From a virus: 61,160 nt of DNA. Positions 1 through 61,160 of this stretch are shown here, in pieces (the first letter of the stretch is position 1; each line of letters begins with the position of its first letter). A model generated the notes under the pieces. It was not told the origin of the DNA and searched no databases. It saw only the letters and a program-made list of their open reading frames with translations. A program made the translations under genes and the position numbers. The DNA lies in the IMG/VR virus record IMGVR_UViG_3300044491_002233, positions 1 to 61,160 of that record. The stretch is one strand, 5' to 3'.

Positions 1-582
1 CAGAACTCTGTGTTCAAGGGTGCTGTTACATCTAAGACAGATGTGTTCCCAGAATTCGGCGGAAGTGCCGCACAGAAATTGTTCAGCAGAGACTCACACA
101 CAGTGATCTATTCTAACAGTTTGGGTGCAATCCAGATCGACAACTTGGTAAAAGTTGACGGTTCAACTGGTAAATCAGGCGTTGACGTGTACGAGACTGC
201 GGCTTCTATGGACTTGACTGACAAACTTAACATTGGTGTTGCATACACGGATGACAAAGTGAACTCAGTAGAGTACAAGGGTGCGGGTATCACATTCGAC
301 CTTTCTGATGCGACATCAGTTGCTTATACTCACACAATCAAGGCAGTGGAAAGCACATCGTTAGACACTAAGGCTAATGAAGTGACAGGTTCGCACACAA
401 TCGGTGCAACAACTTTCTCAGCGGGTTATGGTGAGATCGTTGATGGCAACAAATACACTACAGTTGGTGCTGAAAAGAAATTCGGCGACAACTTTAGCAT
501 GTACGGTGCTTTCCAACAAACGGACGTTGTTTCGGGTGTAGACACCCAAGACATGGCGGCTGGAATCAAATTTACATTCTAG
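1..582 (+). CDS. Outer-membrane porin, C-terminal part (5' truncated by window)
   Basis: The frame is open from the first base, so this is the C-terminal part of a longer protein. The visible 194 residues are a run of short alternating strands rich in Gly, Thr, Ser, Asp and aromatic residues (for example AGYGEIVDGNKYTTVGAEKK), and it ends in GIKFTF. A terminal Phe after alternating hydrophobic residues is the classic signal for BAM-dependent insertion of Gram-negative beta-barrels, so a general porin is the best fit. A strong hairpin follows at 595-618. The gene points away from the minus-strand cassette next door. The signal peptide and N-terminal strands would lie outside the window. A phage adhesin or fibre tip is an alternative, but the barrel ending argues for a membrane porin. 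Confidence 0.7.
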   Translation, partial: QNSVFKGAVTSKTDVFPEFGGSAAQKLFSRDSHTVIYSNSLGAIQIDNLVKVDGSTGKSGVDVYETAASMDLTDKLNIGVAYTDDKVNSVEYKGAGITFDLSDATSVAYTHTIKAVESTSLDTKANEVTGSHTIGATTFSAGYGEIVDGNKYTTVGAEKKFGDNFSMYGAFQQTDVVSGVDTQDMAAGIKFTF

Positions 583-594
583 TTCCAATTAATT

Positions 595-618
595 AAAGCC
601 GGCTCGCGAGCCGGCTTT
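595..618. terminator. Perfect 24-nt palindromic terminator
   Basis: AAAGCCGGCTCG is followed directly by its own reverse complement, giving a GC-rich stem between the converging porin gene (+) and the flavodoxin-fold gene (-). Downstream on the plus strand the DNA becomes T-rich. It can probably serve both directions. Confidence 0.8.
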
Positions 619-636
619 ACACTCTCTTAAAATTTT

Positions 637-1653
637 TTAGTAGTTGTTGGGTCTGTAATTGGCGGCCCTAGTTATTCTAAAGCCATTTTTTTTCCAGGCC
701 ATGGTGTACGTCTTGTTTGGATCAGACCAATCGGTGTCGTAGTGATCGCCCGGATGTGTTTTGCCTTCTTCTGCCAGTGCCAGTTGTTCATCAAAGTACA
801 ATTCCGCACCCTCGTAGTAGTCTGCTCTGCAACATCTCTCCTTCATAGACACAAAGATCTGTGCCTTGAGATGTGCGTCTGTGAAACGTTCATTGACCCA
901 TTTGATGTGTCGTTCTATGTTTGCTCTGTTTAGATTATCTATAGACAGTGTGTATCCACGTCCAAATGCATTTGGATCTTCTGCTGTGAAGCACTCCATC
1001 CATGTGTCGAGACTGAAGTTGGGTGTGTGGGCCACATGATCTCTCTTGAATGCATCTATGGTGTTTTGGATGTCCAGCACAGTTTCTGCGTCAGAGGCCA
1101 ACTCTGTACGTTTTGGTCCGTGTGGGTCCGGAGCATGATGCACACGCAGGTTCAAGGTTCTGTTGGGTAGTTTACCACCCATCTCTGTGTCTTTGACCTG
1201 TATATAATTTACCTCCGGCAGTAAAGGTTTCAATAGACGATGGAAATGGCCACCATATGGCACAAATATTTCCGTACCGTCTGCTAGGTGATCGTTCTTA
1301 CAGCCATGCATTATGCAAGTCTCAAAGAGCTTGCCTTCGAACAGATCGATGCCACTCGCCTTGGCTTTATAGTGTGCATGAGTGAATCTCTTAGCAAGGT
1401 TACGCATGTAAAAGTTTATGTTCCTAAAATTAACCGGAGCCGCAAACACAATAAGATCAGCGTCATAACATTTTGCCATTTGCTCGTGCAACAGGTCAGC
1501 ACCTGTGGATGCCTCATGATCAAATTTACGTAAATTGATTATCTCTGTTTGAATTGATTGCTGATTCATCATCTTTGCCATCAAGTCGCTCCATGCTTGT
1601 GAGTCAGAGTTTTCGGCTCGTTTTAAACTGCAAGAAAAGATAATTGCTTTCAT
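637..1653 (-). CDS. Flavodoxin-fold / NADPH-dependent FMN reductase-like protein
   Basis: 338 residues. The N-terminus (MKAIIFSCSLKRAENSDSQA) has the beta-strand followed by a Ser-rich phosphate loop seen in NAD(P)H-dependent FMN reductases and flavodoxin-like proteins. Near residue 70 comes LIVFAAPVNF, the usual second strand and flavin-side loop. The first ~200 residues fit the fold; the C-terminal ~140 residues, with several Trp, Tyr and Arg and YFDEQLALAEEGK, I do not recognise. It is the last gene of the minus-strand cassette that begins at 4582 and stops just before the palindromic terminator. It could supply electrons to, or act on the product of, the neighbouring oxygenase-like enzyme, but that is inference. 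The sequence GATAAGTACAGTAT before the ATG resembles a degenerate late promoter. Confidence 0.6.
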   Translation of the reverse strand: MKAIIFSCSLKRAENSDSQAWSDLMAKMMNQQSIQTEIINLRKFDHEASTGADLLHEQMAKCYDADLIVFAAPVNFRNINFYMRNLAKRFTHAHYKAKASGIDLFEGKLFETCIMHGCKNDHLADGTEIFVPYGGHFHRLLKPLLPEVNYIQVKDTEMGGKLPNRTLNLRVHHAPDPHGPKRTELASDAETVLDIQNTIDAFKRDHVAHTPNFSLDTWMECFTAEDPNAFGRGYTLSIDNLNRANIERHIKWVNERFTDAHLKAQIFVSMKERCCRADYYEGAELYFDEQLALAEEGKTHPGDHYDTDWSDPNKTYTMAWKKNGFRITRAANYRPNNY

Positions 1654-1694
1654 ATACTGTACTTATCATTGGTCATCAGACGATTTTACGCTTT

Positions 1695-1722
1695 TACGCA
1701 TTCGCGTATTTTTAAAAAACGC
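1695..1722. repeat. Overlapping small inverted repeats in intergenic gap
   Basis: The 80-bp gap before the flavodoxin-fold gene contains TACGC-ATTC-GCGTA (1695-1708) and an overlapping GCGT/ACGC pair around an A/T core (1704-1722), with extra copies of TTTACGC on either side. The two hairpins are mutually exclusive. This may be an mRNA processing or attenuation element; there is no clean U-tract. Confidence 0.35.
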
Positions 1723-1733
1723 ATTTCTAAAAT

Positions 1734-3392
1734 TTACGCTTCCGGTAGATGATTTTCAAGGGACCAACGAACAATATCGGTATGCATGGGTTTTCGCATA
1801 CCAACACAATTTAATTCAGATTGATCTTTGTGGGGAGTTTTGAAATCGAAGTCAAAATATTTTTTTAGAATATTTTTTTGACTTCCTGCATTTTTAATAT
1901 TGTCTAGCATGATGTTTTCAGATGCATTCATAATTTTAAAATATATTTCTTTATCGCAATATAATGATGTTACAAGTGTATCAACATTATGAGATACTTC
2001 ACGATTGTATAATGGTGGCGTTGCTTTTTTTGTAAAGTCGTGTTTCCAGTCGTCGGGGTGTCCTTCCTCTAGTTCTTTTAACAACTGGTCTTTCGAAGTA
2101 TCATAGAATGCATCTTGCCACGTCTTTGCTTTTTGTTCTTGTAGAATATTGTCAGCCGATGAATAGCAGTTTTTAAATGTTGACAGTTCTCTATCAAAAT
2201 CTTCTAGCATTTGTTCGGAAGTCAACTGTGTCTTGTGCATTTGTTGTGCAAACATATATTCATAATAAAAATATGCTTTATGTAAGAACATATTGTCGCC
2301 GCATTGTCCGTATAAAATTAAATCTGGTTTTTTAGAAAGATTACCCATTTGCCAATATGTTGGAATACAATCCCAATAAAAACAAGTTGGGTCATTTAAA
2401 TGCTTTTTAGTTATTGTTTCTATGTTTGACGTACTGATGTCTAATATGTCCCACTGCACTTCATTACCTCGTTCCTTCCAGTAGTTAACCATGTATTGTT
2501 TGTACTCAACCGGACAGTTTGGTGGATCAAAGGAATACGAAACTTTTTTTACATTTGGAAAATAACAATCCTGGACCACAGAGTCTATTCCTTCACTCAC
2601 ACTGCTGACAATATGCTTGTCTTTAAATTCTCTGTTAATAATGTCTGCATGGTATTGCCATTTTTTATGTATGAACTGTTCTAGCTCATTTTGGTCAGTG
2701 TATTCATGTGACGAATTCATGGCATCCATTAGGTCTTTGTAGGTGTTGTGTATTTGGACAATATTAATTTTATCGCCGACAGCTCTTATCATGTGGTCGG
2801 GTTGTAACATATAAACTTCTTTAAAAAGTGTCATGCACTGGGAAGGATCATATTGTTTTGCTCCCGGTGTGTGTTGATAGACATCTATGCCAGCATATTG
2901 ATCTGAGACATGAAATTTTTTAAGTTCGTCTGCATTTCTTCCATAAGTTGGGGAATTCATTATAAAGTTTTCCCAACGTTCAAATGTTTCCTTGGGCTCA
3001 TATGCCAATTGTTCCTCAGTGAATGTTTCTAACCGTCTAACAATTTCTTTCATGTCTAAATCATGTCTCTCTAGAGGCATCAAATAAAGAGCATTGGTAA
3101 ATTCAACCCTACCATTGTTACGCCAGAAGACCTTGCTTTGACAAAAATAATCAACAATGCAATGAGCAGTGTTTTCTGTTAAAATTGCAATTTGAAAATT
3201 GCCGTTTGCTTGTTCGAGTTCGTGAGGGTCTCTTTTTATAACATCATCGATACTTTCATCACTTATAACATAGCCAAAGTAGATGACAAGATGTTTTTCA
3301 TTTTGAAAAACTTTTACTTCGTTGTCAGCGTACCAATACCATTTGCCGTATTTGTTTGGAAGTTTTTTTGTATCGGATACAAAATATTTCAT
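1734..3392 (-). CDS. Asparagine-synthetase-like (AsnB family) protein
   Basis: 552 residues, the usual AsnB length. Residues ~60-105 (NGNFQIAI, later VEFTN) look like the N-terminal amidohydrolase fold, but the protein begins MKYF, so the Cys2 nucleophile that hydrolyses glutamine is absent. The synthetase half is clear: SVSEGIDS near residues 264-271 corresponds to the PP-loop SGGxDS, and YGQCGDNMF near 361-369 to the conserved GxGxDExF segment. Known relatives adenylate a carboxylate and then form an amide, as in asparagine synthetase or beta-lactam synthetases. Without Cys2 it would use free ammonia or an internal amine. It lies in one minus-strand unit with an oxygenase-like gene and a methyltransferase. 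The substrate cannot be read from the sequence. Confidence 0.75.
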   Translation of the reverse strand: MKYFVSDTKKLPNKYGKWYWYADNEVKVFQNEKHLVIYFGYVISDESIDDVIKRDPHELEQANGNFQIAILTENTAHCIVDYFCQSKVFWRNNGRVEFTNALYLMPLERHDLDMKEIVRRLETFTEEQLAYEPKETFERWENFIMNSPTYGRNADELKKFHVSDQYAGIDVYQHTPGAKQYDPSQCMTLFKEVYMLQPDHMIRAVGDKINIVQIHNTYKDLMDAMNSSHEYTDQNELEQFIHKKWQYHADIINREFKDKHIVSSVSEGIDSVVQDCYFPNVKKVSYSFDPPNCPVEYKQYMVNYWKERGNEVQWDILDISTSNIETITKKHLNDPTCFYWDCIPTYWQMGNLSKKPDLILYGQCGDNMFLHKAYFYYEYMFAQQMHKTQLTSEQMLEDFDRELSTFKNCYSSADNILQEQKAKTWQDAFYDTSKDQLLKELEEGHPDDWKHDFTKKATPPLYNREVSHNVDTLVTSLYCDKEIYFKIMNASENIMLDNIKNAGSQKNILKKYFDFDFKTPHKDQSELNCVGMRKPMHTDIVRWSLENHLPEA

Positions 3393-3411
3393 AATATTGT
3401 TTTTACTTATC

Positions 3412-3966
3412 TTAGATTTTTATGCCTGTAACTTTTATGAGTACCCGGTCGACATCACTTGTATTCCTTGTCCAGTGCAAGGCTTGCCAGTTGTTTAATC
3501 GCATACACTCACCCTTGGTCCATTTCCATTCTTCGTTATTAACATTAAAGATATGTCCGTCTACATGATCTTCGATTGCAACAAACATACGCCATATATC
3601 TATGCCGGGCTTCTCTAAGGTATGTTCCAAATTCAGCAAGCCGGGCAATGATAAACATACATCTTCTAAATAATCTCCTAGAAAGTCTAAATGAGGTTTA
3701 CACTCTTCTCTAGGCTTCTGTATTTGTATTTTTGCATTAATACATTTCAAAAACGGAAACTTTGCTCTAGCCCAATTTGTTATTAGATCGTTTCGTATAC
3801 TGTCATAACCTTCGGTACCTTTTTCAGGATTATCAAGATTAAACTTTGGTGTTCTGTAATTTCCGGGCAGTACTTCAAAACCCCAAGCATCTAAATCCGC
3901 AAGTCCGGCCGAGTCTTGGTACTCGTCGAGGTTATGTGCCCAGTTGATATATTCTTTTAACTTCAT
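3412..3966 (-). CDS. 2OG-Fe(II) oxygenase / Asp-Asn hydroxylase-like protein
   Basis: 184 residues. The motif PHLDF (His92, Asp94), a distal His164 in ALHWTRN and Arg174 in DRVLIKV give the order His-x-Asp...His...Arg expected for a double-stranded beta-helix oxygenase binding iron and 2-oxoglutarate. The surrounding FVAIEDHVDGHIF and GECMRLNN are like phage and bacterial aspartyl/asparaginyl hydroxylase-type proteins. It overlaps the upstream methyltransferase gene by 35 nt, so the two are probably translationally coupled, and it lies 19 nt before the asparagine-synthetase-like gene. The substrate may be a small molecule or a protein side chain. Metal ligands are visible; the family assignment is moderately secure. 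Confidence 0.6.
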   Translation of the reverse strand: MKLKEYINWAHNLDEYQDSAGLADLDAWGFEVLPGNYRTPKFNLDNPEKGTEGYDSIRNDLITNWARAKFPFLKCINAKIQIQKPREECKPHLDFLGDYLEDVCLSLPGLLNLEHTLEKPGIDIWRMFVAIEDHVDGHIFNVNNEEWKWTKGECMRLNNWQALHWTRNTSDVDRVLIKVTGIKI

Positions 3967-4582
3967 CTATCGCTTTTTTATAACTTGGTGCAACTTTAGG
4001 CATATACTTTATCTTATGCCCAAAGAAATAATCTTCGGTTGTCGGTAGTGTGCATTTTAATTTTTTCCTGCCTAACACAATCAATCCATTCAAATAGTAT
4101 TGTGGGTGTAGTCCTTCTCCTGACATCTGTGCCACTAGCTCGTATGTGGCTTTGGTTCTTTGGAAACAGTTAGGAATACCATCACCGATTATTGCATAGT
4201 CAACATTACTCCATATTAATTTGTCTAAGTCAGGTAGCATATGATCAGCATCATGATGACCAAACACTATAAAGTCGTGCTGTGTCCAATCATATGCGTG
4301 GCTGTCTTCTAGTACTGTGATGATTGCTTTAGTGTTAGGTTCTATTGAACGTTTGACAACATTAAAAAACTTTTCTCTTTTGTTCTCCGGCAAGAACATA
4401 TAGTTGTCCACTAGATACAACTTCTTATCAGAGCCTTGGATTTTATTCCATATATGCTTTGCTGTTGTACCAATAAATGTGCCTAACTCACAGACAGACT
4501 TCGCATCGCTGTTGTGGATGATATCAGTCATGTAGTCGTACTGTTGTACAGAATAACCAGACCACAAACTTTGTAATTGCAT
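3932..4582 (-). CDS. Class I SAM-dependent methyltransferase-like protein
   Basis: 216 residues. SVCELGTFIGTTAKHI near residues 29-44 is the glycine-rich SAM motif I, followed by KLYLVDNYMF with the acidic residue expected at the end of strand 2. Motifs further on (DFIVFGHHDADHMLPDL) resemble the Methyltransf_24 type found in glycan and small-molecule clusters. It is the first gene of the cassette: a terminator lies upstream at 4614-4641 and TTAAATA ends 5 nt before its ATG. The acceptor is unknown. Confidence 0.6.
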   Translation of the reverse strand: MQLQSLWSGYSVQQYDYMTDIIHNSDAKSVCELGTFIGTTAKHIWNKIQGSDKKLYLVDNYMFLPENKREKFFNVVKRSIEPNTKAIITVLEDSHAYDWTQHDFIVFGHHDADHMLPDLDKLIWSNVDYAIIGDGIPNCFQRTKATYELVAQMSGEGLHPQYYLNGLIVLGRKKLKCTLPTTEDYFFGHKIKYMPKVAPSYKKAIDEVKRIYQLGT

Positions 4583-4587
4583 AATGA

Positions 4588-4594
4588 TATTTAA
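4588..4594 (-). promoter_or_regulatory. Late-type promoter, start of four-gene cassette
   Basis: TTAAATA on the minus strand lies 5 nt before the ATG at 4582 and just downstream of a terminator. By analogy with T4 late promoters, transcription would begin at or next to the AUG. Confidence 0.55.
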
Positions 4595-4613
4595 GGTAGA
4601 GATATCACCGCCA

Positions 4614-4641
4614 CAAAAAAAGGCGACACAAAGCCGCCTTT
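4614..4641 (-). terminator. Rho-independent terminator of the TRAP-protein gene
   Basis: On the minus strand the arms AAAGGCG and CGCCTTT pair, followed by a run of U from the A7 tract at 4615-4621. It separates the TRAP-protein gene from the enzyme cassette. Confidence 0.85.
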
Positions 4642-4657
4642 AAATGTTATAAAAAAA

Positions 4658-5581
4658 TTATGATAATTTTTTGATACCGTCGATTAAGCCTGGAAAGAAT
4701 CTGCTTGACCATTTGTCGTAAAGTGGTTGTGCTTTTTCTCTCATTTCAGCTCTGTCTTCGTCTGACACAGTATGGATTGTAGTTCCTTGTTCTTGAGCAG
4801 TTGCTTCATATTGCTCAGCATCTTCTTGAGACCATTTTCTTTCTAATCTAGCCGCTTTGTTAGCCGCTTCAACGAAAAGAGCCTGTTCTTTTTCAGATAA
4901 TGATTTAAAGAAACTGTCACTAATCAAAATATCAGTTAAGAATAAAGAGTGTTTAGTATTAATCCAGTTTTTAGCCTTTTGTAGTCTGATGTAAGTGGTG
5001 TCTTTACAATCCATGTGAGATTGCATTTCACCTTCTAACTCATTAACAGGGCCTTTTCTTTTAACTGTGTTAACGCCTAAACTCTTCCAAAACTCTTGAG
5101 TGATTGGATTTGAGTTAGCTTTGATGTTGTGGCCTTTAAGGTCAGCTAATTTCTTAAACGGTGCATCAGAACCAATTGCTCTGTATCCGCCTGAGTAAGT
5201 GTATGCTAATCCTCTAACTCCAGTTTGTTTAGCAAGTCTGTCGTTCATCGCTCTGCCGATCGGTCCTTCTAGAACTCTTCTGGCATGAGCATGACTTTCA
5301 AACAACCAAGGCATGTCGAAAACATAAAAGTTGTCGTCATTGGTTGGTGCCGCTAGCTCGTAAACTTCAGTTTGGGACATTTGAATTTCGCCACTTTGGA
5401 CTAATCCCCAAATTTTATCTCTTGTGAAATCTGCGTCGTATTGTGTTTTGTACTGATCAGTTGTAAGTATCTCGATCTTGTACTCCGAATTTACCTCTTC
5501 TAACATCTTAGCAAATGCTTTTGCTGTTCTTAAGAATAAGTGTTCCGGTTGGTGGCTTATCAGCCATTTGATGTTTTTCAT
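4658..5581 (-). CDS. TRAP transporter substrate-binding protein (DctP family), no signal peptide
   Basis: 307 residues with the DctP fold markers in order: FAKMLEE near residue 23, the segment FDMPWLFESHAHARRVLEG near 90-107, GLAYTYSGGYRAIGS near 124, then DLKGHNIKANSN and SLGVNTV. Known relatives bind organic acids in the periplasm for a TRAP permease. Three points are odd. The protein starts directly at the mature domain (MKNIKWLISHQ), with no Sec signal. The Arg that usually follows DLKG.KI and clamps the ligand carboxylate is Lys here. The gene has its own late promoter, an AAGGAG ribosome site and a strong terminator, the pattern seen for abundant structural genes in this window. It could be a cytoplasmic or virion-associated binder. 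No permease gene is visible. Confidence 0.85.
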   Translation of the reverse strand: MKNIKWLISHQPEHLFLRTAKAFAKMLEEVNSEYKIEILTTDQYKTQYDADFTRDKIWGLVQSGEIQMSQTEVYELAAPTNDDNFYVFDMPWLFESHAHARRVLEGPIGRAMNDRLAKQTGVRGLAYTYSGGYRAIGSDAPFKKLADLKGHNIKANSNPITQEFWKSLGVNTVKRKGPVNELEGEMQSHMDCKDTTYIRLQKAKNWINTKHSLFLTDILISDSFFKSLSEKEQALFVEAANKAARLERKWSQEDAEQYEATAQEQGTTIHTVSDEDRAEMREKAQPLYDKWSSRFFPGLIDGIKKLS

Positions 5582-5624
5582 TGCGATCTCTCCTTGTATT
5601 GCAATTTAGTTTAAAACGTACAGT

Positions 5625-5632
5625 TATTTATT
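5625..5632 (-). promoter_or_regulatory. Late promoter AATAAATA upstream of TRAP-protein gene
   Basis: AATAAATA on the minus strand lies about 43 nt before the ATG at 5581. The leader carries AAGGAGAG as a ribosome binding site 5 nt before the start. Confidence 0.65.
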
Positions 5633-5662
5633 GGATTATGTTGAGTTGGTAAAAAAAGTGTG

Positions 5663-6319
5663 TTATTTCTTCTTAAACACCACTTCTTTCTTTCGTGATC
5701 TGCCATACTCTGTATAGCCCAGTGTGTTTAATAATTCGATGATCTTCTTCCCCGCCTGTCTCTGGAGCTCGTTTTTGTGTTCGATCTCCACATTGAGCAC
5801 ACAATCGTTATCAAGCAGTGTTTGTTGTCCACCCAGCAGTATGTCGTATTCACTGCCTTGTGTGTCTATCTTTATTAGATCTACGTTCTTGAAATTGTAA
5901 TCGTCCAGTCTCTTTATTTCTAAAACTGATTCTTCCACTTGGTCTTCGAATACCTGATCCCTAAAGAAACTGTGTGCCCCGGATGTGGTCAATGACTTAT
6001 AGAATGTTTTGGTCTCTTGTTTCGAACCTAAGCCCACTTGGTGCAGGTCATAATTTTCTTTACCTGAAAGATTTGTCTCCAAACACTCTATGTTGGAGGC
6101 ATCTGGTTCGAATATAACCACGTTCTCAAATCTGTCACAGAAATCCCTGCTCCAAAATCCTATGTTTCCGCCTATGTCTATCGCTGTATGGAAGTTCTTG
6201 ACTTGGTGTAACGCATACTCTCTCTGAAGTCTTTGGTATGTTACCTCGTTGTTTATCTTCATCCACTCTTCGTAGTGTTGATCGTAATCTGGTAAAAACC
6301 AATCATGTACTTTACGCAT
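5663..6319 (-). CDS. FkbM-family SAM methyltransferase
   Basis: 218 residues. TAIDIGGNIGFWSRDF near residues 45-60 is SAM motif I, VVIFEPDASN the motif II acidic loop, and LIKIDTQGSEYDILLGG the hallmark of FkbM (Methyltransf_21) enzymes, which O-methylate sugars and related small molecules. It stands alone after its own TTAAATA box and ends before the TRAP-protein promoter. A second FkbM gene lies at 24696-25322 inside the glycan cassette, so both may act on glycans; that is inference. Confidence 0.8.
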   Translation of the reverse strand: MRKVHDWFLPDYDQHYEEWMKINNEVTYQRLQREYALHQVKNFHTAIDIGGNIGFWSRDFCDRFENVVIFEPDASNIECLETNLSGKENYDLHQVGLGSKQETKTFYKSLTTSGAHSFFRDQVFEDQVEESVLEIKRLDDYNFKNVDLIKIDTQGSEYDILLGGQQTLLDNDCVLNVEIEHKNELQRQAGKKIIELLNTLGYTEYGRSRKKEVVFKKK

Positions 6320-6324
6320 GCGGA

Positions 6325-6331
6325 TATTTAA
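6325..6331 (-). promoter_or_regulatory. Late-type promoter before FkbM gene
   Basis: TTAAATA on the minus strand with 5 nt to the ATG at 6319, predicting a leaderless message. Confidence 0.5.
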
Positions 6332-6346
6332 ATGAAATCTATGTTG

Positions 6347-7819
6347 TTACTGTTCTTCATCTGAGTGCAGTTCATTTAGAAGTTGTCTCAGTTTACCGCC
6401 TTCCACAGTAGCCTTAACCTTGACTCCTAACGCATCGCCTTTACGAGGATCCGGCACTTCTGGTCTAGCATCTGTGTCCGTGTTGCCCGTGACTTTGGAT
6501 GTCTGCTTCAATGAGTCATATATTTTATTCTTACCTTGCTGATTATAGCTCTGTGACTCGTCCTCGTCTAGACTTCTTATACGCAGACTGTCCACGTCAA
6601 ACTCGAGGTCTACTTTCTGTCCGACTCCCGAACTTGATCTGGTCTTCATGAACTGTATCTGGTATCTACCACGTTCCTTCATCGCCCGTGAAGTGAATAT
6701 ACCTATCACATTGTCCGCTGTCTGTATCTTGGATAGTCCGCCCGATATATGACTGTGATCAAACTCTATCTCCTCAACACTAGCCCTGTTCAACTGTGAT
6801 GCTGTAGCCAACACACACTGTTTCTCAACGACCAAGTTCCTCAGTTCCTCACTCACATACTTGTCTTTGATAAACAAGTCTGCTGGTGATATCCTTTTGC
6901 TCTTAGGCATCATCAGATCCAAGTAGTCAATCAGTATGCAGTCTATTTTCTTCTTGTTTTTCAGTTCTAGTTCCTTCAGATATGTTCTCACATCCAACAC
7001 GTTGCTACCACTCGGTAAGTATTTGATCTGCAGGTTACCTGATTTCTTTTTCAACATCTTGACCTTCATCTCAACGTTTTCTATTTCGGGAAATACTTTT
7101 CTTGTTGGAATATTTGTCATCATGGCATCCAATCTCATGGCAGTCAGTTGCTCGCTCAACTCAAATGATATGTAGCACACATTCAGTCCAGCCAGTGCCC
7201 AGTTGACCGCAAGATTCTGCAAGAACAAACTCTTACCTGCACCCGATCCACCTGCAAAGATGTTCAGCTCGCCTCTGTTGAATCCGCCAAACAGTTTCTT
7301 GTCCAAGTTGGCCCAACCTGTACTGATCTGTCCGTTGTTGTCTTTGAGTGCTTCAAGTCTTCCTTTTGGATCTTCGAAATAGTCCGTGCCGAGATCCCTT
7401 GTGAGGCCAACCTGTACTGCTTCCTTGACCATGTCCTCGACTGGACCATAGTCACCTCTCTCTAATAGATCAGCGGATGACAGTATTGCTTGTTCAAGTG
7501 CTTTGTGTCTACAAAATGTTTCAAACTCGTCCAGCAACCAATTGAAATGGCTTGGGTCCAGATCCTTCGCTGTTTTTAATTTTATATCGTGTGATGCATT
7601 GACTATGTCAACTTCTGGCATGACCTTGTACTCGTCCATGTAGTCTTTGACGAACTTGGCAATTGGTTGCAGTTTACGATCAAATGAATTAGGATTGAAT
7701 ATATTCTGTGCCCTCGCAAATGATTCAGCATCCGCCAACAACATTTCTATGTACAATTTCTGCACATCAAAAGAATAGTTCTTAGCCTGGTGTTGTTCGT
7801 TATTGTTATAGTCAGCCAT
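6347..7819 (-). CDS. 41: Replicative DNA helicase, T4 gp41 type
   Basis: 490 residues with the DnaB/gp41 RecA-like core. STGWANLDKKLFGGF leads into the Walker A loop GGSGAGKS near residues 190-197, CILIDYLDLMM near 295 is Walker B, and ASQLNRAS followed by HISGGLSKIQTADNVIGI is the conserved sensor and arginine-finger region. The N-terminal ~130 residues match the gp41 N-terminal hexamerisation part. It unwinds DNA ahead of the replication fork with the gp61 primase. In T4 relatives the primase gene is near; here a radical-SAM gene sits between them and overlaps both by 8 nt. The C-terminal ~70 residues are polar and divergent. Confidence 0.95.
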   Translation of the reverse strand: MADYNNNEQHQAKNYSFDVQKLYIEMLLADAESFARAQNIFNPNSFDRKLQPIAKFVKDYMDEYKVMPEVDIVNASHDIKLKTAKDLDPSHFNWLLDEFETFCRHKALEQAILSSADLLERGDYGPVEDMVKEAVQVGLTRDLGTDYFEDPKGRLEALKDNNGQISTGWANLDKKLFGGFNRGELNIFAGGSGAGKSLFLQNLAVNWALAGLNVCYISFELSEQLTAMRLDAMMTNIPTRKVFPEIENVEMKVKMLKKKSGNLQIKYLPSGSNVLDVRTYLKELELKNKKKIDCILIDYLDLMMPKSKRISPADLFIKDKYVSEELRNLVVEKQCVLATASQLNRASVEEIEFDHSHISGGLSKIQTADNVIGIFTSRAMKERGRYQIQFMKTRSSSGVGQKVDLEFDVDSLRIRSLDEDESQSYNQQGKNKIYDSLKQTSKVTGNTDTDARPEVPDPRKGDALGVKVKATVEGGKLRQLLNELHSDEEQ

Positions 7820-8720
7820 TTTTTACTCCACATTTTATTTTACAACATTCGTGTGCAGAAGTAAATTGTTTTGTTGAATTAAAAAAATCTTTTATCTCGT
7901 TCCATTCCATTATGCTTTCGAGTGTGTTGTCTTTGATATTGAACATCTTTGTTTTTGGTGAGAACACACTTTTGTATTTGTAATGGTAACTCCCCATCCA
8001 ACAACAGGGATAGAAATCTCCTTCTGCGTCAATATACAGGTTATGTTGTGGTTTGTCATTTACCATACAGTTTGGTAATATTGATGTTGTAAATGTTGGA
8101 TCATCGAGAATCTCTTGTGATTGTTTGTATGACATGTCGACAAACTCCTCATCGGGCATTAGGTCTTTTTCTCCCAGCCATCTGTCGCTGTGTTCCAATC
8201 TAAACTGGTCAAACCCGATATTTTTTGAAAATGTTTCTGCGTCTTTTACTTGGTGTTGATTGTGTTTGAATACTATAAATTTCCATACCAGGGTACAACT
8301 CCCTGTTCTAACACATTCGACGGCATCCATTATGGATTTCCATTTTGCATTTTTCCTATACAAATGATTGGTGTCTTCTAGCCCGTCTATAGAAAATATT
8401 AGTGTGTCATTTTTATCTAGGATGTTTGATAATACTTGCCACCATTTTTTTGTCTTGGCAGAGCCATTTGTTGTAATATGTAGTCTACAGTTGTTGTCTT
8501 TTAATTGTTTGCACAATTCTAAAAAATTAGAATGATAAATTGGATCCCCATTATTACCACACATGTTTATCGTTGCATTTGGACCAACAAAGTTTACAAG
8601 ATGTTCGATGTTTATTTCGTGCAACAATCTTTTTTTAAATGTCTCGTAGAACCAAGTCCTTGAGCACAGAGGACATTCTAATGTGCATTTACTGGTTGGT
8701 TCGACATGAAAACTAACCAT
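7812..8720 (-). CDS. Radical SAM protein with SPASM-like C-terminus
   Basis: 302 residues. CTLECPLC (Cys12, Cys16, Cys19) is the CxxxCxxC site for the 4Fe-4S cluster that cleaves SAM. Family features follow: NMCGNNGDPIYH, the strand ITTNGS, and FSIDGLEDTNHLYRK. The C-terminus has further cysteines (YPCCWMG, ECCKIKCG), as in SPASM domains holding auxiliary clusters. Known members modify peptides, proteins or sugars. Its place is striking: it overlaps the primase gene by 8 nt and the helicase gene by 8 nt, so it is co-translated with the replisome. Its substrate cannot be read; a modified gp41 or gp61, or a modified precursor elsewhere, is only a guess. Confidence 0.85.
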   Translation of the reverse strand: MVSFHVEPTSKCTLECPLCSRTWFYETFKKRLLHEINIEHLVNFVGPNATINMCGNNGDPIYHSNFLELCKQLKDNNCRLHITTNGSAKTKKWWQVLSNILDKNDTLIFSIDGLEDTNHLYRKNAKWKSIMDAVECVRTGSCTLVWKFIVFKHNQHQVKDAETFSKNIGFDQFRLEHSDRWLGEKDLMPDEEFVDMSYKQSQEILDDPTFTTSILPNCMVNDKPQHNLYIDAEGDFYPCCWMGSYHYKYKSVFSPKTKMFNIKDNTLESIMEWNEIKDFFNSTKQFTSAHECCKIKCGVKNG

Positions 8721-9726
8721 ACATTTTCCTTTTTAAATCTATTTTCAATTTACTTGACTCTGTTGTTTTCAGTATCGATTGTATAGTAAACAATCTGCCA
8801 TATTTCGACACAGCATCTGCCACATCACCCACAGTTTTATCCCATTCGGGAAATGCCACGCTCCACCCAAATTCTGTTGCCTGGTCCACTAACTTCTGTC
8901 CGGGAGCATCTCTGTCCGGAACAACAATAACTTGTCGACCAAGTCCGCCTATCAATTCTTTTTGCGTGTCATTTATTTCTGAACCCAATATGCTAACACC
9001 AGACACGGCTATGGCATCGAACGGTCCTTCGGTTACTATTACAAATTTTCTCGTCCAATCTTGTGCATCCATATTAAAAACATATCCGGGCCAAACGTCT
9101 GTGTAGTATTTTACTCCTTGTGATTCCTCGAACATCCTGCCCGTGAATCCAACCACTTCACCTCTCCAATAGAATGGTATCAGTAGCCTTTGATAGATGT
9201 CCCAGGTCTTGTCAGGCGAGTACATGAAGTCATACCAGTCGGCGCCTATGCCCCTGCTTTCCAAGTATTTTAGTAGTCCGTCGATCTTCTTCCATTGTGG
9301 TTCTGTGAGGTCGTTGCCCACGTACTTCTCTAGCCACACATCTAGTTTGTGTGTGTTCTTAGGCAGTGTCTTGTTTTTGAATGTTATGAATTTCTTCTTC
9401 TCGTACTTGACATCTCCTTCTTCCTCACGCATGGCCTCTATGGCCAACTTACGTATGGTGTCCTCAGGTATGCCTATGTAACTCATGAACTGCCGCATCT
9501 TGTAGGTCAGTTTACGTCCTATCACATAACTGGCCTTGAATCCACAGTTGAAACAGTGATAACTGACGGTACCATCCGCACTGGTCATCAGTCCCCCACG
9601 TTTCTTCTTGTCTGCAGTCTCTCCGTTGTACACACAACAGGGTGCGTTGAAACTAATCCATCCGCTAGGGGTTTTCTTTCTGTTCGCAGGTAGACTTGTC
9701 AGGATAGTAGATCCAATTAGATTCAT
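8713..9726 (-). CDS. 61: DNA primase, T4 gp61 type
   Basis: 337 residues. An N-terminal zinc-binding region has Cys30-Cys31 and HCFNCG (Cys58, Cys61). The TOPRIM domain follows with IVTEGPFDAIAVSG near residue 230 and VVPDRDAPG near 275, giving the Glu and Asp-x-Asp that bind catalytic metal. Length matches gp61 (342 in T4). It makes RNA primers for lagging-strand synthesis with gp41. It overlaps the radical-SAM gene by 8 nt. Upstream, GTAAAATATAGTTT before the ATG could be a degenerate late promoter. Confidence 0.93.
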   Translation of the reverse strand: MNLIGSTILTSLPANRKKTPSGWISFNAPCCVYNGETADKKKRGGLMTSADGTVSYHCFNCGFKASYVIGRKLTYKMRQFMSYIGIPEDTIRKLAIEAMREEEGDVKYEKKKFITFKNKTLPKNTHKLDVWLEKYVGNDLTEPQWKKIDGLLKYLESRGIGADWYDFMYSPDKTWDIYQRLLIPFYWRGEVVGFTGRMFEESQGVKYYTDVWPGYVFNMDAQDWTRKFVIVTEGPFDAIAVSGVSILGSEINDTQKELIGGLGRQVIVVPDRDAPGQKLVDQATEFGWSVAFPEWDKTVGDVADAVSKYGRLFTIQSILKTTESSKLKIDLKRKMYG

Positions 9727-9736
9727 AAACTATATT

Positions 9737-10540
9737 TTACTGTCTATATAAGATTTTGTCAATGAGTCCGGTATTACCTGCGTCGTTGCCCCAACTAAAT
9801 CTGATATTTCTGAATATACCAGTGAAGTTGAAATTAGAGACAGCAGTCGATCCCGAGAAAGTATTAGTCACAGAGTTTTCACCGTCCATGGTGATATCAA
9901 ACCAATCAGTAGATCCGGGAGTGGCGCTCATTGTTCCCTGCACTCTTAATGATCCTGAAAAGTTTTTTGTATAGATCGCAATAGTGTGTAATGCTTTGTT
10001 GTTGTTTATACCTGGCCTCCCGTCGACAGACCCGGATGTTTTTGCCAGCGGACCCTGTGTTGATGTGAAACTGGTTACTTCGGTACTTGCGACAAATTCT
10101 GGATAAGCACCATCTAGCAACTCTATCGTGCCAGCGGCCGCATATCCCGTGTCAGCATATGTTATTTCCCTGCTACCGTCGGACTTGACTTCACGTACTG
10201 CGAAATTGTAGAATTTGGCCTCTAGAGGCAATAGGTCACCTTCGGTGATTGTAGCACGAGCATCTCCCTTGGTGCTCACTGTGGATCCGTCGTCTAAAAT
10301 AGATAAGGTCTTGGTCAAAACCGCTTTTTTAGATTCTGTATCTATGATATTGAATTCGTAGGTCTTGGAAGTGATATCCTGTGCCTTCTGATCCTCGTTT
10401 TTAAACGTGAATGTTATAGGATTTGACACACCCCTGTGCAGTGTTAGGCGTCTATCGTACACTTTCGAATTCCTCCCGTGATACCCATTTATATAGGCTA
10501 TTACCAATTGATTTAGTAAATACCTTGAAACTGTTTGCAT
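9737..10540 (-). CDS. Putative virion protein, BppU-like N-terminus
   Basis: 267 residues with no enzymatic motif. Residues ~30-75 (LTLHRGVSNPITFTFKNED, then the strand YEFNIID) resemble the Ig-like N-terminal domain of baseplate-upper or fibre-attachment proteins. The C-terminal 100 residues are Gly, Ser and Thr rich, with AIYTKNFSGSLRVQGTM and IRFSWGNDAGNTGLI, typical of beta-rich receptor-binding or decoration modules. It has two late-promoter elements, fitting a structural role. It lies 10 nt before the primase gene, so some late transcripts may read into the replication genes. The exact position in the virion is unknown. Confidence 0.45.
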   Translation of the reverse strand: MQTVSRYLLNQLVIAYINGYHGRNSKVYDRRLTLHRGVSNPITFTFKNEDQKAQDITSKTYEFNIIDTESKKAVLTKTLSILDDGSTVSTKGDARATITEGDLLPLEAKFYNFAVREVKSDGSREITYADTGYAAAGTIELLDGAYPEFVASTEVTSFTSTQGPLAKTSGSVDGRPGINNNKALHTIAIYTKNFSGSLRVQGTMSATPGSTDWFDITMDGENSVTNTFSGSTAVSNFNFTGIFRNIRFSWGNDAGNTGLIDKILYRQ

Positions 10541-10546
10541 AATACA

Positions 10547-10564
10547 TATTTAACAGTATTTATA
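10547..10564 (-). promoter_or_regulatory. Two tandem late promoters upstream of 10540
   Basis: TTAAATA (10547-10553) ends 6 nt before the ATG, and an exact T4 consensus TATAAATA (10557-10564) lies just upstream of it. The region also separates divergent genes at 10540 and 10573. Confidence 0.65.
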
Positions 10565-10572
10565 GATATAGA

Positions 10573-10947
10573 ATGAACGAAATTTTTAAAACATTAAGGG
10601 ACAATTTTCCTTTCTTAAGCCTCATTAGAAAAGGTGAGCTAGAGTATATTGGTATAGTACAGAATGAAGACTCTAATGTTATCAGTTTCTATGACTATGG
10701 CAGGTTAATGATGCCACAGGACAAGATGAAATTTTTAAAATGTGGAGAAACCTGGTGGCACGAATCTAACAGGAAATTACCAATCAATATCTTCCTAAAA
10801 GGAGACTTCCGTTATTTTCGATCAACATTAGTAAGTTTGAATGTAAAAGATGTTGAGATAGTAGAAGGCCCGACAGTTAAACTTTCCGAAATATCAAAGA
10901 AACGTGTGAAGCGTAGGACTATCCAATTGGTCCGAAAACCAGTCTAG
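10573..10947 (+). CDS. Conserved-looking hypothetical protein
   Basis: 124 residues, starting MNEIFKTLRDNFPFLSLI. It has paired hydrophobic strands, a central EYIGIVQNEDSNVISFYDY and a basic C-terminus (KKRVKRRTIQLVRK), suggesting nucleic-acid or virion contact. No known family recognised. It is divergent from the BppU-like gene, and its last codons overlap the small minus-strand gene at 10944 so that both TAG stops share one CTAG palindrome. TATAGA stands 6 nt before the ATG, which could be an early -10 element. Confidence 0.55.
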   Translation: MNEIFKTLRDNFPFLSLIRKGELEYIGIVQNEDSNVISFYDYGRLMMPQDKMKFLKCGETWWHESNRKLPINIFLKGDFRYFRSTLVSLNVKDVEIVEGPTVKLSEISKKRVKRRTIQLVRKPV

Positions 10948-11099
10948 TTCTTTTCAGTACAGTTTATTCCATTAACTCTTTCCACATACTTGGTCAACGG
11001 ATTGTTTGCCTGGTACGATCCGAGCTCGGAACGAGTTGGACTGCGATGTTTTTTACTAGGATGTTTGGGTGTCTTTTTTTTAGGTTTTTGATGTAGCAT
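10944..11099 (-). CDS. Small basic protein (51 aa)
   Basis: Starts MLHQKPKKKTPKHPSKKHRS and continues with TRSELGSYQANNP. It overlaps the 3' end of the DnaE-like gene by 20 nt and fills the only gap in this operon. About a quarter of its residues are Lys or Arg, so DNA or RNA binding is plausible. It ends in the CTAG shared with the convergent gene at 10947. The reading frame is short, so it could be spurious, but position and overlap style match its neighbours. Confidence 0.5.
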   Translation of the reverse strand: MLHQKPKKKTPKHPSKKHRSPTRSELGSYQANNPLTKYVERVNGINCTEKN

Positions 11100-11670
11100 C
11101 AAAACTATATTTAGCTCTCGTGATCAGATTCATCTGTACCACTATGGCCTGTGCATAGGCTATAGCGTGTGATTTCTTGAAGAAGTATGAGCCGTCTGTG
11201 GGCTTTGTCCATACCTCCCGCATTATGTCCTGCCAGTCCTTGTACATCAACTGTCTTTTAGCGGGACGTATTATGGCCAACACAGCGGCCAGTTGCTCGA
11301 CGTTCCTTGGCTCCAGTTTAGACACTATGTTGAAGTGTCCGTTGAGGTGGAACAGGTTCTCTACGGTCTTTGGATCCTTCAGCATGTCCCAATCCGGTTC
11401 CTGTATCATAAGTTCCACTAGTTCCTGTTCTGACTTCACTTCCTTGTATATGTTTACATTCAACATGTCTATCTTAAAATATCCCCTGTCTTCGGCTTTC
11501 TTGTAGTCCAGCGATGAATTTCCTGTCACAGGATGTTCGGGAACAGCATGGAAGTAGACTCCTGTTTTATGTTTTTCTACTTTGCCATCTTTGATCATTG
11601 AAGCAGGTGTGTGCTTGAAAAGTTTTAGTGTGTTGTCTCTATCAAAGAAGTCTATGTCTACGTCAGGCAT
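11080..11670 (-). CDS. Miniature DnaE-like (Pol III alpha) protein
   Basis: Only 196 residues, yet it shows motifs of the bacterial replicative polymerase DnaE in the correct order. PDVDIDF at residues 2-8 matches the catalytic PDxDxDF. KHKTGVYFHAVPE near 33-45 matches the RHxxGVVI segment. YFKIDML at 64-70 matches the third catalytic aspartate (KxDFLGL). VENLFHLNG at 103-111 matches VFQLESxG. EQLAAVLAIIRPAK at 125-138 matches FEDIVALVALYRPG, and FKKSHAIAYA at 164-173 matches FNKSHAxAYA. Full DnaE is over 1100 residues, so the PHP, tau-binding and beta-binding regions and most of the fingers are missing. It overlaps the next gene upstream by one nucleotide (TAATG). Catalysis, a primer-end binding role or a relic are all possible. 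Confidence 0.7.
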   Translation of the reverse strand: MPDVDIDFFDRDNTLKLFKHTPASMIKDGKVEKHKTGVYFHAVPEHPVTGNSSLDYKKAEDRGYFKIDMLNVNIYKEVKSEQELVELMIQEPDWDMLKDPKTVENLFHLNGHFNIVSKLEPRNVEQLAAVLAIIRPAKRQLMYKDWQDIMREVWTKPTDGSYFFKKSHAIAYAQAIVVQMNLITRAKYSFDATSKT

Positions 11671-11903
11671 TAGTGCATACTCCCTTTACCCTTTTCGGCG
11701 TGTTGTATCATCTTGTCACGTGAGCCCGGTTGTAGCACTTCCAAAATATCTAACAGTTTTCTGTATCCTTCGGAATCAAGAACATTCCTGTTTATGTCTG
11801 GCATAATTACCCTTCCTATTGATCCGTCTTCTTTGATAACAACAGCACAATCACCATCATCGAAATCCAAATTATCTGCTATCTCTAGATCAATCTTAGA
11901 CAA
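11670..11903 (-). CDS. Small acidic hypothetical protein in replication operon
   Basis: 77 residues, starting MSKIDLEIADNLDFDDGDCA, with the segment VIKEDGSIGRVIMPDINRNV and a helical C-terminus ending in GKGSMH. No family recognised. It is fused by TAATG to the DnaE-like gene downstream and overlaps the zinc-finger gene upstream by 8 nt, so it is probably co-translated with both and may be a partner of the DnaE-like protein. Confidence 0.6.
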   Translation of the reverse strand: MSKIDLEIADNLDFDDGDCAVVIKEDGSIGRVIMPDINRNVLDSEGYRKLLDILEVLQPGSRDKMIQHAEKGKGSMH

Positions 11904-12579
11904 TCTTGGCCTCTCTTGCTGTGTCTTGTACCAACATGTGATCGGCCGGGTAGCTCTTCAACTTGCTAGGCCAGAAACTTGTGTTTATGAATCTTTCTAT
12001 CATTTGTAATTGTTCGTCGTTGAATGATTTTAACATCCTTTTGCCTGCACTGCAACCTAACAGCAACCATGGACTTATCTTGCCTTGTTGTATGTGTTGC
12101 ACCGCTCTGTTCTTGTTCACAAGTCTGAAGTAGTCGGGCCATTGTGCGTTCTGTTCCGTCGCCCAGTCCATCATTGTGGCTATGCTTCTCTGTAGTGCCG
12201 CCTCCACTGGTTCTGATTTCAGTGCTTCTATAAGATAGGTTTCGTACAAATCATCTCTAGACCAATGATCTAATTTAATCTTAGACCGGAGCACAAACTC
12301 TATATATTTCTCCGGATACAATGGGTTAATATGCATAATGAACCGACCAAACTTCACAAAGGCATTGTAGTATGGACTCTTAACAAAATCGTCGTATGTT
12401 TTTGTCTTTGAGTTGTGTTGGTGTATCTGATAGAATCTTTGGAATACCATGAATGCATTCACTACCCATTTCTCATCACGTTGTAGATATCTCCTCTTGG
12501 GTTCACACAAGTGAACTTGCAGTGTACGTTCCTTGGCAAATTCTTTGCTACAATATGTGCATTTATTTGTCGATGCCAT
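11896..12579 (-). CDS. Zinc-finger hypothetical protein, replication operon
   Basis: 227 residues. The N-terminus CTYCSKEFAKERTLQVHLCE resembles a C2H2-type finger (CxxC then His and Cys about 13-15 residues later) followed by basic KRRYLQRDEK. The rest is helical with many aromatic residues (VFQRFYQIH, YNAFVKFGRFIMHINPLYPE). I believe proteins of this type recur next to uvsW or gene 62 in marine T4-like phages, but no function is known to me. It overlaps both neighbours (8 and 17 nt). A role in DNA binding is inferred from the finger alone. Confidence 0.6.
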   Translation of the reverse strand: MASTNKCTYCSKEFAKERTLQVHLCEPKRRYLQRDEKWVVNAFMVFQRFYQIHQHNSKTKTYDDFVKSPYYNAFVKFGRFIMHINPLYPEKYIEFVLRSKIKLDHWSRDDLYETYLIEALKSEPVEAALQRSIATMMDWATEQNAQWPDYFRLVNKNRAVQHIQQGKISPWLLLGCSAGKRMLKSFNDEQLQMIERFINTSFWPSKLKSYPADHMLVQDTAREAKIV

Positions 12580-13018
12580 GTGCCTCTATCAGTTCTTCTA
12601 GTTCTCTGTCAGTTATCACTTTGTCTAGTGTCTCTAGGTCTGCTTCCTTCCATGTTGGGTATATGGTCTGTAGTTTTTTTAGGCTCTTGTTAGGCACACG
12701 CTTCATGGGTTTTAACCATGGATGGAACTGCTGTGTCTCTGCACCACACATGGCGGTCAGTATCCATAACAGTTTCTTGTGTTTGCCCAGTGTGAAGCAG
12801 TGTTTGTTCACACACTCATTGACCATCTCAATGTAGTGCTCCACGTAGAATGGATCCTTAGATGACACATTAGAAACATATCTCATCAGCATGTAGGGAG
12901 AATACAACGACTTCTCCTTGTCGTCGATTCTATCAAAATAGTCCTTATTTCTGAAGTCTACAGCCTTAAGTCCGTTTCTCAGATCAAAGAATTTCTTATT
13001 ACTTTTTTCTACTGGCAT
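12563..13018 (-). CDS. 62: Clamp-loader small subunit, gp62-like
   Basis: 151 residues. The layout matches gp62 of T4 relatives: YSPYMLMRYVS near residues 39-49 (T4 has YSKFMVENALS), a stretch where HYIEMVNE parallels the AMN segment, WILTAMC near 86, and a Trp-containing FHPWLKPMKR, followed by a helical C-terminus ending in ELEELIEAHG. gp62 forms the clamp loader with gp44 to place the gp45 sliding clamp. Genes 44 and 45, its usual neighbours, are not in this window. The similarity is by pattern, so the call is tentative. Confidence 0.55.
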   Translation of the reverse strand: MPVEKSNKKFFDLRNGLKAVDFRNKDYFDRIDDKEKSLYSPYMLMRYVSNVSSKDPFYVEHYIEMVNECVNKHCFTLGKHKKLLWILTAMCGAETQQFHPWLKPMKRVPNKSLKKLQTIYPTWKEADLETLDKVITDRELEELIEAHGIDK

Positions 13019-13232
13019 ATTTCAATCCAAACATAGTGCATTCTTTTGCATCTACGAATGTTAATTTTATTTTCTTTTGCAAGTGATTCATAGCCGAAAT
13101 CTTGAATTTATTTTTCCCTAACCAATCAAAGAACTCTATCATCCAATTCTCGTCCATCCACACCGCGATCTTGTTGCTGGTAATCAATACAGGTGCGTCT
13201 ATGATTATAGTTCGTCTACCAGACTGAGCCAT
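12999..13232 (-). CDS. Small hypothetical protein, replication operon
   Basis: 77 residues: two beta-strands (RTIIIDAPVLITSNKIAVWM), a helix with WMIEFFDWLGKNKF and a basic tail. It overlaps the gp62-like gene by 20 nt and the next upstream gene by 17 nt. No family recognised; a small partner of the clamp loader or UvsW is possible from position only. Confidence 0.55.
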   Translation of the reverse strand: MAQSGRRTIIIDAPVLITSNKIAVWMDENWMIEFFDWLGKNKFKISAMNHLQKKIKLTFVDAKECTMFGLKYASRKK

Positions 13233-13719
13233 AGTCCACTTGCTCGCACTGCCTTGATATGTCCTTTACGAAATAGGCACACACGGGTCTACGTCCGTCG
13301 GTCAGTGGCACAGCCAACATCTGACCGGATTTGATCTTTGGGAAGTACCATTTCACTTCTGTGTAGATGTCTACCACGTCTATTGGATGGAAGTCGGGTT
13401 TAGGACTAGACAACGGATTGAATGTGAAAGCATCAAACCCCCTGTCGTTAAGACTCGTGATTGGTAACACGTGCATCTCAGACTGTCCTGCCTCACCTAT
13501 CAGCATCTTCCAATCTAGTGGCATCTTAATCCTGTGTTCTCCTATCTGTAGCACCGCCGCCGGTGCGTTGAAGCTCTCTAGGAATATCAATGGTATGTAG
13601 AAGAAATCTGGTTCAGCAGGATCTGAATTATCTAGTACTGCGAATCTTAGATTTTCATCTACCCATTCGGGTATCTTTTCTAGTTTATATGTTCTGTTAT
13701 CAAGTGTAAGGATTTTCAT
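13216..13719 (-). CDS. Hypothetical protein between uvsW and gene 62
   Basis: 167 residues, probably all-beta, beginning MKILTLDNRTYKLEKIPEWV and containing EHRIKMPLDWKMLIGEAGQS and DRGFDAFTFNPLSS. No catalytic motif seen. It overlaps the end of uvsW by 20 nt and is part of the same tightly packed operon. Similar proteins appear beside uvsW in marine T4-like phages as far as I recall, without known function. Confidence 0.6.
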   Translation of the reverse strand: MKILTLDNRTYKLEKIPEWVDENLRFAVLDNSDPAEPDFFYIPLIFLESFNAPAAVLQIGEHRIKMPLDWKMLIGEAGQSEMHVLPITSLNDRGFDAFTFNPLSSPKPDFHPIDVVDIYTEVKWYFPKIKSGQMLAVPLTDGRRPVCAYFVKDISRQCEQVDYGSVW

Positions 13720-15163
13720 AATTTATCTTTTCTATAGTATACGGGTAATTGGCCTCTTTGTAAAACTTTTTCCTTGCCCCCAAATGTCTTTTTGCAAACT
13801 TGCAACTGCTAGTAATGTCCCAGATCTGTACGCTGTCCTTGTCTTCCGCTTTCCTGATGCCACGACCTATGCTCTGTATGACCCTCACAAATGACTTCCC
13901 TGGCTCTATGAGAACAAGATTAAAAATCCTAGGAATATTAATACCAACAGCGGCCACTCCATATGTGGCGATAATAACTTTATTTGTTGCAGTAGATATT
14001 TCATCATATTGTTCTTTCCTGTCTGTGTTTTTTGTTGATCCGGACACGAATACAGCATCCTCGATTTGTTCTTCTAAAATCTCACCTGCAGATATCCTGT
14101 CTACAAGTATTAGTGTATTGCCCGAACCTGATATGTCTTTGATTGTGTTGGCCACCCACTTCATTCTGGTCTTGTCTGTGGTTAACCATTTTAGTTCCTC
14201 GCTATAGGTTTTGAACTGAGGATGATCTTGTGTCTGTAACACATTGACATGGCAATTAGCCAATACTCCTTTGTCTTGCAGTTCACTGGCTTGTATCCTG
14301 TTGGACACATCACCTATGCTACATTTTAGTCCCATAAATTCATAGTCTGCCTTTGGCACTGTTCCGGTCAAACCCCAACGTATGCCACAATGTGCGAATG
14401 GACCGGTCAACAATCTTTTCAACACATCTGCTTTGGCCATGTGCACCTCATCTATTATCACTGTGTTGATTCCTTGTATGGCTTCAAGAAAATCTGTGCT
14501 GTGTTCGTCTTTGCTTTTTTTTTCTAGCACGTTCAGTGACTGCCATGTTGCTATAGTGTTGAACCTGCCCAGTTCTTTTCTGTCTCCATAGTAAACGCCC
14601 ACGTCTAAGTTACAAGCCAGGAAGTCCTCCTCTGTCTGTGTCACGAGGCTCTTGTTGGGAACAATGGTCAGCGTTCTCCCATAAGGTTCGACTAATTGGC
14701 ATAGTGCCGCTGTGATTATGGTCTTACCCGCTCCTGTGGCTATCTCTTGTATGCTCTGTGGATGTTCTATAAACTTGTTTATTGTTTCCACTTGATAGTC
14801 TCTCAATTCAATTGGCTTTCCTGCCGCTGGATGGTTGTCCGGCCATTTTATATGTGACAGGTAATTTTTGTCTATTGCTTTGAATTCAAAATTGTGTTGT
14901 TTTCTTTTGTCTTCTACATCGATGTAAACTCCGCCTTCGTCTAATATGGGAAGTATCTGGTCCACTAGGTTTAGGTATGTGGTACCACCGAGCCCAAAGA
15001 AACTGACCTTACCGTCCCACCTGCCTAACTTGACTGCCGGAAGATGTCTAGCATATGGTATCTCGTATTTGAATTTGTTTGATAATCTCTTACGCCATTC
15101 GAGGCTCAGGTTCTCGAACTTCACATTCACTTCATCTTTTATTACTAATTTACAACTGCTCAT
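13700..15163 (-). CDS. uvsW: UvsW recombination helicase
   Basis: 487 residues, superfamily 2 helicase. ELRDYQVETINKF near 119-131 is the Q-like motif, ATGAGKT at 142-148 is Walker A, IIDEVHMA near 235 is motif II, and GLTGTVP is motif III. The C-terminal domain has VIIATYGVAAVGIN and QSIGRGIRKAED (motif VI). The ~100-residue N-terminus (ARHLPAVKLGRWDGKVSFF) matches the UvsW DNA-binding part. In T4, UvsW resolves branched DNA and R-loops and switches origin use to recombination-dependent replication. It lies two bases after the preceding gene in the operon driven from the promoter at 16547-16574. Confidence 0.93.
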   Translation of the reverse strand: MSSCKLVIKDEVNVKFENLSLEWRKRLSNKFKYEIPYARHLPAVKLGRWDGKVSFFGLGGTTYLNLVDQILPILDEGGVYIDVEDKRKQHNFEFKAIDKNYLSHIKWPDNHPAAGKPIELRDYQVETINKFIEHPQSIQEIATGAGKTIITAALCQLVEPYGRTLTIVPNKSLVTQTEEDFLACNLDVGVYYGDRKELGRFNTIATWQSLNVLEKKSKDEHSTDFLEAIQGINTVIIDEVHMAKADVLKRLLTGPFAHCGIRWGLTGTVPKADYEFMGLKCSIGDVSNRIQASELQDKGVLANCHVNVLQTQDHPQFKTYSEELKWLTTDKTRMKWVANTIKDISGSGNTLILVDRISAGEILEEQIEDAVFVSGSTKNTDRKEQYDEISTATNKVIIATYGVAAVGINIPRIFNLVLIEPGKSFVRVIQSIGRGIRKAEDKDSVQIWDITSSCKFAKRHLGARKKFYKEANYPYTIEKINYENPYT

Positions 15164-15165
15164 AT

Positions 15166-16512
15166 TTAAAGTTTTACTATAACGTGATCATGCCAATCCC
15201 AACTACTCGGTTGGTGATCACTATAATACAACTTTTTTGGAAGATTTTCAAGCATTCTTTTTAGGTTGTCTGTACCCGTAGCGTAGTAACCACCGCCTAT
15301 TCCAACCAGTGATGCTTTTGGTTTTACTTTGCTCTTGATCAACGCCCTTGGTATTCTGTTCCTGACGAAGATGATCTTTGTTTGTTGGTTGATCAATTTG
15401 AACTGTTTACTCATTTGATGCAACTCGTATAGGTTCTCAAAGAACTCTTCTGATTTTTGATTGTCTAACAGATAGGTCCTTTCGCTGTTGAAACGTTCGA
15501 GGTCCTTCTTGTAGATGGGTTCTTTCACATCAAATCCCCAACTACATTCATTCAATATGTCAACACCGTGTGCCTTGAATGCGTTCATCCATCCCCAGAA
15601 ATCTTTGACGTCATCTTCCATGTGTATGTCACCACTCACAGGCATGATCAACGGAAAGCAGTTCAGCTCTATCAATCCTTTGACAACTTCCTTCTTGCTG
15701 AATCCTTTTGAATCAATCCATAACTTGTGGTAATTGTTGTGTGCTATCTTGTGACCTATCATGGTCTCGGCTGGTACATCTATTCCATTAGTTGATATGT
15801 CAAAGTTCTTCAACGAGTCCACTTGTGTCAACGCTGGTTTATCTTTGAGATTTTCATTCCAGAATTCCTGTAGAGATTCTGGTGCGTTGTCCAACACAAC
15901 CTCTCCAGCGACCAATCGTGCTGTGGGTTTACGATGTCCAATAACTTGTTTTTTGATCTCCTCGTAGTCGTTGAGTAGACTGTCGTCCGTGAATTTGAAA
16001 TCATATCTTACAGCGATCAAGGTCAGATAGTAGGCAGTGACATCGCTGTGTTGGAAGGTCCACTTCTTCTTCTCGCCATCGTACAACGCATACATTCCAG
16101 GCAGGTCACGTTTGTCTTTCATGCAACGTATCAGTTGTATCACTTTCTTGTGATATGGGAATCTCATCTCTATCCTGTCAATGTTGTCATCGTCTGTGTA
16201 CTTCTCTATGACCTTATCAAAACTGATAACACGGAAGTCGTCATCATACACTGGTTTATCGAGTAACTTTTTGATGTCCATGCCGTGTGCTTGGAATTTG
16301 GTCAGGTATCTTTTTAGAATCACTAGTGCTAGTCTGGCCTGTTTCTCTGTCCATGCATACTGTGATTCCGCCAGTGATCTCACAGTTTCGTAATCTTTGG
16401 GGTGTGGTTTGATCTGGGTCTTCTGCGTCGATAGGGGATCTGACCAAAAATAATCGTTATATGCTAGTATTTTGAGTGCTTCGTTAATTGTTTTTGGCAA
16501 ATCTGTGTGCAT
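15166..16512 (-). CDS. Large hypothetical protein upstream of uvsW
   Basis: 448 residues, first gene of the uvsW operon. Seen: WTEKQARLALVILKRYLTKF near residues 55-74, a basic middle (MRFPYHKKVIQLIRCMKDKR) and C-terminal strands IIFVRNRIPRALIKS and ASLVGIGGGYYATGT, the latter glycine-rich. No Walker motif or metal site is clear. Its place and size suggest a DNA-metabolism protein, perhaps working with UvsW, but I do not recognise the family. Confidence 0.6.
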   Translation of the reverse strand: MHTDLPKTINEALKILAYNDYFWSDPLSTQKTQIKPHPKDYETVRSLAESQYAWTEKQARLALVILKRYLTKFQAHGMDIKKLLDKPVYDDDFRVISFDKVIEKYTDDDNIDRIEMRFPYHKKVIQLIRCMKDKRDLPGMYALYDGEKKKWTFQHSDVTAYYLTLIAVRYDFKFTDDSLLNDYEEIKKQVIGHRKPTARLVAGEVVLDNAPESLQEFWNENLKDKPALTQVDSLKNFDISTNGIDVPAETMIGHKIAHNNYHKLWIDSKGFSKKEVVKGLIELNCFPLIMPVSGDIHMEDDVKDFWGWMNAFKAHGVDILNECSWGFDVKEPIYKKDLERFNSERTYLLDNQKSEEFFENLYELHQMSKQFKLINQQTKIIFVRNRIPRALIKSKVKPKASLVGIGGGYYATGTDNLKRMLENLPKKLYYSDHQPSSWDWHDHVIVKL

Positions 16513-16546
16513 TTTTAAACCTGGTAATATTGATAATTATTAGTAT

Positions 16547-16574
16547 ATTATAGCATACTTGGTAATATAGTCAA
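16547..16574 (-). promoter_or_regulatory. Strong sigma70-type early promoter of the uvsW operon
   Basis: On the minus strand: TTGACT (16569-16574), a 16-nt spacer, and a consensus TATAAT (16547-16552). The ATG at 16512 follows after about 34 nt. It should be read by host RNA polymerase early in infection and drive genes from 16512 to 10944. Confidence 0.8.
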
Positions 16575-16577
16575 CCT

Positions 16578-17060
16578 ATGAAAAAGACCAGTAAGAAGAC
16601 TGTCACAGTCCGGAAACAATTGAAGATCAGGTTGGAAAATACTCTGACTATGCGTAAGAACACCAGGAACTTCAAACCCACACATTCTTTAGCGGTAACC
16701 TGGTTCAAGCATCTCAACAAGGGTTTGTTTGGTAATAAGTTGCCTGCAGTACCATTGTACTTGGTAAGGATGACCAATGACTGGGGCAGGTGTTGGGCTA
16801 ATTGGGACAACAGGAAATGTAGGAAGGGCACATATGATCAGAGTGTGATACCCTATGACAAGACCGACGTCACATTCGCGATAGAGATACACACCAAGTA
16901 TCCAACGTTCCGGGACTTCATAGAAACACTGGCACACGAGATGGTGCATTTATACCAGATGACCGTTATCAAAGATCCTTACAGCAATCACAACGCAAAC
17001 TTCTATGCGTTCAAGAACAAATTCAAAAGTGCTGGATTGACCTTATCAAGAACCGGCTAA
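16578..17060 (+). CDS. SprT-like zinc metalloprotease
   Basis: 160 residues. HEMVH at 120-124 is the HExxH zinc site in TLAHEMVHLYQ, with a third ligand His138 in SNHNANFYAF, as in SprT/Spartan-type proteases. The N-terminal 35 residues are strongly basic (KKTSKKTVTVRKQLKIR). Eukaryotic SPRTN degrades DNA-protein crosslinks; phage members may clear proteins from DNA, but this is not shown. It is divergent from the uvsW operon, and its 3' end overlaps the convergent gene at 17046 by 15 nt. Upstream, TTGATA and CATACT could form a weak promoter. Confidence 0.8.
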   Translation: MKKTSKKTVTVRKQLKIRLENTLTMRKNTRNFKPTHSLAVTWFKHLNKGLFGNKLPAVPLYLVRMTNDWGRCWANWDNRKCRKGTYDQSVIPYDKTDVTFAIEIHTKYPTFRDFIETLAHEMVHLYQMTVIKDPYSNHNANFYAFKNKFKSAGLTLSRTG

Positions 17061-17798
17061 CACAGTATCCTCAAACTCTTTGTAACTCATGATTCGACTG
17101 TTACCCAGGTCCGTGCCTGTCTGTAGGTTGTGCAGGAAATCAGGGGGGTTGTCATGCACTACGGTGTAGTTCACATAAGGTCTCATCTTCAGCATCTTCC
17201 TGAATGTTGATAGCCATCCTTCGAATATGTCGTTGCCGCCTCTCTCGCCGTAGCAATCCGTGCCTTGGTAGATGTTGTTCAGTTCGCCCTTACCATACTC
17301 TCGGAAGTCGTAACCTATCAGGTAGATGTTCCGATGTCCGTGTATTCCGGCCGTCCAGAAAGCGGCGTTACCTGATATCCAGTGTGGGTTGTTGGGTATG
17401 AGATGCATCATACCTTTGTTCTGTTTCCTATTGACTTCCAGTGCTGGCCCATAGTGTATGGTCTTCAGTCCCACTTCGTCTTCGCACATTTTTACGCTGA
17501 TTTTAGTGTCAACGGAAAATATGAAGTCAGGCAGGAAGTCTCTGTACAGTGCATTACAGCCGTATGTCTGTCCGGTCGCTTTAAGTTTGTTCAGATCAAA
17601 TCCCTGTCGTGAAGGACCGTTACCTATGCAGTAAGCATTGCCGCGTGGTACTGCTTTGACTTTGTCTTCGTAGAATGCGGTCTCTTGTATTTTCTTGCCT
17701 TGCCTTATCACGGTATTGACCACAATGGTCTCGCCCATATAGGGTGTCCATTCTATAGGTTCTATGATGTTGCGTTTCCCTATGTTAATTTTTTGCAT
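17046..17798 (-). CDS. DUF115 / MptE-like Rossmann protein, glycan cassette
   Basis: The start is placed at MQKINIGKRNI (17798) because its ATG overlaps the upstream stop as TAATG; an upstream in-frame GTG-type start is unlikely. 250 residues. YCIGNGPSRQGFDLNKL and TYGCNALYRDFLPDFIFSVD match the DUF115-like fold related to MptE and to motility-associated (Maf) glycosylation factors, where a nucleotide or sugar donor is bound after the glycine loop. NAAFWTAGIHGHRNIYLIGYDF is the second conserved block. It ends the eight-gene minus-strand glycan operon. A sugar-transfer or sugar-nucleotide role is inferred. Confidence 0.65.
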   Translation of the reverse strand: MQKINIGKRNIIEPIEWTPYMGETIVVNTVIRQGKKIQETAFYEDKVKAVPRGNAYCIGNGPSRQGFDLNKLKATGQTYGCNALYRDFLPDFIFSVDTKISVKMCEDEVGLKTIHYGPALEVNRKQNKGMMHLIPNNPHWISGNAAFWTAGIHGHRNIYLIGYDFREYGKGELNNIYQGTDCYGERGGNDIFEGWLSTFRKMLKMRPYVNYTVVHDNPPDFLHNLQTGTDLGNSRIMSYKEFEDTVLAGS

Positions 17799-18667
17799 TA
17801 TATGTATTGCTCCTCTAATCTTTTTTTGATCCTTGCCCATGGCAAGCCCTGTTCTATCTCATCCTCGAACCATTCGGTGTAAGATAACTTATTTGCCCAG
17901 TTCGACCTATTAGGCATGGCCGGTGTGTTGATGTCAGATAGACTTATGTTACCCACATCATGGCAAAGGCTAGATTCTGAAACGAAAACCGGTATGCCTT
18001 TGATCACTGCCTCCATAGCAGGATTACTGGAATGATTTACCACAGCCCACGTTCTTTCCAATGTTGCCTTGAAATCCGTGTCATCATAGGTTCTAAAATC
18101 TCGTTTGGGCATTCTTACTTTAACATTCTTGAATTTGTTTTCATCAAAACTTATAATGTTACGAGGATGCGGTCTAACCAATATTGGTCTGGTTGTGTAC
18201 TTTCTGATTTCTATAATCTGTTGTTCAATCCAATTAGACATCTTTGGCAATCCCTTCCACTGCTCTGATGAGTCATGCTGTCCACATATAACTATGAGCT
18301 CTCCTGTTGGATTCCATGGGCGTAACTCATGGCCGAACAAGGACCAGCGTTGGTCGTCAAACTCTTGATTAGCGAAGTCGGCATCTCTGTTGATACCGTT
18401 TATCCCTATTTTGAAACTGAGATTCCTACGCAATCCACCAACCTCTATAACGATAACGGGTTTGCCTTGACTCCGATATCTGTTCCATATGTTCTTGTAG
18501 CTCTGCATACGTCCTTGCCACAACACGCTCCATATCACTGCGACATCACCGTTAGTTTCTTTATTGACATGTACTTCGTCACCCTCGACCTTTATTGAAT
18601 CGATAAATTTCTTAAAGATGTTTTTGCTGTTAAGGGGACCATGCATGGGCCATGCTTCTATTCTCAT
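17798..18667 (-). CDS. Capsule-type (KpsS/KpsC-like) glycosyltransferase, paralogue 1
   Basis: 289 residues of GT-B type. The C-terminal half carries RPILVRPHPRN near 155 and then WAVVNHSSNPAMEAVIKG followed by IPVFVSES, the donor-side block typical of capsule polysaccharide transferases (His, Asn/Ser, Glu). The tail SYTEWFEDEIEQGLPWARIKK parallels the same place in the paralogues at 20304, 21286 and 23887. Overlaps both neighbours by 1 nt (TAATG). Substrates unknown; with four related enzymes, successive transfer steps are likely. Confidence 0.7.
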   Translation of the reverse strand: MRIEAWPMHGPLNSKNIFKKFIDSIKVEGDEVHVNKETNGDVAVIWSVLWQGRMQSYKNIWNRYRSQGKPVIVIEVGGLRRNLSFKIGINGINRDADFANQEFDDQRWSLFGHELRPWNPTGELIVICGQHDSSEQWKGLPKMSNWIEQQIIEIRKYTTRPILVRPHPRNIISFDENKFKNVKVRMPKRDFRTYDDTDFKATLERTWAVVNHSSNPAMEAVIKGIPVFVSESSLCHDVGNISLSDINTPAMPNRSNWANKLSYTEWFEDEIEQGLPWARIKKRLEEQYI

Positions 18668-19548
18668 TATAATGATGGCGGCGCTTTCTTCCAGTAGTCG
18701 ATGGTAGGTATCGAACGTAGATCACTACGTGCAGATGTTCCTATCTTTTTTCGTTTGCCTTTCATGTGATCCATGTACTGTCCCAATTCGCTGTTAACAA
18801 ACACATGATGTCCTTTGACCCCTTTCCAATAACCTATGTCGTTAACTTTAATATTTTTCTCACTTCTATACATTTTTGATAGATGCCAAAAAACATAAGA
18901 GTCGTGCCATTCTAGTAATTTGAACACGTCGTCTGTGACGTAAAGTTTTTCCCAATCGTTAACAAAATTCTGTATCTCTGGATGATTCATGTTATATCCG
19001 ACGAACCCACATTCGGGATACTTGCCACCGTCATTTAGTTTTGGATTCTCTCTGCCTAGGTATGTGAGCATTGTGTTTTGTGGTAAAAGATTTTCAAAAA
19101 AACTCATTGGTATTGGTCTGAATGAGAATGTGTCACCGTCTATCCAAACAACGTAGTCATATTCTTTTGAATTTCGCACGGCATTCACAACGCAGAATAC
19201 TTTATTTGCGAATCTCACAGCGGCCCAGAGAAATGATCCTTTGTTTTTGTCCATGCCGCCCTTGGTCTGCAGTTCCGCCGGACGTCTTACGCCGCCTTTA
19301 ATTTCTTCAAGCTCTCCATTAGCAACAGGATCGTTTTTATGTTTGTCTTTGAATTTAAAAAGTTCCGGCTCGGCCGAATTAAGGTCAATCCAAGTTATCC
19401 TGTTGTATTTGCATTCTGGTTTTGGTTCTTCTGCATACACAACTAAGTCAATTTCTTTTGGAAATTGTTCGGCCATTGATTCTATACCCTTCTTTCCGTA
19501 CTGTTCCCACGTACCCGGTTTATATGATGTGATAACTTTAATTTTCAT
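18667..19548 (-). CDS. GT-A glycosyltransferase-like protein
   Basis: 293 residues. VVWIDGDTFSFRPI near 133-146 is the Asp-x-Asp motif for a metal-bound nucleotide sugar, and LGRENPKLNDGGKYPECGFVG... with a later EWHDSYVFWHLSK gives the acceptor-side and catalytic regions of GT-A enzymes. No membrane segment. It overlaps the sulfotransferase gene by 11 nt and meets the next gene at 18667. Family number uncertain. Confidence 0.65.
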   Translation of the reverse strand: MKIKVITSYKPGTWEQYGKKGIESMAEQFPKEIDLVVYAEEPKPECKYNRITWIDLNSAEPELFKFKDKHKNDPVANGELEEIKGGVRRPAELQTKGGMDKNKGSFLWAAVRFANKVFCVVNAVRNSKEYDYVVWIDGDTFSFRPIPMSFFENLLPQNTMLTYLGRENPKLNDGGKYPECGFVGYNMNHPEIQNFVNDWEKLYVTDDVFKLLEWHDSYVFWHLSKMYRSEKNIKVNDIGYWKGVKGHHVFVNSELGQYMDHMKGKRKKIGTSARSDLRSIPTIDYWKKAPPSL

Positions 19549-20311
19549 TTATTCTTCTATTTAAATCTTTATATCCCGGCCAGTTTAATAAAACTTGCTG
19601 TTGATCTTTTGGTAATTCGTCAATATAGTTTGATCCGCCCCTTCTGTAAAATTTAAGTTCTCCGGGTGCGTCTATGTTGTTCTTTTCTTGCATTTTCTTA
19701 AAAGTGGTTTGTTCTTTTGCATATGCAAACGCGGGTTGGTCAAAATCTCCAAATATAAATTCGATTAATCGTTGCCATTCTGAATCTTGTTTCTTGAGGT
19801 CTTCGTATCTAACAAACAACTTATTACCCGCATGTTGATTGTAATGATCTATCTGTGCATTCATGAAGTTGATTATTATATCAAATCCCCATTGCTTGTT
19901 GGTAGCAAAGTCGATGATGTCTGTATGGTCAGGGGCATCGAAATTCTTGTAAGGTATACTCTGTAGATATGGCCAGTAACTGAATAACACGTCTATGGGA
20001 TTTCTAAATAGATATATTATATTTTGCTTTTTCATTTCTTTTTGAAATATAAATTTACATTTATTCTGTATTTCGAAATATTCTTGCCACGGTATATGTC
20101 CTGTAGCACTCATCCAGTCGTGTCTGAACAGTATCCTAGGTACACCAGGTCTCGGCCTATCTACCCATTTGCTAAAATTTATTTTATATTTCTTAGCAAT
20201 GTAGTGTCCAAATAGATGTTTCATCCAAGTACGGCCACAACGAGGAAAACTTAATATTAGATTAGGTATACTATCGTATTGATTTTTAAGCACTCCAATT
20301 CTTCTATGCAT
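19538..20311 (-). CDS. Sulfotransferase (PAPS-dependent)
   Basis: 257 residues. ILSFPRCGRTWMKHLF at 19-34 is the 5'-phosphosulfate loop (family PKSGTTW; Lys is Arg here, as in many bacterial members). ILFRHDWMSATGH at 60-72 supplies the catalytic His64. IIYLFRNPIDVLFSYW at 98-113 is the 3'-phosphate motif with Arg103 and Ser111. FYRRGGSNYIDEL near the C-terminus matches RKGxxGDWKN. Known members move sulfate from PAPS to sugars, lipids or proteins. The gene sits among glycosyltransferases, so a sulfated glycan is the natural inference. All main motifs are intact. Confidence 0.85.
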   Translation of the reverse strand: MHRRIGVLKNQYDSIPNLILSFPRCGRTWMKHLFGHYIAKKYKINFSKWVDRPRPGVPRILFRHDWMSATGHIPWQEYFEIQNKCKFIFQKEMKKQNIIYLFRNPIDVLFSYWPYLQSIPYKNFDAPDHTDIIDFATNKQWGFDIIINFMNAQIDHYNQHAGNKLFVRYEDLKKQDSEWQRLIEFIFGDFDQPAFAYAKEQTTFKKMQEKNNIDAPGELKFYRRGGSNYIDELPKDQQQVLLNWPGYKDLNRRINEN

Positions 20312-21296
20312 TATCTAATCCCAATTTCTTTTTGAATCTTTTGAGTACAGTGCCGTTTCTTATCTCATCTGTACTCCACATCTTGTATCCTATATCGTGT
20401 ACCCATTGTGTCCTATCTGGGTATTCTGGGGTTTCGATGTTGTTTAAGTTTGTGTTTGCAACTGACCAACAGATCGCTAGATCCGATGTGACAAACGTGG
20501 GAATACCACGGACACATGAATCTACACTCGCGGTGCTGTTGTGTGTGACGAAGGCGTGACAGTTGGCCAATGCTTCTTGCAAATTGAATCTATAATATTT
20601 CTTTTCGTCTCCGACAAATGTTGTTGGACCTTCTATTAGTTCACAGTCTTCGGGGAATTCGTTTCTACGTCTTATCATCTGAGCCATGTGATTGGGGTGT
20701 GGTCGGATCAAGAACCTACGATCAGTAGCAGGTCGTAGTTTTTCATACACACCATTGAACCAGTCTATAGGATCTAGCTCATCCATGCTCCAGTTATCTT
20801 TGGGTTGAAGGCCAAACAGTATGGGGTCATCTTGATTTGATTTACGCCATGGTTCATATTTTATATTCCATAGGTTCTTCATCATGTTCCATCGGTCGCT
20901 TGGACTGTTATCGCTCAAGAAGTTACCGTTGTTCATTGGCGAATACAGGCTAACACGCCAGTGGTGGTTAGGGTGTGTTATCGTGTTACCAAAACTAGAC
21001 AATATGCCACCATCAAATGTAATAATGTAAATGCCTTTCTTTTTAGCACGTTCCACAAGATCCCTCCTACGTCCCTTGGTGTGGTGCAGTTGATTCTTTC
21101 CCCCGTAACCAAACATACAACCGATCGGTGCTGTTGGTTCCATTTCATCTTTACGCCACTCTCCGGTGAGTGTTTCATTTACTATTATAGGTTCATCACC
21201 ACATTGTTTTATACCCTCTTCCATGTGTTTCAGTAACTGAAAACTAGCACCATTCTTTCTATCTTTTACTGTCCTTCTAAATATCTCAACTTTCAT
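20304..21296 (-). CDS. Capsule-type glycosyltransferase, paralogue 2
   Basis: 330 residues. RRFLIRPHPNHMAQM near 192-206, then CHAFVTHNSTASVDSCVRG and IPTFVTSD, is the same donor-side block as in paralogue 1; the tail TQWVHDIGYKMWSTDEIRNG also aligns. The N-terminal ~120 residues differ (EIFRRTVKDRKNGASFQLLK), probably for a different acceptor. It overlaps the sulfotransferase gene by 8 nt and paralogue 3 by 11 nt. Confidence 0.7.
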   Translation of the reverse strand: MKVEIFRRTVKDRKNGASFQLLKHMEEGIKQCGDEPIIVNETLTGEWRKDEMEPTAPIGCMFGYGGKNQLHHTKGRRRDLVERAKKKGIYIITFDGGILSSFGNTITHPNHHWRVSLYSPMNNGNFLSDNSPSDRWNMMKNLWNIKYEPWRKSNQDDPILFGLQPKDNWSMDELDPIDWFNGVYEKLRPATDRRFLIRPHPNHMAQMIRRRNEFPEDCELIEGPTTFVGDEKKYYRFNLQEALANCHAFVTHNSTASVDSCVRGIPTFVTSDLAICWSVANTNLNNIETPEYPDRTQWVHDIGYKMWSTDEIRNGTVLKRFKKKLGLDNA

Positions 21297-22101
21297 CTAG
21301 TATCCTCTTTGCTGTCCCATCACTCATTTCGTTGGCTGTGAATTGTCCATATGCTAGACTGTAGAACAACGGTCTAGGGTCTTCATAGACAGGTTGTTCA
21401 ATGCGTGCCAAACTCTTGCCCGCGATGGGAAACGCACAATTATTGCTGTCAGCGAACACAGGTACTCCGCTTGCAAGTGCTTTTACAGTAATAGAACTAT
21501 TGTTGGTTACAACGGCGTGTATGTCGTTCCAGTCAAACTTTTCTTTTGTCGTTTTAGAATTATTTTCTCCCGTGTGCATTACGCCATTTGCACCTAGTTG
21601 CACTTCCGGATTGTAAGGTTTTTCCCGGACGATGATTTCTCTGTCCGTGTATCTTTTAAGTTCAGTCAATGTGTTTTCCAACCAATTTTCACATTTGAAA
21701 AAAGTTTTGATCGAGTTAGTGGGAGGACACACTAATATCTTCTTTCCGTTTTTGTGATACGGTCTTATTTCATGCGGAAACGTTGCTTTGAATCTGTCGT
21801 CTGGTCTTTCGTCTATGAAGTTTTTCACATGATCATTTTTGACTATCCTCATGAAGTAAGGTTTCTGCCTGCTGATACCCCAATAAGGTCTATCCATGTA
21901 ATAGAAGTCTATCTTGTTTTTCTGGCAGTGTTCGTACACTAGATTGGTTCCCCTTAATATGCCAAGCAACCAAACTTTAGTAGCATCTTTTCTGGCAATT
22001 ACTTCATTGTATGGAAGTATTTTTGATCCAGGCATTCCTTTTTGTGCAAACTCGATATACTTCTCTGTTAGTTGTCTATGTGTCTTGCTTAGGTATATCA
22101 T
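21286..22101 (-). CDS. Capsule-type glycosyltransferase, paralogue 3
   Basis: 271 residues. REIIVREKPYNPEV near 155, then HAVVTNNSSITVKALASG and VPVFADSNNCAFPIAG, and a tail RPLFYSLAYGQFTANEMSDG. The tail is nearly the same as paralogue 4 at 23887 (WLYSLAYQQFTPEEFANG), so these two are the closest pair. The N-terminus also shares the layout of a Trp/Tyr segment FYYMDRPYWG (paralogue 4: YWFTDTPYFG). Overlaps paralogue 2 by 11 nt. Confidence 0.7.
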   Translation of the reverse strand: MIYLSKTHRQLTEKYIEFAQKGMPGSKILPYNEVIARKDATKVWLLGILRGTNLVYEHCQKNKIDFYYMDRPYWGISRQKPYFMRIVKNDHVKNFIDERPDDRFKATFPHEIRPYHKNGKKILVCPPTNSIKTFFKCENWLENTLTELKRYTDREIIVREKPYNPEVQLGANGVMHTGENNSKTTKEKFDWNDIHAVVTNNSSITVKALASGVPVFADSNNCAFPIAGKSLARIEQPVYEDPRPLFYSLAYGQFTANEMSDGTAKRILDES

Positions 22102-23183
22102 TAGTCTATGTGCTTCATTAGGTCAGTGATATTAATTTTAAAGTTAATTAGATCTGTCAATCGTTTTACACCAGTTGGCTTTTTATCTTTCTCCAACGGG
22201 ATAGGCACTGTGTCTGCAAGATATAATTTGTGTTCTAGTCCCAGGTGATGTGATAATACAGGATAAACTTTCTTGTGTATCATTTTAGGATCTTGTATTT
22301 CGATTATTTTTGTTCCCGGGTCGCACCATAACAAATTTACTAGTCCTGCACCGTGTGCCGCAACAATGTGTGTAGCGCCTGCAAACGTTTTCATCTGATC
22401 TCGTATGGTCATGTTTTCTAGTGCAACTGTTTCCCAACCTTTAAGAGCTAACAGCAATTCGTCAGAGTTTGTGATCTTTCTCGTTTTCGCACCCGGACGT
22501 AACACTAAAATCTTCCTATTAGGTTTTATATCTTTTAACTCCAGACGACCTTTAAAGTGCCTTAACCATGGAGCAAGGTACGGAGTGATCACGCCATCTT
22601 TTGAGTTGCTCATGCTAGGAACCAGTAGATGCTTGAATTGCCATGTTTCGTTTTTTGGCATTACAAGAACTTTAACTTCAGGGAACAGTTCTTTGATACA
22701 TTTTTCTAGATATTTGCTTTCATTCGCCAACACATAGCAATACTTTGTGAAGTCAGTGGACCATCTCTTCTCTATCAATCTAAATTTTGATATGATGTCA
22801 ATCCATATGTGCCATGGATTGTTCACGCTCTGTTCGTCGATGGGCAACCACACATAGTAATATTTTTCATGGAAATGTTTGGTGACTGGTGGTAGGTCTG
22901 CTTGTATTTCGTCTCCCCATTCTTTCCACAGTTTGTGTGACTTGTGGGGTTTGTGTTTACTGTTGTGTGTGAGTCCCCAGATATAGTTGGTTATCAACTT
23001 CTGCTGATAGGTAACAAGCAACGGACAACTATGTACTTTGCAATCATAGAATTCAGCAACAAATGTCGGTAAACTTGTAAAATTTGATTTGACATCTTTG
23101 TGATACGGCACTGTGTAATCGTAACTGGTGTCCACAGTCTCCCATTTATCCAAGAAGTATCTGATTGAATCTATGTTCTTCAT
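22101..23183 (-). CDS. GT61-family (DUF563) glycosyltransferase
   Basis: 360 residues. KILVLRPGAKTRKITNSDEL near 243-262 and MKTFAGATHIVAAHGAGLVN with LLWCDPGTKIIEI near 284-317 are the signature of GT61 enzymes, which include beta-xylosyl and GlcNAc transferases. The HGAGLxN loop is intact. It is the first gene of the minus-strand glycan operon. Its ATG lies just downstream of the shared divergent promoter at 23185-23213. Confidence 0.8.
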   Translation of the reverse strand: MKNIDSIRYFLDKWETVDTSYDYTVPYHKDVKSNFTSLPTFVAEFYDCKVHSCPLLVTYQQKLITNYIWGLTHNSKHKPHKSHKLWKEWGDEIQADLPPVTKHFHEKYYYVWLPIDEQSVNNPWHIWIDIISKFRLIEKRWSTDFTKYCYVLANESKYLEKCIKELFPEVKVLVMPKNETWQFKHLLVPSMSNSKDGVITPYLAPWLRHFKGRLELKDIKPNRKILVLRPGAKTRKITNSDELLLALKGWETVALENMTIRDQMKTFAGATHIVAAHGAGLVNLLWCDPGTKIIEIQDPKMIHKKVYPVLSHHLGLEHKLYLADTVPIPLEKDKKPTGVKRLTDLINFKINITDLMKHID

Positions 23184-23184
23184 G

Positions 23185-23213
23185 TTGCTATTTGCCTATA
23201 ATTATACTATAAT
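23185..23213. promoter_or_regulatory. Divergent sigma70-type promoters of both glycan operons
   Basis: Plus strand: TTGCTA (23185-23190), a 17-nt spacer and TATAAT (23208-23213), 9 nt before the ATG at 23223. Minus strand: another TATAAT (23201-23206) serves the gene at 23183, with a weak -35. The two -10 boxes are one base apart, so the two operons should compete or be co-regulated. The signals point to early expression. Confidence 0.65.
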
Positions 23214-23222
23214 TATTGAGCT

Positions 23223-23912
23223 ATGCCTACCAAACTATTCATTAATGGATGTTCGTTCCTAACTTACAGACCTAAAGATAATGTCAATACTCATTGCGGT
23301 CTCGAATTGGCAAAACTGTTAGGATATGATGTCGAAGTAAACCTAGCCAATGGGGGCAGAGGGTCGAAGAGATTGATGTGGACCACTAGAGTTTGGTGTG
23401 AGAAATTCCCAGAACTTGCAGAAAACTGTTTTTTCCTAATCGGATCTAGTGGTGGAAACAGGTTTGATTATCCAACATCTGATGGATACAAGGCACATAA
23501 ATTCCCCACAATGAAGACAACTTGGAAAACTTGGGATCCAAACAGAGACAAACACACAACAAGTTTTATAAAATATCTTTTCAGCCTAGGGGCAGACCTA
23601 GATCAAATGACACAAATTGAATCTATATTAGGTCTATTAGACCTACAAGACTATTTTGAAAATAAAAAATTTCCTTACGTATTTTACAACACACTTTCAG
23701 ATAACAAAATAGAAAATCCAGATATACAATTACTATTTGATAAAATTAAAAAAGAAAGATTTTTTAAGCCAGAGACTAGTCATTTAGATTATACGGTGGC
23801 AAACAATCAGCAGTGTAAACCAAATGATCCACACCCCAATGAAGAAGGCCATAAACAATGGGCCGAACAACTGAAGGAGTTTATAGATGCTAACAATCTA
23901 CTCACCATCTAA
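23223..23912 (+). CDS. SGNH/GDSL hydrolase-like protein
   Basis: 229 residues. LFINGCSFLTY puts Ser11 in the GxS block I position, NGGRGSKR near 41 is block II (Gly), GSSGGN near 72 is like block III (Asn), and DPHPNEEGHKQW near the C-terminus gives the Asp-x-x-His pair. SGNH enzymes add or remove acetyl and other esters on glycans. First gene of the plus-strand glycan operon; overlaps the next gene by 26 nt. Confidence 0.6.
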   Translation: MPTKLFINGCSFLTYRPKDNVNTHCGLELAKLLGYDVEVNLANGGRGSKRLMWTTRVWCEKFPELAENCFFLIGSSGGNRFDYPTSDGYKAHKFPTMKTTWKTWDPNRDKHTTSFIKYLFSLGADLDQMTQIESILGLLDLQDYFENKKFPYVFYNTLSDNKIENPDIQLLFDKIKKERFFKPETSHLDYTVANNQQCKPNDPHPNEEGHKQWAEQLKEFIDANNLLTI

Positions 23913-24699
23913 TAATCTAAACAGCAAGGCTTGGGAAGTGTTTAATGGAGTTGAAAAATCATGGCCTGATCAGATCACAAAGTTAAACAACGCAGTGGAA
24001 ACAGATCCGGTCAATAACAGCATGTTCTGGGGATTTGTTGGTAACAACAGAGAAATGGTTAAGAAACTGGAAGCACGTAATCACAACTACTGGTTTACTG
24101 ATACTCCATATTTTGGCAGGTTTGACAATAACAATCTCAAACCAGATAATCACTACTGGCGTATCTGTAAGAATGCTATACACGTTCCGTACATCAAAGG
24201 ATGTAAGGCAGATAGATTTGAGAAGTTTGGTTTGAAGATTAAGGCACCTAATTTTGCTGGCAAACACATTTTGGTTTGTCCTAGTTCGGCAGGAATACAC
24301 GGGTATCTAGATAGACCAAACTGGACAAAGGAAACAATAAACCAGATCAAGAGATACACAGATAGACCCATCAAACTTCGACACAAGCCTAGGGGCAGGG
24401 GTACGTCAGGGCCGAGTGAGGCCATAGTACCTCTATCCGAAGATCTCAAAGAAGCCTGGTGTGTGGTCACTAGTTGTAGCATAGCGGCCGTTGAGGCTAT
24501 GTGTGAAGGAATACCTGTGTTCTGTGATGACAAAAGTTTCGCTGTAGATGTTGGAAACGTGGAACTGTCTGACATTGAGAATCCGTACTACGGTGGCCCG
24601 GAACCTTGGTTATACAGCCTAGCATATCAACAGTTTACACCCGAGGAGTTTGCGAATGGTACAGCAGTAGAGATATTGATGGACAAAGGAATATTATGA
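23887..24699 (+). CDS. Capsule-type glycosyltransferase, paralogue 4
   Basis: 270 residues. IKLRHKPRGRG near 156, then WCVVTSCSIAAVEAMCEG and IPVFCDDKSFAVDVG match the donor-side block of paralogues 1-3. It is the only paralogue on the plus strand, placed across the divergent promoter from its nearest relative at 21286, as if copied and inverted. It overlaps the SGNH gene by 26 nt and shares ATGA with the FkbM gene. Confidence 0.7.
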   Translation: MLTIYSPSNNLNSKAWEVFNGVEKSWPDQITKLNNAVETDPVNNSMFWGFVGNNREMVKKLEARNHNYWFTDTPYFGRFDNNNLKPDNHYWRICKNAIHVPYIKGCKADRFEKFGLKIKAPNFAGKHILVCPSSAGIHGYLDRPNWTKETINQIKRYTDRPIKLRHKPRGRGTSGPSEAIVPLSEDLKEAWCVVTSCSIAAVEAMCEGIPVFCDDKSFAVDVGNVELSDIENPYYGGPEPWLYSLAYQQFTPEEFANGTAVEILMDKGIL

Positions 24700-25322
24700 A
24701 GATTGAAAAAATAAACGGTTTCTGGGTGCCCAGCAACGATATACACATAGAAGAATGGAAAGGTGGCCAGCCTTTCACACAAAATAAATGTTTGAACAAG
24801 TTTCTAAAATACTGCAAATCACAGAATAAAAAAATGAAGACAGTTATTGATGTGGGTGCCTGGTGTGGTACATGGGCAAAAGCAATTGAACCATTTGTTA
24901 GAAAAGTAATTGCATTTGAACCTGACAAAACACATTTTACATGCCTACAGCGTAATTGCACTATCAATTGTGACCCGAGGATGGAAGCAGTTGGATCCGA
25001 AATAAAAACTATTTCATTAACCGATGATGATTTTACACAGGCAAAAAGAGTAGATAAGCAGGGCGATATAAGAATGATCACATTAGATCATATGAAGTAT
25101 CAAGACGTTGATATGATTAAAATTGATGTCGAAGGCTACGAAATGGAAGTACTTAAAGGTGCGACAAAAACTTTAGATGGTGTAACGTATCTAATGATTG
25201 AACTAAACAACAACACTAAAAAATATGGTAGCAGTAATATTGAAGTTGAAAGATATATAAACTCATTAGGATTTAAAGTACTAATGACACATTGGCCAGA
25301 CAAAGTTTTCTATCGTGCATAA
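24696..25322 (+). CDS. FkbM-family methyltransferase, glycan cassette
   Basis: The start is set at MKIEKINGFWVPS because ATG overlaps the upstream TGA as ATGA; the longer in-frame start at 24606 would lie inside the previous gene. 208 residues. TVIDVGAWCGTWAKAI is SAM motif I, IAFEPDKTH motif II and MIKIDVEGYEMEVLKG the FkbM hallmark, complete here. Probably O-methylates a sugar of the glycan made by the neighbouring transferases (inference). Confidence 0.8.
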   Translation: MKIEKINGFWVPSNDIHIEEWKGGQPFTQNKCLNKFLKYCKSQNKKMKTVIDVGAWCGTWAKAIEPFVRKVIAFEPDKTHFTCLQRNCTINCDPRMEAVGSEIKTISLTDDDFTQAKRVDKQGDIRMITLDHMKYQDVDMIKIDVEGYEMEVLKGATKTLDGVTYLMIELNNNTKKYGSSNIEVERYINSLGFKVLMTHWPDKVFYRA

Positions 25323-25328
25323 CTTAAA

Positions 25329-25335
25329 TTAAATA
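25329..25335 (+). promoter_or_regulatory. Late-type promoter before epimerase gene
   Basis: TTAAATA with 6 nt to the ATG at 25342, inside the plus-strand glycan operon. The epimerase and GT2 genes may thus also be made late. Confidence 0.5.
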
Positions 25336-25341
25336 CTCAAA

Positions 25342-26346
25342 ATGAAAATTTTTATAACAGGTATAGCAGGTTTTTTAGGTTCCCATCTAGCAGATTTAAT
25401 GATATCAGAAGGCCACACAGTTGCTGGCAATGACAACATGATTGGCGGATACGCCGACAATGTCCCCCAAAATGTAGAGTTCCATCAGGTGGATTGTTGT
25501 GATTTAGAAAACATGACCAAAGCCATGGAAGGCTGTGACATAGTTTACCATACTGCCGCAACGGCATACGAAGGTCTGTCTGTATTTTCTCCTGTGCTTG
25601 TCACAAGGAACATATTCGAAGCATCAGTCACAACTATTACAGCGGCTATAAGGAACAAGGTTAAACGTATTGTGTATTGTTCAAGCATGGCGAGATATGG
25701 CCAGCATGATCAAATGCCATACAAAGAAACATATGAATGTCGGCCACAGGATCCATATGGTATCGCAAAGAAAGCCGGTGAGGATGTATTAAAAAATTTA
25801 TGTGAGACTCATGGGGTTGAGTATGTAATTGCCGTACCACACAACATAGTTGGTCCAAGACAGAAGTACGATGACCCATTTAGGAATGTCATGTCCATTA
25901 TGTTGAACAGGATGTTACAAGGCAAACAACCTATCATATACGGAGACGGAGAGCAACAAAGATGTTTTAGTTACATAGATGATTGTTTGTACTGTTTAAA
26001 CGCACTAGCATTCCAAGACAATGTAGTCGGAGAAGTGATCAACATTGGACCAGACGAAGAACCCATAACGATCAATGAGCTAGCGGAGGCCTGTGCAAAT
26101 GAAACCGGACTTAACCTAGATCCTATACATCACAAAGACAGACCTAAAGAAGTTAAACTAGCAGTATGTTCATCAGACAAAGCAAGAGAATTATTAGGTT
26201 ACAACACGGCAACAAACATGCGGCAATCTGTTAAGAAAACAGCCGAGTACATAAGAACCAGAGGCACAAAAAAATTTCAATATCATTTGCCATTAGAAAT
26301 TATAAACGAACAAACACCCGATACTTGGAAGAACAAATTGATATGA
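25342..26346 (+). CDS. NAD-dependent nucleotide-sugar epimerase/dehydratase
   Basis: 334 residues, extended short-chain dehydrogenase. GIAGFLGSHL at 7-16 is the NAD-binding loop, SSMARYG near 114-120 holds the catalytic Ser, and Tyr139-x3-Lys143 (PYGIAKK) is the active site. VPHNIVGPRQ and FSYIDDC are the substrate-side motifs of UDP-glucose 4-epimerase-like enzymes. It would supply an epimerised UDP- or GDP-sugar to the cassette. Followed by a GT2-like gene with an ATGA overlap. Confidence 0.85.
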   Translation: MKIFITGIAGFLGSHLADLMISEGHTVAGNDNMIGGYADNVPQNVEFHQVDCCDLENMTKAMEGCDIVYHTAATAYEGLSVFSPVLVTRNIFEASVTTITAAIRNKVKRIVYCSSMARYGQHDQMPYKETYECRPQDPYGIAKKAGEDVLKNLCETHGVEYVIAVPHNIVGPRQKYDDPFRNVMSIMLNRMLQGKQPIIYGDGEQQRCFSYIDDCLYCLNALAFQDNVVGEVINIGPDEEPITINELAEACANETGLNLDPIHHKDRPKEVKLAVCSSDKARELLGYNTATNMRQSVKKTAEYIRTRGTKKFQYHLPLEIINEQTPDTWKNKLI

Positions 26347-27053
26347 TTTCATTTTGTTGTCCGTCACGAGGCAGACCTGAATTGGCAAAAAGACTAGTCG
26401 ACACTGCTACCGCAACACAAAAACACGATACAGAATTTTTATTCTATCTCAATAATGATGATGAGAAATTAGAAGAATACAAAGATTTACTAGACGAAAA
26501 ATATTATACAGTAGGACCAAATCAATCTACTTGTTACAGTTGGAACTTGATGAGTGATAAAGCCTCACACGATATCGTTATGCTCATGGGAGATGACGTG
26601 CAAGTACAAACACAAGACTGGGATCAGATAATTGCAGACGAAATAAACAAATACAAAGATAAGATTTTAATGGTAGTGCCGAGTGATGGCAGGACCAAAG
26701 GAAACAAAAATTTTGGAGATCATCCAATGTTATGGAGAGATAAACCACTGCCGGCGGCACATTTCGCAGTCCATAAGAACTGGATTAATACGCTGGGCTA
26801 TCTGGCACCGGTGTACTTCTGGCATTGGCATGTGGATTCTTATACCCAGAAAGTTGCACGTAAACTGAATAGATGTCTTTACCTACCAACAGTAGAATTT
26901 AAGGCAAAAAAAATACTCAATGACAATGCAGGCCAGCAGATAAGGGGTAATTTAAATATTGCAAAACGTGACGAGTTTGTTTGGACCAAGGTGCGTGACA
27001 GGCATATGAATGCTGACATTGCCGCGTTAAGATCTTTTATCGAATCTTTCTAA
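26343..27053 (+). CDS. GT2-like glycosyltransferase
   Basis: The start is set at MISFCCPSRGRPE from the ATGA overlap with the epimerase gene. 236 residues. The opening strand with CPSRGRPELAKRLVDT is typical of GT2-type GT-A enzymes, VMLMGDDVQVQ near 82 is the Asp-x-Asp equivalent, and YFWHWHVDSY resembles the acceptor-site region. Its 3' end overlaps the convergent gene at 27027 by 27 nt. Confidence 0.65.
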   Translation: MISFCCPSRGRPELAKRLVDTATATQKHDTEFLFYLNNDDEKLEEYKDLLDEKYYTVGPNQSTCYSWNLMSDKASHDIVMLMGDDVQVQTQDWDQIIADEINKYKDKILMVVPSDGRTKGNKNFGDHPMLWRDKPLPAAHFAVHKNWINTLGYLAPVYFWHWHVDSYTQKVARKLNRCLYLPTVEFKAKKILNDNAGQQIRGNLNIAKRDEFVWTKVRDRHMNADIAALRSFIESF

Positions 27054-27467
27054 TAGGTTTAACCACACTTCTTCTTTCATATCTATTTGTAAAACTGGTC
27101 TTCTGATGTAACTTCTTTTATTTCGAACTATTTTTATATCATTTGATCTTGTGATCAAAAAAGTATTTGGGAAATATGTTATTGTTTTTCCAGCCAACAA
27201 TATATCTTTTTCGTTACTTCTATCCGATCTTTCTTTAAAGAACCACAAGCACATGATGTCTTTGCTTTTATCTATATCTTGTAGGTCTTCATAAAACTGA
27301 AATCCGACCTTGTATTTGCTGTCAAACTCGTTCCATATGTCGTGTGTGAGATTATTTTGATTTTCGTACAGCCTGTCATACTCTTTGGTGTCATATATTG
27401 TAGAGGCAACAAAGTGTTTGACCGGTTCCTTAAAGAAATGATTTGGTTCTAATTTTTCCCACTTCAT
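27027..27467 (-). CDS. Hypothetical protein at end of uvsX-uvsY operon
   Basis: The start is placed at MKWEKLEPNHFF, whose ATG overlaps the upstream stop as TGATG. 146 residues, mixed alpha/beta, with FQFYEDL, MCLWFFKERSDR and FPNTFLITRS, ending RRPVLQIDMKEEVWLNLLERF. The layout hints at a double-stranded beta-helix fold, but no His-x-Asp pair is clear. Not recognised. Probably belongs with the GT8-like gene just upstream. Confidence 0.5.
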   Translation of the reverse strand: MKWEKLEPNHFFKEPVKHFVASTIYDTKEYDRLYENQNNLTHDIWNEFDSKYKVGFQFYEDLQDIDKSKDIMCLWFFKERSDRSNEKDILLAGKTITYFPNTFLITRSNDIKIVRNKRSYIRRPVLQIDMKEEVWLNLLERFDKRS

Positions 27468-28144
27468 CAGGCACTGAATAGATTTATGACTTCCTTCTTC
27501 CAATCATCGGCGTACTCGCAGTTCCGGTATCCGTCGAACCATGGCCCACCCTCGGTGTAGTGAAGTATCTTGGGTTTGCCGTCTTTGGGTTCCTTGTACC
27601 AACCCACCAACCAGTTATATTCATGAGGCAAAGAACCAATATCGGAGTCATCTAACCAACTAAATCTGTGTAAAAATTTTGGTGTTTCTTTGTTTAGCAC
27701 TTCCGGAGTCAACATCGTGTTCTTAGGATGTCCGCAATTCCAAAGAACCATGCTACTCCAATTTTTTCTAGGGTATGTTGTTTGCACTTGTCCATCCATC
27801 TTGATCGACCCTTCCTCGGGTGTGTAATCGTGTTGTACACAAATCACTGCCTTAGAGTCATCACAATACTTTTCGAGCTCTTTTGTAGGAATCTTCCAAA
27901 GAAAATCACAATCACAAAATACTGCCCATCCCTTGTAGTCGTTCAGGAATGGGACAAAGAATCTAGTAAATGTGAATTCTGTTGTCGCTAACTTGTCGAT
28001 GTCTCGGGTATATATGCCTTGCGCTCGCATCTCATTTTGCTTGAGAGGTATCACCTCTGCCGACGGATCCCTACGTTTGATAGAGTGTTCACACACTTGA
28101 TATGATATGTCTTCTCGCGAATCCCAGCCTACGTATACTTTCAT
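27467..28144 (-). CDS. GT8-like glycosyltransferase
   Basis: 225 residues. VYVGWDSREDISYQVCEHSI at the N-terminus, WAVFCDCDFLW near 73-83 with the metal-binding Asp-x-Asp (DCD), and ILHYTEGGPWFDGYRN near the end (His-x-x-x-Gly-x-x-W/F) follow the order of GT8-type enzymes. It shares ATGA with the HAD gene. Unusually it is carried behind uvsY in a recombination operon. Confidence 0.7.
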   Translation of the reverse strand: MKVYVGWDSREDISYQVCEHSIKRRDPSAEVIPLKQNEMRAQGIYTRDIDKLATTEFTFTRFFVPFLNDYKGWAVFCDCDFLWKIPTKELEKYCDDSKAVICVQHDYTPEEGSIKMDGQVQTTYPRKNWSSMVLWNCGHPKNTMLTPEVLNKETPKFLHRFSWLDDSDIGSLPHEYNWLVGWYKEPKDGKPKILHYTEGGPWFDGYRNCEYADDWKKEVINLFSA

Positions 28145-28764
28145 TTAGATAATATTTCGTGTATTTGTTTCCAATTATTTACACGTATTATGTCAGGATG
28201 ATTGAGGTCTCTGTTATATGGGTGGTCGATTAATATAGGCTTTAAACCGTAATAGAGCCCTGCTAGTGCGTTCTTAGGCTTGTCCTCAACCCAATACAGC
28301 CCAGTATCATGAAACTCGGCTAATGCCGAATCTTTGTCAGCACCGGTGCCTAGTATATGATAATTGGTAAACACATGCTCACCAAACAGTTCTCCCAATC
28401 TTTTCTTACGTAATTGCTGTCCCGGTATGTCTGATGTCTGTGATGTGATAGGTATGAACGTCCAACCCTCAGCGGCCAACAGTTTGACCCAAGTCTGTGA
28501 CTCCAGCATCGGTCTCTGTGTGCCCATCCAAGCACTCCTGTTGAATTCCCTAATCTCTTGTCTTATTGTGTCTTTGCTCACCCCGTACCTAATAGACATG
28601 TCGTATTCGTTTAGCATGTTTGGTAATTGTTTGTATGGGTAATATCTTTTTCCTCTTTCATCAAAATATGATCTCAACGACATCCATTTTTCGAAATGAT
28701 GTTCCCACTCTAATAACACACCGTCTACGTCTGTGAGTATTATTCTATTATTTGATGTCAGCAT
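28141..28764 (-). CDS. HAD-superfamily phosphatase-like protein
   Basis: 207 residues. IILTDVDGVLLEW puts Asp12 and Asp14 in HAD motif I, FIPITSQTSD is motif II, a Lys in QQLRKKRLGELF may be motif III, and LYWVEDKPKNA motif IV. Known members dephosphorylate nucleotides or sugar phosphates. Overlaps uvsY by 17 nt and the GT8-like gene by 4 nt, so it may prepare a sugar for that enzyme (inference). Confidence 0.75.
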   Translation of the reverse strand: MLTSNNRIILTDVDGVLLEWEHHFEKWMSLRSYFDERGKRYYPYKQLPNMLNEYDMSIRYGVSKDTIRQEIREFNRSAWMGTQRPMLESQTWVKLLAAEGWTFIPITSQTSDIPGQQLRKKRLGELFGEHVFTNYHILGTGADKDSALAEFHDTGLYWVEDKPKNALAGLYYGLKPILIDHPYNRDLNHPDIIRVNNWKQIHEILSK

Positions 28765-29209
28765 CTTCCATTCCTGCTACTCTCAACTTAACAATGTTTG
28801 TTATCTGCCATTGTTTTTGATCTAAACCTTTGGTGATGCCTAACCATTGATTCCTTATCAATGCGAAGTCGTTTATAATTTTATCCATGTCAACGACATC
28901 GTCCTCACCGTCCACATATTTCTCTGCATCTCTGCTTGATAACGCCCTGTTGTAATTTTCCAAATATTTCCTAAAAGTCTTTGATCTCAGTCTCCTCAAC
29001 TCGATGTTTAGGTATTCCAATATCGCTTCTAACTGTTGCAGTTGACTGAATCTTTCTTCCACTATGCCTGGCAGTGACGCACTGGCTCTCTCTAGGTTAC
29101 CGTAGATCTTGCACTGCTTCTTGGCCTCGATCAATTCCTTGTCGAAGTATGCCACACAGTCTGGTATCTTTGCTAGGTTCCTGCTGACTTCGTTGTACCA
29201 ATTAATCAT
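28748..29209 (-). CDS. uvsY: UvsY recombination mediator
   Basis: 153 residues, all-helical, as expected (T4: 137). The pattern matches UvsY: a first helix MINWYNEVSRNLAKIP, a basic middle LNIELRRLRSKTFRKYLEN, and a C-terminal helix with KQWQITNIVKLRVAG. UvsY loads UvsX on gp32-coated single-stranded DNA. It overlaps the acidic 77-residue gene upstream by 8 nt, in the operon that begins with uvsX. Confidence 0.85.
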   Translation of the reverse strand: MINWYNEVSRNLAKIPDCVAYFDKELIEAKKQCKIYGNLERASASLPGIVEERFSQLQQLEAILEYLNIELRRLRSKTFRKYLENYNRALSSRDAEKYVDGEDDVVDMDKIINDFALIRNQWLGITKGLDQKQWQITNIVKLRVAGMEDADIK

Positions 29210-29435
29210 CTTCGCCGTATCCGTCTGACTCTTCGTCTTCCTCGAACACAGTGTTGATTGCTTCTTCTAATTTGGGATCGAATTCGGCTGACGCTTTGAT
29301 CTCGTCATGTTCAACACCAATATCCTCTAGGCTCTTAATGAAGTCTATGGCACAATCCAATTTCTGTCTCTCTGGAACGTAGTGTACAATGGAGTTCCAT
29401 AATCTTTCTATATCCTCGTGTGTAAAGTCTATCAT
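29202..29435 (-). CDS. Small acidic protein between uvsX and uvsY
   Basis: 77 residues with a helical first half (HEDIERLWNSIVHYVPERQK) and a strongly acidic tail (FEEDEESDGYGEDD). Overlaps uvsX by 1 nt and uvsY by 8 nt. An acidic tail of this sort mimics DNA or contacts basic replication proteins, so it may be a recombination accessory factor. Family not recognised beyond its usual position. Confidence 0.65.
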   Translation of the reverse strand: MIDFTHEDIERLWNSIVHYVPERQKLDCAIDFIKSLEDIGVEHDEIKASAEFDPKLEEAINTVFEEDEESDGYGEDD

Positions 29436-30529
29436 TACTCTTCTTTTTTACTTTTTGTTTTTGTTTCTACTTCGATGGGAGCGTCAATATCTTCTACCTC
29501 TTCTACAAGTGTTTCGTCTTTGAACTCTCTCATTATCATATCTAATTTATCACCGGTCCATTGTTTTCTGAAGTCAATGTGTTCTTTTCCTTTAGAATCA
29601 ATATACTTCAATCTGTTTCCTGTTTGTACTAGCAAACCTTTTTTTTCAAACAACTCAACTAGACCACTGTATGGATCCATTCCGGTGTCATAAGGTATCT
29701 TGACTTGCACACCTTCAAACGGTTTAGCATATCTAGTTTTCATAACTTTACAGGCGGCTCTTATACCTCTCACATCTGAAACTTTATTTCCTGCTTCGTC
29801 TTCTTTTAATTTTAATTTCTTCATTGCAACAACAATAGAACTTGCATAGATAAATCCTTGTCCGCCTGATATCTTGTCATCTGGATCAAACATATCTTGT
29901 GATGCATATGTGTGGTTGGTTGCTATAAGGCCCACGTTCCAACTACCAAACATGTTTACACAGTTTCTCACAAGTGCCGTTAGTGCTTTAGGTTTTCTAC
30001 CCAAATCGCCTTTCATGTCACCCGCTTCGAACTGATTCACGTCTGTTGGAGTAAGCATCATGCCCAGACTGTCTATAACGAACAGTACCTTAGGTGCGCC
30101 TTCTTTGTTGTCTGCGTGTTGTTCTTTGTAACCTTTCATAAACTCTGAAACAGTTTTCGCAACATCATCGACCATTGACATGCTCAATTTTAAAAGTTTG
30201 TCTTCTGATGTGTCCACTTTCAATGCTTGTAACCATTTCTCATCTAGTGCATTCTCTGTGTCGATCAAGATAACAAAGATGCCTTGCTCTTGTGCATTCT
30301 TGATTATGTTGCCTGATGCTATGTAACTCTTGCCTGCCCCTGATTCACCTGCAAGTACAGTCACTTTGCCTAATGGAATTCCTTTGTTGAAGTCACTGGT
30401 CATTAAATAGTTTAATGCGTAATTTCCTGTGCTAATCCAATCTGTGGGATCGCTGAAACCAATGCCTAGTCCTTGTATAGACTTTGTGATACTCTTTCTA
30501 AATTTTGTTGCGTCAAACACTTTTGTCAT
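29435..30529 (-). CDS. uvsX: UvsX recombinase (RecA-like)
   Basis: The start is set at MTKVFDATKFRKSI (30529), preceded by AAGGAAAAC; the frame stays open to 30610 but that stretch encodes a different small gene. 364 residues. GESGAGKS at 61-68 is Walker A, VLFVIDSLGMM is Walker B, and ATNHTYASQDMFDPDDKISG is the conserved L2-like loop. It pairs homologous DNA strands with gp32 and UvsY. The tail is acidic and Lys-rich (VETKTKSKKEE). Confidence 0.95.
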   Translation of the reverse strand: MTKVFDATKFRKSITKSIQGLGIGFSDPTDWISTGNYALNYLMTSDFNKGIPLGKVTVLAGESGAGKSYIASGNIIKNAQEQGIFVILIDTENALDEKWLQALKVDTSEDKLLKLSMSMVDDVAKTVSEFMKGYKEQHADNKEGAPKVLFVIDSLGMMLTPTDVNQFEAGDMKGDLGRKPKALTALVRNCVNMFGSWNVGLIATNHTYASQDMFDPDDKISGGQGFIYASSIVVAMKKLKLKEDEAGNKVSDVRGIRAACKVMKTRYAKPFEGVQVKIPYDTGMDPYSGLVELFEKKGLLVQTGNRLKYIDSKGKEHIDFRKQWTGDKLDMIMREFKDETLVEEVEDIDAPIEVETKTKSKKEE

Positions 30530-30540
30530 TTTTGTTTTCC

Positions 30541-30639
30541 TTATAATACTATCCAAAGTATAATCGCTACAATCAATACCCATGCAGGTATTTGTTTGTA
30601 CAAGATCCATTCGATAGCCTTTTGTATTTTCTTTTTCAT
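30541..30639 (-). CDS. Tiny single-span membrane protein (32 aa)
   Basis: Starts MKKKIQKAIEWILYKQIP and ends in the hydrophobic run AWVLIVAIILWIVL, a basic N-terminus followed by one membrane helix. It lies 11 nt upstream of uvsX, after the gene-32 hairpin. There is no clear ribosome site, only an A/T-rich stretch. A real membrane peptide is the best reading because the basic and hydrophobic halves are so cleanly divided. Confidence 0.5.
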   Translation of the reverse strand: MKKKIQKAIEWILYKQIPAWVLIVAIILWIVL

Positions 30640-30656
30640 ATTAATATATTACTACA

Positions 30657-30687
30657 CAAGGCCTTGATAGTCAATATCAAGGCCTTG
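30657..30687 (-). terminator. 13-bp hairpin after gene 32
   Basis: CAAGGCCTTGATA pairs with TATCAAGGCCTTG across a 5-nt loop. No U-run follows on the minus strand, so it may be a 3'-end stabiliser or processing site of the gene-32 message rather than a classic terminator. Confidence 0.6.
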
Positions 30688-30699
30688 GTAAATGTCAGA

Positions 30700-31704
30700 T
30701 TATTTTGCTTGTCTTGATCTAATCAACTTCAAGATGTCTTCTGCTCTCTTGGCGCTGTCACCTGCAGGTGCCGCCGTTGCCGGAGCCGCCTCAGGTTGTG
30801 GTGCTGGTGCACTTTCAGTAACCGGAGCCGCTTCTGCCATTGGTGTTGCCGCTTCTGCCATTGGTGTTGCCGCCGGAGCCGATGCTGTTGGCACTGCTAC
30901 CTGTGGTTTACCTTGGTAAGCCACGCCTGCTGGTCTGAAGTATTGTCCGTACTGCTCGAGATCATACGCCTCACCTTCAACAGATTTCGCAAATAATTCT
31001 GCAATTATTTTAACTTCTGCTTCGGTTGGCTCTTTTGGTCTGAAGTCACCTAGGTTATGTAGCCCATGCGTATCAATTGCGGCTCTTTCTGCCTCATCTA
31101 ATGCACGTTCTCTTCTTGACCATTTTGATGTTGAGTAGTCAGCATAACCACCTTTAGTTGTTTTAGTAATCCTAAAATCAACACCTTTCACATAATCAGT
31201 TGGCAGTTCTTCCATTTCTGGATCCATCAATGCTCCTCTGATAATGTTGAAGATCTGAGGTCCAATAATAAATCTTCTGATTGGATTCTCAGGTGTTGAG
31301 TCCTCTGCTAACGGATTTGTTGTAACAAAACCTTGGAAAATATAACTTTTCTTTTTCCAATATTTCCTGCCCATATCTTCCATGCTCTTGTCTTTGAACC
31401 ATGGTCTGACTTCTGTCAGTACTGGACAAGTCTTGCCATACATTTCCATGCAAGGAACTTGCACTGTAACTGGTCTAGAATCAGTCTGACCTTTGATACC
31501 TGCGAAAGGTAATTTGATCATGTTTCTTTCAGTCCAGAAAAAAGTATTGTTTGTGTCCTTGTCTGGTAGGAACCTGACCACTGCTTCTGAGCCTTCTGCT
31601 ATGTTCCAGTGTGGGTAGATGGCGTTGTCTCCGCCTGTTTGTGAAGTTGAGCGATTAACTTCTTGTGATTTTAACTTCGCTCTTATTTCAGCTAATGATG
31701 CCAT
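30700..31704 (-). CDS. 32: Single-stranded DNA-binding protein, T4 gp32 type
   Basis: 334 residues. The N-terminal basic part (SLAEIRAKLKSQ) is the cooperativity domain; the core has NAIYPHWNIAEGSEAVVRFL, the Cys segment VPCMEMYGKTCPVL and FVTTNPLAEDSTPENPIRRF, all as in gp32. The C-terminal ~60 residues are an Ala/Pro/Glu linker with a duplicated ATPMAEA, ending EDILKLIRSRQAK. T4 gp32 ends in a very acidic tail that binds partner proteins; this one does not. AAAGGAGG before the start is the strongest ribosome site in the window. Confidence 0.93.
   Translation of the reverse strand: MASLAEIRAKLKSQEVNRSTSQTGGDNAIYPHWNIAEGSEAVVRFLPDKDTNNTFFWTERNMIKLPFAGIKGQTDSRPVTVQVPCMEMYGKTCPVLTEVRPWFKDKSMEDMGRKYWKKKSYIFQGFVTTNPLAEDSTPENPIRRFIIGPQIFNIIRGALMDPEMEELPTDYVKGVDFRITKTTKGGYADYSTSKWSRRERALDEAERAAIDTHGLHNLGDFRPKEPTEAEVKIIAELFAKSVEGEAYDLEQYGQYFRPAGVAYQGKPQVAVPTASAPAATPMAEAATPMAEAAPVTESAPAPQPEAAPATAAPAGDSAKRAEDILKLIRSRQAK
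30827..30868 (-). repeat. Two perfect 21-bp tandem repeats in gene 32
   Basis: Two exact copies of a 21-bp unit encode the doubled ATPMAEA of the gp32 linker. In frame, so a length-variable linker is expected. Confidence 0.9.
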
Positions 31705-31752
31705 AATGTAAGCCTCCTTTATTGTGCCTATGTTTGTTGTTTGCCTAAATGT

Positions 31753-31792
31753 ATATTAGACATATAGTACATAATATACAACTATATTTATC
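31753..31792 (-). promoter_or_regulatory. Sigma70-type and late promoters of gene 32
   Basis: TTGTAT (31776-31781), a 17-nt spacer and TAATAT (31753-31758) form an early promoter; GATAAATA (31785-31792) looks late. The leader of ~50-75 nt before the ATG could hold autogenous control, as in T4. Confidence 0.5.
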
Positions 31793-31830
31793 AGTTGTCT
31801 ACTATTATTATTGGTAATATGGAGATTTTA

Positions 31831-33864
31831 TTATGCTATGTTGGCCAGCGTCTTGATTCTGTCCAGTTCCGTGTTGATCGCTTCTGCTTCCGCTTGTGCT
31901 TCTGCTGGAACTTCCATTTCTTCTTCTGAGAAGAATTCTTCAAGTTGTAATCCTGCCATCTCTATGGCATCTTTCAGTGTGTACTCGTCGGCACCTACTT
32001 TGAACTTGTCACCTGCTTTCATGCCCGCCGCCTTGGCCTTCTGTACCGCCTGTGCGAATTGATTGCCTTCAGTCTTGTCAGCATATCTTTCATCGCCTGC
32101 CTGCATTCTCTTGTAAGCAGTTGTGTTCATCATCTTGTCTGCTTTGGTTACATCAAGTTTTGTAGCGTTCTCTTTGTCTTTTTTTTCTATTTCTTTATCT
32201 ATTGGGTAATCTCCCATTTTAGCATATTCATTCACAGTCTCATCAACCCATGATTCAAACGCTTCTGTTTCTTTACTAGGTGCTTTGTATTCTGCACCTT
32301 TGTCACCATATGATTGACCTTTGATGTTTTTAAATTTGTTTATTTCTTGTGGATCTTTCCTTACTTGATCTGTGTAACCTGGTTCCGACTGCATCTTCTT
32401 GTAGTCGTCAATATATCTCTTCGCCAACTGCACTGCAATTTTTTTATTTTTTATGTAGTCGGCCGATGGTTTAAATGCCGCCGACTTCTCTTGATCCATC
32501 TCGTCTGCTACTCTACTTGCGAAATTAGCCACTCGATCTTCTTCACCTTTTGGTGTTGAGATTAATCTAGATGCTATGTCTGACAGAATCGAACTTAACA
32601 TTGTGTTCTTGTCTTTGAATTTTGTTATTTTTAACATCTTGTCTGCTGTGTCATCTTTTCTTAGTATTAATTTGCTATCAGGATCTGACAAATATCCTTG
32701 TACTATTGCTCCATGATCAACTGGTGCCTGGATTGGGGCGTCAATTGGCTCTGCATCTTTTGGAAGTACTGTTGGCACTGTTTCTTTATCTTTCTTTTCA
32801 AAGTTCTTGCCTGGATCCAGTTCGTTCACTTGTTCTTGCTCTTTGGTTGCCTCGAATTCGCTCATTATTTTGTTTATGATTGGGAAAGCATCTTCTACTC
32901 TACTGTCTAGGTTTTTCATTGTGAACTTCTCTCTCAGTTTGTTTACTGTTTCGTCGTCTAATATTTGCTCTTCCGATGTTTTGAAATCTTTACTTGCGTT
33001 CTCATAGTGTGTCTGGTTAGAAAGGTTCTTCATGTAACCTCTTAGGTTCTCTAGTTTCAATTTAGTTTGCTCTATGATATCCCCTGCGTTGTCGTTCAAT
33101 TGATCTTTGTTAGATGCATATCTTGAGAATGAATTTAATTTTGCGATGTCTTCCGAAGTCGAAACGATGTGCTGTCCAAACTCGTCATGTGGTCTTCCAC
33201 CGTTCGCAACGTGTCTCATCATTGCCCTCGCACCTGCTAGGTGTGTCATTGGATACTTGAATCTTTCACCATCTTCGTTCTCTATGTAGAGCGATTGTAT
33301 CTGTCTTGATCTCGCACCCGGCACAGTCTCGTCAACTTTGCCTTTGTGTCTGATTATCAATTTTGTTTTGTTTAGGTTCTCGAATGAACTCTTGGAAGTG
33401 CCTGTTAGGCCTTCTGCAACCGGTGCCTTTTCAACACCCGCTAATTTAGTGATTCTTGCTAGTTCTTCTGACATCTCGTCAGTATTTACCGTTTTGTTCG
33501 TATCTGCAAGATTTTCATAGTCCTGCTTCGTTAGGTTGTTTTTAGTGATATCTCGCACATCAAACCCCATTTGGTGTTCAACAGCATAGTCCTTTAACTC
33601 TTTAAGGAAAGCATACCATTCGTCTTTGCTGTCTTCATCGATCTTGTTGACAAGATTTCTGTTGTAGTACACTTTCATATTCTCGCCGTCTGCTAGGCTT
33701 ATGCTAACACTACCAAAAGTGTCTGCGTCTTCTTGGAATTCGAACTCAAAGAACACAGCACTGCTTGGATCTGCTGTGGCGGCTCCATTCTCGTCACCTA
33801 ACCTTATGTTTGAGAACTGCGATCTTATCTTATTGAATAAATCTTGTGAATTTTTAGGGTTCAT
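31831..33864 (-). CDS. Large charged protein, probable virion or scaffold component
   Basis: 677 residues, very rich in Asp, Glu, Lys and Asn. N-terminal ~80 residues form beta-strands (AVFFEFEFQEDADTFGSVSI), then come helical, charged stretches. A motif EELARITKLAGVEKAP near 130 is echoed by ILKLAGVQQVDP in the protein at 35509. It has a late promoter (AATAAATA, 6 nt before the ATG) and lies directly after the large terminase gene. Internal head, scaffold or packaging-associated roles are possible. No family recognised. Confidence 0.5.
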   Translation of the reverse strand: MNPKNSQDLFNKIRSQFSNIRLGDENGAATADPSSAVFFEFEFQEDADTFGSVSISLADGENMKVYYNRNLVNKIDEDSKDEWYAFLKELKDYAVEHQMGFDVRDITKNNLTKQDYENLADTNKTVNTDEMSEELARITKLAGVEKAPVAEGLTGTSKSSFENLNKTKLIIRHKGKVDETVPGARSRQIQSLYIENEDGERFKYPMTHLAGARAMMRHVANGGRPHDEFGQHIVSTSEDIAKLNSFSRYASNKDQLNDNAGDIIEQTKLKLENLRGYMKNLSNQTHYENASKDFKTSEEQILDDETVNKLREKFTMKNLDSRVEDAFPIINKIMSEFEATKEQEQVNELDPGKNFEKKDKETVPTVLPKDAEPIDAPIQAPVDHGAIVQGYLSDPDSKLILRKDDTADKMLKITKFKDKNTMLSSILSDIASRLISTPKGEEDRVANFASRVADEMDQEKSAAFKPSADYIKNKKIAVQLAKRYIDDYKKMQSEPGYTDQVRKDPQEINKFKNIKGQSYGDKGAEYKAPSKETEAFESWVDETVNEYAKMGDYPIDKEIEKKDKENATKLDVTKADKMMNTTAYKRMQAGDERYADKTEGNQFAQAVQKAKAAGMKAGDKFKVGADEYTLKDAIEMAGLQLEEFFSEEEMEVPAEAQAEAEAINTELDRIKTLANIA

Positions 33865-33870
33865 GTACTG

Positions 33871-33878
33871 TATTTATT
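33871..33878 (-). promoter_or_regulatory. Late promoter AATAAATA before 33864
   Basis: Minus-strand AATAAATA with 6 nt to the ATG; it overlaps the last two bases of gene 17. Confidence 0.6.
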
Positions 33879-35469
33879 ATCCTGTGAACGAACCAAATAT
33901 AGGCATTGGCGTTATCTCAGCAGTTCTGTCTGTCCATTTCTCGAATATTTTAGGATCAAAATCTGCTAAAACTTTCATCATACGAGTCATTAGTAAGCAA
34001 GAACTTACTAAATCATCATGTTGTCCAGGCTTTGCTTTATAACTTAATCCACTAGCAACGAAATCTTTCATCTCTGAAATCAATAGTTGTGAGTTTATTT
34101 TAATTTTCCCACCTTCGACTAGTTCTTTGAATTTTGTGCAGGCATCGATCTTGTGTTTTGCGGTAGTATTGAACCCTCTCCTAAATTTACGCCTATGCCC
34201 TTTTCTGATCGGTTCGGATAGGAACATGCCCATAATGTTCTCCTCACCTATGTCCATCACTCTCATCAGAGCGGCCTCACCTATGGAGTTGTTCTCCATG
34301 CTGTAGAATATCTGCGGCGTTGCTGTAGAATCCTTTTCCATGATCGTGTCGTGGATGTGTTTGGTAATTCCTTGCAAGATTCTAATTTGTTGATTCATAG
34401 GAGTCATGTTGTGATGCCATTCGCCTATTTGTTCGAATGTAGGCAATTCAAAAATTTGTATTGCGGCAAAGTCGCCTCCTGTTCCCATTGCAGGATCTAA
34501 AGATACCATGTATGTGTGTCCTGGGGTAGGTCTCTTGAACCATCGCACTTGTCCTGTTGTCTCTATTGGTGCCGTGCCTTCTAGGTCAGCGAGATATATG
34601 CTGTCAATCAAGGTCTCGTCAAAGATCAAGAATTCACACTCGTGTTCCCTTCGGAACCGCTCCTCACCTATCCTGGAACGTTCTGCGTCTGCCCATGCAT
34701 TGTCTCTGTCAGGGTGTTCTGACCAGTGTGCCTTCATGGCATAGAAACCGTTTGTGCCGATTACCTTGTCATTGCCGTACTCATCGAATCTCTTGTTAGC
34801 CTCTTTCCAGATCATGGCAAACTGGTCCTCGTCACTGTTTGGTGTTGATGTGATCATACATTTACCACCTGTACTAAGTGTTGGTGACAGTGATGTCCAG
34901 AATTCTTTGGCCTTTTCTGGTGGTTGCACGAATGCAAACTCATCACAATATATTAATGTAAGTGACATACCCCGTCCCGTGTTCTCTGTCGTTGTTGTGG
35001 CCATTATTTTTGAGCCATTGTCAAACTCTATGCTGTTCCTGTTGTACTGTGTCACACCTGCCTTGATCCAACTGGGCAACATCTCATAGGCGTAACGCAC
35101 CCTTGACATGATGTCCGATGCTCCTGCGTATTTGTGTGCCGCGATCAGTATCTGTGAATCAGGTCTGAACATGGCATACCAGATAAGGAATCCTGACGCA
35201 CAGGTTGTTTTACCTGTTTGCCTAGGAAGCATTGCTATTGAAAATCTATGATCGTTATAACTTTCAATCAGTCTTTCTTGATATGGGAATGGTTCGAATG
35301 GTATGGATCCTTTGACAGGGTGTTGTATTCTCATAAATGTTTTCATGAAGAACAAGGGACCGGTTTTTGGATCCATGCATTTCTCAAGTTGTTCCACTTG
35401 AGTTTTGCTGTATTTGTGTTTCTTATGCGCCTTCTTAATTTGGTCGCTATCTAATGATACATACGCCAT
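33877..35469 (-). CDS. 17: Terminase large subunit, T4 gp17 type
   Basis: 530 residues. LPRQTGKTT at 81-89 is Walker A, LTLIYCDEFAFV near 170-181 is Walker B with the catalytic Glu, and ITSTPN near 209 the coupling motif. The nuclease half has VSLDPAMGTGGDFAAIQIF with the first metal Asp, later MENNSIGEAAL and AKPGQHDDLVSS. It cuts concatemeric DNA and powers packaging through the portal. Preceded by TTAAATA, 7 nt from the ATG. Gene 16 lies two genes upstream. Confidence 0.95.
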   Translation of the reverse strand: MAYVSLDSDQIKKAHKKHKYSKTQVEQLEKCMDPKTGPLFFMKTFMRIQHPVKGSIPFEPFPYQERLIESYNDHRFSIAMLPRQTGKTTCASGFLIWYAMFRPDSQILIAAHKYAGASDIMSRVRYAYEMLPSWIKAGVTQYNRNSIEFDNGSKIMATTTTENTGRGMSLTLIYCDEFAFVQPPEKAKEFWTSLSPTLSTGGKCMITSTPNSDEDQFAMIWKEANKRFDEYGNDKVIGTNGFYAMKAHWSEHPDRDNAWADAERSRIGEERFRREHECEFLIFDETLIDSIYLADLEGTAPIETTGQVRWFKRPTPGHTYMVSLDPAMGTGGDFAAIQIFELPTFEQIGEWHHNMTPMNQQIRILQGITKHIHDTIMEKDSTATPQIFYSMENNSIGEAALMRVMDIGEENIMGMFLSEPIRKGHRRKFRRGFNTTAKHKIDACTKFKELVEGGKIKINSQLLISEMKDFVASGLSYKAKPGQHDDLVSSCLLMTRMMKVLADFDPKIFEKWTDRTAEITPMPIFGSFTG

Positions 35470-35476
35470 GGTATAG

Positions 35477-35483
35477 TATTTAA
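35477..35483 (-). promoter_or_regulatory. Late-type promoter of gene 17
   Basis: TTAAATA on the minus strand, 7 nt before the ATG at 35469. Confidence 0.55.
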
Positions 35484-35508
35484 CGCTGTGTAGTTGGTTA
35501 GAAAAGTA

Positions 35509-36345
35509 TTACTTTGCTTCTTTGTCTTTGATGGCTTTTTTCATTGGTTCTTTCTTGTCGCCATCTTTATCCATGTCTAAGAAGTCTGGTTTTGCCGCTT
35601 CTTGATACGCTGATTTGAAATTTTCGTATTGTGTCCTAAGACTGTTCGCTAACTCTTCCTCAGTAATCTTGTCTTCTGCCGCCATTGGATTGTCACCAGG
35701 TGAAACCCTTGTGTAAGTTTTCTTTTGTCTGTTTAATCCACCTGAGTTAACATTTACTAGTGTGTCTATGTCTTGAACTTTCTCTCCAGGTTCGTTTGCG
35801 AATGTTTCTTCTTTTTGCTCGTCTTCTGGATTTTTTATGATGTCTCTCATCCTAGCCATGTCCATTGAACCCGCCGCATCGTCTTGATCCATTTCTGGTT
35901 CTGCGTGTGGTTCTGCGTGTGGTTCTGCACCAATCATTGCTGGATCAACCTGTTGCACACCCGCAAGTTTTAATATCTGCATCATCATTGATGCTTCTTG
36001 TGGAGTGTCTGCTGAAATTTGAATTGCTTCTTTCACAGTTTCCTTTTTGTCTTCTTTGCCTGCTTTTTTGTCATGGTACGCTTTTAGGCCTGCTGGCATC
36101 TTGCCTTCGACTGCTTCTTCTGTTCCGTTGATGCTGTCCCAGAAACCTGCTAGGCTCTCACCGTGTTTCTTAATGAATTCTTCTCTTGAAAGTTTCTCTG
36201 CCTCGTCGTGCAGGTAGTCTTTCATGCCACCTTCTGTGACTGCTTTTGGATTTGTCTTCTCAACGTTCTCCACTGCGTCTTTGACCAATTCAGGTCTTGA
36301 TTCTGCTATTTCTTTTAATTTTGTTAACACGTCTATCATTTCCAT
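35509..36345 (-). CDS. Charged hypothetical protein between genes 16 and 17
   Basis: 278 residues, rich in Glu, Lys, Asp and Met. Contains ILKLAGVQQVDPAM near 125-138 (shared with the protein at 31831), a small AEPH repeat, and a C-terminus DFLDMDKDGDKKEPMKKA that looks like a calcium-binding DxDxDG loop. Ribosome site AAGGAAA nine bases before the ATG. Likely virion or scaffold related; the DxDxDG motif may instead be a lipid- or protein-contact tail. Not recognised. Confidence 0.5.
   Translation of the reverse strand: MEMIDVLTKLKEIAESRPELVKDAVENVEKTNPKAVTEGGMKDYLHDEAEKLSREEFIKKHGESLAGFWDSINGTEEAVEGKMPAGLKAYHDKKAGKEDKKETVKEAIQISADTPQEASMMMQILKLAGVQQVDPAMIGAEPHAEPHAEPEMDQDDAAGSMDMARMRDIIKNPEDEQKEETFANEPGEKVQDIDTLVNVNSGGLNRQKKTYTRVSPGDNPMAAEDKITEEELANSLRTQYENFKSAYQEAAKPDFLDMDKDGDKKEPMKKAIKDKEAK
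35897..35928 (-). repeat. 12-bp tandem repeat (AEPH) in gene at 35509
   Basis: Two full copies and a partial third copy of GGTTCTGCGTGT (plus strand) encode AEPHAEPHAEP. Confidence 0.85.
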
Positions 36346-36348
36346 AAC

Positions 36349-36951
36349 TTATTTCCTTTTTGGGTCCGGGTGTGGGTTGGTTGGTTTAGAAAGCGGACTT
36401 GGTGTTCCTTTTTCTTCAATGTGACTCTGAACTCCGGTCTCACCACCCTTTGGATGGTCCTTGTTCTCTTGTCTATCTTTTAGTAATTCTTTAAGCAATC
36501 CCATGTTTGCTTTTGTTGAATGAAAATCTTCTGCATTAACTTTTGGTGCATCTTTGTATTCAATATCCATTAGTTTGTTTGCATATTCAGATTTCTGTGC
36601 AACCTGCATGTCGTTCTGATATTCTTCTGTAGGTTCGCCTGGTTTCCTTACTACAATGTGTGTTGCTGGAACTCTCAAAATGTCTGACAGATATTCGTGC
36701 ATTACTCTTTGTGACGCTGGATAATTTGTAGTGACGTCAAAGATTGTAACTTGCTCGTTGCTTAAGGCAGGAAAATCTAGCGGCAGTGTCATAATAGGTG
36801 TTTTCTTGCCTGCTGACATGTTTGTAACGTCGAATTTAGCCAATGCTGATTCAAGTTTTGAAGCGAAATCGCCTGCTAATTCACCTGCAACCTTAATTTT
36901 ATAGTCATATGACTTTGTTGATTCTATTAGGTAGTCTTTAAACGTGCTCAT
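36349..36951 (-). CDS. Putative head-associated protein with capsid-targeting-like N-terminus
   Basis: The start is set at MSTFKDYLIEST, since TAAATA and a short spacer precede that ATG. 200 residues. The first residues resemble the MKTYQEFIAEA capsid-targeting sequence of T4 internal head proteins. Next are strands YKIKVAGELAGDF and PIMTLPLDFPALS, then a Lys/Pro-rich tail. T4 internal proteins carry such a leader, which the gp21 protease removes. It lies between gene 16 and gene 17. Function is inferred from the leader only. Confidence 0.5.
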   Translation of the reverse strand: MSTFKDYLIESTKSYDYKIKVAGELAGDFASKLESALAKFDVTNMSAGKKTPIMTLPLDFPALSNEQVTIFDVTTNYPASQRVMHEYLSDILRVPATHIVVRKPGEPTEEYQNDMQVAQKSEYANKLMDIEYKDAPKVNAEDFHSTKANMGLLKELLKDRQENKDHPKGGETGVQSHIEEKGTPSPLSKPTNPHPDPKRK

Positions 36952-36957
36952 ATGCAA

Positions 36958-36964
36958 TATTTAG
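36958..36964 (-). promoter_or_regulatory. Late-type promoter before 36951
   Basis: CTAAATA on the minus strand with 6 nt to the ATG; it overlaps the end of gene 16. Confidence 0.45.
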
Positions 36965-37485
36965 TCTTTTTTAAGTAGTTTCTTCATTAATTCGTTACGA
37001 TCAGATATAACAAATCCGTCGCTTTCCTCCACTGGACCACCGTCTTTGTTGCCGTCCTTGTCCAGTTTCATTTTCTTTAGTTGCAGTTCCACCATCTTGA
37101 GCTTCTTGTCTATCTTGCTACCCTTGGCGTCTATGGCGTTACGTAGAAAGTTTCCTGCAACCTCGAATATACGCCCTGAATAACGTGAGTCCACGTTCAT
37201 GCCCAGGTCCATAAGATTCTTGTAACTCTCTTCTGCTTCAATGGCCAGTTTGTCTAATTCTAGGTCTGACAATTCTCCCAACCCTTTGACCTGTGGAAGT
37301 GCGGCCGCTATCTTGTCAAATTCCGCATAAGATTTTTTAAGTGCCTCTGCGGTCTTTGGATCGACGTTCTTCATTACTTTGCCTGTCTGTTCTTTGTTTG
37401 CTTTGGCTTGTTCTTTCTTGTCTACCTCTTTAAATGCCTCTTTGACATTTGGTAAATTAAGGATATCTTCCAGTTTCTTTGTCAT
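36961..37485 (-). CDS. 16: Terminase small subunit, gp16-like
   Basis: 174 residues, almost all helical. Middle part EESYKNLMDLGMNVDSRYSG then RIFEVAGNFLRNAIDAK matches the gp16 region in which a coiled coil is followed by an R-x-FEVxxxL segment; the C-terminus SDGFVISDRNELMKKLL matches the FxGSTxEL end of gp16. It recognises phage DNA and regulates gp17. The N-terminus is Lys/Glu-rich. Two genes separate it from gene 17 instead of the usual direct neighbourhood. Confidence 0.7.
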   Translation of the reverse strand: MTKKLEDILNLPNVKEAFKEVDKKEQAKANKEQTGKVMKNVDPKTAEALKKSYAEFDKIAAALPQVKGLGELSDLELDKLAIEAEESYKNLMDLGMNVDSRYSGRIFEVAGNFLRNAIDAKGSKIDKKLKMVELQLKKMKLDKDGNKDGGPVEESDGFVISDRNELMKKLLKKD

Positions 37486-37490
37486 TGTTC

Positions 37491-37497
37491 TATTTAC
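37491..37497 (-). promoter_or_regulatory. Late-type promoter before gene 16
   Basis: GTAAATA on the minus strand, 5 nt before the ATG at 37485; overlaps the end of gene 4. Confidence 0.5.
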
Positions 37498-37934
37498 TTA
37501 CGTTTGCCGTTATGGAACAACTGTTCTTCTGACACCACCCTGAACTTGATACGTCTCTGTTTGGCGTATGCGTTTGCGGCCTCCCACTTGGCCATGTTTA
37601 TCACTACCTGTTTTTTCTTGGCCATGCTCTTGCCCGCGGCCTCCATTGTGGTCTGGCTCATGGGTTTGACCTCTACCATCTCTGCATGTTTGCGACCTTC
37701 CTTGTCTTGGTACACTATAAAGAAGTCTGGCACGTACACGGTATATTTGCCCGTGAATGGATGTCTGTATGGGATTTTAATTGATTCCGATGCCCACTGG
37801 TATACATTAGGATGTTCATCGCACAGTCTCATGAATGAGTGTTCCCAACTTGACCTGTAAGTTGGTGTTTTTGTACCTACATACTTCTCTTGATTTTTGG
37901 GAGAGAACTTGCCCCTAGCAAATCTCGGTAACAT
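37494..37934 (-). CDS. 4: Head completion protein, T4 gp4 type (TnsA-like nuclease fold)
   Basis: 146 residues. SSWEHSFMRLCDE (Glu31), VYVPDFFIVY (Asp70) and MVEVKP (Glu88, Lys90) give the E...D...ExK set of a restriction-endonuclease-like fold, as in T4 gp4 and TnsA. gp4 acts after DNA packaging, before tail joining. The basic N-terminus and tail are typical. It meets the upstream gene by one nucleotide. Confidence 0.8.
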   Translation of the reverse strand: MLPRFARGKFSPKNQEKYVGTKTPTYRSSWEHSFMRLCDEHPNVYQWASESIKIPYRHPFTGKYTVYVPDFFIVYQDKEGRKHAEMVEVKPMSQTTMEAAGKSMAKKKQVVINMAKWEAANAYAKQRRIKFRVVSEEQLFHNGKRK

Positions 37935-38311
37935 TAGTCTATGATGTTTCTAGATATGGTCTCTTTGGTGGTAAGTGTTTGCCTTACACCCAATCTACTC
38001 GACTTGTATCTGTTAGCATTTAAAATTATTGTTATAAGTTCGTTGAGTAGTGCTTCGTCGGCGCCGGCTAGATTATCTAGAATTTGTTGAGGTTTTATGT
38101 TGTCTATCTTTGCCTGCGCCATTATCACGTACGCCGTTGATTCCGCCGCCGGTCTGGCAAATCCTCTTTTTACAAAAAATCCAACGGTGCTGTCATATTC
38201 TCCTGCGTTGAATTCATAGTCTGTTTCGTAAGTCGATGATGTTAGTGTCTCGATTGTCTTGTCCAGAGATGTTTGATCCTTGGGTGGAAGATTTGTATAA
38301 AATTCGGCCAT
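37934..38311 (-). CDS. Conserved virion-assembly hypothetical protein
   Basis: 125 residues. The segment EYDSTVGFFVKRGFARPAAE followed by STAYVIMAQAKIDNIKPQQIL and ITIILNANRYKSSRLG recurs, in my recollection, beside baseplate genes in marine T4-like phages. It lies in one unit with the tail-tube-cap-like gene (TAATG overlap) and gene 4. Function not known. Confidence 0.6.
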   Translation of the reverse strand: MAEFYTNLPPKDQTSLDKTIETLTSSTYETDYEFNAGEYDSTVGFFVKRGFARPAAESTAYVIMAQAKIDNIKPQQILDNLAGADEALLNELITIILNANRYKSSRLGVRQTLTTKETISRNIID

Positions 38312-39702
38312 TATAAGTTCACTTTCTCAGTTACTATGTTTACATCTTGTAAGGTTCTATCTATTTTTATGTATCCCTCGGTGACTAAATTTCGTATGTC
38401 TGTAATTGCTTTGTTCCTATAGACAGTTTTTACTGAAGCAGACGCATTAGAATACGAAATGTTTGATTCTGCGATAGTTTGGTTGTCACGAGATCCTATG
38501 TCTTTGTAATAAATTCCAGCGGCAATTTCGTCTCTTAATACAGTATCGTTGAGTATCAAATTGTACGATTCGCTGGGCGTAAAATACTTTGTAGTGTCTA
38601 GAGATGTAGACGAAATAACATTTACAGAAGTTTTGTCCTTGTTGTCGTTTGTTCCTTTTGCAGTTGCTATTATTGCCGCACCGGCCACGGCCGCACCCAC
38701 TGTGAAGTTGCCAACAGGATTAGTGATAGATCCTGCCTGTTTTCCTACTTCTAAAACTCCTTCCTTGGCTATGCCTTTCAGCTCTTCCTTGACCCCTGAT
38801 TTCTTAATTTTTTTTGCATTGTTGTATGTGTTAGAGGCTGACAATATTGCACCAAGGATGTTCCCGGTCTGCACGTTCCGGATCACTGAGCCTATTCCAT
38901 CTACAACACCACCTGGACCAAAAATACTATTTGTGCCACGACCCAACACAGTGAGTGGACTAGGTTCTTTGTCATAGTGTATTGTGGCAAACCCTGGCGG
39001 TTGGTTCTTGGTGATTATTCCTGACTTGTATATCACAGTCTCATAGTAAATCTGCATGGTGTTTTCTAACACGCCTGCGCCATCGGCTTGGTTTAGGTTG
39101 TCATGAGCAAAAGAGGCAATTACTGGATTGACCAATGTCATGGATGTGAATCTTTGTTTGTGTAAGACAAATATTTCAATTCTTTTCAAATAAGGTTTCT
39201 TTTTCTCGTTAGGGGTGTCTAGTCCAAATTTATTAGTTCTATTACTAAGTTCGATGTTGTCGTAATAATCATCTTTTGTGTCATTTATGGTAAGATCTGT
39301 GTCCATGGCCACTGAATCGGCAATCTTGTGTTCGTAGTACTTCTTCCAAAATGCGTTTACAGTGTCTGCATGATCATCATGGAACGTGATGTTTACAGGT
39401 TCATATTGAATCCTTGTCGCTGTGTACATCTTTTTGTTGTATTGAATTTTTTCTTCTAGGTTCATCCCGTACTTTGGTAGGTCACATGCCTTTACTAGCA
39501 TGTCAAGTTCGTATTTCTCATTGGGCTTGAACCCATTAAAAAACAAAGTTTCGTCGGTAGTAAATTTTACATGAAACAGGAATTTCTGTTTCGGCATCAG
39601 TTTATAGTTGTCGTCTAGGTACAGTCTTGATGCGTGTCTATAGTCTTTCATTCCAGGAAGTCCGTCCTGGAAACCTTGTAGGAAGTTGTTTATACTTGGC
39701 AT
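38311..39702 (-). CDS. Baseplate / tail-tube cap protein, gp48 or gp54-like
   Basis: The start is set at MPSINNFLQGF (39702), five bases after TATAAATA. 463 residues. N-terminal ~200 residues resemble the tail-tube fold: FLFHVKFTTDETLFF, YELDMLVKACDLPKYGMN, then FHDDHADTVNAFWKKYYEH, as in gp19 relatives that cap or initiate the tube. Then comes a Gly/Ala-rich hydrophobic stretch (VGAAVAGAAIIATAKG) that could span a membrane or form a flexible linker. The C-terminal part is unknown. gp48 and gp54 cannot be told apart from sequence alone. Confidence 0.55.
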   Translation of the reverse strand: MPSINNFLQGFQDGLPGMKDYRHASRLYLDDNYKLMPKQKFLFHVKFTTDETLFFNGFKPNEKYELDMLVKACDLPKYGMNLEEKIQYNKKMYTATRIQYEPVNITFHDDHADTVNAFWKKYYEHKIADSVAMDTDLTINDTKDDYYDNIELSNRTNKFGLDTPNEKKKPYLKRIEIFVLHKQRFTSMTLVNPVIASFAHDNLNQADGAGVLENTMQIYYETVIYKSGIITKNQPPGFATIHYDKEPSPLTVLGRGTNSIFGPGGVVDGIGSVIRNVQTGNILGAILSASNTYNNAKKIKKSGVKEELKGIAKEGVLEVGKQAGSITNPVGNFTVGAAVAGAAIIATAKGTNDNKDKTSVNVISSTSLDTTKYFTPSESYNLILNDTVLRDEIAAGIYYKDIGSRDNQTIAESNISYSNASASVKTVYRNKAITDIRNLVTEGYIKIDRTLQDVNIVTEKVNL

Positions 39703-39707
39703 ACTGT

Positions 39708-39715
39708 TATTTATA
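39708..39715 (-). promoter_or_regulatory. Exact T4 late promoter TATAAATA
   Basis: Minus-strand TATAAATA, 5 nt before the ATG at 39702 and directly after the gp19 terminator. Confidence 0.75.
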
Positions 39716-39718
39716 GTC

Positions 39719-39748
39719 ACAAAAAAAGCGCCATATAAAGGCGCCTTT
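39719..39748 (-). terminator. Terminator of gene 19
   Basis: GGCGC/GCGCC stem with flanking AAA/TTT and one bulge, followed on the minus strand by a run of seven U. Confidence 0.8.
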
Positions 39749-39777
39749 CCTGTTTATAATTGCTTACTTAATTCTTA

Positions 39778-40398
39778 TTAACCACCAGTACTTAGAGTAC
39801 CGAGTGTTCTAGATACCGCTGTACCAATTCCTGTTCCTGTTGGAGTCTGGATTGCGTTGTCGTATCTGATTGACATAGTGATAGTTGCTGGATCTGAAGT
39901 TGCGTATGCAAGTGAGTTGTAGTTAACGTTCTCAACGTATGCACCGTACAATTCAAATGTTTCTAAAACATTTGGTGCACTCGCTCCGTTACCACCGTCT
40001 AGCATTTCAATTCTAGTTGTGAATTTGTAATCAATACCAGATGCCGCTGAACTCTGTTCAAAGAAATCGAATTGCTTCTGGATCTGTTCGCCAACCAGTT
40101 TAGTGACTGAGTTGTTAACGTCATCTCTTAGAGTGATTGTGATTGCTTCCCAAGTGTGTTTACCTGCCACATAAACTTTTGAGTTGTACACATCCAGTGT
40201 TACGGTGTCAAAAGATAATTGTGGTCTTGTTATATCAATAACTTGTTTTGTAAGTTCTGATCTCGGTGTTGATACTCCAAAATTTTCCAGGATCGCTCTG
40301 AAACGATACTGTAGTTTCGGCATCAATAATCCCTGTGATGCTGAACTCTGATCGTTTGCTAAAGGTACTGTGAATTTTGATAAAGTTGATATTGCCAT
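39778..40398 (-). CDS. 19: Tail tube protein gp19
   Basis: 206 residues. MPKLQYRFRAILENFG near 26-41, the strand FDTVTLDVYNSKVYVAGKHT, ITITLRDDVNNSV and the C-terminal YGAYVENVNYNSLAYATSDP are the typical gp19 pattern. Forms the inner tail tube. Has a late promoter, an AGGAG ribosome site and a terminator of its own, fitting high expression. Confidence 0.92.
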   Translation of the reverse strand: MAISTLSKFTVPLANDQSSASQGLLMPKLQYRFRAILENFGVSTPRSELTKQVIDITRPQLSFDTVTLDVYNSKVYVAGKHTWEAITITLRDDVNNSVTKLVGEQIQKQFDFFEQSSAASGIDYKFTTRIEMLDGGNGASAPNVLETFELYGAYVENVNYNSLAYATSDPATITMSIRYDNAIQTPTGTGIGTAVSRTLGTLSTGG

Positions 40399-40412
40399 TT
40401 GTTTCTCCTATC

Positions 40413-40420
40413 TATTTATT
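40413..40420 (-). promoter_or_regulatory. Late promoter of gene 19
   Basis: AATAAATA on the minus strand, 14 nt before the ATG with AGGAG between. Confidence 0.65.
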
Positions 40421-40426
40421 CCAAAA

Positions 40427-43400
40427 TTAGTTCCCTAAATTTGCAATTTCTCCTGTGTTTTTAATTCTCAACGGTATGTAAATAAACTCAACTGATTTTA
40501 TTGGTTCAATTGCTATGTCCACATACAGTTCATTCCTATCAATCCTCGTAGGTGTGTTGTTTGTGTCATCACAAACTACTAGGAAGTCATACAATGCTCT
40601 CTGTCCAACAAGTTCCAACAAGAATGATTCAACTGCTTGTTTGATTTCATTTCTTGTTAATTCATCATTTGGTTCAAAAATAAATGGTTTAGCAATAGCA
40701 TCTAGTTGTGTTCTTAAGTACACTGCTAACCTTGAAACATTGATCCTGTCTAAGGCAGAACTTCCTGATGTCTTGGTCAAGTTACCAAAGTTAACAATTC
40801 CTGCTCCTGAGAAGAAAGTGATTGGGTTCACTTTGACCTCATGCATTGAATCTCTCACTGACTCCGTAACAGATATTGTTTGGAATTCTCCTGAACTTGC
40901 ATTTACATAACCAACTGCTGTAGCGTTGTCAATAACACCTCTCCTAGTACCCGCTGGTGCAAACCATGGGAAAGAAACGTTGTCGCTGTTGGCCAGTGTC
41001 CTCATCATCATGTGACTTGGTGGAACAACAATTGATTTTCCTGTGTTATCTGTCGTTAATCCTGATGGATAAAACAAGCCTAAGTAATCACTTGAACTTA
41101 CAAGGCCGTCTTCGCCGTTGTCAAGTGCTGACGCTGAATTGTTTGCCCAGTTGCTAATTGATGTTGCTGTGCCTTCTAATCTCAAAGGAGTGTCACCTAT
41201 CACAAACGCTGTGTTGTTTCTGTCTGTATTTAGATTGACCATGTTTGAAATCAATTCTGGATAACCCGGTGTAGCAATCACGTTGAATCCTCTTTGGTCT
41301 TCTCTGATTGCTTGGTTGGTGTCGATCTCTGATTTCATTTGCTCAACGATCACTTTTCTCTGTGCTTTTCTACCAAAAGATCCAGAACCGTCTGCGTTGT
41401 TGCTTGATTTAGTAACCCATCTGTCAGGGTAGTAAGTTGATACGCTCTCGTTACTTGCTCTGATGTTACCTAAACCAGTTGATCCGCTTCCTGGATATTT
41501 CGTAGTTGTGATGTAACTGTTTTTGTATTCTTTTACATTGTAACCAGATCTTCTAGTGTTCCATAGCAAGATACCTTGTGGGTAGTTGTCTGGATTAGGA
41601 GCATCTGGATCTAGGAAGCCATCGCTCAACAAGTTCTTGATCGTTGATTTAGTTCCTGCCGCTGTCGATGTTCCCGCCACTTTGTCGGTTGAAGTGTGCC
41701 ATCTTGCATCTGCGAAAACTACACCATCTTCTGTTGTTTGGTCTGTTTTGTCAACTAACACCCATGCCGCACCAGTTGTAGTAACTGCCACTTGGTTTGC
41801 TGTGTTTGTTGAACTAATTGAAGCCGCTGTATTGTATTTGTAAAGTTTTGGATAGTTCTCAAGGTCGCTTGTGTCAATCCATAAGTCATTAGTTACAAGT
41901 GTAGTACCATCTGACTGTGTAGTTGGTGCTGTAGCACTGAACTGTGGACCATTTGGATCTGTTGATGCGTATGCTGTCGCATAACCAACCCAAGTCGTAC
42001 CGTTATGTGCCATGATGTCTGCTTCTAAACTTGTATCGTACCATAATGTACCATCCGCTGGTTCATTAGTTGGTGCACTTGTTCCTGCTGTGTAACTTAA
42101 TCTTTTCCAGTTCGATGCAATCACTTCGTTACCTACAGTTGAGTCTTCCGAATCACCTGTTGGTGCAACATACAAGTTGTCCACTAGTGTTGAGCTGTTT
42201 GCAGTGTATCCACCGTAAGCATGTGCCTGTGATGTTCCTAGTCCTGCATCTCCCAATGGGTCACCGTTGATATTGTTTAATCTAAGTTCACCACCCAGTG
42301 TGTGTTCTAAAACAATCTCACCAGTGGTTAATTTTGATGCTTTTACATATTTTAATTCAGTAGTTGAAGTTTCTAGTGCATTCACATTAACTGCACCATT
42401 AACATCTGACACAAAAGTGTCTGAAGTTGTACCACTCATTGTGATAGTGATCGCTGTACTTAAACTTGCACTGTTCTTTCTCGATTCTTGAATTGTAAAA
42501 GATTCAGAACCTGTGAATGTGTGTGACGTCAGTCTGCTTGTTACTTTAGTTGCTCCGCCTTCGTATCTAAAAAGTTGGAAGTCACCAATATTTGGTGTGA
42601 TATCTTGTTGTCCATCACTTGACTGTTCAGTGACATTGTACTGTGCGTATAAACTGCCCACAGTCAAACCTGCTCCACCTTTCGCTGGATCTAGGTTGTA
42701 GATCGCACTGTGGTTGTTGGCATAAAGTGGACTAGCAACTGCTGAGAAACTAGCACTTGATGAACTGTAAAGTTTAGCAACAAGGTTCGCACCTGAGTTT
42801 GCGTTTGTAGTTTTGAACCAAACTGATCCACTTGGTCTGTCTTCGTCTGCGGTCTTCCAAGTTGGTCTGTTGGTGTGTTTGTCTTGTAAGAATTTAGCGT
42901 TTTTGTATGTGCCTGCTGTGATCCCTAGGTCTGCTAAAAGTGTTCCAGAAGCACCTGCTTCGAATCTGATGGTACCGTTACCTGCTGTAGAATCACCAAA
43001 TGATAGACCATTGTGGAATATCTCTAGATTTCCTGTCGTAGAGTTTACACTTGCTGTAACACCTGCCGCGTTGGCAGAGTTAATTGATGATGCAACGTTT
43101 GAAAGTGTTGTAGAACTTGTTGTAACAGTCTCACCGTTGATCTTCATTGTGTGTCCACTCGTCACTGTAGTTCCTGATGCCACTGTAATCACTGGGATAG
43201 ACAAATGCCATGCAGATGAACCAAGTTGTACCCAAGTATTGCTTGGTGTTTTCTTGTACATCTTATTAGTCACGTGTGTTGTATTAATTGCGTAATCACC
43301 TGCTACTCCAATTGAAGTCAAAGGTGCACCAGTTGATACGCCACCTACTAAATCTGTCACTGCTGTAATCAGTGTTGGAGAAATTGTTGTGAATGCTTGA

Positions 43401-43858
43401 TCTGTTTTGTTCCATTCAAACAATCCATATGAGCTTGATGCAAGGTCAAACCAATATGTGCCGTCTGTTGGATTTGCTGTTGGAGCCGATGCACTTCCTA
43501 ATAATTCACTAGTGTTAACATTAGCTCTTAGTACGTATGCTCTATTGGCAACTCCTAAGAACGAGTATGCCGCTTGTAAACCCCATTCATTTAATTCATA
43601 TCCGTGTAACGAATTTCCTGAAACGTCTGTGTAGAATTTTGGATCTCCAAAAGTCTCTGTTAATTCTCTTTGAGATGAGACCAAATATGCAGTGTTGGCA
43701 TTGGCAACTGTTGTGCCCGTTGCAGTTGTTGTGCCTGCTCCGTTTGTCTTATCCTGTCCTGATGCTACTATAAAAAGAGGTGTAGTACCCGCATCTGATG
43801 GTACATAAAAACTTTCGTTTATTACTGAAACCTCTACTCCTGGTGATGTTAAAGCCAT
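40427..43858 (-). CDS. 18: Tail sheath protein gp18, greatly enlarged
   Basis: 1143 residues against 659 in T4. The N-terminus (LTSPGVEVSVINES) and the C-terminal part (SVTESVRDSMHEVKVNPITF, then PFIFEPNDELTRNEIKQAVE and IYIPLRIKNTGEIANL) are the conserved sheath core. Between about residues 121 and 720 lie inserted modules. Several share a PxxGxxWxDT...LYxYNxxxW-like pattern (near 126-157, 183-213, 335-380 and twice near 600-700). One (236-285, MKINGETVTTSSTTLSNVAS) resembles the flagellin/hook IN motif. They should project from the outside of the tail. Late promoter and GGAGAAAA ribosome site upstream. Confidence 0.92.
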   Translation of the reverse strand: MALTSPGVEVSVINESFYVPSDAGTTPLFIVASGQDKTNGAGTTTATGTTVANANTAYLVSSQRELTETFGDPKFYTDVSGNSLHGYELNEWGLQAAYSFLGVANRAYVLRANVNTSELLGSASAPTANPTDGTYWFDLASSSYGLFEWNKTDQAFTTISPTLITAVTDLVGGVSTGAPLTSIGVAGDYAINTTHVTNKMYKKTPSNTWVQLGSSAWHLSIPVITVASGTTVTSGHTMKINGETVTTSSTTLSNVASSINSANAAGVTASVNSTTGNLEIFHNGLSFGDSTAGNGTIRFEAGASGTLLADLGITAGTYKNAKFLQDKHTNRPTWKTADEDRPSGSVWFKTTNANSGANLVAKLYSSSSASFSAVASPLYANNHSAIYNLDPAKGGAGLTVGSLYAQYNVTEQSSDGQQDITPNIGDFQLFRYEGGATKVTSRLTSHTFTGSESFTIQESRKNSASLSTAITITMSGTTSDTFVSDVNGAVNVNALETSTTELKYVKASKLTTGEIVLEHTLGGELRLNNINGDPLGDAGLGTSQAHAYGGYTANSSTLVDNLYVAPTGDSEDSTVGNEVIASNWKRLSYTAGTSAPTNEPADGTLWYDTSLEADIMAHNGTTWVGYATAYASTDPNGPQFSATAPTTQSDGTTLVTNDLWIDTSDLENYPKLYKYNTAASISSTNTANQVAVTTTGAAWVLVDKTDQTTEDGVVFADARWHTSTDKVAGTSTAAGTKSTIKNLLSDGFLDPDAPNPDNYPQGILLWNTRRSGYNVKEYKNSYITTTKYPGSGSTGLGNIRASNESVSTYYPDRWVTKSSNNADGSGSFGRKAQRKVIVEQMKSEIDTNQAIREDQRGFNVIATPGYPELISNMVNLNTDRNNTAFVIGDTPLRLEGTATSISNWANNSASALDNGEDGLVSSSDYLGLFYPSGLTTDNTGKSIVVPPSHMMMRTLANSDNVSFPWFAPAGTRRGVIDNATAVGYVNASSGEFQTISVTESVRDSMHEVKVNPITFFSGAGIVNFGNLTKTSGSSALDRINVSRLAVYLRTQLDAIAKPFIFEPNDELTRNEIKQAVESFLLELVGQRALYDFLVVCDDTNNTPTRIDRNELYVDIAIEPIKSVEFIYIPLRIKNTGEIANLGN

Positions 43859-43896
43859 TTTTCGTTTTCTCCTTGCAAGTTTAACGTATACAGAGT

Positions 43897-43904
43897 TATT
43901 TATG
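43897..43904 (-). promoter_or_regulatory. Late promoter CATAAATA of gene 18
   Basis: Minus-strand CATAAATA, about 38 nt before the ATG at 43858, with a ribosome site in between. Confidence 0.6.
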
Positions 43905-43960
43905 TAGGATTAGGTAATTGTACGCTTGATCTGTTAAAATCTGGTGCCTATATAGGCGAC

Positions 43961-43967
43961 GTAAATA
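43961..43967 (+). promoter_or_regulatory. Late-type promoter before HNH-like gene
   Basis: GTAAATA, 6 nt before the ATG at 43974. A TTGATC-17-TATATA pair just upstream (43926-43954) may add early expression. Confidence 0.45.
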
Positions 43968-43973
43968 ACACGT

Positions 43974-44333
43974 ATGAATTATTCAACAAGACCGCTGTGC
44001 GTACACTGTAAATCCAAACCCAGGGCATATGCCTACAAGAGGAATGACAAAATTTATTGGCGTAGGTTGTGTGACACATGTAATCGTAGGAAGGCCAAAA
44101 AAAATGTTGGGGGGATCACTGCCTTGCAACGATCCGGATACAAGAAAAAATCTAAATGTGAATTGTGTGGTTACAAGGCCCAAGAACTTGCACAGATGGA
44201 CGTATTTTTCGTCGATGGTGATCTACGTAATGTGAAACCTACTAATCTAAAAACTGTTTGCGCCAATTGCCAGAGGTTGCAAGGTATCAGACGTCTCGGA
44301 TGGCGTGTTGGTGATCTTGTTGCTGACGATTAA
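43974..44333 (+). CDS. HNH/zinc-ribbon nuclease-like protein
   Basis: 119 residues with four Cys pairs: CVHCKSKP near 9-12, CDTCNRRK near 33-36, CELCGYKA near 62-65 and CANCQRL near 96-99. The C-terminal half DVFFVDGDLRNVKPTNLKTV has the strand-turn-Asn layout of HNH endonucleases, although the first His is replaced. Similar small proteins recur in marine T4-like phages. Its last 87 nt overlap the dNMP kinase gene on the opposite strand. Confidence 0.6.
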   Translation: MNYSTRPLCVHCKSKPRAYAYKRNDKIYWRRLCDTCNRRKAKKNVGGITALQRSGYKKKSKCELCGYKAQELAQMDVFFVDGDLRNVKPTNLKTVCANCQRLQGIRRLGWRVGDLVADD

Positions 44334-44900
44334 TTCGTCTATTTTTGCATATAGATCTTCTTTTGTACCGTTGTTGCTGATAACAAAGTCAAATTCCTCT
44401 TTTGCCCAAGCATATTCCGACGTATGTATTCCCTTTGGTTCTATGTTTCCTTCTACATAGTCAACGAACCAATCAGGATCTGATCCTCTTTTGACGAGGA
44501 TTATCTTTCCGCCATGTGCTCTGATTTGTTTGAGTTCGTTAGGAAATCTAGTGTCTGCTATAACAGTGTTTTTTCCTTTATATCTGCCGATGCAACTGTC
44601 GACCCATATGCCGTCATACATCTGGCCTCGCATCACTTCCGTGCCGAAGTACTGCAACACCCATCTTGGCGTTGTGGGTTTGCCAAATTTTTCACTCCAG
44701 AAAGCGTCTGGTTGTTCTCTCCATTGTCTGCTGGCGTCAGTGTCTCCTTCTAACAGAGCCCGGTCCCAATTGAACATAGATGCAACGGCATCTTTTAGAC
44801 TTTTTGCGAAACTGTCTTTTTGATATCCGTGTCGTTCTACTAGCCTGTCAGACACAGTACCTTTGCCAGAACCTATTAAACCTACTACACCTATCAGCAT
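44247..44900 (-). CDS. 1: Deoxynucleoside monophosphate kinase, gp1-like
   Basis: 217 residues. GLIGSGKGT at 7-15 is the P-loop, followed by FAKSLKDAVASMFNWDRALL and RWVLQYFGTEVMRG, the pattern of T4 gp1-type kinases that phosphorylate dTMP, dGMP and modified dCMP. NTVIADTRFPNELKQI near 110 is Walker-B-like. The C-terminal ~29 residues lie opposite the HNH-like gene. The start codon follows a TTGAAA-17-TATAAT promoter by 6 nt. Confidence 0.85.
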   Translation of the reverse strand: MLIGVVGLIGSGKGTVSDRLVERHGYQKDSFAKSLKDAVASMFNWDRALLEGDTDASRQWREQPDAFWSEKFGKPTTPRWVLQYFGTEVMRGQMYDGIWVDSCIGRYKGKNTVIADTRFPNELKQIRAHGGKIILVKRGSDPDWFVDYVEGNIEPKGIHTSEYAWAKEEFDFVISNNGTKEDLYAKIDELIVSNKITNTPSETSDTLQPLAIGANSF

Positions 44901-44906
44901 AGTGTC

Positions 44907-44935
44907 ATTATACTATTTTTTTAATCTTTTTTCAA
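44907..44935 (-). promoter_or_regulatory. Sigma70-type early promoter, leaderless gene 1
   Basis: Minus strand TTGAAA (44930-44935), 17-nt spacer, TATAAT (44907-44912), then 6 nt to the ATG. The promoter lies inside the 3' end of the upstream 60-residue gene. Confidence 0.75.
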
Positions 44936-45095
44936 TCTCTTTGATTGCTTCTCTGACCGAGTTTAGTATGGTAATTCTCAGGCTCTTTTTCTTTTGTTTT
45001 AAAGCCCTAATACTCATGACTTCCAATTCCTGTACCAATTGTTCTAGCTCATCTAATGTTAGGTCAGAGTAATTCTTGTAGTGGGAGTCTTTCAT
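44913..45095 (-). CDS. Small helical protein (60 aa)
   Basis: MKDSHYKNYSDLTLDELEQL, then a heptad-like helix with SIRALKQKKKSL and a Lys-rich end. Probably a short coiled coil. TTAAATA stands 7 nt before the ATG. Its 3' end carries the early promoter of gene 1. No family recognised. Confidence 0.55.
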   Translation of the reverse strand: MKDSHYKNYSDLTLDELEQLVQELEVMSIRALKQKKKSLRITILNSVREAIKEIEKRLKK

Positions 45096-45102
45096 AGCAG
45101 GG

Positions 45103-45109
45103 TATTTAA
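45103..45109 (-). promoter_or_regulatory. Late-type promoter before 45095
   Basis: TTAAATA on the minus strand, 7 nt before the ATG. Confidence 0.45.
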
Positions 45110-45126
45110 ATAGAGTTTGGTGTCAA

Positions 45127-45888
45127 TTAACCAATAACAAAACTGTGCGGAGTGCCGCCTTCTTGGAAATTGCCTATCTCAGATTCTAATTTTTCCATCT
45201 CGGCATTACCTTCGTTCTTAAGTGCATCACCGTTCAGTGTTGTTCCACCTTGTGGGCCTGCTATAGTGTTGAACTTGCCCCTTGCTTCGCCAAGCATAAC
45301 TTTAGACACCGCAAGTGTGTAGTCTCTGATCCATGGTTTGGCGTAGATGTCTTTGAACAGCGTGATGTCTGGTCTGTAGTTGTCCGTGTGCATTAGAACA
45401 GTCTCATCATCTGCTCTTGGTCTCTGAGTTATTGTTAATTTTTTTGTGGCTACATCGAAATGGAATTGTATGAAACTACCAAACATTTTTCCTACCAGTT
45501 CTTGGTATGATGCGAATGCATAGTAAGTGGCCAGACCGCCAGTGGCTCCTGCCCTCAACAGATAGGTATTTGTGTAGGCTAAGTTAAAAGGTTCGAACAG
45601 TGTTCCACCTTCGCCACCTTCGGTCCTGGATCCGACAGTTCTCCTATTTAGGTTCCTGACGTTAATTATTTCGTCTGGTAGTATATATGAATTTTGATTC
45701 TTTTTTAAAGTAAGAAACGCATAAGATTCCTCTACAGCGTTTGATGATCGTTGTCTAAATTTGTTCAATGCTCTAGTTAAAGCAGTTTCATAGTGTTTTG
45801 GGTCTAATTCAACGTCAATCATACCATCACCAAGGTTGTTCTTGACGTAATCGTATATTTCTTGCTGACCTGTTTGTAGTTCTGACAT
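45127..45888 (-). CDS. 13: Neck protein gp13
   Basis: The start is set at MSELQTGQQEIYDYV (45888), five bases after TATAAATA; the open frame to 45969 includes the promoter and part of the divergent gene. 253 residues. LGDGMIDVELDPKHYETAL, ESYAFLTLKKNQNSYILP, the YLLRAGATGGLATYYAF segment and EARGKFNTIAGPQGGTTLNG match gp13 of marine T4-like phages. With gp14 it closes the filled head and binds the tail. Confidence 0.9.
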   Translation of the reverse strand: MSELQTGQQEIYDYVKNNLGDGMIDVELDPKHYETALTRALNKFRQRSSNAVEESYAFLTLKKNQNSYILPDEIINVRNLNRRTVGSRTEGGEGGTLFEPFNLAYTNTYLLRAGATGGLATYYAFASYQELVGKMFGSFIQFHFDVATKKLTITQRPRADDETVLMHTDNYRPDITLFKDIYAKPWIRDYTLAVSKVMLGEARGKFNTIAGPQGGTTLNGDALKNEGNAEMEKLESEIGNFQEGGTPHSFVIG

Positions 45889-45893
45889 ACACA

Positions 45894-45923
45894 TATTTAT
45901 AGTCATTGCCTGTGCAATAAATA
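45894..45923. promoter_or_regulatory. Back-to-back late promoters of genes 13 and 14
   Basis: TATAAATA on the minus strand (45894-45901) and AATAAATA on the plus strand (45916-45923), 14 bases apart; start codons lie 5 and 8 nt downstream. Confidence 0.7.
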
Positions 45924-45931
45924 TGTATGAT

Positions 45932-47101
45932 ATGCCAAGATTATCCATTTTTAAGCCAGAGAAAGGCAATGACTACAAGTTCTTCGATCGCAACATCAAG
46001 GAGATGTTTCAGGTAGGTGGCACAGATCTACACTTTCACAAATATGTGGGACCTTACAATCAGGGAGAAGATCAGAAGGACGGAAAAGCATCACCAACAC
46101 AACCACAGTATTCGGGTGACAGTCTAAACGAGAGAACCATACAAGATCTATTGTTTTTAGAAAACAGAGATAGGAAATACGACGACGATGTGTATGTTGT
46201 CAGGGGAATCTACAATGTGCAAGATGCTGATTTTAATCTATCACAGTTTGGTATGTTTTTACAGAATGACACATTATTCCTTACAGTGCATCTGAACGAT
46301 ATTGTGGAAAGGATTGGCAGGAAACCGATGAGTGGAGACGTAATAGAATTTCCACACATGAAGGAAGATTATTCTTTAGATGAGAGTGTGCCGATTGCAC
46401 TCAAAAGATACTACGTTGTAGAAGATGTTAATAGGGCCGCGGAAGGATTCAGTCAAACTTGGTGGCCACATCTATTAAGATTAAAAATGAAGACACTAGT
46501 TGACTCTCAAGAATTCAAAGACATCATAGGTGATGCAACAACCACAGGATCAGTTGCAAGTTACATGAGCACATACAACAGGGAGAAAACTATCAACGAT
46601 CAGATCGTAGCTCAAGCCGAACAAGATGCTCCAAAGGCAGGCTTCAACTACAAACAATATTATGTTGCACCTATAGACGAAAGAGGAAACATCAGAACAG
46701 ACAACGTCAACACAGAATCACAAAGGGCAAGTCAGTCAAGAACTGTCAATGCCACGATAGACACGCCAGCAAGTTCACATTATGGGTTCTATCTTGATGG
46801 GGATGGAGTTGCACCAAACGGCAATCCAGCAGGTTTTGGTATAACTTTCCCAACTACGCAAGTTGACAACGGCGATTATTTCTTGAGAACTGATTATTTG
46901 CCTAACAGGTTGTTCAGATACGACGGAGTCAGATGGGTTAAAATTGAGGACAGTGTTAGAATAACTACAACGAACAATGATTCTAGAGGAAATTATAAAA
47001 CAAGTTTTGTTAACAATGCAACAGAATCAACAATAAACGGATTAACAACAAAACAAAGACAGTCTTTGACAGATGCATTAAAACCAAAGGCTGACAATTA
47101 A
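45932..47101 (+). CDS. 14: Neck protein gp14
   Basis: Start at MPRLSIFKPEKGNDY; an ATG nine bases earlier falls within the promoter region. 389 residues. YKFFDRNIKEMFQVGGTDLH, FLENRDRKYDDDVYVVRG and FLQNDTLFLTVHLND, with WWPHLLRLKMKTL, follow the gp14 pattern. The C-terminal ~110 residues include GDYFLRTDYLPNRLFRYDG and RWVKIEDS, the same decoration-type module seen in gp18. One-nucleotide overlap with gene 15. Confidence 0.88.
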   Translation: MPRLSIFKPEKGNDYKFFDRNIKEMFQVGGTDLHFHKYVGPYNQGEDQKDGKASPTQPQYSGDSLNERTIQDLLFLENRDRKYDDDVYVVRGIYNVQDADFNLSQFGMFLQNDTLFLTVHLNDIVERIGRKPMSGDVIEFPHMKEDYSLDESVPIALKRYYVVEDVNRAAEGFSQTWWPHLLRLKMKTLVDSQEFKDIIGDATTTGSVASYMSTYNREKTINDQIVAQAEQDAPKAGFNYKQYYVAPIDERGNIRTDNVNTESQRASQSRTVNATIDTPASSHYGFYLDGDGVAPNGNPAGFGITFPTTQVDNGDYFLRTDYLPNRLFRYDGVRWVKIEDSVRITTTNNDSRGNYKTSFVNNATESTINGLTTKQRQSLTDALKPKADN

Positions 47102-48543
47102 TGTTACACTTTTACGAAGGACAGGTTAGGAAGTTTCTCACTCAATTTATTAGGATTTTGAGTAACTTTTCTGTTGAGACTGGAAAAGGCAAAGATGGTT
47201 CTGTTCAGTTAAGAGCAGTACCGGTGGTGTACGGAGATCCAACAAGGCAGGTCGCAAACATAATCAGGAACAATTCAGAGAACGCACTACAGTACGCACC
47301 GAGGATAGCCGCGTATGTAAGGGAACTTAACTACGACAGGGATAGGATGCAGAATCCTTATCACATAGAGAAACAGCATTTGAGAGAAAGAGGCATCGAC
47401 GCAGACGGCAACTACACCAATGAGATGGGTGCAGGATACACTGTAGAGAAAGTGATGCCATCGCCATTTAGAATGGAAGTGTCGGCGGATATTTGGACGA
47501 CAAACACAGATCAGAAACTACAGATTATGGAACAGATATTGTATCTTTTCAACCCAGACTTCGAGATACAGAAAACGGACAACTACATCGATTGGACTAG
47601 TTTGAGTTATGTCGAATTAACGGGTACTACTTTCAGTTCGAGAACAATCCCGGTAGGTGCAGATTCAGAAATAGATGTTGCAACACTGACATTCAGTATG
47701 CCCATATGGTTATCACCACCTGTCAAAGTCAAGAAATTAGGAGTGGTGCAGAAGATCATAATGAGTATCTACGACGACGACGGCGGAATAGCCAAAGGAT
47801 TGATAGACGGAGAACTGACATCGAGGAGTTACATCACACCAAACAATTTTGGATTGTTAGTCTCAGGAAATCAACTGCGATTGTTGGGATCAACAGGTAC
47901 AAATGTGAAATCGGGAGGAGACGGATTCCAAACAGGAGCAAACGAACCTAATAATTATGATCCGTTTGAAACATTTGGACCAGCGGTAAACTGGAAAGTT
48001 CTACTAGATCAATATGGTAAGGTCACAAACGGCACATCACAAATAAGATTGACACAACCAAATGGAAACGAAATCGTTGGTACTATAGCAACAACAACAT
48101 TGGATGACACAATTTTATTATACACTATAGATAGTGATACCATACCAAGCAACACACTGACAGCAGTTAAGAAGATTATCAATCCTGCAACATTTAATCC
48201 TGGAACACCAGCAAATGGTGACAGATACTTGGTCATAAACGACGTGGGGGATAGCACAGCCAGTTTCCAGAGTGCCACTTGGGGTACACTTGTAGCCAGC
48301 GTTGGCGACATCATAGAATACAACAGTACAACATCAAAATGGAACATAGCCTTTGATGCATCAAATCCGGATTCAACACAGCATTACGTCACAAACCTAA
48401 ACACAGGAATACAGTACAGGTTCAATGGCACAGAATGGGTCAAATCGTACGAGGGTGTTTACACACAAGGTAATTGGAGCATCGTGCTAGACGGTGGGGC
48501 AGATCCAGGATATAATTCTAGCCTTGACGCTACCACTCCGTAG
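47101..48543 (+). CDS. 15: Proximal tail sheath stabiliser gp15, C-terminally extended
   Basis: 480 residues against 272 in T4. The first ~240 residues are gp15: FYEGQVRKFLTQFIRILSNF, VPVVYGDPTRQVANIIRNN and MPSPFRMEVSADIWTTNTDQ. The rest is an added beta-rich part with GDRYLVINDVGDSTASFQS and YRFNGTEWVKSYEGVY, like the inserts in gp18. Joins tail terminus to the neck. The early promoter of the next gene lies inside its last codons. Confidence 0.88.
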   Translation: MLHFYEGQVRKFLTQFIRILSNFSVETGKGKDGSVQLRAVPVVYGDPTRQVANIIRNNSENALQYAPRIAAYVRELNYDRDRMQNPYHIEKQHLRERGIDADGNYTNEMGAGYTVEKVMPSPFRMEVSADIWTTNTDQKLQIMEQILYLFNPDFEIQKTDNYIDWTSLSYVELTGTTFSSRTIPVGADSEIDVATLTFSMPIWLSPPVKVKKLGVVQKIIMSIYDDDGGIAKGLIDGELTSRSYITPNNFGLLVSGNQLRLLGSTGTNVKSGGDGFQTGANEPNNYDPFETFGPAVNWKVLLDQYGKVTNGTSQIRLTQPNGNEIVGTIATTTLDDTILLYTIDSDTIPSNTLTAVKKIINPATFNPGTPANGDRYLVINDVGDSTASFQSATWGTLVASVGDIIEYNSTTSKWNIAFDASNPDSTQHYVTNLNTGIQYRFNGTEWVKSYEGVYTQGNWSIVLDGGADPGYNSSLDATTP

Positions 48544-48552
48544 TTGTATAAT
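48524..48552 (+). promoter_or_regulatory. Sigma70-type early promoter inside end of gene 15
   Basis: TTGACG (48524-48529), 17-nt spacer, TATAAT (48547-48552), then 5 nt to the ATG at 48558. Predicts early leaderless Nudix mRNA. Confidence 0.8.
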
Positions 48553-48557
48553 AACTT

Positions 48558-48986
48558 ATGAAAGATAATATTGTCTGCTCGGGTGCTCTGTTCTACAGCA
48601 CTAGCACCAAACGTTTCCTGTTCCTGCAACGCACCGACAAGAAGACACAGGGCATGTGGGGTCTGGTGGGCGGACAGGCCAAGTACACGGAATCTGCATT
48701 CGAAGGTTTGAAGCGTGAGATCGAGGAAGAAGTGGGTGACACTCCCAAGTTCAAAAAGGTCATACCCTTGGAGATGTTCACGTCAAACGATCAGAAGTTT
48801 TTCTTCCACACGTATTTGATAGCGATCGAATCAGAATTTATTCCTAAATTAAATATGGAACATTCCGGCTACTGCTGGACAGCATTTGAGTGCTGGCCTA
48901 AGAACTTACACATGGGATTGAGAAACACCTTGAACAATAAAAGTATAAAAGGTAAGTTACAGACTATTCTTGATCTTATAGTTTAA
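48558..48986 (+). CDS. Nudix hydrolase
   Basis: 142 residues. The Nudix box GX5EX7REUXEEXG is complete at residues 39-60 (GQAKYTE then GLKREIEEEVG). Known phage members (such as T4 NudE) hydrolyse ADP-ribose, Ap4A or NAD-type compounds. It is early-type by promoter although surrounded by late genes. Its stop shares the TTAA palindrome with the convergent fibre-type gene. Confidence 0.9.
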   Translation: MKDNIVCSGALFYSTSTKRFLFLQRTDKKTQGMWGLVGGQAKYTESAFEGLKREIEEEVGDTPKFKKVIPLEMFTSNDQKFFFHTYLIAIESEFIPKLNMEHSGYCWTAFECWPKNLHMGLRNTLNNKSIKGKLQTILDLIV

Positions 48987-49546
48987 AGTCTTCCAACAGC
49001 AACTTCGATAACACCTGCTTCTTCGGTAGTTTTATCTTCTAGGCTTTTTCCAATCACGCTTCCGGCTGGTGGGTTACTATCTTCAGTCCATGCTCTGGCG
49101 TGTCCTGCTGTCGCACTAGAAACCATCATGTCACCTTTTGACACAGTGCCTATGACTTTGGTTGGTACCCTACCCAGTAATGCGATCGGTGGGTGTGTTT
49201 CTGTTAGTAATTCTGGTTGTCGGTGTGGACTGTTCATCACACAGTATGGATCTGTTGATAGAACTCCTGCGATCCTCTTGTCAGCATCTGCGGTGGTCTC
49301 TGTTATCTCATTTACACCACCAAAGCTAACAACAGTGCCTGGTTCATAGACTTGGTCAGCATGATATCTTTCAGCCACGTCAGCGTACTTGGCCTGTCGG
49401 GCAACTGTCTCGAATCCACCCGCTGTGGAGTTGTCATGTATCCTCAATGCGTCATTGGTCGTGTCCACTGTGACCTCGCCCAACGCACCCGTGAACGCAT
49501 CGTTCTGTGAGCTGGTCCCTCTTCTAAATTGTAATGTTGTTGGCAT
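48983..49546 (-). CDS. Tail-fibre-type protein with peptidase-G2/IMC-like end
   Basis: 187 residues. The N-terminus TLQFRRGTSSQNDAFTGALG with VDTTNDALRIHDN is the trimerising attachment module used by many phage fibres. The C-terminal part AERYHADQVYEPGTVVSFGG, then IALLGRVPTKVIGTVSKGDM, resembles the self-cleaving intramolecular chaperone (peptidase G2) of fibre proteins; the same domain ends the protein at 51948. Late promoter AATAAATA and GAGGAGA ribosome site upstream. Confidence 0.7.
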   Translation of the reverse strand: MPTTLQFRRGTSSQNDAFTGALGEVTVDTTNDALRIHDNSTAGGFETVARQAKYADVAERYHADQVYEPGTVVSFGGVNEITETTADADKRIAGVLSTDPYCVMNSPHRQPELLTETHPPIALLGRVPTKVIGTVSKGDMMVSSATAGHARAWTEDSNPPAGSVIGKSLEDKTTEEAGVIEVAVGRL

Positions 49547-49561
49547 AGTTTTCTCTCCTCT

Positions 49562-49569
49562 TATTTATT
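49562..49569 (-). promoter_or_regulatory. Late promoter before 49546
   Basis: AATAAATA on the minus strand, 15 nt before the ATG, ribosome site between. Confidence 0.6.
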
Positions 49570-49570
49570 G

Positions 49571-51793
49571 TTATGCTCCCACGTAGGCCTCATCTGAGCC
49601 TAGGTCTAATGTTTCTGTGGTACCGATCGGGTCCATCATGTCAAAAACCGTTCCAAGGTTCACACCGAACGCGTCAGTTCCGCCAGACTCGAATGGCGTC
49701 TCCTGTGTGGTCTGGGCGGCGTTGTAACTGAGGTCGTAGTTGCCATCCGAACCCGGCATCGTGGATATGGTCGAGTTGGGATAACTTGATCCGGATCCTC
49801 CTCCACCACCGTCCGCCCAGCTCAACACACCGGTACCGTCCGTTGATAATACCTGTCCGGACGTGCCCGTGCCGTCGGGCAGTGTGAGTATGGTGTTAGA
49901 CGTTACCGTGCCTGGAGCCCTCAAGGCAATGTACTGTCCGCCCGAGGTGTCCTGTAATCTCACCTGACCCTGTGCCAACACGTCGATCTGTGTGTTGATC
50001 TGTGGTGATGTCAGCGTCTTGTTGGTCAATGTCTCCGATCCGGTTTTAGTGGCTAGTGCAGATGCTTCAACACCATCAACTGTGTCCGCGTCAAGGCCTG
50101 ATCCCGTGCCGTCCACGGTCTTGATCGCGGTCAGTATCTCTGACGCTGTCTGGTCAGCAGTTGCACCACTTTCAATGCCATCCAGTTTGGTGCCGTCTGT
50201 GGCCACGTCCCTGCCATCCACTGTGCCGGTCACTGTGATGTTGCCGGTCACTGACAGTGCGTTGTTGGCCACCACCTGTCCGCTGAATGTTGCAGAGGTG
50301 TCGGTAATCACAAGTTCGGTGTTGCCGTCCGCAGAGACGGTGATGGTCCCATTTGAGCCTGAATCCGTTACAGCCACTGATGAGTTCAGTTGTGCTATGG
50401 AGGTGGTTGAAACCGCCGCCACAGAGTCATCCACGTACACTTTGGTGGCCGCGTCGGTGTCCGCCGTTGGCGTGCCCAGGTTTATGATTTTGTTGGAGTC
50501 GACGTTGACCGCACCCGTGCCCGAGTTGGTTATGGTGATGTCCGCGTTGGACGGGGCGGATATGGTGGAACCAGTTATGACCAAGTCACCCACACCCGCG
50601 GTCTCCACCGTGGTTGATTCGTAGTCGTTGGCGATGCTGTTGTGTTGTTGACCCCTGCCCGCTTTCTTCTTTAACACCCGCAGTGAATTAGTGGCAGTGT
50701 CCGCGGACAGCGCCAGGTCTCCGAGGTATATGGTTGACCCCGTCACATACAAGGCCGCCCACTGTGACGTGGGAGAACCCAGACTGTAGGTGTTGTCCGC
50801 GCGTGGCACTATGTTGCCGCCCATGTCTATGCTGTCATTGATCTGTATGGCGCTTGAGTCATCGGACTTGATCGAGTTCAGTACCACCTGACCCGTGCCA
50901 CCCGGATTAAGCGTGATGTCTGAGTTGCTGGGACTATTGATCGTGCTTCCTGTGAATGTGATGTCTCCGGTTGAGGCTACCATATCGACAAAACTTAACG
51001 TACCACTTCCGTTGGTCTGTAGCACCTGATTGGCACTACCATCTGTGGTTGGGAACTTGTATGCGTTGTTGAACGTGATAGCACCACTGTCGTTGCCGTC
51101 AATCTTGAATTGTGTCTTACTTGGTGTGTTGGCATCTGCCGATGTGCCATCTGTGGTGACCGAAACAGCAAACTGTGTCCTGTTGGCATTGTTGGTGTTG
51201 TCAAAAGCAAACGTACCACCGACAATCAGTGCTGAACCATTCCAGTATTCGTGGTTACTTCTATATAGATAATCTCCCGAGTTGACTGCAAGTGGTGAGG
51301 CAATCGTGCCTCTGTATCTCCTTGTTCTTAAATCTGGGGCGTCAGCACTATCGTTGTACTGCTCCATCCTGACCTGTGCGGTCTGGGCACCTTCGCCCGT
51401 CATGTGTAGTGTCACTTCAGGCGAGGATTGGTTGATACCAATGTAGTTGTTGCCCTGGTCGATGCTGAGCGTGGATGTCGTCGTTATGAAGTTGCCGGTC
51501 GGATCCACCACGCACAGTTCGTTGGCCGCACCAAGGGTGGTGCCGTCCAGTACATTAAGTTCTGCGGCAGTGGAGGTGACCGCTGTGCCACCTATCGATA
51601 GATTGGTGGTGTTTAATCCTGTTGTGGTTGCTGTTCCGTTTACCTGTAATGCTGTTGTGGGTTCTGAAGTACCTACACCTATCCTTGAGTTCGTGACGTC
51701 GAGGTATAAAAGATTCGTCTCGAATGCTAGGTCCGTGCCGTTACGCGTCAGGTTAGACTTCAGCACCGAACCGGATATACGACCAATGGCCAT
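49571..51793 (-). CDS. Tail fibre protein A
   Basis: 740 residues. Shares its start MAIGRISGSVLKSNLTRNGT and FETNLLYLDVTNSRIGVGT with the fibres at 53100 and 56879. Repeated modules such as TGSTINSPSNSDITLNPGGT and TVDGRDVATDGTKLDGIESG are usual in trimeric fibre shafts; C-terminal LPDGTGTSGQVLSTDGTG precedes a Gly/Ser-rich tip. AAGGAG ribosome site; late promoter CATAAATA 83 nt upstream. Confidence 0.8.
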   Translation of the reverse strand: MAIGRISGSVLKSNLTRNGTDLAFETNLLYLDVTNSRIGVGTSEPTTALQVNGTATTTGLNTTNLSIGGTAVTSTAAELNVLDGTTLGAANELCVVDPTGNFITTTSTLSIDQGNNYIGINQSSPEVTLHMTGEGAQTAQVRMEQYNDSADAPDLRTRRYRGTIASPLAVNSGDYLYRSNHEYWNGSALIVGGTFAFDNTNNANRTQFAVSVTTDGTSADANTPSKTQFKIDGNDSGAITFNNAYKFPTTDGSANQVLQTNGSGTLSFVDMVASTGDITFTGSTINSPSNSDITLNPGGTGQVVLNSIKSDDSSAIQINDSIDMGGNIVPRADNTYSLGSPTSQWAALYVTGSTIYLGDLALSADTATNSLRVLKKKAGRGQQHNSIANDYESTTVETAGVGDLVITGSTISAPSNADITITNSGTGAVNVDSNKIINLGTPTADTDAATKVYVDDSVAAVSTTSIAQLNSSVAVTDSGSNGTITVSADGNTELVITDTSATFSGQVVANNALSVTGNITVTGTVDGRDVATDGTKLDGIESGATADQTASEILTAIKTVDGTGSGLDADTVDGVEASALATKTGSETLTNKTLTSPQINTQIDVLAQGQVRLQDTSGGQYIALRAPGTVTSNTILTLPDGTGTSGQVLSTDGTGVLSWADGGGGGSGSSYPNSTISTMPGSDGNYDLSYNAAQTTQETPFESGGTDAFGVNLGTVFDMMDPIGTTETLDLGSDEAYVGA

Positions 51794-51876
51794 ACCTGGT
51801 ACTCCTTATAATAATGTTAGTGTGGCAAACGCCACGCACGGCCTCTTTATCATTGCCGGCCGACAGCAGTATGAGT

Positions 51877-51884
51877 ATTTATGC
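51877..51884 (-). promoter_or_regulatory. Late promoter of tail fibre A
   Basis: CATAAATA on the minus strand immediately after the terminator at 51890-51921. Confidence 0.6.
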
Positions 51885-51889
51885 GCCTA

Positions 51890-51921
51890 AAAAAAAAGGG
51901 CGATGTTTCCACCGCCCTTTG
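51890..51921 (-). terminator. Terminator of gene at 51948
   Basis: AAAGGGCG/CGCCCTTT stem with a 10-nt loop, followed on the minus strand by eight or nine U. Confidence 0.9.
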
Positions 51922-51947
51922 ATTCTACTAAAAAGTAAAATTATTTA

Positions 51948-52979
51948 TTAGTTGTTGGTCCTCACAACACAGTTTACCAATTTGATACCTGCGTCTGAGT
52001 TGGTCTCAAGTGCTCTACCAATAACGTGGAATGGGTTGATTGACTCACCCGCCGCTACTGCTCTAGCACAACCTTTCACGCTTGAAGTCACAAGCCTCTG
52101 ACCTTTTGTCACAGCACCTGTTACCCTAACTGGAGTCCTTCCAGTCATCGCGATGAATGGGTGTGATTCGTTGTTACCTGCCGCTGAGTTCATCATGAAC
52201 GCTGGTTGGTCGGACACAACACCGAACACTGCTTCTGACATCTCAGAAGTTGATTCAGTGATCTCTGCGTCACCGCCCAGTTCTACAACTGCGCCTGCTG
52301 TCATTGGAGCGTCTGCTTCGAAACGCTCGCCGATGTCCGCGTACTGCGCCGATGTTGCTGTAGCGTGTAACACGTTACATCTCATGTCCACGAGGTTGAA
52401 GTCCGAGTTTGGAACCTCGGTTCCCTCGTTGTGTGTTGATCTAAGTGCAGTCCAGGCACCACCCGCGTTGCCGTAGATGGATGTTCCGTCATCCGCGTAT
52501 GCGTCGTCCCATAGCCAGTAGATGTCTTGTTCAGCCACGTCTGATCCCGTACCCCTGTGTAGGTGCACGCCCGAGAACCTCGGCATCTGTCCTGACTGTG
52601 ACACGTTTTTGTTAAGTGCGATGATGGCGTCCTCAACGCTTAAGTTCTGTGTGTTGATGATTGTTTCCGTACCGTTTACAGTAAGGTTACCTGGGATGGT
52701 CACACCGTCTGACGTGATCGTCATCGACGTTGTGTTGTCCGCAGTTACAGTGATCGTACCGTTCGATCCCGAGTCAGTGACAGTGATGTTTGTGTCTAGT
52801 TGTGAAATACTGTTCTGTGACAGACCCGCTAGTGAGTCGTCCACATATTTCTTGTTGGCCACGTCACCGTCAGCGCTTGGTGCCGCTGTGGCTAGACCTG
52901 TGATGGTGTTAGCACTTGCTGATATAGTAATATCACCAACTGATACACCGTTATGTACTCTAAAGTTTCTTGTTGTCAT
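51948..52979 (-). CDS. Tail fibre protein B with IMC-like C-terminus
   Basis: 343 residues. N-terminal FRVHNGVSVGDITISASANT, a shaft with TVTDSGSNGTITVTADNTT (also in fibre A) and LTVNGTETIINTQNLSVEDA (also in fibres at 53100 and 56879). The C-terminal domain (YADIGERFEADAPMTAGAVV and FIAMTGRTPVRVTGAVTKGQ) is the paralogue of that at 48983. Likely folds and trims the fibre end. Confidence 0.75.
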   Translation of the reverse strand: MTTRNFRVHNGVSVGDITISASANTITGLATAAPSADGDVANKKYVDDSLAGLSQNSISQLDTNITVTDSGSNGTITVTADNTTSMTITSDGVTIPGNLTVNGTETIINTQNLSVEDAIIALNKNVSQSGQMPRFSGVHLHRGTGSDVAEQDIYWLWDDAYADDGTSIYGNAGGAWTALRSTHNEGTEVPNSDFNLVDMRCNVLHATATSAQYADIGERFEADAPMTAGAVVELGGDAEITESTSEMSEAVFGVVSDQPAFMMNSAAGNNESHPFIAMTGRTPVRVTGAVTKGQRLVTSSVKGCARAVAAGESINPFHVIGRALETNSDAGIKLVNCVVRTNN

Positions 52980-53027
52980 GGTTCCTATGTCTCCCGCATG
53001 ATTGTGTTTGATTTAATGATGAGCCGT

Positions 53028-53068
53028 AAAAAAACGCCCCAACAGTAGTATTTACCATTGGGACGTTT
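53028..53068 (-). terminator. Terminator with a late promoter box in its loop
   Basis: Arms AAACGTCCCAA and TTGGGGCGTTT (minus strand) pair with one mismatch, followed by a run of U. The 15-nt loop contains GTAAATA (53049-53055), a late-type promoter pointing to the gene at 52979. Confidence 0.75.
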
Positions 53069-53099
53069 AGAATTATCGTTAAGGTTCTAGTTTTGCCTA

Positions 53100-54857
53100 C
53101 TAAACTGCTACAAGTGAGTACTGCACCTTGGCCGCTGTTTGGCCACCTGTGCTAACCGCTTGTATGTTCACTGTACCACTGTCGTATACGGCAGTGACAG
53201 TCGCTAAGTCACCAGCACCAGTGTTGGTGATACCAAATACTGTGATGAATGCAGTTGAACCGTTATGGGTTACAACACCTTTCATAGAACTGTATTCTGT
53301 GTTAGCAGTATCAGTCAACTGGATGAATACTTCAGCACTTCTGTAAGAAGTGGCATTGAAGCTCATGATAGTAGTCGCACTTGATGTGAAGTTAACTGAA
53401 GTCGCCTCAGATCTAGCAACACCACCCGTTACAAGTGAAGTACCATCAGCACCTGTGATCGCAAATATCCTCGCACCCGAGTGAGGAGCAGAAGTAAATG
53501 TGATGTTGGTACCTGATACCGAGTAGTTCTCAGTTGGTTCTTGGTAAACGTTGTCAATGTAAACGAACACGTTGTTCGCTGATTCTGGAGCAGAGCTAAA
53601 GAAACCAGTGAACGTTGTGGTCGAACCGTCACCTGTTGTTGATTCTTTAGTGAAAGTCGGTGCGTCACCGGCAATCGCGAATGTGACGTACGTTGAACCG
53701 TCCGTGGATCCTTCGAAGGATCCAGTCTCAGAGTTGAACCTGATGACACCAGTGGCCGCCGTTGGTCTGGCCGCAGTATTACCTTGTGGAAGTAATAGAG
53801 CGTCTGTCTTAGAACCAATGTCTAGGCTGTAGCTCGGTGTTCCAGTTCCGATACCGATCCTGTCTGTGCCACCGTCAATAAACAGTAGGTTTTGATCGTT
53901 GTTACCCTCGAACCTGGCGTCTAGGTCAGCGCCCGCTTCGTTGAAAGTGAATGTTCCACCGTCAAAGATCACTGTGCTTGAAGTGGTCAGTGTTGTGATG
54001 CCTGTGGCAGAACCAATGAAGTTACCACCTGATGATTCGATGTCCTTGGCCTTGAAGTCAGCGTATGAATCGATCGTCACGTTACCTGCTGTGGTTCCGT
54101 CCTCACCTGATGTTATGGCCGTGACGAATTCGTCCGCCGACTCATCCCACATGAAAGAAACGTTGTCGTCTGACCCCCTGTTCATGAACAGACCTTGGTC
54201 GAACGTGTTTGCGTCTCCACCCGAGTTGTTCTTAGCCAATTGGATCAAAGGATCTTCAACTACTAAAGTCTGTGAATCTATCGTTGTTGTGGTACCGTTT
54301 ACTGTCAAGTCACCAGTCACAGTCATGGCTGAACTCACAGCGACCTGTCCCGTTCCGTTAGGAGTCAGTGTGATGTCACCGTTTGTGGTCAAACTTGTAA
54401 TTGTTGATGCCGTGGTTGATACACCTGTAACTCCCAATTCGATTGTTGAAGCGGTAATCTTCGCCCTCTTGGTTCCTGCTATGGAGAAGTGTATCTCGTC
54501 TAGGTCTGAACTTGGTTCAACACTTACTTTAGTGTCCTCGTCCGCGTCCTTTAGTTCCGTACCTGATGCCAGGTTGGCCCAAGCACCGTTGGCGTAACCT
54601 TCGATGGTTGCGTCGTCTGTGCTGTACCTGATGTCACCGTTTACTGGTGAGCCCGGTCTCTGTGCGTTGGTTCCTGATGGTAGTCTTAGAGAGTCCGTAG
54701 CAGAGATGTGTAGTGTGGTCGCCGGTGAGGCTGTACCGATACCGATTCTGCTGTTGGTCACGTCTAAGGCTAATAAATTTGTCTCAAAAGTAAGGTCAGT
54801 TCCTGATCTAGCCAAGTTGGCTGACAGCATCTGTCCTGTTATTCGTCCTATTGCCAT
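53100..54857 (-). CDS. Tail fibre protein C
   Basis: 585 residues. MAIGRITGQMLSANLARSGT start as in fibre A, then LRLPSGTNAQRPGSPVNGDI, LTVNGTTTTIDSQTLVVEDP and MNRGSDDNVSFMWDESADEF. The C-terminal part shares the block FTKESTTGDGSTTTFTGFF with NVYQEPTENYSVSG found in the protein at 55833. Late promoter AATAAATA ~45 nt upstream and AAGGGGA ribosome site. Confidence 0.8.
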   Translation of the reverse strand: MAIGRITGQMLSANLARSGTDLTFETNLLALDVTNSRIGIGTASPATTLHISATDSLRLPSGTNAQRPGSPVNGDIRYSTDDATIEGYANGAWANLASGTELKDADEDTKVSVEPSSDLDEIHFSIAGTKRAKITASTIELGVTGVSTTASTITSLTTNGDITLTPNGTGQVAVSSAMTVTGDLTVNGTTTTIDSQTLVVEDPLIQLAKNNSGGDANTFDQGLFMNRGSDDNVSFMWDESADEFVTAITSGEDGTTAGNVTIDSYADFKAKDIESSGGNFIGSATGITTLTTSSTVIFDGGTFTFNEAGADLDARFEGNNDQNLLFIDGGTDRIGIGTGTPSYSLDIGSKTDALLLPQGNTAARPTAATGVIRFNSETGSFEGSTDGSTYVTFAIAGDAPTFTKESTTGDGSTTTFTGFFSSAPESANNVFVYIDNVYQEPTENYSVSGTNITFTSAPHSGARIFAITGADGTSLVTGGVARSEATSVNFTSSATTIMSFNATSYRSAEVFIQLTDTANTEYSSMKGVVTHNGSTAFITVFGITNTGAGDLATVTAVYDSGTVNIQAVSTGGQTAAKVQYSLVAV

Positions 54858-54902
54858 TGTTTTATCCCCTTATCGATAATTGTTGTCTTGCAAAACTATA
54901 GG

Positions 54903-54940
54903 TATTTATTTTAAAAGGTTGATTTGTGTGGTGTTAAATA
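54903..54940. promoter_or_regulatory. Divergent late promoters (fibre C and 54951 gene)
   Basis: AATAAATA on the minus strand (54903-54910) serves fibre C; TTAAATA on the plus strand (54934-54940) lies 10 nt before the ATG at 54951. Confidence 0.55.
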
Positions 54941-54950
54941 GCCATACGAT

Positions 54951-55484
54951 ATGAAGAAATATGACTTTATAACCGTGCTAGGCACCAATTCCATTAAGAT
55001 AGGTGTGGATCGATTGCGTGAATACGGTCCTGTAATGACAGTCAGCAACAAGGAATTGCCGTTAAAAAATCTAGATTACGTGTGGACACGTGACGAGGAT
55101 CATGTGCGCTGGTATCTGCAACAGAAACCAGCACCCGTGCAGTGTGTGACCACACCGCAATTGTACAACAAGTACGTTTTCTACGACTTCGTACACAGTT
55201 TCCCACCACTGAATCCACAGTTCAATCTGCAACTGGATGTCAACACCAATGACCAAACCTTAGCACTGCTGTCAGCGATAGGACTGACTAACAAGATAGT
55301 GATGTTGGTTGGGTATGCGATCAGCGATCAGAAGGTGCTTAAGGACCTCAGAAGCGTGATCATGCTACATCCTAACATTAAGTTCTACTTTCTGTGCAAT
55401 CCACCCAAGACCAAACAGTTGGACTTTTGTGCCAATGCGGAGTGCGTGTTATTCAAGGACATGGAGCAGTTGAAGGATGCATAA
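54951..55484 (+). CDS. Hypothetical protein, Rossmann-like
   Basis: 177 residues. FITVLGTNSIKIGVDRLREY, KIVMLVGYAISDQKVLKDL and IKFYFLCNPPKTKQLDF look like the strands of a Rossmann or related alpha/beta fold, but no nucleotide-binding glycine pattern is clear. Not recognised. It is paired with the gene at 55477 (8-nt overlap), in a two-gene plus-strand island within the fibre block. Confidence 0.5.
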   Translation: MKKYDFITVLGTNSIKIGVDRLREYGPVMTVSNKELPLKNLDYVWTRDEDHVRWYLQQKPAPVQCVTTPQLYNKYVFYDFVHSFPPLNPQFNLQLDVNTNDQTLALLSAIGLTNKIVMLVGYAISDQKVLKDLRSVIMLHPNIKFYFLCNPPKTKQLDFCANAECVLFKDMEQLKDA

Positions 55485-55836
55485 AGTAGACATCAACTAC
55501 ATAGTGAAAGTTATGTGGCCGGGACACTGCCGTAATAGGAGCCTCAAGGTTCTAGAGGAACGTGCGGACATAGTTGAGACCATGAACGGACATCGCAAGA
55601 AGATAGAGAATTTTTGTCAGGCATCATGCACGGATGCATACAACGTCAGCAACGAATACGACATGAAAGGATTCAACATAGGATTCAAGTCCGGACAGGA
55701 TGTGTACAACTTCATCCTGGAACAGGCCACGATAGGTTACGAGATAGACAGGGAGATCGGCAGGTTCAACATCTTCTCACAGAAATACATCAAGCACATC
55801 ATAAGGTACACAGCAAAAGGTATAGTGATAGATTAA
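55477..55836 (+). CDS. Hypothetical protein
   Basis: 119 residues, helical with several Cys and His (MWPGHCRNRSL, NFCQASCTDAY). No complete metal site pattern. Overlaps the gene before by 8 nt and shares a TTAA stop palindrome with the convergent fibre-type gene at 55833. Not recognised. Confidence 0.5.
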   Translation: MHKVDINYIVKVMWPGHCRNRSLKVLEERADIVETMNGHRKKIENFCQASCTDAYNVSNEYDMKGFNIGFKSGQDVYNFILEQATIGYEIDREIGRFNIFSQKYIKHIIRYTAKGIVID

Positions 55837-56879
55837 TCAGCGAAGCCGTGCATGACTACGATCCTGGCACTGTCATGTGGCGCCTCTATGGAAGATCCGT
55901 CAGTGCCGCCAGTGAACGCCAAAATGTTAGAGGAGATGGTGTAGTTCTGTGTGGGCTCCTGAATCACACCGTCCACGTACACGATCACGTTTTTAGCGTC
56001 GGATGGTGTCACAGTCATGATGAACTGTGTAGATGATCCGTCACCTGTGAACACATCCTTAGTGATATTAGCCGCGGCAGATTCAGTACGTAACGCGGTA
56101 TAGGTCGAACCGTCCAGGGAGACTTCATATTTGCCCGTTGTAGTATTAAAGCGTATGATACCTTCCTGTGCGGATGGTCTTTCTAGTGTAGTTCCTGAAG
56201 GGACGACCATACCTGTTGTCGTGTTGAAATCAAACAATCCCGTTCCCTGTGTGGTGAACGTCATGTCCGCATTGGTCACTATATTGCCAATATTGTTCGC
56301 CGTGAACTCTGTGTTTCCGGTGTTGGTTTCTAAATTCTGTAAACCTTTCGTGCCCGTGTATCTGCCACCGGATATGTAAACTGATTTACCTGTAAAATCT
56401 ATTCCATTAGGCAAGTTGGACCCGATGAAGTGTAACACACCAGATTGGTAGTCAAAGAACCATTCGTCGTTGTTAGACGAACTTGAACCCACAGCGAACA
56501 CCTGGTCACCGCTTGCCGCCGCGTTGCCGGCATCTGATGAAGTATGGATATAAACCTTAACTTGATATGTAGATCCTATTTCAGGTGGTATCCAGTCAAT
56601 CACTCCGGTCTTCCAGGTCCTGTTGGCCGCCGCAGTTCCGTCGTTAGTTGCCTCGATGGGTCCACTTGTTGGATAAACTGTAACCACACCTGCACTCGAT
56701 CCCGGCATCACTGCAGGAATGCCTGATGCTTGGTTCCATGTGTTGTCACCCCTTAGCAATAACGGAGATGCGATGGCCTCGTTAGGCGCCTTCTTGGCCG
56801 CATTAGTGTCTGTCTTGGTCCTGCCGTATCCGAGTTTCTTCCAAAGATAATCTACTTTTTTCGCATCAGTAATGGCCAT
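55833..56879 (-). CDS. Tail-fibre / virion structural protein
   Basis: 348 residues. The start ITDAKKVDYLWKKLGYGRTK, then APNEAIASPLLLRGDNTWNQ and TWKTGVIDWIPPEIGSTYQV, matches in my memory a fibre-associated structural protein common in marine T4-like phages. The C-terminus with IVYVDGVIQEPTQNYTISSN is shared with fibre C. Overlaps the large PKD fibre gene by one nucleotide (TAATG) and is co-transcribed with it. Confidence 0.7.
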   Translation of the reverse strand: MAITDAKKVDYLWKKLGYGRTKTDTNAAKKAPNEAIASPLLLRGDNTWNQASGIPAVMPGSSAGVVTVYPTSGPIEATNDGTAAANRTWKTGVIDWIPPEIGSTYQVKVYIHTSSDAGNAAASGDQVFAVGSSSSNNDEWFFDYQSGVLHFIGSNLPNGIDFTGKSVYISGGRYTGTKGLQNLETNTGNTEFTANNIGNIVTNADMTFTTQGTGLFDFNTTTGMVVPSGTTLERPSAQEGIIRFNTTTGKYEVSLDGSTYTALRTESAAANITKDVFTGDGSSTQFIMTVTPSDAKNVIVYVDGVIQEPTQNYTISSNILAFTGGTDGSSIEAPHDSARIVVMHGFAD

Positions 56880-59800
56880 TATTCAATGCTCAGTGCTGTG
56901 ACACTGTCTCCAGATTCTAGTTTAATACGAACAAGTATGTTGTTGCCTGTGGCGTTAGTAGCATTCTCCGAACCTAGGTTCATTTCAAACGTTTGGTTCG
57001 AATAAGTTGTGTTGTCGATAATTCGGTCTCCAGGAGAGGTTGCACATCCATCTGATCCATTTCCACCATTGCCTGTGTCTGAACCCGGCACACCAGAACC
57101 TGCGTAAGTTTCACCGGCAGTCAACCATCCGTTCAATCCAGATGCCGAGTCAATTGCTGTGCCTGGAGCCGCAATAAACACGCCTGACACTCTTCCCGAC
57201 AACCTTATAGTAAAGGTACTCATTGTTGTCCTTCTAAAAGCGAAGTTAAAATACTGTGCCTCACCTCCGTCCCTGCCTGTGGCAAGGTCTGGACCCGCTG
57301 GTAGGTATCCAGAGCTCAGGTCTGTGGTGAAGTGTTTTATGGTGCCAAATCTCGTGATAGCCTCGTTGGTTCCCGCCACGGTGACTGCACCTGACCATGC
57401 GTGATCCGTGTAGTAGTTGGCATTTGATGAATCATTTAGTGACGGGGTGTCACCTGACAGGGAACCAAGTCCGCTTATCCTCACGGCGTCATCGATGAAC
57501 GTGGCGCCGAGTGAATCTGATACAGTGATACCGCCGTCCTCTTTGTTTAGACCGGTTGGACCACTAGATCTTTTGAAGACCTGAATTTTTGTTGATGTTT
57601 CTGAATACGAACCAGTTCCGTTAGCGTTTTTACTTCTGGCTTGTATAGTACTGACAACTTCTTGGTTGTCTAGAGTTGTTATAGGAACGGATAGAGTACC
57701 TAGTGTGTAAGCAGAACCAACACCTGTATCCGTGTTTGGTATGCCACCTGTGAGCATAGAAATTGCACCGTCAACATCTGCGTAAGTGTAATTGGAATCG
57801 TTTATAACGTTTCCTGAAGTGGATTCTTGATCAGTTCCGTTATCGACTTCGTGTGGTGAAGATGTATCTTGGTAGGCCTGACCTGTGAAGTTTGCCACAG
57901 TTGTGCCGGTAATGTTTAATGTCGGCGATCCGGCGTTATAGTAGGGCACTCCTGAAATATATTGGTATGTGCCTTGTGTGCCTTCACTCACTGTTCCTAT
58001 TGTAGTAGTTGGTGTTGCCGTGATGTCGTCCTTGACCACGTGTACGTAGTTGGTGTCGCCTGTGGTGGTGTGCGTCAGTCTCTGTGCGTTGACACCCACA
58101 GTGTATGCCGATAGATTCTTAGTGATCTTGGCGCTGGAAACCAGGTAGAAACGCTGTGGATACGAACTGTCTACTGTGTCGTAGTCTACGTTCGAGCTCA
58201 CGACCAAACTGGTGAATGTGCCCGTCTCGTTCTCTGCTGTGGTGAATGCTTTGGTTCCATCGTTTGAAGCATTGATCTCCGCGGCCAGTGTTCCAGTGGA
58301 ACCATCATAGAAGTTTGATGCCGTTGATGTGTCGATTGTCGTGGTTGTGGTGTATCTTCTTGCCACTGTTGTTTCTAGACTGTCGCCCGCTGAAAGTGTT
58401 GTGGCCGCTCCGGTGTTGTCGTCGAAGCCAGCGCACAGGTGTGGGTTTGTTCCCTGCGCACCATCCGCCAGTGTGATCGATTTCGAACTTAGTCCCGCGG
58501 GTGCTGATGGTACCGCTTTCATCACGAAAGTAAGTGTTTCCTCGTCATCCTGCTCTATGGTGTCGGGTGTTCCGTGTGCCCTGAATCTGAAGTTGATGTT
58601 GCCGTTTGATGCGCCTGTGTAGTCCTTGTCAACAGTGACACCTACAACTCCCGCTGTGGACCCATCCTCAACAATAGCAAGTGTGCTGGATGAATCATCA
58701 TAGTAATCATAGAAGTAATCGTCGGCATTTTGTGAGGTGTTGGTGAATCTTGTTAGTGATCTCACGTTGCTGTCTAGGTCTGTGTGATCATAAAGGGTGT
58801 ATTGGTTGTTTCCAGACCCGGTCGAAACGGTCACGGCAGTTCCCGCTATGTTGGCCCTCACGTCTGGTTCAACGATTATGTTGAGGTTACTGCTGAAAGT
58901 TGAATTTGTGTGTCCATTCGCCAGTGTTAGGCTAGTAGTGAATGTGGTAGTGGTACCGTTGTTCTGGTTGTCCGAACTCAGGTTGAATGTGTTTGCGATT
59001 GTGTTGCCCGTATCTCCGGAACCTCCTGATCCGATGTTGACCAGTGTGGCACCTGCACCCTCGCCGAAGTCCCAACTGTATGTCTGTGTGGCTGAGAAAT
59101 CTGTGTTTGCGCCTGGCAGTGTGGCTGTGTCGTTGGTGAATGTTACAGGGAATCCTGAAGTTGACTCTTCGTTTATTCCTCGTATGGTCGAGTCTGCCAC
59201 TGAGTATGCAACAGTGTGTGTTGAATAAACTTCGAAATTGGCATCCGCACTTTGTGGTATCTGTTCTGGTGCCGCTGTCGAGTGTGAAAGTAGTGTTAAC
59301 CTGATCCTGTACTTGGTATCACCCGGTCCTGTGCCCGCCACTGAACTGTCATCTGCCGATGGTGAGTTGGTGTAGGTGTGTGCTAATCTCGAGCCCGATG
59401 CTCCGCCCGCCGCCGAGTCGTTGGCTATGCTGTCCGAAGTGCCATCACCCCAGTCCACTTCATAGGTACAGTCTGCCACAGTGTTGGTCGTGGTGTTTTC
59501 TAGGTAAACTGTAGCACCTGAATCTGCTGTCGTGATCGTCGATCCTCCCGACGATGCACTCTTGATGAGGTATCCGACCACGGGTGCCGGTGTGGCTACT
59601 GCTATAAAATCTGTCTCAGTATTGGTAGCGAATGATCCAGAGGAATCTGTGACTAAAGCATCATTTTCGAATGCCTTGACAGTAACAGAATAAGTGCCAC
59701 CGGTGTTGTAAGTGTGTGTTGGAGTTGAATCGGAAGTGCCTGTGGTGGTGTCACCGTCGCCCCACGTGATAGTATATCTAGTGTTAGCACCTGCTGTTGG

Positions 59801-60547
59801 TACAGTTGTTATTGTTAGAGTGACATCCTCACCTTCTGATATCGATCGACTATCTGCTACGAACGACACCGACTTGAGATAAGTTCCCCTTTCTATATTT
59901 GATATGGTCTCATTGAGGTCATCAATAGCCTGTGTGACTGATGTTGAACTTGTTAGTCCTAAGTATGCACCGTCTCCAAATGTTGAATCGGCGGGCAACC
60001 TCAGTTGAACGTTGTCGCCCGTGATACCACTGCTAGAAAGTGTGGCTATGGAATCGTCGACATACAATTTCGTTGTGGCATCTGAATCCGCCACAGGTTC
60101 AGCCACTTGTAAATTTGATAGGGTGACGTTCGTGAAATCGGTCCTCGTGGATCCATCATCTGGTGTTGTACCGACCCTGAACTTGTCTAGGGTCTCGTCC
60201 CAGTATAGGACCGCGTTGTTCTCGGTGGTCCTGTTGATCATTATACCAGCGTCCGTGGCGCCGGAAGCATTGTCGTTCAAGGTGATTATATTGTCCTCGA
60301 CTGTTAAATTCTGTGAGTCTATGGTTGTGGTTGTGCCCTGTACTGTAAGGTCACCGGTGATTGTAGTGGTACCTTGCACCCTCATAGTACCGTTGACATC
60401 TAATGCGAAGTTGCCCGGAGAATCGGTCTTTACACCTATTCTTCCGTTAGTTACATCAAGGTGTAAGAGATCCGTGTTGAACGAAAGATCCGTTGATCGG
60501 ATCAGATTCGATTCTAATATTTCTCCACTAATTCTGTTTATTGCCAT
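56879..60547 (-). CDS. Large tail fibre with PKD-like domains
   Basis: The start is set at MAINRISGEILESNLIRS, aligned with fibres A and C; the frame remains open 12 codons further. 1222 residues. After the shared N-terminal part (LTVQGTTTTIDSQNLTVEDN) come PKD-like modules with WGDGDTTTGTSDSTPTHTY, VDWGDGTSDSI and YSWDFGEGAG, each a WGDG/WDFG strand with a following HTY. The C-terminal region is Gly- and Ser-rich (GSDTGNGGNGSDGC) and probably forms the adhesive tip. PKD domains bind glycans or proteins at cell surfaces. Confidence 0.8.
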   Translation of the reverse strand: MAINRISGEILESNLIRSTDLSFNTDLLHLDVTNGRIGVKTDSPGNFALDVNGTMRVQGTTTITGDLTVQGTTTTIDSQNLTVEDNIITLNDNASGATDAGIMINRTTENNAVLYWDETLDKFRVGTTPDDGSTRTDFTNVTLSNLQVAEPVADSDATTKLYVDDSIATLSSSGITGDNVQLRLPADSTFGDGAYLGLTSSTSVTQAIDDLNETISNIERGTYLKSVSFVADSRSISEGEDVTLTITTVPTAGANTRYTITWGDGDTTTGTSDSTPTHTYNTGGTYSVTVKAFENDALVTDSSGSFATNTETDFIAVATPAPVVGYLIKSASSGGSTITTADSGATVYLENTTTNTVADCTYEVDWGDGTSDSIANDSAAGGASGSRLAHTYTNSPSADDSSVAGTGPGDTKYRIRLTLLSHSTAAPEQIPQSADANFEVYSTHTVAYSVADSTIRGINEESTSGFPVTFTNDTATLPGANTDFSATQTYSWDFGEGAGATLVNIGSGGSGDTGNTIANTFNLSSDNQNNGTTTTFTTSLTLANGHTNSTFSSNLNIIVEPDVRANIAGTAVTVSTGSGNNQYTLYDHTDLDSNVRSLTRFTNTSQNADDYFYDYYDDSSSTLAIVEDGSTAGVVGVTVDKDYTGASNGNINFRFRAHGTPDTIEQDDEETLTFVMKAVPSAPAGLSSKSITLADGAQGTNPHLCAGFDDNTGAATTLSAGDSLETTVARRYTTTTTIDTSTASNFYDGSTGTLAAEINASNDGTKAFTTAENETGTFTSLVVSSNVDYDTVDSSYPQRFYLVSSAKITKNLSAYTVGVNAQRLTHTTTGDTNYVHVVKDDITATPTTTIGTVSEGTQGTYQYISGVPYYNAGSPTLNITGTTVANFTGQAYQDTSSPHEVDNGTDQESTSGNVINDSNYTYADVDGAISMLTGGIPNTDTGVGSAYTLGTLSVPITTLDNQEVVSTIQARSKNANGTGSYSETSTKIQVFKRSSGPTGLNKEDGGITVSDSLGATFIDDAVRISGLGSLSGDTPSLNDSSNANYYTDHAWSGAVTVAGTNEAITRFGTIKHFTTDLSSGYLPAGPDLATGRDGGEAQYFNFAFRRTTMSTFTIRLSGRVSGVFIAAPGTAIDSASGLNGWLTAGETYAGSGVPGSDTGNGGNGSDGCATSPGDRIIDNTTYSNQTFEMNLGSENATNATGNNILVRIKLESGDSVTALSIE

Positions 60548-60560
60548 AATACTACTTGGA

Positions 60561-60602
60561 TATTTACCAATATATTGTGCCATATATAAAGTGACATAAA
60601 TA
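60561..60602. promoter_or_regulatory. Divergent late promoters of PKD fibre and right-end gene
   Basis: GGTAAATA on the minus strand (60561-60568), 13 nt before the ATG at 60547; CATAAATA on the plus strand (60595-60602), 8 nt before the ATG at 60611. Confidence 0.55.
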
Positions 60603-60610
60603 TTCTTAAT

Positions 60611-61160
60611 ATGGCACTATTACCTAGTAGAAAAATCCAAAAATCTTCAGAAATATTACTCGATGTTAGCCAAGTTATTTTTCGTAAAAACACCTTAAGT
60701 GGTGACACAGTAGATGGCGGAACCATAACAAATTTCTCCAGTACAGGAATGGATGATCGGGCAGATTCCGTACAACTTGTTGTCAAAAACGATCAGATAG
60801 AAATAAAAAACGACCTTGTCGTGAAAGGCACGGTGACAGTTGAGAATCTAGAGTACGTACAGGCACAGGTGCCCAAACTGAATGTTCAAAAGGCCATAAT
60901 GATTGACCACAACGAGGTCATATGGAAGGACCGATTAGGCAAGAGTGTCAAGACCAGTAGTCTAACAGAAGTGGGCACACTGAAAAAATTAGACGTTGAA
61001 AAAACATTTTATGCCGCCAACGGCAGGGTAGGGGTTAACACACAGGCACCGTCCGCACAGTTTAGTGTAAACGTTGACGGATATGAAGTGATCACACGTA
61101 TGCACGAAAAGAATGCCTACGTCGGAACACACGTTCCGGTGTCTTTCGCTATAGGTACAG
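60611..61160 (+). CDS. Fibre-type structural protein, 3' truncated by window
   Basis: Open from ATG 60611 to the window end, 183 codons with no stop. Starts MALLPSRKIQKSSEILLDVS; contains LVVKGTVTVENLEYVQAQVP and GVNTQAPSAQFSVNVDG, the latter like the xIGxGTxxPxxxLxVxG block of fibres A and C. So it is another fibre family member, on the opposite strand. The C-terminal part lies beyond the window. Confidence 0.7.
   Translation, partial: MALLPSRKIQKSSEILLDVSQVIFRKNTLSGDTVDGGTITNFSSTGMDDRADSVQLVVKNDQIEIKNDLVVKGTVTVENLEYVQAQVPKLNVQKAIMIDHNEVIWKDRLGKSVKTSSLTEVGTLKKLDVEKTFYAANGRVGVNTQAPSAQFSVNVDGYEVITRMHEKNAYVGTHVPVSFAIGT

Follow-up and report, generated by a model that had tools for sequence, protein, structure and literature searches.

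The window, a 61,160-nt stretch of viral DNA (IMG/VR record IMGVR_UViG_3300044491_002233), carries 15 ORFs at 17046–28764. Seven lie on the minus strand (17046–23183), five on the plus strand (23223–27053) and three again on the minus strand (27027–28764). The initial annotation had described a two-strand block of fifteen genes, and every ORF was found at the position claimed for it, tightly packed. The 1–11 nt overlaps it reported were confirmed on the left arm, given that the start of A, whose ORF was called to 17840, is shifted to the invariant M15 at 17798. The features are listed below, with core and accessory referring to 30 complete copies of the cassette in related contigs.

17046..17798, minus: A, DUF115/GT42-like protein; core, 30/30 relatives; weak CstII-type sialyltransferase match, GNGPS motif
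17798..18667, minus: B, GT-B protein of the Kdo-transferase-like paralogue family; core; hhalign, RPHP and HSSNP motifs
18667..19548, minus: C, probable GT-A glycosyltransferase; core; conserved DxD; homologue in the Mosig cluster
19538..20311, minus: D, PAPS sulfotransferase (Sulfotransfer_1); accessory, 10/30 complete cassettes
20304..21296, minus: E, GT-B protein, predicted retaining beta-Kdo transferase fold; core; AF2 model, Foldseek, VIA-align
21286..22101, minus: F, paralogue of E with variant motifs; core
22101..23183, minus: G, GT61 glycosyltransferase, HGAGL motif; core; served as search bait
23184..23222: putative promoter region between the divergent arms; a near-palindrome, ATAATTATAGTATAATTAT, in which TATAAT-like -10 boxes of the two strands overlap
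23223..23912, plus: H, SGNH/GDSL-like hydrolase or acyltransferase (DUF6071-like); core
23887..24699, plus: I, GT-B paralogue of E, nearest F; core
24696..25322, plus: J, FkbM-family methyltransferase; 29/30 relatives; TIGR01444 above cut-off
25323..25341, plus: candidate late-type promoter core AAATTAAATACT ahead of K; TAAATA in 39/41 upstream regions
25342..26346, plus: K, NAD-dependent nucleotide-sugar epimerase/dehydratase; accessory, 12/30
26343..27053, plus: L, GT2-like glycosyltransferase; accessory, 11/30; ATG at 26343 likelier than TTG at 26325
27027..27467, minus: M, small protein, no family assigned; ORF called to 27503; accessory, 16/30
27467..28144, minus: N, GT8-like glycosyltransferase; core; DxD, HYTxGGPW; 44% identity to a Mosig cluster glycosyltransferase
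28141..28764, minus: O, HAD-type phosphatase; core position; DxDG and EDKP motifs; phrog_420

Enzyme families of the cassette

The majority of the genes were found to encode glycan enzymes, and the family matches support the earlier reading, namely a cassette for glycan synthesis that includes a sulfotransferase and a sugar-type methyltransferase. Four families were above the Pfam cut-offs: GT61 for G (PF04577; E 2e-23, 83.4 bits, cut-off 27), Sulfotransfer_1 for D (PF00685; E 1e-12, 48.3 bits, cut-off 22), FkbM for J (PF05050; E 6e-13, 49.7 bits, cut-off 22.7) and the NAD-epimerase family for K (PF01370; E 8e-48). J also matched TIGR01444 with 70.3 bits (cut-off 37.7). Inspection of 12 sequences showed the PAPS-binding 5′-PSB/3′-PB motifs of D, SFPRCGRTW being invariant and YLxRxPxDVLFSYW nearly so, and relatives of D matched SULT structures (E 6e-5). 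L matched phrog_14945, annotated as glycosyltransferase (E 3e-27), and the Mosig protein resembling N carries the same annotation. C had no match in Pfam or PHROG, the profiles of C and N had none among PDB sequences, and D and G had none among 50,697 phage records.

The SGNH assignment of H and the HAD assignment of O come from conserved motif residues together with sub-threshold profile matches. For H, the DUF6071-like match reached 25.9 bits, under the cut-off of 27. Residues S11, G44, D202 and H204 are invariant among relatives; within the SGNH blocks the Ser, Gly and D-x-H are fixed, and the Asn varies in divergent alleles. O could instead be part of the recombination module. The DUF115-like call for A corresponds to a single short, weak match to CstII-type GT42 sialyltransferases (E about 0.05), and the GT42 assignment stays weak because the AF2 model reached a pLDDT of only 37.

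Four Kdo-transferase-like paralogues

The four proteins initially termed capsule-type, B, E, F and I, are mutual paralogues (hhalign probability 97.8–100%; B versus E, F and I, 99.2–99.5%), and a match to DUF6716, a putative glycosyltransferase family, was below the cut-off. E, the one paralogue that was modelled, gave an AF2 model with a pLDDT of 76, whose best structural matches in Foldseek and in the leading rows of VIA-align were the retaining beta-Kdo transferases KpsC, WbbB and KrkA. These scored Z 11.8–13.2 in the best 15 rows, versus at most 11.0 for other GT-B folds. They share the GT-B fold with E but just 9–13% identity, and neither the profile of E nor a combined B/E/F/I profile matched their structures among PDB sequences. 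The model thus indicates that E is a GT-B enzyme with a retaining beta-Kdo transferase fold, which leaves the donor sugar unfixed. Enzymes of the Kdo, GT61 and GT8 types are characteristic of the pathways that assemble LPS and capsules.

A near-constant core with exchangeable accessory genes

The block is flanked by uvsW/SprT-like genes on one side and uvsY/uvsX on the other, and was found in dozens of uncultured marine contigs. They are myovirus-like relatives, the group in which the initial annotation had suggested a search for the cassette. The complete cassette, 10.1–18.2 kb long among relatives, keeps the same genomic place and core order in 30 distinct contigs, which puts the block far beyond chance. 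In these copies, which were retrieved with GT61 or sulfotransferase baits, ten genes occur in 30/30 and FkbM in 29/30, forming a near-constant core. The sulfotransferase (10/30), epimerase (12/30), GT2 (11/30) and M (16/30) are accessory, and further genes are inserted; relatives also have genes resembling asparagine synthase, as well as radical SAM and carbamoyltransferase genes. Median protein identity to the window was 44–83% for core cassette genes versus 91–96% for UvsW-like, UvsX and UvsY. Such core/accessory variation and a diverged cassette between conserved flanks would be as expected for surface serotype loci. One relative of 196 kb carries a second cluster, of amino-sugar type.

Bacterial relatives of E were sought, and three MAG contigs matched. 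Two carry extended segments of the phage locus; the third (3.4 kb) has only homologues of G, F and E, in phage order. The matches thus reveal neither a bacterial donor nor a host. The moraphage lineage, with core glycosyltransferases and Bacteroidota hosts (PMC12619734), was considered as the same lineage, and no link was established.

Promoter classes

The cassette had been proposed to be expressed early from a divergent sigma70-type promoter. Because a generic sigma70 scan gave 36 promoter-like sites versus 44 expected from shuffles, showing no excess, the argument for this promoter comes from the conservation of the gap at 23184–23222 among relatives. The gap lacks TAAATA, the late-type motif that precedes structural genes, which agrees with early expression of the main arms; a gp55-like late sigma homologue is present in the 196-kb relative. 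K, on the other hand, has its own conserved late-type element, which does not: the AAATTAAATACT block is invariant in about 27/29 sequences while adjoining positions vary. TAAATA also lies upstream of a second FkbM gene (5663–6319). These two elements point to some late activity, which would fit virion modification. The earlier view that the genes act as one pathway is weakened by the element ahead of K and by the patchy occurrence of the sulfotransferase, epimerase and GT2 genes.

Pathway content and known clusters

The priming phosphoglycosyltransferase (PF02397) and flippase (PF01943) of a self-sufficient O-antigen or capsule locus were absent from 13 related, fragmentary records, in searches whose positive controls were detected, and APS kinase was not found in these records either. 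No NDP-sugar kinase or nucleotidyltransferase was seen among the cassette genes, PF02348 being present in 1 of the 13 records, outside the cassette; one relative carries a CMP-sugar synthetase-like fusion. No cassette protein showed a clear membrane span. With this, a single epimerase and no priming transferase, flippase or APS kinase in the 13 records, the complete pathway that had been suggested is not supported. Given the lack of a membrane span and the missing flippase and priming families, the glycan would depend on lipid carriers and exporters of the host.

The cassette had also been taken as undescribed, but three precedents were found. The LPS/capsule clusters of P-SSM2-type jumbo cyanophages, for which superinfection exclusion was proposed, likewise combine paralogous glycosyltransferase families with epimerases, are polymorphic between relatives and include O-methyltransferases in variants (PMC7824862). 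They differ in having sugar kinases, nucleotidyltransferases and isomerases, and the portion of that paper describing the clusters mentions neither sulfotransferases nor Kdo-transferase-like paralogues. The host-recognition cluster of pelagimyophages is a glycosyltransferase-rich, hypervariable island in T4-like marine phages, with GT8 commonest and O-chain modification proposed (PMC7029224); it sits with tail fibres, whereas the present locus lies between recombination genes and has a near-constant core. Paralogous glycosyltransferases, an NAD-dependent epimerase/dehydratase and polymorphic content are all found in the present cassette, as in clusters of this kind.

The third precedent is Mosig EXVC030M, a T4-like marine phage of Pelagibacter, whose cluster (MT647606.1, 124832–130666) goes undiscussed in its genome announcement. 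It contains homologues of F, I, C and N, two FkbM-like methyltransferases and, in the same gene run, a gene annotated "putative sulfotransfer", for which no homology to D was detected. The run lacks GT61, SGNH and epimerase genes and matches E only by way of the paralogues, an A-like gene lies elsewhere in the genome, and the cluster occupies another genome position than the present locus. The kind of cluster is therefore known; the fixed core with swappable decoration genes sets the present locus apart.

Discussion

The locus is most likely a variable glycan locus shared by large, T4-like phages of one marine lineage, and the host surface is a plausible target. We consider the chances about even that its soluble enzymes act on a lipid-linked glycan of the host and change it, and that the host then exports it, hindering competing phages; the acceptor, donor sugars, export route and effect we infer as follows. 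Host RNA polymerase would transcribe both arms from the divergent promoter after infection. Up to nine soluble glycosyltransferases (the four Kdo-transferase-like GT-B paralogues, the GT61, GT8-like, GT2-like and DxD GT-A enzymes and the DUF115/GT42-like protein) would act on the cytoplasmic side of the host's inner membrane, where they would lengthen or rebuild an oligosaccharide, with host nucleotide sugars and the product of the phage epimerase as donors. The FkbM enzyme would methylate the glycan, the SGNH enzyme would add or trim an acyl group and the sulfotransferase, where present, would use PAPS of the host to sulfate it. As acceptor, the simplest candidate would be lipid A-core, or some other lipid-linked intermediate, of the host; MsbA/Lpt or Wzx of the host could carry the glycan out, and the altered surface may hinder adsorption of competing phages. 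The block sits within the recombination/replication module, an observation that runs against a host-glycan mechanism.

A more tentative proposal is a phage-borne serotype locus, in which the fixed core would make a Kdo- or ulosonate-containing oligosaccharide and the exchangeable accessories (sulfate, methyl, amide, other sugars) would diversify it, so that infected cells or the particles themselves would differ between related phages in the glycans they carry, some of these sulfated. Glycosylation of virions is known from mycobacteriophages and from chlorovirus PBCV-1. The cytoplasmic enzymes might here likewise place a methylated glycan, sulfated in some cases, on proteins of the capsid, tail or fibres and so shield or tune the particle, which we consider possible but rather unlikely. 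Every enzyme looks soluble, export genes are neither required for this nor found, the core is kept in every complete copy and a late-type element precedes K; however, the main divergent promoter is outside the late class, Kdo-type glycosyltransferases belong with envelope glycans, and accessory polymorphism better fits cell-surface competition. Virion glycosylation by phage glycosyltransferases is among the work cited in PMC12619734.

Phage glycosyltransferases are also known to modify DNA, as in RB69 arabinosylation (PMC6024577), further work cited in PMC12619734 and the glycosyltransferase/sulfotransferase base-modification systems cited in PMC10829341. The locus adjoins uvsX/uvsY and uvsW-like genes, and its glycosyltransferases might decorate modified bases to resist restriction. 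We regard this as improbable: known DNA glycans need fewer steps than nine glycosyltransferases and the acyl, methyl and sulfate additions would provide, and neither a thymidylate-synthase-family (dCMP/dUMP hydroxymethylase) gene nor HMUDK_hel was found in 13 incomplete records including the 196-kb one. Tet_JBP was not found there, but its positive control was likewise undetected. Least probable is a small, soluble glycosylated metabolite in place of a surface, virion or DNA modification. Such a product was proposed for the carbamoyltransferase clusters of jumbo cyanophages (PMC7824862), and the asparagine-synthase-like, radical SAM and carbamoyltransferase genes of relatives would suit it, but the core is rich in glycosyltransferases, the four Kdo-transferase-like paralogues included, and no halogenase, NRPS or export genes were seen in the cassette.

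Phage clusters of this type are usually interpreted as surface remodelling, without proof. Here one locus recurs in dozens of related contigs, its core constant and its decoration genes exchangeable, which makes the question of the target (envelope, virion or DNA) testable, and the isolated relative Mosig, which grows on Pelagibacter ubique HTCC1062, has a similar sulfotransferase-containing cluster. A phage-directed sulfated glycan, if true, would be a new surface chemistry in the competition among ocean phages.

Source genome and organization of the cassette

The record under study (G000) is a linear virus record of 61,160 bp, and the large terminase it encodes shares 55% identity with the counterpart in relatives of the Pseudomonas jumbo phage PA5oct. 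Genes for UvsX, UvsY, a gp32-like protein, a DnaB-like helicase, sheath and neck mark it, by gene content, as a piece of a large T4-like myophage. The fifteen open reading frames of the glycan cassette, proposed in the initial annotation and labeled A to O here, were all found as described:

17046-23183, minus strand: left arm, A to G
23223-27053, plus strand: H to L
27027-28764, minus strand: M to O

The cassette is flanked by the uvsW-like helicase/SprT side on one hand and by uvsY/uvsX on the other. The start of A was refined to 17798 (invariant M15), and with this start the left-arm genes overlap by 1-11 nt throughout.

Enzyme families and structural comparison

The Pfam cut-off was exceeded by D (sulfotransferase), G (GT61), J (FkbM methyltransferase) and K (epimerase), and L matched a PHROG glycosyltransferase family. 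N matched phrog_28018, carries DxD and HYTxGGPW motifs, and shares 44% identity with an annotated glycosyltransferase of the isolated Pelagibacter phage Mosig EXVC030M (Mosig). SGNH residues are retained in H and HAD motifs in O. No family was found for C, which has a conserved DxD and a homologue in Mosig, and A weakly resembles GT42/DUF115 in sequence.

B, E, F and I form a single paralogue family. The structure model of E (pLDDT 76) gave the Kdo transferases KrkA, WbbB and KpsC as its leading Foldseek matches. When the model was compared by VIA-align, the top 15 rows were all Kdo transferases (Z 11.8-13.2), and the next fold was UDP-GlcNAc 2-epimerase (Z 11.0). As modeled, E shares the Kdo-transferase fold, which is a statement on fold and no proof of Kdo transfer.

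Supply of sugars, sulfate donor and carrier

No cassette protein has a clear membrane span, K having one marginal N-terminal segment, and no ORF with more than four predicted membrane spans was present in the 196-kb relative record G001. Family searches of 13 records, in which the controls were detected, returned no priming transferase, flippase or APS kinase. For sugar donors, PAPS, lipid carrier and export, the cassette has to rely on the host or on phage genes outside these records. One relative (L096:607-1896) encodes a CMP-sugar synthetase-like (cytidylyltransferase)-RraA fusion adjoining its DnaB-like gene. A second sugar cluster (L108:541-8920, corresponding to about 119.9-128.3 kb of G001) contains genes for radical SAM/SPASM, carbamoyltransferase, epimerase, DegT aminotransferase and Gfo/Idh oxidoreductase proteins, and resembles Mosig 61.5-71.3 kb.

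Distribution and diversification of the cassette

Searching with the sulfotransferase recovered 14 viral loci; with GT61, 112 relatives were recovered, of which 80 were kept. Gene content was counted in the 30 distinct loci holding the entire block. A, B, C, E, F, G, H, I, N and O were present in 30/30, G being itself one of the query proteins. J was found in 29/30, the small protein M in 16/30, K in 12/30, L in 11/30 and D in 10/30. The block ranges from 10.1 to 18.2 kb, and its extra genes include a 2OG-Fe(II) oxygenase-like family (20 loci), asparagine-synthase-like enzymes (15 loci), additional FkbM enzymes (12 loci) and radical SAM proteins, together with single or few cases of a further sulfotransferase (L094), a GDP-mannose dehydratase (L039) and a C-methyltransferase (L081).

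Compared with the window at the protein level, the relatives had median identities of 94-96% in UvsX and UvsY and 91% in the helicase, but 44-83% in the core cassette genes. At the DNA level, uvsY/uvsX of the relative L074 is 88% identical to the window, while most of the cassette gave just broken matches of 68-74%. These results indicate that the cassette locus diversifies faster than its flanks. All or part of the locus also occurs in bacterial MAG contigs assigned to Gammaproteobacteria, Verrucomicrobia and Pelagibacter (L097, L098 and L099), which are probably misbinned phage DNA.

The initial annotation considered a complete phage pathway to a methylated, sulfated glycan not described. 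However, P-SSM2 and relatives carry a 15-gene capsule/LPS cluster to which a superinfection hypothesis is attached (PMC7824862), and the glycosyltransferase-rich islands of pelagimyophages have been interpreted likewise (PMC7029224). In Mosig, F, I, C and N all have homologues, which lie next to genes for FkbM-like methyltransferases and one bearing the annotation 'putative sulfotransfer'. The kind of cluster is therefore already known; what is new in this variant is the constant core, the Kdo-transferase-like paralogues, the position and the sulfotransferase family.

Other genes in the window

Several further genes were observed outside the cassette:

3412-3966: weak Asp/Arg hydroxylase-like gene
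4658-5581, minus strand: phage-encoded TRAP-type extracellular solute-binding protein, DctP (PF03480, E 4e-36)
5663-6319, minus strand: second FkbM methyltransferase (PF05050, E 3e-16), adjoining the DnaB-like helicase
7812-8720, minus strand: radical SAM/SPASM protein, flanked by DnaB-like helicase and primase-like genes

The DctP gene has a TAAATA motif upstream and lies near the hydroxylase-like gene. In Mosig an Asp_Arg_Hydrox gene is paired with a phosphate-binding transporter gene.

Promoter classes and function

In the window, 18 of the 27 [AT]TAAATA sites are followed within 100 nt by the start of a gene on the same strand, mostly a structural gene; such positions make up about 5% of the space. 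In G001, which also encodes a gp55-like late sigma homologue, 44/78 sites precede a gene start in this way. By its motif, [AT]TAAATA is a T4-type late promoter. The structural genes at 31831-54857 have the T4-like late motif TAAATA(C) in front, and it could be feasible to delineate a late regulon across the whole genome in this phage lineage.

Early expression of the cassette, as initially proposed, fits its main arms, with K and L as possible exceptions. The divergent region 23184-23222 contains no [AT]TAAATA; it is a near-palindrome with overlapping TATAAT-like boxes conserved in relatives, and the adjoining g14/SprT region has TTGAC-TATAAT. Together these features make an early or middle class reasonable for the main arms. 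On the other hand, AAATTAAATACT lies directly upstream of K, and TAAATA is conserved there in 39/41 relatives amid variable neighboring positions, which suggests that K and L are expressed late or dually.

Taken as a whole, the observation behind the initial annotation was confirmed, and its interpretation in part only. The main rival explanation is that the cassette glycosylates the virion, which we regard as rather improbable. Remodeling of a host lipid-linked glycan is the most likely function of the cassette, a reading to which we give about even confidence.
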